Shown here: positions 1 through 29,557 of the stretch, in pieces
Layout of the letters: each line of letters begins with the position of its first letter
Position numbering within the stretch: the stretch's first letter is position 1
IMG/VR virus record: IMGVR_UViG_3300040801_002376
Location: 1 to 29,557 of that record
Source of the DNA: a virus
DNA: 29,557 nt
Strand: one strand, 5' to 3'
Position numbers and translations under genes: made by a program
The notes under the pieces: model-generated
What the model was told of the DNA's origin: nothing
What the model saw: only the letters and a program-made list of their open reading frames with translations
The model's database searches: none

Positions 1-1140
1 ATGATCAATAGCAAGAAAGCCTTCGGCTCCAGTTACTTTAAATCCGTTTTGTGTCTTAACAAAGGTGTTAATCTTATTCAATCTGTTTAGTTTATTTATA
101 ACTTTTAATTTCGCAACAACCAGAGATTTCTGGAGATCAAATAATAATTTTAAGTTTTTCTTATTTGATTCGTCAAAGAATTTGAGGAATTCATCACGCT
201 TTTGTGCTTGAGCAGTTTTACCCTTTTCACTTTTACGCTTATCAATTTCTTTTTGATATTTGTCTGAGATGTATTTTACTAATCCATCTACATGTCTTTG
301 CGTATTACCAATTGGCTTATTTGCACGAACATACGTATTGTTGTATGTTTCTATAGTACGGGCCAAGTCTTGATTGGATTCAATTTGCTTAAGGGTCGTA
401 CTAGAAATTTGCTTAAAAATACGTCCAGCTTCTGACAAAGCCTTGGTGACCTCTGCAGTTTCTTTCTTTGTAAGCGTAACCGTGCCAGATAGATCTCGCA
501 GTTGGGCGTCCTGTGCCCAGACAGACTTGACCTTTCTATACTTGCTGACGTCGACTCCGTACTTTGCACGCATGCTTTCGAAATCTTTTCCTTCGTAAGC
601 AGTGTGGAAAACAACTCCAATACGCGCCGATCGAATTCGCTTGGCCTCATCGCTAGAATCAGGGACAGCGTATACAATGGTATTAGGATGAAAAGTAATA
701 TAAGATTCTCCATCAATGGTCTCCTTTTTCAAATCGTCAGATGTAAACATCACGTCGCCTTGAACAACACCTTTGATGCCAAGCTTTGATAGCTCGGACA
801 ACGCGATTTTCATTTTGTTGTTTAGATCAGCATTCGGGATATCTTCATCGATATCCGCATTTGTTTTATACACCTTTGGATTCTTGTTAAAAATTCCTTT
901 TTTAGCTACGAAGAACTTACCATCAGTTGGATCAATCCCGCAGAAGACAGCAGGTGCGCCATCCCATTTGACTGTTACATCTCTTGCGCCAGCCGAAGTT
1001 CCAGACAACATATCGCGCATAGCACGAAGTGCAAGGATAGCTTCACGTGCACCTTTTACTCCACCGTAGATCACTTGATCTTCGATGTGAGTCATGTGAG
1101 TGTTTTTCTCTTCAGATAGGTATTGGCTAAACTTAATCAT
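1..1140 (-). CDS. DUF6267-like protein, possible nucleotidyltransferase and packaged head protein (3' end outside window)
   Basis: The frame opens with ATG at 1140 and stays open for 380 codons to the window edge, so the C-terminus is missing. It resembles DUF6267 proteins of marine T4-like phages, whose function is unknown. Residues 58-61 read KWDG, like motif I (KxDG) of covalent nucleotidyltransferases/ligases. QGDVMF at 127-132 could be a motif III equivalent and EGFLAID at 373-379 a motif IV equivalent. The usual motif V would lie beyond the edge. The first ten residues, MIKFSQYLSE, have the pattern of the T4 capsid-targeting peptide ending in an LxE protease site. It follows the 1147-2235 gene, six bases apart, and probably shares its late promoter. 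DUF6267 membership is from memory of the family; the enzymatic role is inference. Confidence 0.75.
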   Translation of the reverse strand, partial: MIKFSQYLSEEKNTHMTHIEDQVIYGGVKGAREAILALRAMRDMLSGTSAGARDVTVKWDGAPAVFCGIDPTDGKFFVAKKGIFNKNPKVYKTNADIDEDIPNADLNNKMKIALSELSKLGIKGVVQGDVMFTSDDLKKETIDGESYITFHPNTIVYAVPDSSDEAKRIRSARIGVVFHTAYEGKDFESMRAKYGVDVSKYRKVKSVWAQDAQLRDLSGTVTLTKKETAEVTKALSEAGRIFKQISSTTLKQIESNQDLARTIETYNNTYVRANKPIGNTQRHVDGLVKYISDKYQKEIDKRKSEKGKTAQAQKRDEFLKFFDESNKKNLKLLFDLQKSLVVAKLKVINKLNRLNKINTFVKTQNGFKVTGAEGFLAIDH

Positions 1141-1146
1141 ATTTTC

Positions 1147-2235
1147 CTACTTTGCAGTGAAATCACACATCATACGAGTTGGGTATCCGTCTTTACCCTG
1201 GGTGTCTCTGATGTTGATTTTAAATTTGTATGACGCTGACTGGAATTCTACATCGACTCGTTTGCCACGACCGGTTTTACCACCGTAATATACGGTAACA
1301 TTACCAACTGGCTTTGCAGCCTTTTTCATCGCAGCTTGGTTCATCTCTTTTGAAACAATTCCCTTTGTCATTTTGTGGATGATATGGTAATTATAACCTA
1401 TTCCTGACTGCAATAACATCTCTATTTTGCGACTGTCTGGTTTAGCTTTAGTGTCGATACTACCCTTGCCAGTATTAAATACTTCAGCAAATTTAATTGG
1501 GTCAATACCAAAGATTTTAAGGAGATTCAACCCATCTCTATCGGTAATAGTACCTGCTTTGATCTGAGCTGGAGAGAGGATTTTTCTTACACCTACGTTA
1601 AAGAACGTAGTAGTTGTGCCTAGTTTAAGGCTAAGGTAAATTTCACGGTTGTCAGTAACCAATGTGATATCCGTGACTGACTTACCGATATCGAATCCAG
1701 ATCCTTTTGGGTTATCTAGAATAATGTTCGAACCGAACTTGAGAGGGCGTTTAGTATTCTCGCCACCAACCACATTGACCTCTAGCTTACTTGAATCGTT
1801 TAGCTTATAGGTCTTATCAAGGTCTTGAATGGCGGCAAGCATTTTTTTGTCTTTGACTTCTTCGCCGTTCCACCATGCATTCATAGCGTCAGCAAATTGG
1901 CCTTCAAATAAGTTACCACGGTTGTTTGCACCACGGTTACCTGATGATCCATTACCGAACTTGAGCTTAAGCTTCTTGATACCAGAGCCAGATACAATGT
2001 CAGAAATTTCTGTTTCAGACTGAAGTGCACGAGTAACGTTAATGTTATTCTGCTTCTTCATATCAATATTGATAGGAGCATCAACACTTGGATACTTTGC
2101 TTTCAAGAAAGTAAACAGTGCTTTAATCTCGTTCTGATTATCTGGAGAAAAATCTTTTAACTGACTTTCTATCTCTTCGACAGATTTTGGAAAGAAAGAA
2201 TACATCTCTGATAAAAATTCCTTAAATGGTAACAT
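1147..2235 (-). CDS. Late conserved phage protein with capsid-targeting-like N-terminus and possible nuclease-like core
   Basis: This 362-residue protein starts with ATG at 2235, just downstream of an exact T4-type late promoter box. I do not recognise the family with certainty. The N-terminus MLPFKEFLSE matches the T4 internal-protein targeting pattern (aromatic at 4 and 7, L8-x-E10). A Gly/Asn-rich stretch at 93-107 precedes a helix containing E111. Strands then follow with VTDITL (D189) and YLSLKLG (K204), which resembles a PD-(D/E)XK arrangement in which the acidic residue before xK is a serine. It shares a late transcript with the DUF6267-like gene. A packaged DNA-binding or nuclease-like protein is inference; a plain structural protein is equally possible. 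Confidence 0.7.
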   Translation of the reverse strand: MLPFKEFLSEMYSFFPKSVEEIESQLKDFSPDNQNEIKALFTFLKAKYPSVDAPINIDMKKQNNINVTRALQSETEISDIVSGSGIKKLKLKFGNGSSGNRGANNRGNLFEGQFADAMNAWWNGEEVKDKKMLAAIQDLDKTYKLNDSSKLEVNVVGGENTKRPLKFGSNIILDNPKGSGFDIGKSVTDITLVTDNREIYLSLKLGTTTTFFNVGVRKILSPAQIKAGTITDRDGLNLLKIFGIDPIKFAEVFNTGKGSIDTKAKPDSRKIEMLLQSGIGYNYHIIHKMTKGIVSKEMNQAAMKKAAKPVGNVTVYYGGKTGRGKRVDVEFQSASYKFKINIRDTQGKDGYPTRMMCDFTAK

Positions 2236-2267
2236 TTGTCTTATAGCCCAAATTTAATTGTTTATAC

Positions 2268-2275
2268 TATTTATA
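2268..2275 (-). promoter_or_regulatory. T4-type late promoter box TATAAATA
   Basis: On the minus strand the sequence is an exact TATAAATA, the consensus of T4 late promoters read by gp55 with gp33/gp45. It lies about 33 bases upstream of the ATG at 2235 and just after the terminator that closes the early block. It marks the switch from early/middle genes on the right to late genes on the left. Confidence 0.8.
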
Positions 2276-2305
2276 ATAAAAAAGAAGCCGGCTTGCGCCG
2301 GCTTT
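2274..2305 (-). terminator. Rho-independent terminator closing the early block
   Basis: On the minus strand an 8-bp stem AAGCCGGC/GCCGGCTT with a GCAA tetraloop is followed by CTTTTTT. It sits just after the stop codon at 2327 and directly before the late promoter of the next gene. It probably stops transcripts from the promoters at 3289-4168. Confidence 0.9.
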
Positions 2306-2326
2306 AGGTGGAGAGAGAACATTATA

Positions 2327-2749
2327 TTATAGTACTTCTTCGAAACATTCTATTGCAAGTTGGCGTTCTAGTCGAAAAGCTTCTTTTTCCCACGGATAGT
2401 CGGCATATGACATGCTAGTAGGATAAACCTTTTTCTTCCAGCGGATGTAATTTCCATCAAGCGAAACCATTTCATTGCGCACATACTGCTTCAGATGAGT
2501 GAGCTCGTGAGTAAGAGTAGAGACTAGATCATATAGACGGAGAGACTTATCCACCTCTATCTCATACTCACGATCACCATACTGCATGCAGTATCCATAT
2601 GCACCGTCCCGAGACATACAGTTTGTAAGCTTTACTGTAATCTCAATGGTACGGTACCTGGGCAGCATCTTCTTCAGATACCAACCAACAACTTTGTGTG
2701 CCAGCTCTTTTTGCTTGGCTGTTCCACCTTTTATCTCAACTGTGTTCAT
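2327..2749 (-). CDS. Zincin-like metallopeptidase (HELTH), SprT-like
   Basis: The 140-residue protein carries HELTH at 81-85, the HExxH zinc site of zincins. E121 or E123 in the YPWEKEAF segment is a plausible third ligand, as in SprT-like or M48-type small phage proteins. There is no signal peptide or membrane segment, so it should act in the cytoplasm. Its start overlaps the stop of the upstream small gene as ATGA, implying translational coupling, and a terminator follows. Substrate is unknown; the family label beyond zincin is tentative. Confidence 0.8.
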   Translation of the reverse strand: MNTVEIKGGTAKQKELAHKVVGWYLKKMLPRYRTIEITVKLTNCMSRDGAYGYCMQYGDREYEIEVDKSLRLYDLVSTLTHELTHLKQYVRNEMVSLDGNYIRWKKKVYPTSMSYADYPWEKEAFRLERQLAIECFEEVL

Positions 2750-2922
2750 AGAAATCCTTGGTCAGGTTCAGGCCAATCATCGGGTTGAGGACTTTCTAGT
2801 TCTTTAATTATATCCTCAACCATATGTTTTGGCGCACCGGTTGAATTGCTGATATCCTCAATAGAGTCACCAGCATAAAACCGTTCTTGTACATCAAATA
2901 TTAAATTAGACATTCTAGACAT
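2746..2922 (-). CDS. Small conserved phage protein, 58 aa
   Basis: ATG at 2922 follows AGGAG at 8 bases, which favours it over the ATG nine bases later. The product starts MSRMSNLIF, is acidic and mostly helical, with a GAPKHMVEDIIKEL segment that could be a small helix-turn-helix-like unit, and a proline-rich tail DDWPEPDQ. The stop overlaps the start of the zincin gene by four bases (ATGA). Function unknown. Confidence 0.75.
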   Translation of the reverse strand: MSRMSNLIFDVQERFYAGDSIEDISNSTGAPKHMVEDIIKELESPQPDDWPEPDQGFL

Positions 2923-2933
2923 AAGGGATCTCC

Positions 2934-3257
2934 TTACCGACGGCGTAAGATATACGCGTCAACCTTTTCAGCACATTCAAGAGGAAGTGATTGAGCGACT
3001 AGGTGTTTGATGCTACGATCAGGAAGACGTCCATTGTACTTTTTAGTATAGTACTCTTTGGCACGTTCGAACCGATTTTCGCCACGACCTTGAAGTTTGA
3101 CACGGAACTGATAGTCCATGTTTGACTGACGCAAAGACCTATTCATGTTCTTAACCATAGCACGAAGTTCTTCGAGCTGAAGCATATCGTCGGCACAACC
3201 GTAGTGGAATGTTCCGATATATGCGTCTGTACGTTTTTTGTCTATTTGAATTCCCAT
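2934..3257 (-). CDS. Conserved hypothetical protein, basic, 107 aa
   Basis: First gene after the early promoter at 3289-3317, with AAGGAGAG upstream of ATG 3257. The protein is strongly basic and ends in RRR. An internal ENRFERAKEYYTKKY segment is likely helical. No domain is recognised; the charge would suit binding nucleic acid or an acidic host protein, but that is a guess. Early expression suggests a host-takeover role. Confidence 0.7.
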   Translation of the reverse strand: MGIQIDKKRTDAYIGTFHYGCADDMLQLEELRAMVKNMNRSLRQSNMDYQFRVKLQGRGENRFERAKEYYTKKYNGRLPDRSIKHLVAQSLPLECAEKVDAYILRRR

Positions 3258-3281
3258 TTGATCTCTCTCCTTATCAATTTA

Positions 3282-3317
3282 TGGTATCATTATACCACAC
3301 CTTTGGGCCTTTGTACA
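3282..3317 (-). promoter_or_regulatory. Early sigma70-type promoter with palindrome over the -10
   Basis: On the minus strand the -35 TGTACA (3312-3317) and the -10 TATAAT (3289-3294) are separated by 17 bp. The -10 is embedded in a perfect inverted repeat TGGTAT-CATT-ATACCA (3282-3297). It drives the 2934-3257 gene and the genes down to the terminator at 2274. Confidence 0.85.
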
Positions 3318-3335
3318 CACTTTTTTTGAAAAAAG

Positions 3336-3512
3336 TTAAATTATTTTTTGAATTTTTTCAATGGATTCTGGAGATCCGGAAACGGTGATTTCTGGGTTTC
3401 CGCCGCCAGGTCCGACCGCGATGAACGATTCGAGTTTAATATCATATTCGGTTAGGAATTCCAGAAATTCTTGAATTGGACAGTCGTACGCGATATCAAA
3501 AGTGTAAGTCAT
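3336..3512 (-). CDS. Small conserved protein, 58 aa
   Basis: ATG at 3512 is preceded by GGAG at 8 bases. The product begins MTYTFDIAYD, has a central GPGGGNPEITVSG segment and a C-terminal helix ESIEKIQKII. The strand-helix-strand plan with a glycine-rich turn recalls a tiny KH- or ferredoxin-like fold, which is inference only. It has its own early promoter at 3540-3568 and sits upstream of the next early promoter. Function unknown. Confidence 0.75.
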   Translation of the reverse strand: MTYTFDIAYDCPIQEFLEFLTEYDIKLESFIAVGPGGGNPEITVSGSPESIEKIQKII

Positions 3513-3539
3513 ATTAGTTCTCCATCAGATTACTTAGAC

Positions 3540-3568
3540 ACTATACACCGCATGAAATCATTTGTACA
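3540..3568 (-). promoter_or_regulatory. Early sigma70-type promoter
   Basis: Minus strand: -35 TGTACA at 3563-3568, 17-bp spacer, -10 TATAGT at 3540-3545. It lies just downstream of the stop of the 3577-3789 gene and drives the small gene starting at 3512. The -10 has one mismatch and there is no clean palindrome. Confidence 0.75.
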
Positions 3569-3576
3569 CAGTTATT

Positions 3577-3789
3577 TTAGTAAAAGCTTTTTTTAAACTT
3601 TTTTCCTGGCATAATCTCATCACCGTTCATTTGGATGATGCCTTCTTTTTCAAGGATTTTAAGCGTGGAGTCAGTTCCCTTCTGTACTCCCTCTGCAAAT
3701 CCAGCAATCTTAGCCTTTTTGCTAAGATCCATGACGGATAGTATCCACCAGGCAAGCACAATTAATCCCATCCACCATTCTACGTACAC
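3577..3789 (-). CDS. Small membrane protein, 70 aa
   Basis: Residues 4-20 (EWWMGLIVLAWWILSVM) form one transmembrane segment, followed by a basic cytoplasmic tail with KKAK and ending GKKFKKSFY. The positive tail suggests an N-out/C-in inner-membrane protein. The start overlaps the end of the upstream 3780-4109 gene by ten bases, so both are co-translated from the early promoter at 4139. Function unknown; an early host-envelope modifier is possible. Confidence 0.7.
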   Translation of the reverse strand: MYVEWWMGLIVLAWWILSVMDLSKKAKIAGFAEGVQKGTDSTLKILEKEGIIQMNGDEIMPGKKFKKSFY

Positions 3790-4109
3790 AGGTCTTCCTC
3801 CTTGATATAGTCCATAGGACTTACTGACTTCATAATACTCATCTTAAAATCGAGATGGTCGTCATCAAACTTCGACCGATACTCTTCTAGTGTCTCAACT
3901 TCAATTGGAAACTCCTTCCAACCGATGGTGTTCTCCATGGCGATAGCAGCGACAAATGCCATAGCATCCTGAGGACGGTCCAGGCCTTGTACAAGGTAGT
4001 CTGTACCAGACTTAAACTTCCAATACTGGCTGCCATCCGCAAATCTGCCAGATTCACAGTGTGCACCATAATTTTCTAAGGCCTGGCATGAAACAACAAA
4101 AGTACCCAT
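3780..4109 (-). CDS. Conserved phage protein, 109 aa
   Basis: Starts MGTFVVSCQALENYGAH with GAGGAGAG upstream and contains QYWKFKSGTDYLV, a motif I associate with a widespread small family of marine T4-like phages whose function is unknown. Single globular domain, acidic C-terminus, no membrane segment. It is the first gene of an early transcript starting at the promoter 4139-4167. Confidence 0.75.
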   Translation of the reverse strand: MGTFVVSCQALENYGAHCESGRFADGSQYWKFKSGTDYLVQGLDRPQDAMAFVAAIAMENTIGWKEFPIEVETLEEYRSKFDDDHLDFKMSIMKSVSPMDYIKEEDLCT

Positions 4110-4138
4110 AATGATCTCTCCTCACTGATTATGGTACC

Positions 4139-4167
4139 ATTATACAACAGAAAAAGGGGCTTGTACA
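4139..4167 (-). promoter_or_regulatory. Early sigma70-type promoter
   Basis: Minus strand: -35 TGTACA at 4162-4167, 17-bp spacer, -10 TATAAT at 4139-4144. The palindrome over the -10 is degenerate here (TGGTAC-CATT-ATACAA). The -35 box forms the loop of the terminator at 4151-4178. Confidence 0.85.
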
Positions 4168-4178
4168 CCCCTTTTTTT
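4151..4178 (-). terminator. A/T-tract hairpin terminator overlapping the next promoter
   Basis: A perfect inverted repeat AAAAAGGGG/CCCCTTTTT flanks an eight-base loop that contains TGTACA. On the minus strand it is a U-tract terminator placed 25 bases after the stop at 4203, and the same bases supply the -35 of the following early promoter. It is symmetrical and could also stop plus-strand transcription. Confidence 0.75.
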
Positions 4179-4202
4179 ACTTTTTTATATAATATTTAAG
4201 TA

Positions 4203-4532
4203 TTAACGAACTTTAATCTTAATCAGATCGAACCGTTCAGGTCCAACAATGAACCACTGGCCAGTTTCGGTGTTATTGAGTAAGTCTCCAACACCAATAT
4301 TCCTGAGCAGGCCGGTTCTTAAGATAAGCGGGTTATCCCGACTTCCGTTGATTAGCTTCTTAACCTGAGCGCTATCAGTAGCCTCCACATCAGCAGTTTT
4401 TTCATACCTGCCTTCTCGGAAAGCCAGGCGTGCATCTGCCTGTGTGAATGCGTTTGAGATGCCATAGAAAACTGACAAAGATGCCAGTTCCCTATTTGCC
4501 TTTTTGATTTGATATACGCTGTGTTTAGCCAT
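4203..4532 (-). CDS. Conserved hypothetical protein, 109 aa
   Basis: Soluble mixed alpha/beta protein starting MAKHSVYQIKKANREL. The C-terminal half (NIGVGDLLNNTETGQWFIVGPERFDL) looks like a small beta barrel or SH3-like unit. It overlaps the upstream 4525-4743 gene by eight bases and is the last gene before the terminator at 4151. Not recognised. Confidence 0.7.
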   Translation of the reverse strand: MAKHSVYQIKKANRELASLSVFYGISNAFTQADARLAFREGRYEKTADVEATDSAQVKKLINGSRDNPLILRTGLLRNIGVGDLLNNTETGQWFIVGPERFDLIKIKVR

Positions 4533-4743
4533 AAAGTGTCTCTATCTTTTTAATGCCGAGTGCCCAGTTTTCTGCTGCAGACTCAACATAGTGAAGTGAT
4601 TTATTCGGGAACTCTTCCCTGAAGAAAAATTTATCATTGGAGTCAAAGTATTCAATGTAAGCAATCTCTTCTCTGAAATCCATACAGACATCGGCTTTAC
4701 CTTTGCCGGCCTCTGCGTAATATGTAGATATCTTCTTACCCAT
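4525..4743 (-). CDS. Conserved phage protein, 72 aa
   Basis: Starts MGKKISTYYAEAGKGKADV with AAAGG eight bases upstream of ATG 4743. Compact acidic protein with aromatic strands YIEYFD and FFFREEF. Resembles small unknown proteins of cyanophage-type T4 relatives. Co-transcribed with thyX. No enzymatic motif is visible. Confidence 0.7.
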   Translation of the reverse strand: MGKKISTYYAEAGKGKADVCMDFREEIAYIEYFDSNDKFFFREEFPNKSLHYVESAAENWALGIKKIETLYG

Positions 4744-4754
4744 ATTTATAACCT

Positions 4755-4955
4755 TTAACTAAAGAATTTTTCCAACATTTCAATTCTATCGTTTGCTGTT
4801 GCCATAGTATCCAGTTCGCACTGAATAGCCTCAACGATATCACTGTGTTCACCAATACCAACACTAGACTTCATATAGACCATAATGTTAGTTTTAGCTC
4901 GTTCGAGTTCGCCCTCGGCATGCATCCGCGCTGCCTTGACCAGTTGTTCCTTCAT
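4755..4955 (-). CDS. Small helical protein, 66 aa
   Basis: Almost entirely helical: MKEQLVKAARMHAEGELERAK opens one long amphipathic helix and IEMLEKFF ends another. Likely an oligomeric bundle. It lies between thyX and the 4525-4743 gene with short spacing, so it is in the same operon. Function unknown; similar small proteins occur in marine T4-like phages. Confidence 0.7.
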   Translation of the reverse strand: MKEQLVKAARMHAEGELERAKTNIMVYMKSSVGIGEHSDIVEAIQCELDTMATANDRIEMLEKFFS

Positions 4956-4968
4956 TGTATTTCCTTTC

Positions 4969-5634
4969 TTACTCTACAAAGTCATTTACCATAGGGAAGA
5001 TTTTAGTGATTGCTTCGGCACATGCCTTAGCTACTTCAATATGTTCTTTTTGCGTTCCATTGCCTGAACGAAGCTCAATAAAGTGGATCCATGACCGGAT
5101 CGACCCTTGCATATAAAGACGAGACTTAGTATTACCTTCTGGCAAAACTGCACGTGCCTGCTCTTTTGCGATACCATTTTCAATAGCCCAGTTGTAGTGT
5201 TCCTTGGCTTTATCAATAACGTCTTGCTGTCGCATCCGCCATTCACCTTCGAGCTTTGGATCTACGTTATCAATAGAGTTCTGACGATTCTTTGTATCTT
5301 GCAAACGTGCTTCGCGCAGTACAAATGAGTCTCCAAACTCACGAGGATCGGCATACCGCTGACTAAACTCTTGGAATGCAAAAGAACGGTGCCGTAGCAT
5401 CTGACGTGCAATGTCACGTGTTGTTTCGATTTCCATAGTAGCAGAAGCCATTTCAAATGGTGACCAGTGTTTATGCTTTGCCAAGTAACCAAGAAGCTTT
5501 GGTGCAGTCTCTTGGTTTAATTGGTTAGATGGATTAGATACTCGTGCGCAATACGCAATCAAGTCCTGTACATCATCAAGTCCAATGATTGCATCAGCAA
5601 CAGGTTGAGTATATCCGATAAGTCTTACATTCAT
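4969..5634 (-). CDS. thyX: Flavin-dependent thymidylate synthase ThyX
   Basis: Makes dTMP from dUMP using methylene-tetrahydrofolate, FAD and NADPH, feeding phage DNA synthesis. The diagnostic RHRx7S signature is present: R81-H82-R83 and S91 in RHRSFAFQEFSQRY. The conserved HxHWSPFE segment lies at 54-61. Length 221 residues is normal for the family. It overlaps the gp41 gene by four bases. Because dTMP is made here, the TS-fold protein at 11914-12585 need not be a thymidylate synthase, which supports reading that one as a hydroxymethylase. Confidence 0.95.
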   Translation of the reverse strand: MNVRLIGYTQPVADAIIGLDDVQDLIAYCARVSNPSNQLNQETAPKLLGYLAKHKHWSPFEMASATMEIETTRDIARQMLRHRSFAFQEFSQRYADPREFGDSFVLREARLQDTKNRQNSIDNVDPKLEGEWRMRQQDVIDKAKEHYNWAIENGIAKEQARAVLPEGNTKSRLYMQGSIRSWIHFIELRSGNGTQKEHIEVAKACAEAITKIFPMVNDFVE

Positions 5635-6989
5635 GCTTTAAATCCTGAAAAATCTAGTTTGTCTTTTTGCGGAGCTACCTGTGGGGCAGTATCCGCGATT
5701 AGTGTTTGTGCTGATGCTTCAACATCATACAATCTCATTCTGGCTCGATCGACCCCGATAACAAATCGTTTATTGGTAGTGGGGTCGTTGTATCTATTCT
5801 TGAGCTGTTTGACCATGATTTGGCCGAGGCTTTCGAGTTCTTCGTTCGATATGAGGGCGAACATGAGATCTGCAGTTGCAGGAAGACCAAAGGATTCCGA
5901 CGTGTCTTCAAGGCCAACGTCAGTGTTTGAATATCCGCTTCGAGTTGTCTGAGTCGCCGATACAATGGGCACGTCGAATTCGACTGCAAGTCCTCGAATT
6001 TCTTCAGCAATTGACTTGATGAGGGAATATGTATTAACCGATCCACTTAAACCTTTCATTCTTGCTGAAGAACAAATGTTAAGATAGTCAATGAAGATAA
6101 TATCCGGTTCAAAGCTTTTCTTAAGCTTAAGCTCTTTTAACAAAGCTCGGAAGTGTCCGGTGTGAGCCGAACCAGTTGGATATTCTTTTACAATCAGCTT
6201 GCCAATTGTCTTCTTTGCGATTGCCGCTATCTTATTGTCAAAAGTATTTTTGTCGATTTTATCCAGTTGGTCAATGGGCATATTCATCAAGTTAGCATCG
6301 ATACGTTCAGCAATTCGTTCTTCTGCCATTTCCATAGTAATATACAAAACATTCTTACCTTGGGTCATAGCCGCTGCGCCTACGTGACACATGAATAACG
6401 ACTTACCAACACCTGTACCAGCCAGCGCGATATTTAGAGTCTTATTAGGTAATCCACCTTTTGTGATCTGGTTAAAGTAATCCAGGTCAAAAGGCATCCT
6501 TCCTTCTACTTTGTGGTAAAAGTCAAAGCGATCGTCAGAGTTATTAATATAGTCGTGGCCAATGTCCTGATCAAAGTTAACAGACAAAGCCTCAGATAAA
6601 ATCTCAGGAATTGCGTTGTTAGTCAGTTCAGACTTGCCATCAATAATCTCAATAGATTTCATAATAGAAAGAAAAACGGCACGATCTTGGCACCATTTTT
6701 CAGTCTTTTCTAATAACCAATCCATATCAGCTGGCTCGGGTGTCACCACATCGTTGATTAGATGAGCCGCTGCTTGGTATTTATCAGCTGAAACATTTGT
6801 CTCATCTAGTTCGATTTTAAGTGCTTCGCCAGTAGGGATCTTGTTGTATTTACCAACATACTGAAGAACGGTATCGAAGACGGCACGATGCTCGTCTTCG
6901 AAGTATTCCTTCTTTAGATATGGGATAACTCTTCGAGTAAAATCTTCATTGGTTAGTAGATTCCTCAATACTGTTGTCTGTAGACTCAT
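5631..6989 (-). CDS. 41: Replicative DNA helicase (T4 gp41, DnaB family)
   Basis: Hexameric 5'-3' helicase of the phage replisome. Counting from the chosen start, the N-terminal helical domain covers about 1-150 and the RecA-like ATPase follows: Walker A GTGVGKS at 191-197, Walker B IIFIDYLNI, then a sensor SATQTTRSGYSNTD and a C-terminal KNRYND segment typical of DnaB. I chose the ATG at 6989 (MSLQTTVLRN), which has AGGA upstream, rather than the longer ATG at 7022, which overlaps the upstream gene more. Sits in the uvsX-gp41-thyX block typical of T4 relatives. Confidence 0.95.
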   Translation of the reverse strand: MSLQTTVLRNLLTNEDFTRRVIPYLKKEYFEDEHRAVFDTVLQYVGKYNKIPTGEALKIELDETNVSADKYQAAAHLINDVVTPEPADMDWLLEKTEKWCQDRAVFLSIMKSIEIIDGKSELTNNAIPEILSEALSVNFDQDIGHDYINNSDDRFDFYHKVEGRMPFDLDYFNQITKGGLPNKTLNIALAGTGVGKSLFMCHVGAAAMTQGKNVLYITMEMAEERIAERIDANLMNMPIDQLDKIDKNTFDNKIAAIAKKTIGKLIVKEYPTGSAHTGHFRALLKELKLKKSFEPDIIFIDYLNICSSARMKGLSGSVNTYSLIKSIAEEIRGLAVEFDVPIVSATQTTRSGYSNTDVGLEDTSESFGLPATADLMFALISNEELESLGQIMVKQLKNRYNDPTTNKRFVIGVDRARMRLYDVEASAQTLIADTAPQVAPQKDKLDFSGFKA

Positions 6990-7308
6990 CGCCAATCCTA
7001 TACTTATCGTTTTCAAATGCATCTTGTAAGATGTGGTTTAGAACGTCTCCAATATAGTTATTGAAGTTGTTATCATTCTCAAGTTCTTCTTGATCATGAT
7101 CACCAGGTTCTAGGATCTGGTATTGGAACTTAAGGTTCGCAATACCATCACCGTTTTCTTCCACATGGTCAATCTTTGCCGTTACTTTTCCATAACAGTA
7201 GACCACACCTGCATACTTGGTTTTGAGCTTTACCGCCCATTGTTCATTGAAACCATTGTCTGCAAATGTGTAATCGTCTATTGTGATATCATTATACATC
7301 ATTTTCAT
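6946..7308 (-). CDS. Conserved phage protein between uvsX and gp41, 120 aa
   Basis: Acidic protein starting MKMMYNDITIDDYTF. Strands KYAGVVYCYGKVTAKIDHV give a likely beta domain, and the C-terminal 40 residues are Asp/Glu/Asn-rich. It overlaps uvsX by 17 bases and gp41 by 44. Its position between recombinase and helicase suggests a replication or recombination accessory role; I see no similarity to UvsY or gp59 that I could defend. Three ATGs stand close together, so the start may be three or four codons later. Confidence 0.75.
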   Translation of the reverse strand: MKMMYNDITIDDYTFADNGFNEQWAVKLKTKYAGVVYCYGKVTAKIDHVEENGDGIANLKFQYQILEPGDHDQEELENDNNFNNYIGDVLNHILQDAFENDKYRIGDESTDNSIEESTNQ

Positions 7309-8347
7309 CGAGAAGTAAACCCCCTTCTATCATAGAACGGTAACCAATTGTAAATTGTTTTTTGATGAACTCTTTGAAATCAGTTTCTTCAAGGATTGGT
7401 TTCCAGAACTCTTCGGTAAGAGTTGCAGCTGCACGAACTTTAGGATCAAGCAATTCACCAGTTTCACGGTCGACAACACAGTACCAACCATTTGATGGTT
7501 TAGCCACATAATTACCGGCCAGAGCAATGTCAAGTAGACCACTGTACTTCTCAATACCGCCATCCCACGATACGCTTACTGGAATCTTAGATTTCTCTTT
7601 GACATAACGAGACTTTTCAACGTTAATAATAAAGTCGTAACCAGTAACTTCTGTACCTGTCTTATTTTGACGACGACCCAAGATCCAGATATTATCGGCT
7701 GAATAGTAAATGCCTGTACCACCACCCACAACGTCTTTCGGGAACAAACCGATTTCTTTATATGTGTGGTTAATAGCAAGAAGAGAAATATTCTTCATTG
7801 TAAGGTATGGGGTAACCATACGGAATAGACCTTTAAGTGCCTTTGCACGAGACATATCTGCAACAGATTTCTCGTTGAGTGCATCCTCAAGTTCTTTCTT
7901 TGATGCAAGGTTACCAATAGAATCGATAACAATAATGACTTTATCGCCACGGTCAATGTTCTCAAGTTGGCCAACCAGGTCGAATTTAAGCTGCTCAACA
8001 TCTGTAATAGGAGTATGCAATACACGACCGGCATCAATGCCAAACGTTTCAAAGTAAGCTTGTGGTGAACCAAACTCAGAGTCATAGAACAACATAACAG
8101 CATCTTCATGCTCTCGAAGATATGCTGCAGCCATAAGCAAAGCAAACGAAGTCTTAAAGTGCTTCGAAGGACCGGCAAGAACAGTCAACCCTGACACGAG
8201 ACCGCCATCAACAGATCCACTCAGTGCAACATTAACCATTGGTACTTCGGTAGTCACAATATCCTTTTGAGCAAAAAGAACCGATTCAGAAAGAATAGCA
8301 GTATCCTTAATCTTGGTATTCTTTTTTAGTTTATTCATAATTGACAT
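7292..8347 (-). CDS. uvsX: UvsX RecA-like recombinase
   Basis: Strand-exchange protein for recombination-dependent replication and repair. Walker A is GPSKHFKTS at 59-67, matching the T4 UvsX form GPSKxFK. Walker B is VIIVIDSIGNL, and a VGGGTGIYYSAD loop corresponds to the DNA-binding region. The acidic C-terminus LLLDENDV is typical. Length 351 residues is close to T4 UvsX. ATG 8347 has AAGG eight bases upstream. It follows a small gene and the early promoter at 8551, consistent with early expression. Confidence 0.95.
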   Translation of the reverse strand: MSIMNKLKKNTKIKDTAILSESVLFAQKDIVTTEVPMVNVALSGSVDGGLVSGLTVLAGPSKHFKTSFALLMAAAYLREHEDAVMLFYDSEFGSPQAYFETFGIDAGRVLHTPITDVEQLKFDLVGQLENIDRGDKVIIVIDSIGNLASKKELEDALNEKSVADMSRAKALKGLFRMVTPYLTMKNISLLAINHTYKEIGLFPKDVVGGGTGIYYSADNIWILGRRQNKTGTEVTGYDFIINVEKSRYVKEKSKIPVSVSWDGGIEKYSGLLDIALAGNYVAKPSNGWYCVVDRETGELLDPKVRAAATLTEEFWKPILEETDFKEFIKKQFTIGYRSMIEGGLLLDENDV

Positions 8348-8348
8348 G

Positions 8349-8519
8349 TTAATTACCTTTTGATACGCGGATTTGAACTATATCCGCTTCTGTGATTTTA
8401 CCGTCTTCGATCATTTGATTCAGTTGTTTTTCTGAATATACACTAAACCCCTTACTGGATCCACTTTTTTTAATCCAATATGCTTGAGACGCGTTAATTT
8501 TTTGGTTTCGCCGTGGCAT
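8349..8519 (-). CDS. Small basic protein upstream of uvsX, 56 aa
   Basis: ATG at 8519 follows GGAG at 6 bases. The product starts MPRRNQKINASQAYW, is basic, and has a helix SEKQLNQMIEDGKIT followed by a short strand DIVQIRVSK. It could be a small winged or MerR-like nucleic-acid-binding unit, but this is not certain. First gene of the transcript from the promoter at 8551. Confidence 0.7.
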   Translation of the reverse strand: MPRRNQKINASQAYWIKKSGSSKGFSVYSEKQLNQMIEDGKITEADIVQIRVSKGN

Positions 8520-8543
8520 TATCTACTCCGTTTGATTTGATGT

Positions 8544-8579
8544 TGGTATTATTATACCATAAACTCATCTAGTTGTACA
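8544..8579 (-). promoter_or_regulatory. Early promoter overlapping the stop codon of the upstream gene
   Basis: Minus strand: -35 TGTACA at 8574-8579, 17-bp spacer, -10 TATAAT at 8551-8556. Perfect inverted repeat TGGTAT-TATT-ATACCA at 8544-8559. The stop codon TAA of the 8552-9601 gene is part of the -10 box. Drives the small gene at 8519, uvsX, gp41 and thyX. Confidence 0.85.
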
Positions 8580-9601
8580 CCTTTATTTTTAGGCTCACCT
8601 TGTCTTTGTTCCCATCCCGAGATCCAACCTGAGTTATTAGATAGGCTAGATGGGATATGGCCAAATGTATCATCACTTCGTGGTACGTAATTCTGACCGA
8701 ACCGAACAAAGTCGCACATCACATCTTCGTTATCCCGAGGCGCACCACCCATACGTTCACACAGTAAATCCATAAAGGAATCTGTATCATATCCACTTGA
8801 CAATAGTTTCATACAACGAACTGCATTATTTCCAAAGTATCCATGTGACATATCATCAACCAGATCTTTGTGGTAGTCACCTAAATCATATGAGAATGCA
8901 GCGTAGACAAAGTTAAATCGTTTGTGTCCTTGTTCTACGTTATGTTGATTTAAATAGTCAACCACTTCTTTGTGTGTTCTCTTACGACCTTCTTTTGGCA
9001 TCCAATCCATAAACCGGTCGAGCAACGGTTCAAGCTCATTAACCATAAAATCAAGGCAAGTAACACCCTTACGAGGAGAAGGTGGTTGGTTACCAATAGA
9101 TGTAAACAGTGGTTTACCTGCACCCTTGGTTTCAACCATGAGATCTTTCATGTCTTGGATATCTCGTAGAGTACCAAAGCGATGTACGATATTATTTCGA
9201 TAACCGTGATCTCGAGTAAACGATGCACCTGAACCGGTAATGCGGTGTGCCAAATAAACGTAGAACCAGGTTTTAGTATCCCAGCTGTCAGTGATATAGC
9301 TATCAACCAGATCCCAATAATCCTGGCCGAGTGCTGGGTTTTTAATCTGATGATGACGCTTCGGTGTTTCTCTACAGAACTTTAGATCCTGTAGAACGTT
9401 AGAAAAACCAGCAGCGTTTCGTGTGTAACAATCGTAAATATCTATCTCTTGCATCAGCGGATCGTTTACTGCAGCATCAGCTTCTGGCCCGAGGTAGGAT
9501 AGTTTACCCCAGTTGCAGTTCTCTTGCAGCCATTTGGCACGCGGATAATAATAGTTGACTAGTACATCTAGTGCTTCTTCATTCAGCCATTTCTTTGACA
9601 T
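8552..9601 (-). CDS. Putative aGPT-pyrophosphorylase-like base hypermodification enzyme
   Basis: Resembles alpha-glutamyl/putrescinyl thymine pyrophosphorylase (aGPT-Pplase) proteins, which are proposed to replace an activated hydroxymethyl group on DNA pyrimidines by an amine. From the chosen start, RITGSGASF falls near 120-128, HGYRNN at 132-137 and a TSIGNQPPSPRKG segment near 167-179; these are what remind me of the family. The ATG at 9649 has a good GGAG but would overlap the upstream gene by 71 bases; ATG 9601 (MSKKWLNEE) has GGGA and a 23-base overlap. Last gene of the modification cluster. The family call is from memory and should be treated as a hypothesis. Confidence 0.55.
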   Translation of the reverse strand: MSKKWLNEEALDVLVNYYYPRAKWLQENCNWGKLSYLGPEADAAVNDPLMQEIDIYDCYTRNAAGFSNVLQDLKFCRETPKRHHQIKNPALGQDYWDLVDSYITDSWDTKTWFYVYLAHRITGSGASFTRDHGYRNNIVHRFGTLRDIQDMKDLMVETKGAGKPLFTSIGNQPPSPRKGVTCLDFMVNELEPLLDRFMDWMPKEGRKRTHKEVVDYLNQHNVEQGHKRFNFVYAAFSYDLGDYHKDLVDDMSHGYFGNNAVRCMKLLSSGYDTDSFMDLLCERMGGAPRDNEDVMCDFVRFGQNYVPRSDDTFGHIPSSLSNNSGWISGWEQRQGEPKNKGVQLDEFMV

Positions 9602-10487
9602 TCTTTTCCCAATCTCTGTATGAGTCAATTCGATCGTAGATTGTTTCATCTTTTAGCTCCGGTTCTGTTCCGACATTCCAAAATAAAATGTCTTTATGTT
9701 TGGCTTCTTCTTTATTGATAAAACGCCAAACCTTAGCATCATACGTACCAATAGTTGGAAAGGGAGGCCAGAGATCTTTATCTTCTTCTTTTGTAAAGGC
9801 ATACGGATGGCTTATTGGAGTTGCTAAACCAAGCTCACCGGCTTTCATGTTACGTGATACACAAACCGAAGTAAACTTAGCATTAGGCCATGCAATTTGC
9901 AGCCCCCGTGTGAGCACGCCCGTGGACGTGGCAGTATACACTTCGTCTGGTTCTTTAAGTTTAGATGCTGACTTTACGATACCAGCAGTAACCATCTCAT
10001 GCTTTAAACCAAGTGGAATAAAGAAAGCGTTGTGGTGTTCATCAGCCCACTTCTTTGCAATCAGATTCAGGTTAGGCATTGCAGCAATACGATGAAAAGA
10101 TACCTCAGCACCACGCTCGATACAACATGCCTGGTGAATAGAAATCTTTTTAGATGAGGGCATGAACAGCATTACTTTTTTGTTATGACGTTTTGCCACA
10201 TCCAAAATAGATACACCAGCCAAACCTGTTCGTGGCTGAACATAAACAATAGTGTCTATCTCTTCAGGTAAAGAAGAAATGAGGCAGTCACCACCACGAA
10301 CTTTTGATCCAACCAGATAGTCATCACGTACGACACGTACACCATCATGCATTACTACTTCAGGTGTACCATAAGGATCTTCCCAGTCTTTGGCAAGGTT
10401 TAAGTAATATTCTTTTGCGTCTTCAAATGTGTAAAGGGGTCCAACGTCCTTGTTGACCCCATCGACTACGTGTTTATTATGAGCCAA
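9579..10487 (-). CDS. PLP-dependent enzyme, fold type II (ACC deaminase/cysteine-desulfhydrase-like)
   Basis: The VVRDDYLVGSKVRGG segment matches the lysine region of ACC-deaminase-like enzymes, with K62 as the probable Schiff-base lysine. A substrate loop RTGLAGVS and a phosphate-binding-like TSTGVLTRG follow. At 302 residues it is slightly short of the family norm. The start is TTG at 10487 (GGAG 11 bases upstream), overlapping the previous gene by eleven bases; no ATG occurs before M46, which would leave little before the lysine. Inside a cluster with a TS-like hydroxymethylase and a putative base pyrophosphorylase, it may trim or supply an amino-acid group on a modified base. Substrate unknown. 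Confidence 0.75.
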   Translation of the reverse strand: MAHNKHVVDGVNKDVGPLYTFEDAKEYYLNLAKDWEDPYGTPEVVMHDGVRVVRDDYLVGSKVRGGDCLISSLPEEIDTIVYVQPRTGLAGVSILDVAKRHNKKVMLFMPSSKKISIHQACCIERGAEVSFHRIAAMPNLNLIAKKWADEHHNAFFIPLGLKHEMVTAGIVKSASKLKEPDEVYTATSTGVLTRGLQIAWPNAKFTSVCVSRNMKAGELGLATPISHPYAFTKEEDKDLWPPFPTIGTYDAKVWRFINKEEAKHKDILFWNVGTEPELKDETIYDRIDSYRDWEKNVKEMAE

Positions 10488-11454
10488 GTAAAGTTACTCC
10501 CCAATCGTTTCTGTAATAAAATGGTGGAGCAATGTGGAATGATGATCCGTGCTCCATATATGTTTTTGCGTATGTCTCACCATCCATTGTGTACCAATCA
10601 CGGGGTGGAATAATTATGTTTCCGTTGGATTGTTTATCGAGTTCGTCAATAAAGTGCATTGTAACGTCTCGACGATCAGCGGAAGATCCGTAGAACGGGG
10701 TTCCTTTAAAGAATCCAGATTTGGGAATACGGCGACCTTCCCATTCAACGGGTACTGGACAACTATATAGTACTTGCACTCCGAACTTGGATTGAAGAAC
10801 TTCGCCCTCTCGGATGTACCGACTGACCAAATCTGCCACGTCATAATCATCGTGCCGGCAAATATGGTGCCTAATGTCAATAGAGCCAAAACAGAGATTA
10901 ATGACGCCAGTAGGTACCACGCCACGGAGCATAGATTCAAAACCATTTTTAAGAGCACCGTGAAGAGTTTTGCCATCGTTACGAAGCACACGATGCCTAT
11001 GCCCACTAAAAGCAATAGTGTGAGAATCTCCCAAAGTGACTGAGTCATAGTCTAAGTCCTCTTGTTTCAAGGAAGGCACATTCTTCAACCTATTAGAAAG
11101 TGCATCACACCATTCTTCGGTAATACCTTCGTAAGTAGTATTTGCGCCAATACGCTTTTTCAGCATTGCTCCATAGTCTGGCATATCCCAATCAAGTGAC
11201 ACGATATTATCACACGAAGCAACTAGGTTGATCCGATCAAATACTTCCTTTGTTGCACCACCAAATAGGTTAAGTGTACCACCAAAGTTAGCACCATGGT
11301 CGATGTAAACCTTGTTGTACAATGTAACATTTGGTGTACATTTATTATTAATATCGGCATTAAGCTGCTCAGCCCACAGCTGAGACCAGCCATGGGTGTG
11401 AGACTTTGGATTAACCGGTATATTAGATATAGGGTTTGTGATTACACTAGTCAT
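10477..11454 (-). CDS. SGNH/GDSL-like protein in the modification cluster
   Basis: Starting at ATG 11454 (MTSVITNP), the 325-residue protein has LGDSHT with the nucleophile-type GDSH at 142-145, a block-III-like FGSIDIRHH at 189-197 and FHIAP with H307 near the C-terminus. These agree with an SGNH hydrolase or transferase core, although the Asp normally three residues before the catalytic His is not obvious. About 130 N-terminal residues form an additional domain containing DHGANFGGTLNLFGG. It overlaps the dCMP deaminase gene by eight bases. An acyl or ester transfer role on a DNA base or nucleotide is speculation from context. Confidence 0.6.
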   Translation of the reverse strand: MTSVITNPISNIPVNPKSHTHGWSQLWAEQLNADINNKCTPNVTLYNKVYIDHGANFGGTLNLFGGATKEVFDRINLVASCDNIVSLDWDMPDYGAMLKKRIGANTTYEGITEEWCDALSNRLKNVPSLKQEDLDYDSVTLGDSHTIAFSGHRHRVLRNDGKTLHGALKNGFESMLRGVVPTGVINLCFGSIDIRHHICRHDDYDVADLVSRYIREGEVLQSKFGVQVLYSCPVPVEWEGRRIPKSGFFKGTPFYGSSADRRDVTMHFIDELDKQSNGNIIIPPRDWYTMDGETYAKTYMEHGSSFHIAPPFYYRNDWGVTLLGS

Positions 11455-11902
11455 CGATAAACTGCCAAGCAACCCCGGCCTCTGAAAATAGTTCTTGAGT
11501 AAGCTTAAAAGATTCTGTCCATACCTCAGGAGTATCTTCCTGAGATGGCATAATTACCTGTTTAACACCAACCTGGATAAGACCCTTTGCACACTCAGAA
11601 CAGACAGGAAGACCTGTAACATACACAGTAGATCCATCAAGGGAAACACCATTATATGTTGCGTTATAAATCAGATTCATTTCGGCATGAACAACAAATT
11701 TATATTTAGTCTCACGGTCATTTAACCGCTCTGGGCTGTGACGAATATTACGGGGAAAGCCATTATAGCCTTGAGCCAAAACCTGGCCTTTATCACCAAC
11801 TGCCACTGCACCAATCTTACGAGACGGGTCTTTAGACCAAGTTGAGATTTCCTTAGCGAGGCTTAGATAACGTTTATTCCAATCATGACGAAGTGTGGGC
11901 AA
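11447..11902 (-). CDS. cd: Deoxycytidylate (dCMP) deaminase
   Basis: Converts dCMP to dUMP, the substrate of ThyX. Zinc and catalytic motifs are complete: HAEMN with H72 and E74, and PVCSEC with C101 and C104. The start is TTG at 11902 with AAGGA eight bases upstream; there is no ATG in frame near the N-terminus and the residues from RHDWNKRYLSLA are conserved in the family. Length 151 residues is normal. It lies between the TS-like gene and the SGNH gene, so it may also serve nucleotide supply for base modification. Confidence 0.93.
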   Translation of the reverse strand: MPTLRHDWNKRYLSLAKEISTWSKDPSRKIGAVAVGDKGQVLAQGYNGFPRNIRHSPERLNDRETKYKFVVHAEMNLIYNATYNGVSLDGSTVYVTGLPVCSECAKGLIQVGVKQVIMPSQEDTPEVWTESFKLTQELFSEAGVAWQFIDD

Positions 11903-11913
11903 ATCAGTATTCC

Positions 11914-12585
11914 TTATTTAACTAGATCGAAGTGGCGTTCGTATACGTGGAGATTCATCACTTGCCAGGTGAGATCACCTTTTTCAACATAGACATCAAA
12001 CTGTTCTGCTAGTGATCCGATGGCATAATCCATAAGATACTGAGCCCACGCATAATCATTCTTATATCCAAATACAACATCGTTTGAACGCATTTGAGAT
12101 ACCATATGCAGCTTACCATCACGGATATAGAAGGTTTGCGCATTGGTACAGATGAAGTCAGACTTGCCACCTTCATCGAATTCAACCCAGATTGATGGAC
12201 GGTTGTAAACCATTTGAGCACGGCGAGAGTCAGGATTGCCAGCTAGTTCTTCAATAGCCTTGTAATATTGACCATGATACTTTTCAGAAAAAACTAAGTG
12301 ACCATAGTTTGAATTAATGTTACCATGGGCATCGGCCGAGTACTGCCATGCTGCAGGAGGAGCCTTATCTTTACCATGGATATCATTAATGTTGGTTGAC
12401 ATTGATTCGTACCAAGCTAGCTCGGCATTAATGTATTCCTGGCTTGGCATGCCGAAAATAGATGGTTCATCAGCTATAAAAGATGCACCTAACATTTCGA
12501 TAGTTTTAGCACCAGTTTTATCAACAGTGAATCGTTTGTGAGCTAGTTCAGATTTAAAGTAATCTCTTACATCATTTACATTCAT
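11914..12585 (-). CDS. Thymidylate-synthase-fold deoxypyrimidine hydroxymethylase, probably dCMP hydroxymethylase
   Basis: TS family with catalytic C146 in FICTNA and the RSND signature at 166-169. The residue at the place of N177 of E. coli TS is D177 (GYKND), the change known to favour dCMP over dUMP in T4 gp42. The phage already has ThyX, so a methylating TS would be redundant. The product would be 5-hydroxymethyl-dCMP, later built into DNA. It heads a run of genes for deaminase, SGNH protein, PLP enzyme and pyrophosphorylase-like protein. Its start overlaps the preceding small gene by ATGA. dUMP hydroxymethylase remains possible. Confidence 0.8.
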   Translation of the reverse strand: MNVNDVRDYFKSELAHKRFTVDKTGAKTIEMLGASFIADEPSIFGMPSQEYINAELAWYESMSTNINDIHGKDKAPPAAWQYSADAHGNINSNYGHLVFSEKYHGQYYKAIEELAGNPDSRRAQMVYNRPSIWVEFDEGGKSDFICTNAQTFYIRDGKLHMVSQMRSNDVVFGYKNDYAWAQYLMDYAIGSLAEQFDVYVEKGDLTWQVMNLHVYERHFDLVK

Positions 12586-12761
12586 TCGTCATCACCTTCT
12601 GAAACTGTTGCGTGTGTATATCCGGTTGCTGCAAGGAACTCATTAAAGGCTTGACGCATTTCATACACATCGGCATCGTCTACGATTTCCATAGTTACAG
12701 ATTTCACTGCCGTAAATTCTTGACTACTTTTCGGTGTTTCATATGTTAGGGTATAACTCAT
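12582..12761 (-). CDS. Small acidic protein, 59 aa
   Basis: ATG at 12761 opens MSYTLTYETPKSSQEFTAVKSV and the product ends SEGDDE. One strand pair followed by a helix MEIVDDADVYEMRQAFNEFL. It overlaps the TS-like gene (ATGA) and the upstream DUF5664 gene (four bases), so all three are translationally coupled. Function unknown. Confidence 0.75.
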   Translation of the reverse strand: MSYTLTYETPKSSQEFTAVKSVTMEIVDDADVYEMRQAFNEFLAATGYTHATVSEGDDE

Positions 12762-13069
12762 GATTTCTCCTTATATCGGTCATCCATATCAGGATGCTCA
12801 TTGGTGTGAATCATTAGAATCATAAGCTGGCACATGGCATGGGCCAAGTGACGATTGCCTGATTCTGGATCCAGGTCTTCACCACGCCAGTAGGCGTTAA
12901 GGTGACGTTGCATTGATGAATAAGTACGTGAATGGGCAGTGTTACCACCATCCATTCGCCAGTTATTCATGCCATACTTTTCAGCGCCGAAGCCAAGAAC
13001 GACTGATGCCTCTTCGAGGACTTCGGGCGGAAGAAGTGCTAAGTTAGGTTTTCCATTATCATATTTCAT
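12758..13069 (-). CDS. DUF5664-type nucleotide pyrophosphohydrolase (MazZ-like)
   Basis: Matches the dATP/dGTP diphosphohydrolase N-terminal family: KYDNGKPNLALLPP at the N-terminus, GAEKYGMNNWR, and HLNAYWRGEDLD...HLAHAMCQL. These proteins are all-alpha NTP pyrophosphohydrolases. One of two such paralogues in the window (the other at 27990). Beside the hydroxymethylase it could clear an unmodified dNTP such as dCTP, as T4 gp56 does; substrate is inference. A link to 2-aminoadenine genomes is not supported because no PurZ is seen. Confidence 0.8.
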   Translation of the reverse strand: MKYDNGKPNLALLPPEVLEEASVVLGFGAEKYGMNNWRMDGGNTAHSRTYSSMQRHLNAYWRGEDLDPESGNRHLAHAMCQLMILMIHTNEHPDMDDRYKEKS

Positions 13070-13374
13070 TTAAACGCCTTGTTATATGCTGCATTCAATT
13101 CTACCACTTCTTTTATGGACGTAAAGTCACCGGCTTCTTTTACTCCAGAGGATATCTTGTAACCAAAGGCTACAGCATCAGCCTCAGTTTTATGACCGCA
13201 TCCTTTTCCACACCATTGTGTTTTAAACGCAACGCCGTTTTTACATACATAGTTATCGGTATAGAAACGTGTCATATATTTTATGATTTTACCGTCGGAA
13301 CGAATTGGATACGCGTTAAACTTTTGGGACTGGCCATCTCGAGCAGTGCCATAATATTCACGTTTTACTTTCAT
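13066..13374 (-). CDS. Hypothetical protein, basic, 102 aa
   Basis: Starts MKVKREYYGTARDGQSQKF. A CGKGCGHKTEADAVAFGY region has two close cysteines (WCGKGCGH) that could bind a metal but lacks a second pair. First gene of the transcript from the early promoter at 13401, and it overlaps the DUF5664 gene by four bases. Not recognised. Confidence 0.7.
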   Translation of the reverse strand: MKVKREYYGTARDGQSQKFNAYPIRSDGKIIKYMTRFYTDNYVCKNGVAFKTQWCGKGCGHKTEADAVAFGYKISSGVKEAGDFTSIKEVVELNAAYNKAFK

Positions 13375-13394
13375 AACATATCTCCATTTAATAT

Positions 13395-13429
13395 TGGTAT
13401 ATTATACCACATCCATTAACGTTTGTACA
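13395..13429 (-). promoter_or_regulatory. Early promoter with palindrome
   Basis: Minus strand: -35 TGTACA at 13424-13429, 17-bp spacer, -10 TATAAT at 13401-13406. A perfect inverted repeat TGGTAT-ATT-ATACCA spans 13395-13409. The -35 lies inside the end of the 13416-13898 gene. Drives the transcript through the hypermodification cluster. Confidence 0.85.
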
Positions 13430-13898
13430 CACTTTTATATCGATTAATTTCATTATCCCACTCAAACATCTCGTCACACACGTATGCAATTGTGTAGTCA
13501 GAGCCACGCTCAATACGACCACTACGCTCAAAGAAAATGACGTAATCAGAAACATCTTTATTCCACATCACTTTGCGTTCCCACAAAGAGGTACGACCAT
13601 CCACGCTTTTAGTATAGTTGTGTAATACATTCTGCTTATACTCATCGGACTCACGAGATGAAGAAAATGTCTTGACCTCTACTGATTTACCATCTGGTGA
13701 AAACACGTCTTTATAATCATCGGTGTCATCAGTATAACCGCACTTCTCCATAAGGTACCGTTCGGCAATTAAGCCATATTCAGTATTGTCATAACCAGAG
13801 TACGCTGGCTTGTACTCACGTTTCATATGCTCACGCAATGCTTTCGCATCAATATCTTTATTTGTGAACGTAGTTCCGACTTCGATATTCCAATTCAT
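13416..13898 (-). CDS. Putative PD-(D/E)XK nuclease-like protein
   Basis: The 160-residue protein has a helix with E46 (GLIAERYLMEK), then D64, and SPDGKSVEVKTF with E74-x-K76. This order, E in a helix then D then ExK, is the layout of small PD-(D/E)XK nucleases. No DNA-recognition domain is seen. It overlaps the primase-like gene by four bases. It might act as a recombination or repair nuclease, or degrade unmodified host DNA, which would fit the nearby modification genes; both are inference. Confidence 0.6.
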   Translation of the reverse strand: MNWNIEVGTTFTNKDIDAKALREHMKREYKPAYSGYDNTEYGLIAERYLMEKCGYTDDTDDYKDVFSPDGKSVEVKTFSSSRESDEYKQNVLHNYTKSVDGRTSLWERKVMWNKDVSDYVIFFERSGRIERGSDYTIAYVCDEMFEWDNEINRYKSVYKR

Positions 13899-14848
13899 AT
13901 TGTATTCCTCATAACAAATTCTAAAGCACGATCTGCTTCTTTTTCAAGTGGACGACTCTTGTACCAATTGCCATTTGACATATCGAGCTGTCGACAAAGT
14001 ACCGCAATCTCTTTCGATGTAATTGGGTAGTTCTGACGAACAGCCGATGATGCAATAGAAACCATAAGCTGGTACATCTTATGGTACCATCCGGTACCTG
14101 ATATATCCTGATATTCAGTAATCATTTTATTCGAAACAAACGGGCAGTTCTCGTACGAAGTCCAGCGGATATCCGTATTAGTAAGTCTGTTTGCCCGTTC
14201 TTTCAGTAAAGCTTCTCGAATAGCAGGAGGAAGCTTGTCTATCATACCTACGTTCTGTTTCTCGGCATATTCATGCTTTGACATCATCTCGTAAGGATCA
14301 ATGTAATTACCAACATTAGTGAAAATAAAGTTGTCAGCACCAGGGTATTGCGCAGGTACGTAATACATTCTAGATAGATCTTTAGTCTGCTTATCTCCGA
14401 TGTTATCGAGTTCGGTATTGAGCGCAAACCAAAAGTGTCTGATTTTAGACTGCTCAACCGAATGCGTAAGTGGGAAGACGAGACGAAACTTTGGCGAACC
14501 ACTTTTACTACTAGCAGTAGAGTAGCAAACATAATAATAACTGCCAAAGCGATCTCTAAGTTCATTCTGTAAATCTCCTTTAAACTCATGGTCATCAACG
14601 TCAACAGCAGCCCAACCAGACCATGCAATGACGTTATCATTAGCACGAGTGGTATCAGGCTTATAGACAGCAGGAGAGATGAGAGGCGAAGGCTTACGCT
14701 TTGGCTTCTCACCCTTTACAGGTTTGTACCCTTCTTCGGCAGCAACATTGTACAACAACTTCTCGAACTGGTTAAAGTCCGAGAAGTCCATACGTTTATC
14801 AGTTTTGTTGTCGAATACACTGTCAAATAGTGTTAACGCGATTTCCAT
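13895..14848 (-). CDS. Primase-polymerase (AEP/VirE-N)-like protein
   Basis: Visible motifs recall archaeo-eukaryotic-type primases of plasmids and mobile elements: AVDVDD with D83-x-D85, SPKFRLVFPL at about 118-127, and LSRMYYVPAQYPG at 158-170. The C-terminal 100 residues (WYHKMYQLMVSIASS) look like a primase C-terminal helical domain. T4-like phages normally use gp61, a DnaG-type primase not seen here. Either this is an extra primase or the fold has another role. It sits between a MazG-like and a nuclease-like gene with four-base coupling downstream. Confidence is moderate. Confidence 0.55.
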   Translation of the reverse strand: MEIALTLFDSVFDNKTDKRMDFSDFNQFEKLLYNVAAEEGYKPVKGEKPKRKPSPLISPAVYKPDTTRANDNVIAWSGWAAVDVDDHEFKGDLQNELRDRFGSYYYVCYSTASSKSGSPKFRLVFPLTHSVEQSKIRHFWFALNTELDNIGDKQTKDLSRMYYVPAQYPGADNFIFTNVGNYIDPYEMMSKHEYAEKQNVGMIDKLPPAIREALLKERANRLTNTDIRWTSYENCPFVSNKMITEYQDISGTGWYHKMYQLMVSIASSAVRQNYPITSKEIAVLCRQLDMSNGNWYKSRPLEKEADRALEFVMRNTI

Positions 14849-14857
14849 AGTTATATC

Positions 14858-15268
14858 CTATAGAGCTGTCTCAAGGTCACCGTGGTTGCCATCATGAGTA
14901 GGTGCTTCCCAACCCTCAGGCTTAATTAGATCTGGCAAACCGAATGGGTTTGGTCGACCTTCTTTGATACCAACAGACTTAGCCATGTTAGCTTCGAAGA
15001 CACGATCCCATGCTTCATTGGCATCTACTCCAAATACATCGAGTGTACCAATAGCGAAAACGCAGAGATCAATAAGACCATCCACAACTTCCTCAGGATC
15101 ATTTGCCTCGAAGGCATCGAATGTTTCATCTAGCTCTTCTTTACACATTGCAAGGCGGAACTGAAGGTATTTTTCCATCAGGTCTTTATTGCCTTTATTA
15201 TTTTCAAACCAATCACGCACACCAAACTTGTGATGCATCATCATAATATCATTTGCCCAATCAGACAT
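14858..15268 (-). CDS. MazG-like nucleotide pyrophosphohydrolase
   Basis: All-alpha NTP pyrophosphohydrolase: KEELDETFDAF and EEVVDGLIDLCVFAIG provide the ExxE and E/DxxD metal ligands. The C-terminal region NMAKSVGIKEGRPNPFGLPD is typical of the long phage MazG/PRA-PH-like variants. Likely hydrolyses a dNTP or (p)ppGpp-like substrate. Overlaps the shorter MazG-like gene upstream by eight bases; the tandem pair may form a heteromer, which is speculative. Confidence 0.8.
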   Translation of the reverse strand: MSDWANDIMMMHHKFGVRDWFENNKGNKDLMEKYLQFRLAMCKEELDETFDAFEANDPEEVVDGLIDLCVFAIGTLDVFGVDANEAWDRVFEANMAKSVGIKEGRPNPFGLPDLIKPEGWEAPTHDGNHGDLETAL

Positions 15269-15503
15269 CTAGGTTACTCCATTTCTTAAGTTTTTCACGT
15301 TTAGCTTCGGCACACAGATAAGATCGATCGAGATCAACCAGTCCATACTCTTGCAAAAGTTGAATCATGCATAGCACATCTCCCACTTCTGACTCGAGTC
15401 GATCTGACTGTTTATAGCCAAATCGAATCACTTTAGATGCCTCGACCGATAGTTCAGCACATTCTTCCATCAAGATTGTAAGAAGTTCTTGCTTATTATC
15501 CAT
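15261..15503 (-). CDS. Short MazG-like protein
   Basis: Residues MEECAELSVEASK and ESEVGDVLCMIQLL give the EExxE and ExxD pairs of MazG-type enzymes. From ATG 15503 it is 80 residues. Two longer starts exist at 15518 and 15539, but the promoter at 15507-15535 covers them. Transcription from that promoter would begin close to or just after 15503, so the true start is uncertain; M11 (MEECAEL) is the next option. Its partner gene follows with an eight-base overlap. Confidence 0.75.
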   Translation of the reverse strand: MDNKQELLTILMEECAELSVEASKVIRFGYKQSDRLESEVGDVLCMIQLLQEYGLVDLDRSYLCAEAKREKLKKWSNLDV

Positions 15504-15506
15504 TAC

Positions 15507-15535
15507 ATTATACTCCATTTGGGGGTGTTTGTACA
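15507..15535 (-). promoter_or_regulatory. Early promoter overlapping MazG-like start region
   Basis: Minus strand: -35 TGTACA at 15530-15535, 17-bp spacer, -10 TATAAT at 15507-15512. The candidate start codon begins only four bases after the -10 box, so the transcript would be leaderless or begin inside the open frame. Confidence 0.8.
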
Positions 15536-15552
15536 CCATTAATTTAAACTAT

Positions 15553-16158
15553 TTAGTCCCATAGTCCTTCATAGTATTTTCCGAACAAGCGGAACCCGTT
15601 CGACACACGTTCACGGTGCTCCTTGAGCCCATCCCAATCAACGTGTTTAAAGCTTCCTCCAAGCGGCTTTGTCTCATCATCAATCCACTTCCCGAAGAAA
15701 GACATCTCATCATCTTCCTCCATCTTGGATTCAAATGCAAAAATCATTTCATCCATAACCCAATCCCACGCCTGAAAGTGAAACTTGTCAGTATCGTGGT
15801 CTTCTGGTTCTTTATAACACTGAAGTTCTTCGGGCCGATCTTCCATATCAACGAATGGTGCCCCGTGCTTAGTTTCTTTAAGTTGAATAAGCATTGGGTG
15901 CACGATGTAGGCAAGCGTGTGATCCATACTCCAAGTGTCGTACCGGTGGATTTTAACTTTACGGTTAACTTCTTTATTATCTAGGTACAAGTTAATTGAA
16001 TGGTTATAAATCCACTGCAAAGCATCTTCGACCTTTTCAAGAAGTGCCTCAAACTTAGTAGTATTCTTTTCCCACTGATAGCCATACTTCTTATTCATAT
16101 AATTATAATGAATTTGAGAAGTCCAACGATTTATATATGGACCAATATTAACTTTCAT
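15553..16158 (-). CDS. Widespread phage protein of unknown function, 201 aa
   Basis: Opens MKVNIGPYINRW and contains IHRYDTWSMDHTLAYIV and QLKETKHGAPFVDMED, segments I recall from a family found across many dsDNA phages with no assigned function. The C-terminal half has acidic stretch KMEEDDE and an FxLFGKYYEGLWD tail. Overlaps the upstream gene by eleven bases. The conserved His/Asp residues would allow a metal site, but this is not established. Confidence 0.8.
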   Translation of the reverse strand: MKVNIGPYINRWTSQIHYNYMNKKYGYQWEKNTTKFEALLEKVEDALQWIYNHSINLYLDNKEVNRKVKIHRYDTWSMDHTLAYIVHPMLIQLKETKHGAPFVDMEDRPEELQCYKEPEDHDTDKFHFQAWDWVMDEMIFAFESKMEEDDEMSFFGKWIDDETKPLGGSFKHVDWDGLKEHRERVSNGFRLFGKYYEGLWD

Positions 16159-16405
16159 TTAAAAATTCTCCAGCTGTGAGGAAGTCCAACACAAGATTAA
16201 TAGCAAGATCAAGGCTTTCTGCTGAAAGCTCTATATCATTTCTTTCAATCGCCGTATTAAAAGCAAAGGCAACGTCTTCGTATGTGGCATTTGTGTAAAT
16301 TTCATCATAGTCCCAGTATGTGACTGTGAAAGTTACGCCATCTACCCGCATGTAAAACAGCATACAATCATCACCACCGTCGGTATTAAGTATTGCTATT
16401 GTCAT
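16148..16405 (-). CDS. Small acidic protein, 85 aa
   Basis: Opens MTIAILNTDGGDDCMLFYM; strands FTVTYWDYDEIY are followed by two helices with many Asp/Glu residues. Strongly acidic, so a DNA-mimic type inhibitor is conceivable but unsupported. First gene after the promoter at 16430, with AAAGGGAG upstream of the ATG. Not recognised. Confidence 0.7.
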   Translation of the reverse strand: MTIAILNTDGGDDCMLFYMRVDGVTFTVTYWDYDEIYTNATYEDVAFAFNTAIERNDIELSAESLDLAINLVLDFLTAGEFLNES

Positions 16406-16429
16406 GATGTATCTCCCTTTGTTGTATTA

Positions 16430-16458
16430 GTTATACCACAATCAAACAGAGATGTAAA
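16430..16458 (-). promoter_or_regulatory. Early promoter, T4-like GTTTACA form
   Basis: Minus strand: -35 TTTACA at 16453-16458 within GTTTACA, 17-bp spacer, -10 TATAAC at 16430-16435. This is the copy nearest to the T4 early consensus at the -35. The other promoters in the window use TGTACA instead. Confidence 0.75.
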
Positions 16459-16488
16459 CCCCTAAAATGCACTTTTTCATATTATTTT

Positions 16489-16839
16489 TCATTTGATAAT
16501 ACCCTTGTTCTTCAACATAAGATATTGCCCAGCTTCATAGTAAGTGCATCTAAGTTTTTTGGCAAGGTCTCGTTGCTCTTTTTCCGCTGCCTCTGCTTCA
16601 AGGTCTCGTTCGGTCTTAGCGATCCAACCTTCAGCACGAACAATTGGAGAACCTAGGCAATCTTCGTACGGCTCCATAGTCGATTCAAATTTAAATGTGA
16701 TATCCTTGTATCCCATCTTATGTGCTTTAATGTGCATTCGTCCTAAGATTTCGTGGATTTCTGTGCGTAAATACTCTCGATGCTCACTCAGAGTTTCATC
16801 CAGTTCATAGATGGTCACGTGTTTCATGTTGTCTTCCAT
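16489..16839 (-). CDS. Hypothetical helical protein, 116 aa
   Basis: Starts MEDNMKHVTIYELDETL; M5 is an alternative start with GGA upstream. The C-terminal half TERDLEAEAAEKEQRDLAKKL is a charged coiled-coil helix. The middle FKFESTMEPYED may be a short sheet. Last gene of the small-gene array starting at the 19395 promoter. Function unknown. Confidence 0.65.
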   Translation of the reverse strand: MEDNMKHVTIYELDETLSEHREYLRTEIHEILGRMHIKAHKMGYKDITFKFESTMEPYEDCLGSPIVRAEGWIAKTERDLEAEAAEKEQRDLAKKLRCTYYEAGQYLMLKNKGIIK

Positions 16840-16840
16840 A

Positions 16841-17047
16841 TCAAGTTGCCCTTAGCATTTTTGGGCAGTCCAAAGCACCGCACATATAACTCTGGTTGTG
16901 AGTAAAATCCATTCCACATTTTCGACACACATTCGAAGAAGTCTGAGTAGGAATAGAACTGCCTTTTATCATCAAATATTGGATAATCCACTCAAGGTCA
17001 CGTTCAATCTTATCCAGTCTACGAATATACTCTTCCTTGTCACTCAT
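16841..17047 (-). CDS. Small zinc-finger-like protein, 68 aa
   Basis: A helical N-terminus (MSDKEEYIRRLDKIERDLEW) precedes CRKCGMDF and CGALDCPK, four cysteines that probably hold one zinc. Belongs to the row of short genes beginning MSD. It overlaps the 17044-17370 gene by four bases. A nucleic-acid or protein interaction role is likely for such a finger. Confidence 0.7.
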   Translation of the reverse strand: MSDKEEYIRRLDKIERDLEWIIQYLMIKGSSIPTQTSSNVCRKCGMDFTHNQSYMCGALDCPKMLRAT

Positions 17048-17370
17048 TTAATAATCCAATCCATATTCATAAAATCCATATCCTCTGGCATCAGTTCCCA
17101 GCCAAGTTCTTTTAGTTGTGTTAGAGTGCCTGCAATGTTCATGCGCACGATATACGATTCTTTATGACACTGATAGCAAGAACCTGAAGAACCGTAGAAA
17201 TAAAAGAAATCTCCGCTTTCATGAACTTTGACAATACCACTATTCAAGCGCCACGAGTCGCCATCTAAATATCCACCACTGGTTCCCACAAGAACACGAT
17301 AGTGCGGTTCGGTTTCAGAAGGCGACTTAACAACCACCCAGTTATCGCATTTATACATTGTGTCACTCAT
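17044..17370 (-). CDS. Conserved phage protein with YGSSGSCYQCHK motif, 108 aa
   Basis: Beta-rich protein: WRLNSGIVKV and DFFYFYGSSGSCYQCHKESY are recognisable from small proteins in many tailed phages, function unknown. The CxxCH segment could bind metal. The C-terminus LKELGWELMPEDMD forms a final helix. MSD-type start, coupled to neighbours by four-base overlaps on both sides. Confidence 0.75.
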   Translation of the reverse strand: MSDTMYKCDNWVVVKSPSETEPHYRVLVGTSGGYLDGDSWRLNSGIVKVHESGDFFYFYGSSGSCYQCHKESYIVRMNIAGTLTQLKELGWELMPEDMDFMNMDWIIK

Positions 17371-17561
17371 TGTGTTTTTCCTTCATACTTCGCTTTAAGT
17401 CGTTCTAACTCTGCTCTTTCTTCACGTTCTCTATCTTCCTTTAACCATGCAATAGCCCGATCCAATTCATAACTACAAGACTTGTTCAGACAGGCAAACC
17501 CAACTGGGCCACAGTCAGATAGAGGCGTGTCACAACCTTTGCATAATAGATCATCACTCAT
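17367..17561 (-). CDS. Zinc-ribbon-like small protein, 64 aa
   Basis: CKGCDTPLSDCGPVGFAC...C gives C7, C10, C17 and later cysteines at C24 and C29, enough for a zinc ribbon. A charged helix ELDRAIAWLKEDREREERAEL follows and the protein ends YEGKTQ. The DNA at its start is nearly identical to the start of the next gene in the array (17554-17570 and 17768-17784). Confidence 0.7.
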   Translation of the reverse strand: MSDDLLCKGCDTPLSDCGPVGFACLNKSCSYELDRAIAWLKEDREREERAELERLKAKYEGKTQ

Positions 17562-17775
17562 CGTCTTGTCCTTTCAGTTCTGCCAAAAGGGTTTCTGCAA
17601 ATTCCATGTTATTCCTATGGCTGCCGTCGGACGCATTGCGCCGCACCTCAACGTCGTTGTGATAAAGCACAGCAACGTCGAAAGCTGTTCGCACGCAGAG
17701 GAATTTATGATCTCCAGATGTCGCCTCATAGGTATCCATAACAGGATCTCTCTTCCAAATTAGATTGTCACTCAT
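17554..17775 (-). CDS. Small MSD-type accessory protein, 73 aa
   Basis: Opens MSDNLIWKRDPVMDTYEA and continues with strands FLCVRTAFDVAVLYHNDVEV, then a helix ending LKGQDDE. Not recognised. Co-transcribed within the 16.5-19.4 kb array, overlapping the downstream gene by eight bases. Confidence 0.65.
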   Translation of the reverse strand: MSDNLIWKRDPVMDTYEATSGDHKFLCVRTAFDVAVLYHNDVEVRRNASDGSHRNNMEFAETLLAELKGQDDE

Positions 17776-17782
17776 CGTCTTG

Positions 17783-18058
17783 TCATTTCGTTGTGCTGCT
17801 TAGTTCTGCGAGGGTGGTTCTAGCACGTGAGCCACCATCAAAACCGCAGATGCCACCACTTCCGTCGCTCCACCCGCCGTAATATTCCAAAGTCTCTACC
17901 GCCTTCGCCAGCTTGGCTTCCAGTTCCTCGATGCGGTCAGTGGTAGCTTTGTAATCTTTATATTTTACCCAATCGCCATCACAGTCTTCCGCCATCTCTG
18001 CATATGTTCGAGTGTGGTGGTAGTCCAGTTGATACCGCTTTACCAGATCATCACTCAT
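17783..18058 (-). CDS. Coiled-coil accessory protein with glycine-rich tail, 91 aa
   Basis: ATG 18058 overlaps the TGA of the upstream gene as TGATG. A coiled coil containing TDRIEELEAKLAKAVETL is followed by GGWSDGSGGICGFDGGSRAR, a tail reminiscent of Ead/Ea22-type phage proteins. A 21-base stretch coding for part of the coil is identical in the next gene upstream. Confidence 0.65.
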   Translation of the reverse strand: MSDDLVKRYQLDYHHTRTYAEMAEDCDGDWVKYKDYKATTDRIEELEAKLAKAVETLEYYGGWSDGSGGICGFDGGSRARTTLAELSSTTK

Positions 18059-18405
18059 CACGATCCCTCATAGCTAATAGTGCGACCAGTATCTTCATAA
18101 ATCATTGACCAACCGCATCCATATGCAGGGACTACCTCTACGAATTGTGGCATTTGATTATCATCTTTAGGTCCATGACCACCGGTCAAGAAATATGCAC
18201 CACTCATTTCTGGTGTTGCGTGTTTAAAACGAATACGTTCACGTTCATAGATTTCAAGGCCTTTGCGCAGTTTTTCGTTTTCGGCTTCCAGTTCCTCGAT
18301 GCGTGCCTCTGCCTGCTCAAGCTCTGCCGTCACCTCTTGCAATGCGTCCCAGTCCTCCTGATCGTTAAGGTACTTGTTGATTGCGTATGTGTTTCCGTCA
18401 GTCAT
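18058..18405 (-). CDS. Coiled-coil accessory protein, 115 aa
   Basis: ATG 18405 (MTDGNTYAINKYL) with GGAGG seven bases upstream is preferred to the TTG just before it. Residues about 20-55 form a coiled coil (ELEQAEARIEELEAENEKL). The C-terminal half QFVEVVPAYGCGWSMIYEDT is beta-rich and resembles the end of other small phage proteins. Function unknown. Confidence 0.65.
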   Translation of the reverse strand: MTDGNTYAINKYLNDQEDWDALQEVTAELEQAEARIEELEAENEKLRKGLEIYERERIRFKHATPEMSGAYFLTGGHGPKDDNQMPQFVEVVPAYGCGWSMIYEDTGRTISYEGS

Positions 18406-18767
18406 CAAACTTCCTCCACAAATATCTCAGGGTTGCTACCATCCTCGTTACGTTCAATGCGGTAGACGCAGAGGCGGTTTTCTGTAGCCCCACGGTTCAC
18501 TTTATTTGAAGCCCCGACCCAACCCTCGTAGACGTTGTGCCACGTTGTGATGCCTATTTGGATGTCGTGAAGGTCATATTTACCCTCATCATCAGGCCAA
18601 TAAGCCCCGCTTTCTGCGTAATTACAGGCGCAACCCTCGTCATCGAAACCAACCAGAGGTCTCTCTTTGTTGTAATAAGAACGCCCCAAGATAGTGACCT
18701 TGCTTCCAAATCCATCAACATACTCTGCGGGGAACTCTGTTGGCGGTGTAAATTTACGTTTAGTCAT
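18405..18767 (-). CDS. Conserved accessory protein, 120 aa
   Basis: Starts MTKRKFTPPTEFPAEYV. Central part GFDDEGCACNYAESGAYWPD and C-terminal RLCVYRIERN are seen in prophage and phage hypothetical proteins. The strand-rich profile and two cysteines give no clear function. Coupled to the next gene by a one-base TGATG overlap. Confidence 0.7.
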   Translation of the reverse strand: MTKRKFTPPTEFPAEYVDGFGSKVTILGRSYYNKERPLVGFDDEGCACNYAESGAYWPDDEGKYDLHDIQIGITTWHNVYEGWVGASNKVNRGATENRLCVYRIERNEDGSNPEIFVEEV

Positions 18768-18970
18768 TCTGTTTTTCCTTCATGATCCACAAATAGTTTC
18801 AAAGTTTGACAGTCATCTTGGAGTTGATACGAAACACCTGTTACATTATGCTTTGTATAAACACGACCATCGTTATCAATTACTTCAACACGATTAACAC
18901 GAGAGAAGTCTCGGGCTTGCTCAGCAAACCACTCAGGACTCATTGGTTTACGATTCGGTGGAAGGGGCAT
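18764..18970 (-). CDS. Small accessory protein, 68 aa
   Basis: Opens MPLPPNRKPMSPEWFAEQARDF and ends FVDHEGKTE, the same EGKT ending as the 17367-17561 protein, with shared junction DNA after it. One helix then a four-strand region VEVIDNDGRVYTK. Not recognised. Confidence 0.65.
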   Translation of the reverse strand: MPLPPNRKPMSPEWFAEQARDFSRVNRVEVIDNDGRVYTKHNVTGVSYQLQDDCQTLKLFVDHEGKTE

Positions 18971-19388
18971 CTACAAACTCTCCATTAACGATTTTCATAT
19001 ATTTCGCAGGAGCACTCAAGTCTCCAACACGACGAAAGTATGCACGACCGCCATCTACTGCGCAGTTGCCAACTTGTCGATAGTCGTGACGGTGTTGAGA
19101 GTATTCCCAACCCTCTGGGCCTTCAAGCATACCAAACTCAAGGTCTTCAATTTTATCAGCATTTGTAATCATAATCTCAGCGTTGTCTGAGTATGGATTA
19201 CGGTATAGAGCAAAGTAGCGATTACCAAACTCTGGATGGGGTGTCTCACGATAGAAGACATCAGCTGCAAATGCTGCATGCTCTTGAATAGCTGAAGTGC
19301 AGACGTACTTAACACCTACTCCATCTTTTTCAGAGTATAGCTTGCAGACTTTGTCTGTTTCGAATAGCGGTTCATGTTTAATCATCAT
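18948..19388 (-). CDS. Hypothetical protein, 146 aa, first gene of accessory array
   Basis: Opens MMIKHEPLFETDKVCKLY. Residues around RYFALYRNPYSDNAEIMITNAD and YFRRVGDLSAPAKYMKI suggest a single alpha/beta domain found in phage accessory proteins. The ATG lies six bases after the -10 box of its promoter, so the mRNA is expected to start at or beside the start codon (leaderless). A second ATG follows at once. Function unknown. Confidence 0.7.
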   Translation of the reverse strand: MMIKHEPLFETDKVCKLYSEKDGVGVKYVCTSAIQEHAAFAADVFYRETPHPEFGNRYFALYRNPYSDNAEIMITNADKIEDLEFGMLEGPEGWEYSQHRHDYRQVGNCAVDGGRAYFRRVGDLSAPAKYMKIVNGEFVDAPSTES

Positions 19389-19394
19389 GTGTCC

Positions 19395-19423
19395 ATTATA
19401 TAATAGTTACGCGGGTTTGTACA
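19395..19423 (-). promoter_or_regulatory. Early promoter producing a leaderless transcript
   Basis: Minus strand: -35 TGTACA at 19418-19423, 17-bp spacer, -10 TATAAT at 19395-19400. The sequence reads TATAAT-GGACAC-ATG, placing the probable transcription start at the start codon of the 18948-19388 gene. Confidence 0.8.
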
Positions 19424-19428
19424 CACTT

Positions 19429-21960
19429 TTATGCAAAAAAATCTTCGAGATTTACAACAGGTTCAGAAGTCCAGCCGATTGCCTCAAGGATCGGGTTGAT
19501 CGCATCAAGAAATGTCTTATCAAACATCAGATTGTAATCGATGTATTTGTGCAACTGAAACTCGGGAGGAAGATAATCAGGGAAAGTGATTACGTTCTCA
19601 CGAATCGGGTTTGGTTTTTTGAGGTAGCAGAACTTTACCTTATCACCATTCTGGATCTTCTCGTACTCTTTGAGACCCTTAGTAAGGATGACGTTATTAT
19701 ATAGCAAAGCACCACGGACGTGGATTGGTGTACCTTTCTTATAGATGGCAGCACGGTCTTTCCACTTGATTACATCAGACACACCACGAGGGAACGATAT
19801 CTTCTCGGGAGGAAGAGACGTAAAGTGATCACGGAACTGCTGAATCGCACGTTGAGTATTTGTCTCAGAGCCAGTCATGATAACCTTAAACAAAGCTTTC
19901 ATGCCATCACGACAGACCTCGGGAGTAGAAGACTTAACAGCTTCGATACCCATGATCTTGAGCTTAGGTTCTTTGTACTCAACACCTTCTGAGTTGTGAA
20001 CGTTTAGGATGTAACGTTTCTTGGCAGTCCATACACCTTTATCGGCAATAACCTCACGCTCCATTACCATCTTTTGCTGGTAAGAGTTGAGCTGAGTTGC
20101 CATACCATCATATGACTTGGCAATAAGAGGTTCGAACTTATCAGACACGATCTTGTCAATAAGATCCACAACCTCTTTGACAGGCCGATCTTGCATACCA
20201 AGCTTCTTGACAAGAGGACCAAAGTTTACATAGTTTGAATCGGTGTCGATTGCAATCACATAGTCTTTGTTCTTAGTCTCACACACCTTATTCATGAAAT
20301 CATTGAATGTCTTCTCAGCCCAACGAATTGCAAGCTGGCCGGTAAGCGTAATACCCTCGGCCATACGCAGATCGAAGTGACGGAACCAACGGTTACCCAT
20401 TGCACCATAGAGTGAGTTCATCAAAATCTTGGCAGCCATTTGCTGATTGTCAAGGGTAGACACCTGCTTCTCGAGTTGATACACTCGTTGCTTATCAGTC
20501 TTATCTACGTTAACCAGCTCTTGCTGTGCACCAAGCATTGCTTTCTTGGTTGTCTTACGTTCGGCATAGATCTTCTCAATAATCGCAGGAATGATACCTT
20601 GACGATCTTTACGATACAATGTGCCGTTAGCTGCCATGGCAAGATTATCGGGATCAGGATTGAGACCGTTGCGTTGAGTGAGGCATGAGTCAACATCTAC
20701 ACCTGGAACAATATCATCGATAATAGTCTCGGGAGACATATTACACTGCATAATAATGTGAGGATAGAGTGAGTTCAAATCGAAAGAAACAACCCAGTCG
20801 TGCATGCCAACCTTTGGAGGTTTAACATAACCACCGGCAAAAGCAGTCTTCATCCGCTCTTCGTTAGGCTGAACCACAATACCTTTGTCATGCAGATCAC
20901 GATAGATGATCGAATCCCAGATAGCGGTAGTGCCTAGTGTGTCACCATAGTTGACACCACCACGGTAAGCCAGAGTCATTGCAAGGTTAATGAGACCCAT
21001 CTTGTCATCGAGTTTGTATACGATACCAACGTCTTTGATGTTATAGTCACCAAACTTTTGAGGATCTTGCTCATACAAGTCTTGCAAGTCTTTGTACTCT
21101 TCGTACGAAAGCTTCTTCTCACCCAGTTCAACGTGGGCAATATGGTCAAGTTTGTAAGATTCTTGGGCAGTGTAAGTAAATTTCTTGTACAGCTCAAGGT
21201 AGTCAAGCTCAGTCACGCCAACAATATCATAGTACTGTTGCTCACGACCATTGATCTTTACAGAACGTTGGCTGACACGGTTCCAGGGGGAAAGTTTGTT
21301 GGCATACTCCTCGCCAAGAAGTTTGACGATACGATTGACTACGTATGGAGTATCGAAGAACTTACAGTTCCAACCAGTAATAATGTCTGGTGTATTTACA
21401 GGAGAAGACCACCATCCAAGGAAGGCAGTCAATAAGTTAGCTTCGGTTGCACAATAGAATGCTTCTACCTGTACTCCGTCAAGATCTAGTTCTGACTTAG
21501 AACGATCCCATTCTTTGAGGTACCAGAGGTAGTAAGTATTGTTTTGATTATTGCGATAAGCAATTGCATTGATGGGGTTGTTTGCATCGGCAGGATCTGA
21601 GTAACCGTCTTCGGTTTTCATCACCTCGATATCGTAAAAGCCTACGTTCACTTGGTCAGGATCAAATGCGATCTGGCCAGGGAACTTCTCTTGAACGAAT
21701 TGGGTAACATAGTTAGTGTTACCATACACCTTAAAGTTAGGCATATCTTTATAGCGATCGACAAAGTCTTTTGCCTCACGCATGTCATCTAACTGTACGC
21801 CAGATACCCTTGCGCCGTCAAGCGCAAAGGTTTCTGATTTAGGATTAGGGACGAAGAGAGTGGGTTTGAATTTTACCCGCTCATGGACACGATGGCCACC
21901 CTTGTACCCGCGATAGAGTAAAGAGTTGCCGTACCGTGTTACGTTTGTATAGAATTCCAA
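19429..21960 (-). CDS. 43: DNA polymerase, family B (T4 gp43)
   Basis: Replicative polymerase with 3'-5' exonuclease, 843 residues (T4 gp43 has 898). Exo I is FYDIEV with D110 and E112. Polymerase motifs are DLNSLYPHIIMQ (A), KILMNSLYGAMGNRW (B) and AIDTDSNYVNF (C). The C-terminus NLEDFFA looks like a clamp-binding peptide for gp45. The start is TTG at 21960 (TTG GAA TTC TAT) with GGAGG seven bases upstream. It is the first gene of its own transcript from the promoter at 21987. Confidence 0.97.
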   Translation of the reverse strand: MEFYTNVTRYGNSLLYRGYKGGHRVHERVKFKPTLFVPNPKSETFALDGARVSGVQLDDMREAKDFVDRYKDMPNFKVYGNTNYVTQFVQEKFPGQIAFDPDQVNVGFYDIEVMKTEDGYSDPADANNPINAIAYRNNQNNTYYLWYLKEWDRSKSELDLDGVQVEAFYCATEANLLTAFLGWWSSPVNTPDIITGWNCKFFDTPYVVNRIVKLLGEEYANKLSPWNRVSQRSVKINGREQQYYDIVGVTELDYLELYKKFTYTAQESYKLDHIAHVELGEKKLSYEEYKDLQDLYEQDPQKFGDYNIKDVGIVYKLDDKMGLINLAMTLAYRGGVNYGDTLGTTAIWDSIIYRDLHDKGIVVQPNEERMKTAFAGGYVKPPKVGMHDWVVSFDLNSLYPHIIMQCNMSPETIIDDIVPGVDVDSCLTQRNGLNPDPDNLAMAANGTLYRKDRQGIIPAIIEKIYAERKTTKKAMLGAQQELVNVDKTDKQRVYQLEKQVSTLDNQQMAAKILMNSLYGAMGNRWFRHFDLRMAEGITLTGQLAIRWAEKTFNDFMNKVCETKNKDYVIAIDTDSNYVNFGPLVKKLGMQDRPVKEVVDLIDKIVSDKFEPLIAKSYDGMATQLNSYQQKMVMEREVIADKGVWTAKKRYILNVHNSEGVEYKEPKLKIMGIEAVKSSTPEVCRDGMKALFKVIMTGSETNTQRAIQQFRDHFTSLPPEKISFPRGVSDVIKWKDRAAIYKKGTPIHVRGALLYNNVILTKGLKEYEKIQNGDKVKFCYLKKPNPIRENVITFPDYLPPEFQLHKYIDYNLMFDKTFLDAINPILEAIGWTSEPVVNLEDFFA

Positions 21961-21986
21961 GTGTTAACCTCCACATGATTGAGTAT

Positions 21987-22015
21987 ATTATACATCAGTC
22001 TTAAGCGAAAGTACA
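21987..22015 (-). promoter_or_regulatory. Promoter of the DNA polymerase gene
   Basis: Minus strand: -35 TGTACT at 22010-22015, 17-bp spacer, -10 TATAAT at 21987-21992. The -35 overlaps the end of the intergenic region after the 22019-22303 gene. The leader is about 20 bases and includes the GGAGG for gp43. Confidence 0.75.
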
Positions 22016-22018
22016 CAG

Positions 22019-22303
22019 TTAAATGATAATCTTTTTATCTTGTGTGATAACCTTGGAGAACATCTGTTGGTACTGCTTACGTAGTCCGTCAACAGGATCA
22101 ACAACAAACATAATAAAGTTAGATGCGATAGTCATTCCTTTAGGAGCATCTGAATACGCCATAAAGGGAGCCAAGCCGAGAGAGTTTTCTTGAGTGGGGA
22201 TTAGGATTGCAACGTCTTTCAAAGTGAAATGATCTGGACCACCAGACAATTCGCACATAAGTTCTTCGCCAGTTGCTAGGCGTACGATTTTAATTTCAGA
22301 CAT
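22019..22303 (-). CDS. Conserved T4-like marine phage protein, possibly Sm/Lsm-like, 94 aa
   Basis: ATG 22303 has GGAG at six bases, which favours it over the ATG at 22315. MSEIKIVRLATGEELMCEL followed by strands FTLKDVAILIP resembles the Sm1-type barrel of small phage proteins from marine T4 relatives. The family similarity is from memory and the RNA-binding idea is inference. It lies between the terminator at 22324 and the polymerase gene promoter. Confidence 0.7.
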   Translation of the reverse strand: MSEIKIVRLATGEELMCELSGGPDHFTLKDVAILIPTQENSLGLAPFMAYSDAPKGMTIASNFIMFVVDPVDGLRKQYQQMFSKVITQDKKIII

Positions 22304-22323
22304 ATGAGTCTCCATAATAAAGT

Positions 22324-22349
22324 TAAAAAGAGGGGCGAAATGCCCCTCT
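22324..22349 (-). terminator. Rho-independent terminator after phasin-like genes
   Basis: On the minus strand a stem AGAGGGGC/GCCCCTCT with a five-base loop is followed by TTTTTAAC. It lies six bases after the stop at 22355 and closes the late hsp20-to-phasin block. Confidence 0.9.
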
Positions 22350-22354
22350 CGAGT

Positions 22355-22573
22355 TTAGTCTTTCTTTGATACGAAAGAATACATTTCTTTGGCTTTTTCC
22401 ATAAGGTCATCCATAGAATACATAGTGTATGCCTTCTGAACTTCCTCGACGGTTTTTTTGCCTTGTTCGGCCATGTTTTCAACAAACTGAATATTCATCT
22501 GACACTGTTGGTCCATATATTCTTTTGCAAGCTGAAGCATTTCTGCGCGGATTTCGAATGGGTTCTTGTTCAT
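22355..22573 (-). CDS. Phasin-like small helical protein, 72 aa
   Basis: Amphipathic helical protein: PFEIRAEMLQLAKEYMDQQ, then NIQFVENMAEQGKKTVEEV and a final helix. Pattern and size resemble phasins, proteins that coat polyhydroxyalkanoate granules in Alphaproteobacteria. The start overlaps the stop of the neighbouring phasin-like gene (TAATG), implying a matched pair. The assignment rests on sequence character only. Likely expressed late from the promoter upstream of hsp20. Confidence 0.55.
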   Translation of the reverse strand: MNKNPFEIRAEMLQLAKEYMDQQCQMNIQFVENMAEQGKKTVEEVQKAYTMYSMDDLMEKAKEMYSFVSKKD

Positions 22574-22782
22574 TATTTCATCACCTTGGCTGCGGTTTCA
22601 CCGCTTGCGTTCATAAAGTCAGACATTGATTTCATTGCCACTTTAGTAAAAGCGGTTTGGGCTTCAATGAAAGCGTGAAGTGGTGCAGACAATGTTTTGT
22701 CTTTTACCAATGTATCAACCGCAGTTTTCTTTGTAGATTGAATGTGGTCGATAAAGTAGTTAGTTGTAAAGTCATTAAACAT
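22573..22782 (-). CDS. Phasin-like small helical protein, 69 aa
   Basis: Helical, with APLHAFIEAQTAFTKVAMKSMSDFM close in style to the core of Phasin_2 proteins (F-x-x-AQ-x-x-F/Y). It begins MFNDFTTNYFIDHIQ after AGGA. Paired with the next gene by a TAATG overlap. If real, the pair would bind granule surfaces or lipids in a PHA-storing host; this is inference. Confidence 0.55.
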   Translation of the reverse strand: MFNDFTTNYFIDHIQSTKKTAVDTLVKDKTLSAPLHAFIEAQTAFTKVAMKSMSDFMNASGETAAKVMK

Positions 22783-22812
22783 GTTAGTTATCCTGTGTGT
22801 TGTGTGATAGAT

Positions 22813-22832
22813 GGGAGGCCTTTCAGCCTCCC
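22813..22832. other. Stable intergenic hairpin without U-tract
   Basis: GGGAGGC/GCCTCCC seven-base-pair stem with a six-base loop lies between the 22840-23013 gene and the phasin-like pair. No run of T follows on the minus strand, so it is more likely a transcript-stability or processing element than a terminator. Confidence 0.5.
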
Positions 22833-22839
22833 AAGATAT

Positions 22840-23013
22840 TTATTTTTTTAGCTTTTGAATCTGAAGCATACATTGTTTTGCTTCTTCATACATACCATGA
22901 TTTGCCAAATGAGCAGCAGCTCGTGCGTAGCCAATGATCTCACAGTGAGTCATAAACTTTGCGCCTAGACCAGCAAATGGGCTGGTGATAAGGTTATAAG
23001 CGATAGCCGTCAT
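22840..23013 (-). CDS. Small helical protein, 57 aa
   Basis: ATG at 23013 shares its A with the TAA of the DUF1127 gene (TAATG). The product starts MTAIAYNLITSPFAGLG and continues with AAAHLANHGMYEEAKQCMLQI, a helix pair of TPR-like look. Translationally coupled to DUF1127, so they probably work together. Function unknown. Confidence 0.7.
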   Translation of the reverse strand: MTAIAYNLITSPFAGLGAKFMTHCEIIGYARAAAHLANHGMYEEAKQCMLQIQKLKK

Positions 23014-23240
23014 TACAAACCCCTCCGTTTCATATCTGCAGAACCATGTGCGATACTGTAGATATCACCACGTGAAATACCGATATCATTAAGCTCTTTA
23101 GTAGTAAGTGCATTCAACTCTTGAATGGTCTTTGCTACCTCTCTAGCATATTTGTATGATTCGCGTAAACTCACGATGTGTTTAAAAAGGATCTGGAATG
23201 GATTTCCCAGATTCGGTAAGTAGTTGACTAATGTGGTCAT
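23013..23240 (-). CDS. DUF1127 (YjiS-like) protein, 75 aa
   Basis: The C-terminal half has the DUF1127 signature: ELNALTTKELNDIGISRGDIYSIA. Such small Arg/Lys-rich proteins are common in Alphaproteobacteria, where some bind RNA and affect stress response and nutrient uptake. The start is ATG 23240 (MTTLVNYLPNLG) with GAGG nine bases upstream; it lies inside the hsp20 reading frame, giving a 59-base overlap. It was probably acquired from the host and is expressed with hsp20. Confidence 0.8.
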   Translation of the reverse strand: MTTLVNYLPNLGNPFQILFKHIVSLRESYKYAREVAKTIQELNALTTKELNDIGISRGDIYSIAHGSADMKRRGL

Positions 23241-23664
23241 TGTGTGTTTCCTCGTTTTTTCCAATTGAAATTTTACGAGGACGCTTTTCGTCTGGAAGTA
23301 CAACCTTCAATTGCACAGCAAGGATTCCTTCTTTTAGATCAGCTCCGTGTACGTGTACGTACTCAGACAGCCTAAAGGTTCTATGGAACTTCTTAGCAGA
23401 AATACCCTTGTGGATATAGTTTCTGCCTTGACTTACATGTTCACCTTTTACCGTTAACGTGCGGTCGTTTACTTCGATCTCGATCTCATCACGCCTAAAA
23501 CCCGCGACAGCGAGTTCGATTTGGTAATCGTGTTCGTCAATTCTGACAATGTTATGAGGGGGATAGTGATCGTTGGCATGCCTAGCTGCTCTGTCGAGTT
23601 CATCTAGCATGTGATCGAAACCTACGAATGAGGCACGTGGAAACAGTGATTTTACGCCTGTCAT
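23182..23664 (-). CDS. hsp20: Small heat shock protein, Hsp20/IbpA family
   Basis: ATP-independent holdase chaperone, 160 residues. Alpha-crystallin domain runs about 38-130: DYQIELAVAGFRRDEIEIEV, a strand LTVKGEH, then FHRTFRLSEYV and a GILAVQL motif (the G-x-L signature). N-terminal arm has FVGFDHMLDELDRAA as in IbpA. Hsp20 is a regular late gene of marine T4-like phages. An exact late promoter box lies 64 bases upstream, so it is made when capsids assemble. Confidence 0.95.
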   Translation of the reverse strand: MTGVKSLFPRASFVGFDHMLDELDRAARHANDHYPPHNIVRIDEHDYQIELAVAGFRRDEIEIEVNDRTLTVKGEHVSQGRNYIHKGISAKKFHRTFRLSEYVHVHGADLKEGILAVQLKVVLPDEKRPRKISIGKNEETHNDHISQLLTESGKSIPDPF

Positions 23665-23727
23665 TGTTATCTCCTTAGTTTTAAAGCAAGATTATATTAA
23701 GGACCCGGACCATCCGGCATCCACAGT

Positions 23728-23735
23728 TATTTATA
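23728..23735 (-). promoter_or_regulatory. T4-type late promoter box TATAAATA before hsp20
   Basis: Exact minus-strand TATAAATA in the roughly 100-base gap between the GroES-like gene and hsp20, giving a leader of about 60 bases. It should drive hsp20, DUF1127 and the phasin-like genes up to the terminator at 22324. Confidence 0.8.
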
Positions 23736-23764
23736 AAGGTTAGTTATCTGCTTAATAACCTTTT

Positions 23765-24016
23765 TTAAATAATTGCGATCACGCTGGTATCTGGTAAGAT
23801 AACAGCCTTTTCGCCTTGGTGAGTGACTGGAACGCCATCACCCCATTTTACATAGGCTTCATCACCTACGTTACATGTTTTTGTGTCAGGACCTACTGCC
23901 TTTACAATAGCAGATTTTGATCCTGACTCAACGTCGCTCTGAAGAATAATCCCGCCAGCAGTTGTCTTTTGGGCTTCTTGTTGAACAACGTAAACATAGT
24001 TCTGTGTTGGATTCAT
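23765..24016 (-). CDS. GroES-like co-chaperonin
   Basis: Short Cpn10 fold of 83 residues: YVYVVQQEAQKTTAGGIIL includes the mobile-loop region and the TxGGI motif that contacts GroEL. SAIVKAVGPD and VGDEAYVKWGDG are the remaining Cpn10 strands and the end DTSVIAII matches the GroES C-terminus. T4 supplies its own co-chaperonin (gp31) for capsid protein folding; this is likely the counterpart, though closer in sequence to host GroES. It is read after regA. Confidence 0.85.
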   Translation of the reverse strand: MNPTQNYVYVVQQEAQKTTAGGIILQSDVESGSKSAIVKAVGPDTKTCNVGDEAYVKWGDGVPVTHQGEKAVILPDTSVIAII

Positions 24017-24019
24017 ATA

Positions 24020-24394
24020 TTACGTATTTCCGATATTATATTTGGGACATAGTTCCCATTGTTGTTTTTCCTTGTGAGGAATAACTTTAATCTGACGAAG
24101 AGGAGCTTTATCAGTCGCCTGAGCTCCATTCACGATATCCAACAAACCCCAATCAGAAAGCAGTGTTGCAATCGTATTACGGCGTTGTACATCATTGTCC
24201 ATCAGATTCGACGGTTTCCCGTCTAGCATGAATAACTCTTTAAAGTGAACAATAAAATATCTACCCTGCTTGTGCAAGATATGACAAGATTGGTAAAGTT
24301 TATTGTCCTTACGGGAAGCGACACCGATACGGGTGAGGGTTTCTCGGATCTTTAAAAAGTCATCCGGTTCTTTGAGCGTGATTTCCAGCATCAT
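24020..24394 (-). CDS. regA: RegA translational repressor
   Basis: Binds start regions of early mRNAs and blocks their translation. Clear similarity to T4 RegA: MLEITLKEPDDFLKIRETLTR, YQSCHILHKQGRYFIVHFKE, a DWGLLDIV segment and PKYNIGN at the end. I use the ATG at 24394 (MMLEITL), which gives 124 residues as against 122 in T4; the frame extends to a GTG at 24433 that overlaps gp62 and is probably not used. Classical T4 order gp62-regA is kept. Confidence 0.95.
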   Translation of the reverse strand: MMLEITLKEPDDFLKIRETLTRIGVASRKDNKLYQSCHILHKQGRYFIVHFKELFMLDGKPSNLMDNDVQRRNTIATLLSDWGLLDIVNGAQATDKAPLRQIKVIPHKEKQQWELCPKYNIGNT

Positions 24395-24416
24395 AGCCGG
24401 AGTCCACGTTACTTCG

Positions 24417-24797
24417 TTATTTGGTTTTTCCACCTTTATAGACCTTCATTTTCAATTCATCAATTTGATTTTTAGTTAATACTCTAAGCACTTGACGTGC
24501 CTTCTCATTGCTATAGCCATAATATTCTTTAATGGCGTCTAACGCTTCTATTGTATCTGGTTTGATCCATTTACTAAAGCGCTTTTTGCTTCTGATAGTA
24601 TTTATAAGAAAATCAAATTGAAGTTTCGAGTCTACGTGATGACACCGGTTCATCTCATTAGCGAGAAGAACTGTGTCCGGAAAGTAAGAAAGTCCACGGT
24701 TAACCATATAGGCACTGTAAGCTTTCTCGGTTAAGTCATCAACCATGATATTCTTTTTGGTTTGATTGATGGCATTTAGATAATCAAAAGGGTTCAT
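24417..24797 (-). CDS. 62: Clamp loader small subunit (gp62)
   Basis: Works with gp44 to load the gp45 clamp. The N-terminus MNPFDYLNAINQTKKNIM and the segments FPDTVLLANEMNR and KKRFSKW are those of gp62 in marine T4 relatives. Length 126 residues is shorter than T4 gp62 (187), as usual in that group. It lies between a small membrane-protein gene and regA. A late promoter box is embedded in its coding sequence. Confidence 0.9.
   Translation of the reverse strand: MNPFDYLNAINQTKKNIMVDDLTEKAYSAYMVNRGLSYFPDTVLLANEMNRCHHVDSKLQFDFLINTIRSKKRFSKWIKPDTIEALDAIKEYYGYSNEKARQVLRVLTKNQIDELKMKVYKGGKTK
24599..24606 (-). promoter_or_regulatory. Intragenic late-promoter box in gp62
   Basis: Minus strand reads TATAAATACTATC, matching the T4 late consensus and also most of the downstream bases seen in strong T4 late promoters. 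It would supply late transcripts for regA and the GroES-like gene. It could be a chance match in an A/T-rich frame. Confidence 0.5.
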
Positions 24798-24964
24798 AAT
24801 CCAATAAGTCCTAATCCATGGTTTGCGATCGCATTTAAGATAATAAAGACTCCGACAAGAACTTCGAAGAGAACGATTACGGTACGTACTATCGCAACCT
24901 TATCGGCCTTCTCAGCATCGTCGAAAGCTTTACTACCTAGTGCTTTTGCCCATATTGTCCACAT
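24794..24964 (-). CDS. Small membrane protein between gp44 and gp62, 56 aa
   Basis: ATG 24964 overlaps the TAA of gp44 (TAATG), preferable to the longer frame to 25003. The product MWTIWAKALGSKAFDDAEKADK is followed by one transmembrane helix VIVLFEVLVGVFIILNAIA. A membrane protein inside the clamp-loader operon is unusual; it overlaps gp62 by four bases. A replisome anchor to the membrane is a speculative role. Confidence 0.75.
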   Translation of the reverse strand: MWTIWAKALGSKAFDDAEKADKVAIVRTVIVLFEVLVGVFIILNAIANHGLGLIGL

Positions 24965-25899
24965 TACTGCCACTCTGCAGCAGCCATTACCTCGGTCATG
25001 CATGCGACAACGTTAAGCTCATGATCAGCAACAAAAGCATTTTTGTACTGATAGTCAGCTAGGATAAGAACAATCTGAGGAATAGAGTGAGGTTTTAGGT
25101 TATCACTCATATTGTCATAGATCTTACGGAAGATGGCATGGGGTTCAGTATCCATATTGTCTGCGACCCACTTACGCATCTGTTTAAAGTCTTTGTTACG
25201 TAGGTGAGAAATAAGACCTTTGACACTATCATCAACCAGGTTAACCAACACACCTGAATCAATAGTACCAGACACGGAATAACGCTGACACTCGTTTAGA
25301 ATACGACGGAAGTCGGGGAAATACTTTTGGACAACTTCAGCCACAACCTTTTGGTCATAGGTAATGCTTTCCTGGTCAAGTACTCCAGTTACTCGTTTAA
25401 AGATACCACCAGCAATTGCTGGCTTTTCACTATTTGGAATAGCGAAATCATAGACACTGCACCGAGAGTGCAACGGCTCAATGATACGGTTTTTAAAGTT
25501 GCAAGTCAAGATGAACCGGCAATTGTTTGAGAATTCTTCAATGAATCCACGCAATGCAGGTTGAGTTGATTGTGGGTTTAGGTAATCAGCCTCATCGAGG
25601 ATAACAACCTTGTAACCACCTTGCAATGAAACCGAAGAAGCAAACTGTTTAATCTTACCACGTAGGGTATCGATATTACCTTCTTCGGAACCGTTGACTA
25701 CGATGTAATCAAGCTCGAGCATATTGCACAAAGCTTTGGCTACCGTAGTCTTACCGACACCAGCCGTACCACTAAACATCATGTTTGGTAGTTCACCAGA
25801 CTTGGCGATATCGGTAAAGGTTTTAGTCAAAGACTTGGGAAGTACACACTGTTCGATTGTACGAGGGCGGTACTTTTCTACCCATAGAAATTCAGACAT
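24964..25899 (-). CDS. 44: Clamp loader large subunit (gp44), AAA+ ATPase
   Basis: ATPase subunit of the gp44/62 loader. Walker A GTAGVGKT at 44-51, Walker B LDEAD at 101-105, and an SRC arginine-finger motif at 145-147. N-terminus FLWVEKYRPRTIEQCV is typical for clamp loaders. Length 311 residues compares with 319 in T4. First gene of the transcript from the early promoter at 25929, which is back to back with a plus-strand late promoter. Confidence 0.96.
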   Translation of the reverse strand: MSEFLWVEKYRPRTIEQCVLPKSLTKTFTDIAKSGELPNMMFSGTAGVGKTTVAKALCNMLELDYIVVNGSEEGNIDTLRGKIKQFASSVSLQGGYKVVILDEADYLNPQSTQPALRGFIEEFSNNCRFILTCNFKNRIIEPLHSRCSVYDFAIPNSEKPAIAGGIFKRVTGVLDQESITYDQKVVAEVVQKYFPDFRRILNECQRYSVSGTIDSGVLVNLVDDSVKGLISHLRNKDFKQMRKWVADNMDTEPHAIFRKIYDNMSDNLKPHSIPQIVLILADYQYKNAFVADHELNVVACMTEVMAAAEWQ

Positions 25900-25928
25900 T
25901 CACGTTCTCCATAATTTAATATACTCTT

Positions 25929-25957
25929 ATTATACACCATAATAAGAAATTTGTACA
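25929..25957 (-). promoter_or_regulatory. Early promoter of the clamp-loader operon
   Basis: Minus strand: -35 TGTACA at 25952-25957, 17-bp spacer, -10 TATAAT at 25929-25934. The -35 lies two bases from the plus-strand late box, so early leftward and late rightward promoters are divergent and almost touching. Confidence 0.85.
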
Positions 25958-25959
25958 CC

Positions 25960-25967
25960 TATAAATA
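25960..25967 (+). promoter_or_regulatory. Plus-strand late promoter box TATAAATA
   Basis: Exact T4-type late box on the plus strand, reading TATAAATA-AGGAT-ATG. The expected transcription start is at or beside the ATG of the lipoprotein gene at 25973, so the message would be leaderless or nearly so. AAGGA inside this stretch would serve as ribosome site only for a transcript starting further upstream. Confidence 0.7.
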
Positions 25968-25972
25968 AGGAT

Positions 25973-26545
25973 ATGAAAAAAATACTTCTCATGACCATAT
26001 TCCTAGGTGCTTGTTCAAAGGCACAACCCGTAGATTCAATAGGACCTATGGATGGTGTGGTATATTCAGCCGCGGTCAGGTTAGGACTAAACGAAAACGA
26101 AAATCGCCAAGAATTGAAATCATTCCTTGGCATCGATCCGGTTTATTACGAGTGGTGTGCAGCATTTGTTAATTCAGTCCTAAATGAAAACGATATTCCT
26201 GGATCAGAGTCAGTCAGCGATTACCCGCTTACAGCAAGAAGTTTTACTAACTGGGGTAACCGAGCAGACACCCCAGAAAGAGGAGATATCGTCGTATTCC
26301 CACGTGGTAATCAGGGATGGCAAGGTCATGTAGGATTCTATGTAAGAACCGTTATGGTTGATGGCAAAGAAATGTACATGATACTTGGAGGAAATCAATC
26401 TGACGAAGTTTCATTCGAACTGTTTCCTGCAAGTTCTGCAATCACAATACGACGTAGGCCCATGGAGTCAGTCAGGGAATTGAACCCTGCGACGATAGAT
26501 GATACGACGCCTTGGTATCGGTTACCGCTAGCAAGCCTGCACTGA
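25973..26545 (+). CDS. Lipoprotein with CHAP/NlpC-like peptidoglycan hydrolase domain (TIGR02594-like)
   Basis: Only plus-strand gene. MKKILLMTIFLGACSK is a lipoprotein signal with lipobox LGAC (C14), so the mature protein is anchored to a membrane and faces the periplasm. The peptidase domain has catalytic C62 (YEWCAAFVN), GDIVVF, H119 in GHVGFY, and GGNQSD at 139-144, as in TIGR02594 proteins. A lysis or entry role in cutting peptidoglycan is likely. The domain ends at residue 163; residues 164-190 are read from the antisense strand of a tRNA-like element, so the tail is probably non-native. Confidence 0.8.
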   Translation: MKKILLMTIFLGACSKAQPVDSIGPMDGVVYSAAVRLGLNENENRQELKSFLGIDPVYYEWCAAFVNSVLNENDIPGSESVSDYPLTARSFTNWGNRADTPERGDIVVFPRGNQGWQGHVGFYVRTVMVDGKEMYMILGGNQSDEVSFELFPASSAITIRRRPMESVRELNPATIDDTTPWYRLPLASLH

Positions 26546-26546
26546 C
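26463..26546 (-). pseudogene. Degenerate tRNA-like element
   Basis: The minus strand has a perfect T-arm (CAGGG-TTCAATT-CCCTG), a six-pair acceptor stem GTCAGT/ACTGAC, and T-CCA at the 3' end, total 84 bases. The acceptor is one pair short, and I cannot form a proper D-arm or a seven-base anticodon loop (best stem is GATAC/GTATC with a nine-base loop). It follows tRNA-Pro by five bases. It may be a decayed tRNA or a highly unusual one. It overlaps the end of the plus-strand lipoprotein gene. Confidence 0.55.
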
Positions 26547-26551
26547 ATAAC

Positions 26552-26628
26552 TGGTCGGAGTACAAGGATTCGAACCTTGGACCTCTTGGTCCCAAACCAA
26601 GCGCACTACCAGGCTGTGCTATACTCCG
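26552..26628 (-). tRNA. tRNA-Pro (anticodon UGG)
   Basis: Seven-pair acceptor CGGAGTA/TACTCCG, D-arm with GGT, anticodon stem CTTGG/CCAAG with loop TTTGGGA (anticodon TGG), T-loop TTCGAAT, discriminator A and encoded CCA. 77 bases. Reads CCA proline codons. Confidence 0.95.
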
Positions 26629-26640
26629 ATATGCTGGCCG

Positions 26641-26892
26641 TTAACCTTTTGAGGTAATTGCCTCATAAAGCTCGACAAGTTCTTCTTGCTCTTGCTGAAC
26701 CGTCGTAAAGTTTTGGCGGTGATAGATGCTTGCCAATTTACGCACGTATTTCTTTTCAAGACCAAGATCATCGTTTACTTTATCAATCACGTCTTTTTGG
26801 AAATCCTTCTCGGCGTCAACCCGGGTCATTGAGTTAGACATTTCTTTGATAGAAGCAAGAAGTTTTTCACGATCAGCGGGGTTAGACAACAT
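26641..26892 (-). CDS. dsbA: DsbA-like double-stranded DNA-binding protein (late transcription factor)
   Basis: The segment VNDDLGLEKKYVRKLASIYHRQNF...EELVELYEAI resembles T4 DsbA, a small dsDNA-binding protein associated with late promoters. I use ATG 26892 (MLSNPADREK) with GAGGA eight bases upstream; the longer frame to 26955 would run through tRNA-Asn. 83 residues, against 89 in T4. It is placed between two tRNA genes. The match is from memory of the T4 protein. Confidence 0.75.
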   Translation of the reverse strand: MLSNPADREKLLASIKEMSNSMTRVDAEKDFQKDVIDKVNDDLGLEKKYVRKLASIYHRQNFTTVQQEQEELVELYEAITSKG

Positions 26893-26920
26893 TATGTATT
26901 CCTCATAGTATAAAAATAAG

Positions 26921-26996
26921 TGGCTCCCTGTGCTGGGCTCGAACCAGCGACACATTGATTAACAGTCAATTGCTCTACCAACTGAGCTAACAGGGA
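26921..26996 (-). tRNA. tRNA-Asn (anticodon GUU)
   Basis: Acceptor TCCCTGT/ACAGGGA, D-arm GCTC-AGTTGGTA-GAGC, anticodon stem ATTGA/TCAAT with loop CTGTTAA (anticodon GTT), T-stem GCTGG/CCAGC with loop TTCGAGC, G73 and encoded CCA. 76 bases. Confidence 0.95.
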
Positions 26997-27002
26997 AAAG
27001 GT

Positions 27003-27023
27003 GAGGGCTAACCGTTGGCCCTC
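27003..27023 (-). other. Hairpin upstream of tRNA-Asn
   Basis: Six-pair stem GAGGGC/GCCCTC with a nine-base loop, followed on the minus strand by ACCTTTT right before tRNA-Asn. It may be a weak terminator after the small gene at 27079 or a processing signal for the tRNA. A second palindrome TTGAGTGA/TCACTCAA lies at 27054-27072. Confidence 0.4.
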
Positions 27024-27078
27024 GTGGATGTATTACGGCATCACCCGAACGGCTTGAGTGAATTTCACTCAAACAGTA

Positions 27079-27318
27079 TTACTCGGCCGGTGCTTCTTCT
27101 GCTTCGGCTTCTGCTGGTTCCTCTTGCTGAGGTGCATTAGCTTGTACAAAAGTTGCGATACGACCACGAACTGCACCAACCGATTCTAGCTCAGTACCTT
27201 CAAATGCACCGCGCTTTGAACACACGTCGATGATTTGAATTACCGCAGCCAGATCGCCGAGGCCCAATTGAGGCGCCTGTGCTTCTTCCGCACCCTGAGT
27301 TTCTGTTGCTTCAGTCAT
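27079..27318 (-). CDS. Conserved small protein after the sliding clamp, 79 aa
   Basis: ATG 27318 (MTEATETQG) has GGAG six bases upstream and begins one base after the gp45 stop. Core LGLGDLAAVIQIIDVCSKRGAFEGTELESVG is strongly conserved in marine T4-like phages in my recollection. The C-terminus is a low-complexity Glu/Ala tail (PAEAEAEEAPAE). Co-translated with gp45; function unknown, perhaps related to late transcription or replication. Confidence 0.8.
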   Translation of the reverse strand: MTEATETQGAEEAQAPQLGLGDLAAVIQIIDVCSKRGAFEGTELESVGAVRGRIATFVQANAPQQEEPAEAEAEEAPAE

Positions 27319-27319
27319 T

Positions 27320-28003
27320 TTATTCTCCATAAGTTGAGTTTTTCTCGAGAGCTACCCAATACTCGACTGGAGTATTGAGATTCTTAAAATGTGAGATGAG
27401 ACGTTTAGAGATAACAACCTCGTAATCACCACTCACAAACTTAAAGTTGTTAATATTAAAGATGAACCTAAAGGCATCATCTACAACTTCTTTGGCATCT
27501 ACTTCAATATCAAATGTATTTGAAGTAGAGTCCTTCACATCAGTCACTTTGATCGTAAGACCAGAGTTACCGGTGGATTTAGTAACCACTACATCTGTAA
27601 CACCCAAGGCACCGGCAGCTTTTCGAAGCTGGCCCATATCATCTTGAGTCAGAGTAAAGGTTACCTCGGCGGATGGCATGACGATGTCTTTTGATGGAGA
27701 GGTCAGAATATCCGGAGCACTAAAGAAGTACTTAACTGCGCGACGACCTTGGGAGATTTTGAGGGAGAGAGCGTCGTCTGCTACGTTAAGTTCCGGATCA
27801 TCGAACATGCCTACCACGCCGAGGAACTCGTTGAGATCGTAGATACCAAACGAGGTATCAAACGATTCAGCTACAGAAGCTTTTGCAAGAATATTCTTGG
27901 CTTCTGAGATTGTTTTTAATTCAGATCCCGTATTGATAACGATGTTGCTGTTGATCCCAGCAAAGTTTTTCAATACAGATTGTGTGTCATTACTTAGTTT
28001 CAT
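27320..28003 (-). CDS. 45: Sliding clamp (gp45)
   Basis: Trimeric processivity clamp for gp43 and, in T4, the mobile activator of late transcription. 227 residues (T4: 228). N-terminus MKLSNDTQSVLKNFAGINSNI and the segments FGIYDLNEFLGVV and PSAEVTFTLTQDDM match gp45 of T4 relatives. It is separated from gp44 by tRNAs, dsbA and the plus-strand gene rather than next to it as in T4. Overlaps the DUF5664 gene by fourteen bases. Confidence 0.95.
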   Translation of the reverse strand: MKLSNDTQSVLKNFAGINSNIVINTGSELKTISEAKNILAKASVAESFDTSFGIYDLNEFLGVVGMFDDPELNVADDALSLKISQGRRAVKYFFSAPDILTSPSKDIVMPSAEVTFTLTQDDMGQLRKAAGALGVTDVVVTKSTGNSGLTIKVTDVKDSTSNTFDIEVDAKEVVDDAFRFIFNINNFKFVSGDYEVVISKRLISHFKNLNTPVEYWVALEKNSTYGE

Positions 28004-28421
28004 AATTCATTCCATTCACTGTCACATTGATATTTCGATAAGCCTGATCCCATTCTTCGGGAGTAGCAGAATTTATTGACTGATATGTGGTATTATATAT
28101 CACTTCATCAGGTTTGTACATAGGCTTTTCATCTTTTTTTTCACTTTTATTATCAAACTCAAGTAAGAAAAGAAGATTGCAGATCGCATGAGCCGTGTGG
28201 TTGATACCAGTCTCATCATCGTTTTTCTTACCCTGCATGTACGCAGAGATATGGCGCAATGCTGCAGCCTCATAACGATGGCGCTCAACATGTTCCCAGT
28301 TAAAGCGATCATACTTATTTGCACCATATGTCAGAACCTTGACTACTTCGTCAAGTGCCCCGAAGGGCACAAGACTGTAGTCAGGTTTCTTATGGTCGTG
28401 TTTAACTCCATGACTCATCAT
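27990..28421 (-). CDS. DUF5664-type nucleotide pyrophosphohydrolase with C-terminal extension
   Basis: KHDHKKPDYSLVPFGALDEVVKVLTYGANKYDRFNW and HISAYMQGKKND...GINHTAHAICNLLFL carry the helical metal-binding core seen also in the 12758-13069 protein. Roughly 45 extra residues at the C-terminus are low in similarity. Two adjacent ATGs follow GGAGGTGA, so the start is 28421 or 28418. It lies between cobS and gp45, so its expression is tied to replication. Substrate unknown; a dNTP is likely. Confidence 0.8.
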   Translation of the reverse strand: MMSHGVKHDHKKPDYSLVPFGALDEVVKVLTYGANKYDRFNWEHVERHRYEAAALRHISAYMQGKKNDDETGINHTAHAICNLLFLLEFDNKSEKKDEKPMYKPDEVIYNTTYQSINSATPEEWDQAYRNINVTVNGMNYETK

Positions 28422-29514
28422 TCACCTCCTCAGAAACAGGTTGAGCGGCGTCAGCGTCAACCTTAGTATATAGATCAAGGAAAGCTTCTTTCGTATCAGC
28501 ATCAAAGCGTGAGATACACAACTCAAGAGCTTTCATCTTGTTGTCAAAGATCGAGTAAGACTGCACGATGTGACAGAGACGTCGAGTAGAGATAACCTCA
28601 TCAACACCACCATCTTCAAATGTCTTACGGATCGTTTCGCTCCAAATAACCAAGTTAGCAGCAAAATCTTTGTCAACCTTACCGAACTTTTCCATATGCT
28701 TGATCAGGATCTTGCGTTCAGTTGCAAGCGCAGCGTATGGTTGTTCCATAGTAATAGTAAAACGCTCAAGGAAAGCTTCATCAATAATAGTGGCAGCAAT
28801 AAACTTGCCATCATCAGAGCCTTGACCTTTTGTGTTTGCAGTAGCAAAGACGTTGAAGCCCGGAGCGGGGCGAACCATCTCACCAGTTTTCTTAATCAAC
28901 ACTGGCTTCCCTTCCATTACACCTTGGAGGGACATGATTTTATTTGAGCCACGATCAATCTCATCAATCAAGAGAATCGCGCCCCGCTCCATTGCCTTGA
29001 TGACCGGGCCTTTATTGAATACAGTCTCACCATTAATAAGGCGGAAACCACCGATCAAATCATCCTCATCTGTTTCAGGAGTAATTTGAACGCGTACGTA
29101 TTCACGACCCAAGCGGGCGCAGGCCTGCTCAATCATCAAAGTCTTACCGTTTCCAGATAGGCCGGAAACGTAAGTCGGGTAAAAAATGCCTGAACGAATA
29201 ATCGATTCAACATCTTTAAAGTGTCCCCATGGGACATACGTAGGATCTGCATCAGGTACAAATACTTCGTCATTAACAATAGATGCAACGCCACCACTCA
29301 TCTGAGGTGCCTCTTCTTTACGGCGGAATGGCAGTAGCTGAGCTTCTAGGTTATAAAGGCCACGGCGAACCTTAGGCTGAGATGTAGTGAATCGATAAGA
29401 CTCACTATCTTTGATGCCTAGTTCGCGGGCAACCGCCGTTACGGTTTTAGGATAAAATTCGTTTGTATCGGGAAAACGGGTAGCAAGTTCACTTGCGAGT
29501 TTCACAGTATTCAT
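28402..29514 (-). CDS. cobS: CobS-like AAA+ ATPase (MoxR type)
   Basis: 370 residues with Walker A GLSGNGKT at 118-125, Walker B LLIDEID at 181-187, and sensor region FATANTKGQGSDDGKF. N-terminal region about 1-90 contains a helix-turn-helix-like TVTAVARELGIKD. Named after the cobaltochelatase subunit, it is a standard gene of marine T4-like phages, whose actual role there is unresolved; no CobT partner is seen here. The MoxR-type remodelling ATPase reading is safer than cobalamin synthesis. Ends over the start of the DUF5664 gene (20-base overlap). Confidence 0.9.
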   Translation of the reverse strand: MNTVKLASELATRFPDTNEFYPKTVTAVARELGIKDSESYRFTTSQPKVRRGLYNLEAQLLPFRRKEEAPQMSGGVASIVNDEVFVPDADPTYVPWGHFKDVESIIRSGIFYPTYVSGLSGNGKTLMIEQACARLGREYVRVQITPETDEDDLIGGFRLINGETVFNKGPVIKAMERGAILLIDEIDRGSNKIMSLQGVMEGKPVLIKKTGEMVRPAPGFNVFATANTKGQGSDDGKFIAATIIDEAFLERFTITMEQPYAALATERKILIKHMEKFGKVDKDFAANLVIWSETIRKTFEDGGVDEVISTRRLCHIVQSYSIFDNKMKALELCISRFDADTKEAFLDLYTKVDADAAQPVSEEVNDESWS

Positions 29515-29548
29515 AATATAGTCTCTCCATCACATTATCAATAGGTAT

Positions 29549-29557
29549 ATTATACTA
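29549..29557 (-). promoter_or_regulatory. Partial early promoter (-10 box) of cobS
   Basis: Minus-strand TATAAT at 29549-29554 with flanking GGTATATTATAC, like the -10 of the other early promoters. The -35 would lie beyond the window edge. A GGAGAGAC ribosome site follows before ATG 29514. Confidence 0.6.

Follow-up and report, generated by a model that had tools for sequence, protein, structure and literature searches.

Predicted T4-type capsid-targeting propeptides on a nuclease-fold and a putative ligase-fold protein of a marine phage

Introduction

Two adjacent genes in a 29,557-base IMG/VR virus record (analysed whole and hereafter called the window) encode proteins that start with MIKFSQYLSE and MLPFKEFLSE, which raises the question of whether these residues are a T4-type capsid-targeting propeptide that brings enzymes into the phage head. 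The source is a Kyanoviridae-like T4-type phage of marine origin. Among named phages the closest DUF6267 protein to protein 1 is that of Phage C48C1 (54.9% identity), and a near-identity search of phages with window positions 1-12000 returned no match. We think it likely that both proteins carry such a propeptide and are expressed late, docked, cut, kept in the head and injected. The motif, the promoter, a rule at the cleavage junction, the spread of the tag over unrelated families and an association with the virion proteome of a relative are observed; docking, cleavage, packaging and injection of the two proteins, as well as their enzymatic activities, are inferred without virion data for this phage or its close kin.

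The features of the locus are as follows.

1..1140, minus strand: gene of protein 1, DUF6267 (PF19782), ATG at 1140, predicted RNA-ligase-like nucleotidyltransferase
1147..2235, minus strand: gene of protein 2, ATG at 2235, 362 aa, restriction-endonuclease-like predicted fold, phrog_8438, no Pfam family
1111..1140, minus strand: predicted capsid-targeting decapeptide MIKFSQYLSE of protein 1, predicted cleavage after E10
2206..2235, minus strand: predicted capsid-targeting decapeptide MLPFKEFLSE of protein 2, predicted cleavage after E10
952..969, minus strand: KWDGAP, residues 58-63 of protein 1, invariant
1624..1671, minus strand: putative catalytic stretch of protein 2 with invariant D189, S202 and K204, catalytic role inferred
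2268..2275, minus strand: exact T4-type late promoter TATAAATA, common to both genes
2285..2304, minus strand: terminator-like hairpin followed by a T run, directly upstream of the late promoter (read by eye, no terminator tool)

Results

A gene pair behind a single late promoter

The TATAAATA element at 2268-2275 lies 32 nt ahead of the ATG at 2235. Because the ATG at 1140 is only 6 nt past the stop codon of protein 2, both genes share this one promoter; the initial annotation had put each protein behind an exact late promoter, and the promoter is indeed exact and conserved, with one copy serving the pair rather than two. Exact TATAAATA occurs six times in the window versus 1.72 expected (0 of 100 shuffles reached six), and it was found within 80 nt upstream in 39 of 54 distinct protein-2 homologue regions versus 1.6% of random 80-nt stretches. 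Late expression of the pair is predicted from this conserved exact promoter, and there are no transcription data. Another exact copy stands 5 nt before the ATG of a small gene (25973-26545) that lies on the plus strand amid minus-strand genes and whose product has a lipoprotein-like start.

The open reading frame of protein 1 runs past the window edge, with 380 aa inside and 413 aa in the near-identical contig L002. Near-identical contigs show that the late operon goes on with a tagged small basic protein (MLRLKEYIEE, 126 aa), an NMNAT/cytidylyltransferase-like enzyme (469 aa, with MHFKGFAEYVTE ahead of a cytidylyltransferase domain) and a tagged small protein (MIRFKQYISE, 99 aa). In contig L009, the nuclease gene is swapped for one encoding a 310-aa protein that starts with MRSFRGFITE and has no Pfam or PHROGs match.

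Such replacements bear on the possibility that the proteins enter the prohead core merely to assist assembly or DNA packaging, without being injected. In T4, IPIII has an effect on head assembly (PMC9026906), and a nuclease with a ligase-like protein could serve packaging or repair. We nevertheless regard this as unlikely, since the mature parts are unrelated enzymes that are swapped for others at the same locus, which is more effector-like than scaffold-like, and injection is described for T4 internal proteins of this type (PMC12373910).

The decapeptides match the T4 targeting peptide

The reading of the N-termini as targeting propeptides starts from T4, where ipII and ipIII both begin with MKTYQEFIAE (NC_000866). 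The two decapeptides agree with it in an aromatic residue at positions 4 and 7, L/I at position 8 and E at position 10, so the resemblance to IPIII that the initial annotation had named holds at all four positions. These are also the positions assigned a function in T4, where residues 4 and 7 govern targeting and residues 8 and 10 govern processing (PMC9026906). With the strict pattern M-x(1,3)-[FY]-xx-[FYIMWLH]-[LIVM]-x-E, only proteins 1 and 2 matched among 57 non-overlapping ORFs of the window, whereas the rate within these proteins themselves predicts 0.20 matches.

Residues 2, 3, 5, 6 and 9 vary freely among 43 distinct, pattern-selected DUF6267 decapeptides, and without pattern selection F4 and E10 are each conserved in at least 90% of a 44-row DUF6267 alignment. 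The structural models are of low confidence at their N-termini (residues 1-9 in protein 2, residues 1-15 in DUF6267). In Phage C48C1, 7 of 200 ORFs carry the pattern, against 0.29 expected when one start is counted per ORF, and five of the seven lie in a cluster that opens with the DUF6267 gene. Like C48C1, Methylophilales phage Melnitz has a tagged DUF6267 (INFSKYITE). A control scan of T4 gave three matches in 263 ORFs, including ipII and ipIII. Several results count against reading the pattern as a tag: the third T4 match (20112-20411) is not a known internal protein, T4 ipI escapes the strict pattern, and the scans of HTVC008M (191 ORFs) and Sf-FP1 (256 ORFs) were without a match.

A junction rule points to cleavage

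The strongest evidence for cleavage that can be drawn from sequence is the junction between extension and core. In a 42-row alignment of protein 2 (42 of 44 non-redundant sequences), all 25 extended homologues have (L/I/V)xE immediately before an [AMG]Y core, over extensions ranging from 10 to 118 residues, and 16 others place their start Met exactly at the core (M|AY..FPK). One row, L115, was set aside from this count, as it starts upstream of MAYDFF. Two sequences were left out of the alignment: L013, a tagged sequence that fits the junction rule, and L151, which also starts upstream of MAYDFF. A 35%-identical homologue outside the alignment follows the same rule (SLTE|AYDIFPK). In several long forms F4 and Y7 are retained and the LxE site lies further away, as in T4 IPI. 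A clade of protein-2 homologues (L104, L108, L109, L118, L136 and L140) has a different extension of 29-34 aa, mostly with a QLRP-like start and ending in LxE before the core, which is possibly a second type of targeting peptide.

DUF6267 behaves similarly: tagged forms read ...E|xKNTH, and the cyanophage forms examined are bare, starting M|AKNTHLEH, M|AKDGKNVHLEH or M|ANVTQLKHLEH. If the bare forms lose the Met ahead of Ala, they would end up with nearly the same N-terminus as cleavage would produce. In the DUF6267 alignment (44 of 51 non-redundant sequences), the script flagged the junction in 41 of 44 rows; two misses have LVE or IVE before an unrecognised core, and the third, L154, has FLTR, with the aromatics present and the E absent, which counts against the tag reading.

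The tag is not universal. The strict pattern is missing in 43 of 58 distinct full-length protein-2 homologues, and the late promoter also precedes untagged ones, both of which speak against the targeting reading. On a tree of the protein-2 cores, the tag label has to change six times, and starred branches force at least four of these changes, a result in favour of the targeting reading. The initial annotation had named homologues lacking the motif as grounds for refutation; many protein-2 homologues do lack it, but what they lack ends exactly at the predicted cleavage point.

As for the protease, a gp21-type enzyme (S77) was present in 7 of 7 complete phages searched. No gp21 gene lies in the 29.5 kb window fragment, a point against the tag reading. 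T4 gp23 is cut after residue 65 (PMC9026906), and its site, FLTE|A, aligns with FLTE, FLSE and FLGE in C48C1, Melnitz-3 and HTVC008M (three of three relatives read).

These data weigh on a second alternative, in which the decapeptide is an uncleaved docking peptide for another late structure such as the tail, the baseplate or a replication complex. The gene pair does adjoin replication genes (helicase, RecA) and not head genes, and whole-virion mass spectrometry cannot tell the head interior from the tail. An uncleaved peptide is nonetheless improbable in our judgement given the invariant Glu, a (L/I/V)xE junction fixed at one point despite such variable extensions, the recurrence of (F)LxE where the capsid protein is cut, and the T4 precedent for residues 4, 7, 8 and 10 (PMC9026906). 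A cleaved, head-targeting propeptide, which the initial annotation had proposed, is thus supported by inference from the conserved positions, the junction rule and the virion proteins of a relative; packaging of the pair itself has not been shown.

The tag is spread over unrelated cores

A propeptide would be expected by the initial annotation to keep a patterned first ten residues while the rest of the protein diverges, and this was found. Among related viral contigs (the best 80 of 197 and the best 80 of 165 loci, picked for DUF6267 or protein 2), 181 of 1751 distinct ORFs carry the pattern versus 5.2 expected, and their cores form 20 families. The families were counted by single linkage, and the largest (122) mixes DUF6267 and cytidylyltransferase sequences; outside the two largest groups there are still 44 tagged matches in 18 families. 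A chance resemblance or ordinary helical N-termini, for which one can cite the shortness of the motif and the modest p value of three proteins alone, is hardly credible against this excess in the sampled loci and the junction rule.

Examples from these further families are a RimK-like ATP-grasp protein, a P-loop kinase, zeta-toxin/polynucleotide-kinase-like, in a region fetched for protein 2 (L146:546-1241), and a HAD-like protein with weak similarity to polynucleotide kinase (L113:3088-3711, MLKFKQYINE), whose gene is followed directly by those of an untagged nuclease homologue and a DUF6267 protein.

Tagged proteins in virions of relatives

The propeptide reading can be compared with published virion proteomes of cyanophages. 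For S-CREM2, 52 virion proteins have been listed (PMC10665884). When the pattern, chosen in advance, is applied to the authors' 219 CDS, 3 of 3 tagged CDS are in the list versus 49 of 216 others (Fisher p = 0.013). The tagged proteins (ORF6, ORF14 and ORF154) are a SAM hydrolase, an APH/ChoK-like kinase and a cytidylyltransferase. The association rests on three proteins. On self-called ORFs the count is 2 of 2 versus 46 of 208 (p = 0.05), with the kinase missed through a wrong start. A broader pattern, post hoc and chosen after seeing the N-termini, gives 4 of 5 on these ORFs (p = 0.010) and 5 of 7 on the annotated CDS (p = 0.009); ORF13 and ORF136 are virion-listed and fit only this looser pattern. 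The Cas9-like virion protein of S-CREM2 (OR473000 7704-10313) has a displaced tag-like LRFASFMAE near its N-terminus.

In the S-CREM2 list, the untagged DUF6267 protein (gp87) does not appear. S-SZBM1 gives a similar picture: a tagged cytidylyltransferase is among 30 listed virion proteins, and the list lacks both the untagged DUF6267 (SSZBM1_141) and the neighbour upstream of it (_142) (PMC9146016). A kinase has been found in S-CRM01 virions, for which 32% identity is given (PMC10665884). Gene 130c of S-CRM01 encodes a kinase that starts with MISFDQFLSE and is 32.1% identical to the S-CREM2 kinase; since the figures match, we took it to be the virion kinase. Virions of S-SM1 contain a cytidylyltransferase, T4-GC190 (PMC3037559), and those of S-SCSM1 an NMNAT-like protein (PMC9602691). 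Kinases and cytidylyltransferases recur in proteomic reports on cyanophage virions, which describe the question of cargo or contaminant as unresolved (PMC10665884, PMC9602691); the S-CREM2 authors allow for contamination of virions purified in CsCl by such proteins (PMC10665884).

Protein 2 has a predicted nuclease fold

The model of protein 2 (pLDDT 89.4) is closest to HinP1I (Z 10.1) and MspI (Z 9.1), with the next row at 5.5; rmsd values are 4.3 and 4.8 over 200 residues. E111, D189, S202 and K204 are invariant. Relative to the catalytic D...(D/E/Q/N)xK, D189 and K204 are retained and S202 takes the acidic position, where members of the PD-(D/E)XK family have an acid, Gln or Asn. Foldseek alone gave nothing with E below 0.2 for this model. 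On its predicted fold, we regard protein 2 as a restriction-endonuclease-fold protein whose enzyme activity is inferred. PDB sequence searches with profiles of both proteins gave no credible match, neither model had a match with E below 0.001 in Foldseek alone, PADLOC returned nothing for five proteins, and NCBIfam returned nothing for proteins 1 and 2.

Protein 2 has no relatives on plasmids and only one on a genome contig, which is phage-like and filed under a SAR11 MAG. A cellular restriction system as the explanation of protein 2 was ruled out on these grounds.

The window shows no depletion of GCGC or CCGG (observed/expected 1.17 and 0.98), so avoidance lends no support to a specificity like that of HinP1I or MspI. 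For a modified genome, avoiding these sites would be unnecessary. Genes for a dCMP deaminase and a thymidylate-synthase-family protein (11447-12585) adjoin PALP-like and two uncharacterised genes (8552-11472), and a separate ORF (4969-5634) resembles ThyX by eye. This could be a base-modification cluster, which would bear on self-protection from a packaged nuclease.

Protein 1 is a predicted ligase-type nucleotidyltransferase

Protein 1 matches the DUF6267 (PF19782) profile with 320 bits (curated cut-off 27). K58-W-D60-G61, Q127-G-D129, E373-G374 and K387 are invariant in 44 DUF6267 rows, and the first of these contains KxDG, which we take to be motif I of covalent nucleotidyltransferases. The AlphaFold2 model of DUF6267 (pLDDT 79.7) has as its best solved structures 1xdn (Z 7.0), T4 Rnl2 2hvr (Z 6.8) and a Naegleria enzyme, 6vtf (Z 6.7). 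The top 17 VIA rows are all RNA ligases (Z 6.3-7.0), and the best Foldseek E is only 0.09. Scores this low would mean little without the KxDG motif. The initial annotation had seen nucleotidyltransferase-like motifs in one of the two proteins, and for protein 1 the invariant KxDG and the RNA-ligase-like best matches agree with it. We predict from the motif and the modelled fold that protein 1 is an RNA/DNA-ligase-type nucleotidyltransferase, with adenylyl transfer or ligation activity inferred. Because phrog_455 covers both DUF6267 and cytidylyltransferase, the two appear fused in some phages. DUF6267 was mentioned nowhere in a literature search that did not cover subscription papers.

Discussion

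Under the propeptide reading, the pair would be transcribed late from the single TATAAATA promoter, aromatic residues 4 and 7 would dock the proteins in the prohead core, and the gp21-type prohead protease of the phage would cut after (L/I)xE at residue 10. The mature enzymes would then stay in the head alongside the DNA and may be injected together with it. Untagged nuclease homologues are usually still encoded beside a tagged DUF6267 and are late-promoted; it may be, as a conjecture, that the partner carries the nuclease into the head.

Possible cellular roles are nuclease attack on host DNA, RNA/DNA repair or counter-defence. We offer only tentatively, as a speculation that could well prove wrong, that the heads of some marine T4-type phages come preloaded with a set of propeptide-tagged enzymes for nucleic acids. 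The set would comprise a nuclease with a restriction-endonuclease fold, a nucleotidyltransferase with an RNA-ligase fold, an NMNAT-like enzyme, and proteins resembling polynucleotide kinase and phosphatase. It would act on host nucleic acid, or repair host-inflicted damage, at the very start of infection, before any phage gene expression, with modified phage DNA possibly protecting itself.

A readable tag settles cargo versus contaminant for individual virion proteins, and with nothing but sequence it predicts which proteins may be injected by an abundant group of ocean viruses. If packaged, a nuclease-fold protein together with a ligase-fold protein would make an unusual payload. No description of a capsid-targeting sequence in marine T4-like phages was found in a literature search that left out subscription papers, and the available parts of the S-CREM2, S-SZBM1, S-SCSM1 and S-SM1 virion reports do not mention a targeting peptide.

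Comparison with known systems

Taken separately, the predicted enzymes have recognisable counterparts. DUF6267 resembles RNA ligases of the T4 Rnl2/REL1/Naegleria type in its KxDG motif and best structure matches (Z 6-7), and differs from them in its low Z scores, about 10% identity and a helical insertion at about residues 225-354. Protein 2 resembles the type IIP enzymes HinP1I and MspI in predicted fold and in its conserved D and SxK; unlike them, it is phage-borne and propeptide-tagged, and identity is about 10%.

Virion-associated enzymes of S-CREM2, S-SZBM1, S-SCSM1 and S-SM1 include a kinase, a SAM hydrolase, a Cas9-like nuclease and an NMNAT/cytidylyltransferase. The SAM hydrolase, kinase and cytidylyltransferase of S-CREM2 and the cytidylyltransferase of S-SZBM1 share the tag with the pair described here. 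Unlike in this phage, DUF6267 of S-CREM2 and S-SZBM1 is untagged, and it is absent from the virion lists.

The closest parallel is T4 itself. As in IPI, IPII and IPIII, a ten-residue propeptide pattern and predicted late expression go with mature parts that are mutually unrelated, and long tag variants like that of IPI (MKTFKEFT...TITE) also occur among the homologues here. The internal proteins of T4 are small and inhibit type IV restriction (PMC12373910), whereas the cargo here is enzyme-sized, at about 360-410 aa. On the propeptide reading, a known T4 device is extended to marine T4-type phages and to unexpected cargo.

Follow-up and report, generated by a model that had tools for sequence, protein, structure and literature searches.

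Thymidine hypermodification, as found in phages SP10, phiW-14, M6 and ViI, employs a 5-hmdU DNA kinase, proteins of the amino acid:DNA transferase (AADT) / aGPT-Pplase type and PLP enzymes. To our knowledge, the AADT fold occurs only in thymidine pathways, and the decarboxylases of the known hypermodification pathways are not fold-II PLP enzymes. Sugars make up most of the known hypermodifications of phage cytosine, alongside carbamoyl and carboxymethyl-derived groups. An hmC carbamoyltransferase yields 5-carbamoyloxymethylcytosine (MetaGPA, PMC8670742), and in contigs of hmC-modified DNA a PRA-PH domain is found beside thymidylate synthase (TS) and dCMP deaminase (PMC8670742). Aeromonas phages 31, 25 and 44RR possess gp42 and no glucosyltransferase, and further modification of their DNA has been left as an open question (PMC2993671).

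The DNA analysed here (the window, 29.6 kb in full) is a fragment of a marine T4-like phage, and its sole megablast match among cultured phages is a short Roseobacter-phage patch. Five tightly packed genes on the minus strand (8552–12585) encode a TS-fold hydroxymethylase, a dCMP deaminase, an SGNH protein, a PLP enzyme and a protein designated X. The locus resembles the SP10, phiW-14, M6 and ViI pathways in combining a TS-fold hydroxymethylase for a 5-hydroxymethyl pyrimidine with an adjoining AADT-fold protein and PLP enzyme. It differs in that the hydroxymethylase is of the dCMP rather than the dUMP type, an SGNH protein is present while HMUDK was not found, and the PLP enzyme is of fold type II. 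With hmC glucosylation in T4 it shares the hydroxymethylase and the position between genes 42 and uvsX, and the N-terminal part of the SGNH protein weakly matches the acceptor domain of beta-GT; unlike in T4, an SGNH domain stands in place of the nucleotide-sugar-binding domain, and two extra genes (PLP and X) are present. In the MetaGPA carbamoyltransferase clusters (PMC8670742), too, a cassette of TS, PRA-PH and dCMP deaminase goes with an enzyme that modifies hmC other than by glycosylation, but SGNH-PLP-X here replaces the carbamoyltransferase.

Hydroxymethylase and nucleotide-pool genes

A sequence-only reading had proposed a modification cluster of five overlapping genes. All five genes are real, but the first two, the TS-fold (11914–12585) and deaminase (11447–11902) genes, are separated by an 11-bp gap. 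The SGNH gene (10477–11472) extends into the deaminase gene and shares an 11-bp overlap with the PLP gene (9579–10487, TTG start); conservation suggests the ATG at 11451 as the SGNH start. For X (8552–9649), homologues fit the start already proposed at 9601 (Met17) better than 9649.

The TS-fold protein (PF00303) is 48% identical to T4 gp42 over the protein, and its best PDB match is T4 dCMP hydroxymethylase (1b49; phmmer E=3e-64). Asp177 aligns with Asp179 of T4, a position that is Asn in TS and in the mutant 6l18. Both Asp177 and the catalytic Cys146 are kept in 98/98 aligned TS-fold proteins, and each of the 97 distinct TS-fold partners belongs to the dCMP type. The prediction of a gp42-type enzyme making 5-hm-dCMP is strongly supported, gp42 homology and the Asp at T4 position 179 agreeing with the dCMP specificity proposed earlier. 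The sequence-only reading had allowed either a cytosine or a uracil product; since T4 Asp179 is present in every aligned protein, the modified base should be cytosine rather than uracil.

The deaminase (PF00383, E=7e-18; phrog_174, E=2e-40; PDB 7fh4, E=1e-25) would feed dUMP to ThyX (4969–5634; PF02511, E=2e-45), which would supply dTMP and so leave the TS-fold gene free for hmC. A PRA-PH/MazG-like pyrophosphohydrolase (14858–15268; PF01503, E=5.5e-10; phrog_671, E=1e-23) is a candidate dCTPase feeding the hydroxymethylase. Both additional genes are also on the minus strand.

The beta-gt slot and the recurrence of SGNH, PLP and X

The gene order in T4 is 43-42-beta-gt-uvsX-40-41, and that of the window is 43-42-dCD-SGNH-PLP-X-uvsX-41, with UvsX (7292–8347, minus strand; 53% identical to T4 UvsX; PF21134, PF00154) at the downstream border. 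In T4-like members, the SGNH-PLP-X trio thus occupies the slot between 42 and uvsX, which is the place of the T4 beta-glucosyltransferase. Wider relatives have known DNA glycosyltransferases in this slot; TAGT (PF20691, E=2.5e-21), a homologue of T4 alpha-GT and UGM genes are among its occupants, and TAGT is syntenic with T4 beta-GT (PMC13390438). T4 alpha-gt and beta-gt had no match in the window or in records G001 and G002, and a glycosyltransferase search limited to the GT2 and GT4 families returned none in 16 records. HMUDK_hel (PF18723), the helical domain of the hmU-DNA kinase, had no match in 22 records, fragments and eight records of 117–225 kb included; this result concerns the helical domain of the known kinase, and a kinase of another family may be encoded in the rest of the genome.

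The trio was identified in 151 fetched loci, which bears out the proposed cluster. It lies on a single strand in all of them, falls within four genes in 149 and is kept together at X identities down to about 25–30%; this number of loci, the constant strand and the low identities indicate that the grouping is not due to chance. In one 136-kb record, SGNH and X adjoin the TS-fold gene and PLP is located elsewhere; in a 225-kb phage, SGNH and X are fused, again with PLP elsewhere; and in two loci (L062 and L208), X and SGNH are present without PLP. The natural fusion identifies SGNH and X as partners. Thus, the SGNH member, earlier described as outside the known pathways, is a partner of X and no odd add-on. 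There is strong support for SGNH, PLP and X being a single functional unit that is linked to hmC and stands in the beta-gt slot.

SGNH also adjoins or is fused to HMUDK_hel-type proteins lacking Walker A. Aeromonas phages 31, 25 and 44RR, which are in culture, all carry an SGNH protein. In 31 and 44RR, gp42-encoding T4-like phages without glucosyltransferase homologues, the homologous SGNH protein (32% over 95%) is fused to a 5-hmdU-kinase-helical-like domain (phrog_17781). This fusion differs in that its partner domain resembles, weakly, the helical domain of the hmdU kinase and not X; the gene lies near motA instead of in the beta-gt slot, and no PLP homologue was detected. The phage 25 protein has no fused C-terminal domain and is accompanied by UGM and a putative glycosyltransferase.

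These last two genes would suit an alternative in which a UDP-sugar donates its sugar to hmC, for the trio to edit or acylate, as would the inositol-phosphate synthase that accompanies SGNH in locus L222 and the UDP-glucose dehydrogenase and NAD-epimerase genes that many relatives carry between X and uvsX. We consider this improbable. None of these sugar genes is among the window ORFs scanned, the 16 records searched contain no GT2/GT4 enzyme, and the dehydrogenase/epimerase pairs were rejected as specific evidence for a sugar, since such pairs flank uvsX also in phages with no gene 42 in the stretch that was fetched.

Predicted folds of the SGNH protein, the PLP enzyme and protein X

In the AlphaFold2 model of the SGNH protein (pLDDT 83), the SGNH fold comprises residues 134–324 (VIA Z about 12 against many SGNH chains) and follows an additional N-terminal domain some 130 residues long (about 1–133). 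The block I motif GDSH, the motif GxID, E307 and the C-terminal, putative catalytic His (H313) are found in 121/121 relatives. With block III reading G-x-I-D in nearly all members, the oxyanion Asn of the canonical G-x-N-D is lacking; acyl transfer by this protein is therefore not assured. The N-terminal domain aligns with the T4 beta-GT family over 48 columns (hhalign E=7.6e-5, probability 62%), with a score of 37.4 compared to a maximum of 24.4 in 40 shuffles. Asp94 aligns with Asp100 of beta-GT and is kept in 87 of the 121 relatives. The UDP-glucose-binding C-terminal Rossmann domain of beta-GT is absent, the C-terminal domain being SGNH. RB69 arabinosyltransferase, T4 alpha-GT and the putative glycosyltransferase of phage 25 were also compared with the SGNH protein and were discarded as kin, no similarity being seen.

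The PLP protein matches PALP (PF00291) with E=8e-4 and 19.3 bits, below the Pfam cut-off of 35, and homologues about 35% identical to it score 40 and 46 bits, above the cut-off. Together with phrog_7093 (E=2.5e-38) and the PLP lysine K62, kept in 114/114 relatives, this assigns the predicted product to the fold-type-II PLP enzymes. Enzymes of this type are mostly metabolic, and SHMT and class II aldolase genes occur within the block in some relatives, as might be expected if the locus merely happened to harbour an auxiliary module for the metabolism of serine/cysteine-type amino acids and modified no DNA. Such a module would account neither for X nor for the slot, and would likewise leave unexplained the constant association with a dCMP-type hydroxymethylase in T4-like and other phages and the SGNH fusions to DNA-modification folds; we judge it very improbable.

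The AlphaFold2 model of X (pLDDT 84) was matched by Foldseek in BFVD to viral models named amino acid:DNA transferase (E=1.9e-14, TM 0.73), followed by Pplase1 and HMUDK_hel models; this link to AADT is structural and made through the names of predicted models. HhH DNA glycosylases top the PDB list given by VIA (best Z 8.3). Foldseek matched no PDB entry significantly, so the placement draws on BFVD and VIA. The sequence of X has no match in Pfam, PHROG, NCBIfam or PDB sequences, nor do 68 diverse members in Pfam; tblastn against cultured phages found none, and hhalign against the Aeromonas C-terminal/HMUDK_hel set stayed at noise level. D255 is present in 113/113 relatives. Profile searches thus placed the 8552–9601 protein in no unrelated family, and its model falls in the predicted one: the earlier description of X as aGPT-pyrophosphorylase-like is borne out by structure, without any sequence-profile match. 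X is predicted to adopt the fold of the AADT/aGPT-Pplase/HMUDK_hel superfamily.

The folds also bear on whether the trio acts on hm-dCMP or hm-dCTP before replication, rather than on DNA. The trio adjoins nucleotide-pool genes, and the hmC carbamoyltransferase also takes 5hmdCTP (PMC8670742); however, the beta-GT-like N-domain of SGNH and the DNA-glycosylase-like fold of X point to a base flipped from DNA, and the known AADT-type pathways are post-replicative (PMC6449724). Action on nucleotides is, in our estimate, quite improbable.

Proposed chemistry on hydroxymethylcytosine

DNA base hypermodification, as the sequence-only reading had suggested, is clearly the best reading of the locus because of the beta-gt slot, the obligate partnership with a dCMP-type hydroxymethylase, the fold of X and the SGNH fusions. 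The cluster is very likely an hmC hypermodification module, and the trio very probably decorates hydroxymethylcytosine in phage DNA by chemistry not yet described. The module itself is strongly supported; for its chemistry, we infer an aminoacyl-type product and no kinase acting. Taken as a whole, it is rather likely that hmC in T4-like phage DNA is hypermodified with SGNH replacing both glucosyltransferase and kinase and X attaching an amino-acid-like group. Within this reading, SGNH and X probably both act on hmC in DNA, the chances of an amino-acid-derived product seem evenly balanced, and SGNH as an activator in place of the kinase is proposed tentatively.

In the proposed mechanism, the beta-GT-like N-terminal domain of the SGNH protein would hold the flipped hmC, and its Ser-His centre would equip the 5-CH2OH with an acyl-type leaving group, taking over the task of the DNA kinase in thymidine hypermodification. 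X would then let an amino-acid-like nucleophile displace the leaving group at the 5-methylene carbon, and the PLP enzyme may make this nucleophile or trim it once attached.

Alternatively, SGNH could itself add the final group by esterifying hmC to its O-acyl or O-aminoacyl form, with X helping in binding or flipping the base and the PLP enzyme making the amino acid of the acyl donor. The SGNH acyltransferases SsfX3 and PatB are among the structural neighbours of the SGNH protein, O-carbamoylation of hmC is known next to the same TS/PRA-PH/deaminase cassette (PMC8670742), and phage 25 SGNH lacks the fused domain. Nevertheless, X equals SGNH in conservation, has invariant polar residues, is fused to SGNH in the 225-kb phage, resembles enzymes rather than readers, and persists with SGNH where PLP is missing (L062 and L208). 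We therefore regard the ester as unlikely. The activation mechanism can be extended to a more specific and rather doubtful form, in which a beta-GT acceptor/SGNH chimera acylates hmC and its AADT-fold partner replaces the acyl with groups derived from amino acids or, in sister cassettes, resembling inositol; the cytosine bases so formed would be a new class with wide occurrence in aquatic T4-like and other phages.

A literature search found no paper linking SGNH or PLP with phage hmC, although an earlier mention in the central thymidine-pathway papers is possible. The module is a concrete candidate for the question raised in 2010 of what, if anything, sits on hmC in Aeromonas phages 31, 25 and 44RR (PMC2993671). 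New enzymes that modify DNA in this way matter for how phages evade restriction and CRISPR, and may provide tools for labelling or mapping hmC. The module points to another cytosine branch that borrows the AADT fold without the kinase. If true, acyl activation of hmC would bring a new logic to the chemistry of DNA hypermodification, replacing phosphorylation by a kinase.

Gene content of the interval between gene 42 and uvsX

A T4-like replication block is encoded on the minus strand of the window, a 29,557-base viral record: gp45 (27320–28003), gp44 (24964–25899), gp62 (24417–24797), RegA (24020–24433), DNA polymerase gp43 (19429–21960), a gp42-type hydroxymethylase (11914–12585), dCMP deaminase (11447–11902), an SGNH protein (10477–11472), a PLP enzyme (9579–10487), protein X (8552–9649), UvsX (7292–8347), gp41 helicase (5631–7022) and ThyX (4969–5634). 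The sequence-only reading described the segment from hydroxymethylase to X as five overlapping genes. All five are real and closely packed, with overlaps of 26 bp between deaminase and SGNH (5 bp with an SGNH start at 11451), 11 bp between SGNH and PLP, and 71 bp between PLP and X (23 bp with an X start at 9601), but the first pair is separated by an 11 bp gap.

The T4 order 43-imm-42-beta-gt-(segA)-uvsX-40-41 compares with 43-...-42-dCD-SGNH-PLP-X-uvsX-(6946–7308)-41 in the window. Other contents of this slot were sampled from viral loci (L numbers) fetched by a UvsX query alone, and include TAGT (PF20691, E=2.5e-21; L174), a T4 alpha-GT homologue (L170, L172 and L219) and UGM (L159). In L222 (1944–6965), one gene resembles inositol-phosphate synthase, the next encodes a protein with the 5-hmdU DNA kinase helical domain (HMUDK_hel; E=1.7e-9, above the cut-off) that lacks Walker A, and these are accompanied by genes for an SGNH protein and for a protein like C5-cytosine methylases; this set suggests an inositol-type hmC and a possible C5-MTase-fold step. 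T4 beta-GT and TAGT have independently been stated to be syntenic (PMC13390438). Based on this synteny and on the varied occupants (SGNH-PLP-X, TAGT, alpha-GT and UGM), the 42–uvsX interval is an exchange site for hmC-modifying enzymes, and position in this slot is the strongest single argument for a function of the module in hmC modification. No tblastn match to T4 alpha-GT, beta-GT or gp56 was obtained in the window (29.6 kb, part of a larger genome) or in 142- and 152-kb relatives, and no GT2 or GT4 family member in 16 records.

Sister cassettes of the L222 type also occur in L157, L166, L171 and L187. The alpha-GT-homologue, TAGT and UGM cassettes often carry a C5-MTase-like gene of ~395–400 residues directly before uvsX. 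Elsewhere, the window encodes a CobS/CbbQ-like AAA ATPase (28402–29514), an Hsp20 small heat-shock protein (23182–23664), two paralogous dATP/dGTP diphosphohydrolase N-terminal domains (12758–13069 and 27990–28421) and, on the minus strand, tRNA-Pro (TGG; 26552–26628) and tRNA-Asn (GTT; 26921–26996). A 495-base patch (18287–18781) is 92.6% identical to Roseobacter podovirus SIO1 around gp12/thymidylate synthase, which indicates recent exchange and hints at a Roseobacter-group host; relatives (L133–L135) are also located in a Rhodobacteraceae metagenome bin.

Hydroxymethylase specificity and nucleotide supply

The closest solved structure to the hydroxymethylase is T4 dCMP hydroxymethylase (1b49, E=3e-64). 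In gp42/TS enzymes, Asp or Asn at T4 position 179 decides between dCMP and dUMP specificity. Asp occupies this position in the window enzyme and all 97 distinct TS-fold relatives from the neighbourhoods (98/98); in the mutant structure 6l18 it is replaced by Asn. This agrees with the dCMP specificity that had been proposed, and the enzyme is, as judged from sequence, of the dCMP type. As ThyX is separately encoded, the TS-fold gene is unneeded for dTMP. A PRA-PH/MazG-like hydrolase (14858–15268) is a candidate dCTPase; TS, PRA-PH and dCMP deaminase form a cassette accompanying hmC modification in MetaGPA (PMC8670742).

SGNH, PLP and X as a unit

Viral contigs were scanned with four queries (X, SGNH, PLP and a divergent SGNH). 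The complete trio was present in 151 loci, always on a single strand and within four genes in 149, with a TS-fold gene also on the fetched stretch in 118; since the trio genes themselves were the queries, these counts describe adjacency, strand and partner, and not frequency. The orders SGNH-PLP-X, X-PLP-SGNH, X-X2-SGNH-PLP and TS-SGNH-PLP-X-DCD are seen, also outside the T4-like block; therefore, selection rather than recent descent maintains the association, and SGNH-PLP-X is one unit. Genomes in which PLP is distant from SGNH and X still encode all partners: a 136-kb contig has SGNH and X together, adjoining a TS-fold gene, with PLP far off, and a 225-kb contig has a single 790-residue open frame consisting of SGNH (45–358) and X (414–788). 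L062, L064 and L208 contain SGNH and X without PLP on the fetched stretch, and a class II aldolase occupies the PLP position in L028. PLP is dispensable, and SGNH and X are the core of the module. SHMT or class II aldolase genes lie within the block at L073:8657–9802, L066:6236–7375, L071:9834–10436 and L028:1496–2101.

Residues 134–324 of the SGNH protein align with many SGNH enzymes (Z ~12). Ser150 (GDSH), Asp199, Glu307 and His313 are invariant (121/121), and block III reads G-x-I-D instead of the canonical G-x-N-D. Residues 1–133 match the T4 beta-GT family collinearly from residue 1 (hhalign E=7.6e-5); the score rose from 31.2 to 37.4 on adding beta-GT homologues, compared to ≤24.4 in 40 column shuffles. 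Asp100, the catalytic base of beta-GT, aligns with Asp94, kept in 87 of 121 sequences and apparently displaced by two positions in the remainder. The alignment is suggestive, though not proof, of a relationship of residues 1–133 to the acceptor-type domain of beta-GT.

Among relatives of the PLP enzyme, neither the lysine K62 nor a Ser/Gly loop varies. Those in Erythrobacter phages ZS04 and R6L and Microcystis phage Mae-JY30 exceed the PALP cut-off and either interrupt DNA-modification proteins of the ParB-type/N6-N4-methylase kind or are encoded next to them, which independently ties this branch to DNA modification. In these phages (L115:2326–4764, L113 and L114:6378–8696), the fold-II PLP domain lies between N6/N4-type methylase motifs, with a ParB-like N-terminus, forming a PLP-methylase chimera.

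Searches of Pfam, PHROG, NCBIfam and PDB sequences found no family for X. Asp255 is unchanged throughout the X proteins (113/113), as are twelve more listed residues. The leading hits of the predicted X model (pLDDT 84) are viral models that bear the name "Amino acid:DNA transferase domain-containing protein" (AADT; E=1.9e-14, TM 0.73), followed more weakly by Pplase1 and 5-hmdU-kinase helical-domain models, in agreement with the proposed likeness to aGPT-pyrophosphorylases. In a second structural look, the top six PDB chains were all HhH DNA glycosylases (Z 7.2–8.3, middling for a helical protein). A distant paralogue, X2 (hhalign E=2.4e-4), adjoins X in many loci (e.g. L137:9361–10347, L101:7024–7998 and L054:5235–6230).

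A possible route to hypermodified cytosine

In thymidine hypermodification, a DNA kinase phosphorylates hmdU in DNA, followed by alkylation (PMC6449724). Both systems combine a 5-hydroxymethyl pyrimidine with an AADT-fold protein and a PLP enzyme, whereas here the AADT-fold X is linked by fusion to an SGNH protein with a predicted beta-GT-like, hmC-holding domain; no HMUDK_hel domain was found in 22 records. What is established comprises the genes of the module and how they are linked, the folds, and a handle of the cytosine type. The simplest reading is a route whose every catalytic step, donor and product we infer: the SGNH protein would activate hmC via O-acylation, X would displace the acyl group at the 5-methylene carbon, and the PLP enzyme would supply, or trim, the amino-acid group. 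Hypermodification modules are already known; as far as the literature searched shows, the pairing of dCMP hydroxymethylase with an AADT-fold protein and an SGNH protein at the beta-gt position is new, although an earlier bioinformatic mention is possible.

Full-length homologues of the SGNH protein (27–32% identity) are present in Aeromonas T4-like phages. In phages 31 and 44RR, SGNH continues into a fused C-terminal domain that matches HMUDK_hel weakly (E=0.0036, short of the cut-off; L111:6007–8394 in phage 31). In known hmdU kinases, HMUDK_hel (PF18723) accompanies a P-loop kinase, so SGNH stands in the place of the kinase in this fusion. Phage 25 (L112:3776–7047) encodes UDP-galactopyranose mutase, a putative glycosyltransferase and then SGNH alone. 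These three SGNH-bearing phages all have gp42 and lack a known glucosyltransferase, as reported by Petrov et al., to whom any further modification of their hmC was unknown (PMC2993671). The SGNH module is a candidate answer to what, if anything, modifies hmC in 44RR, 31 and 25.
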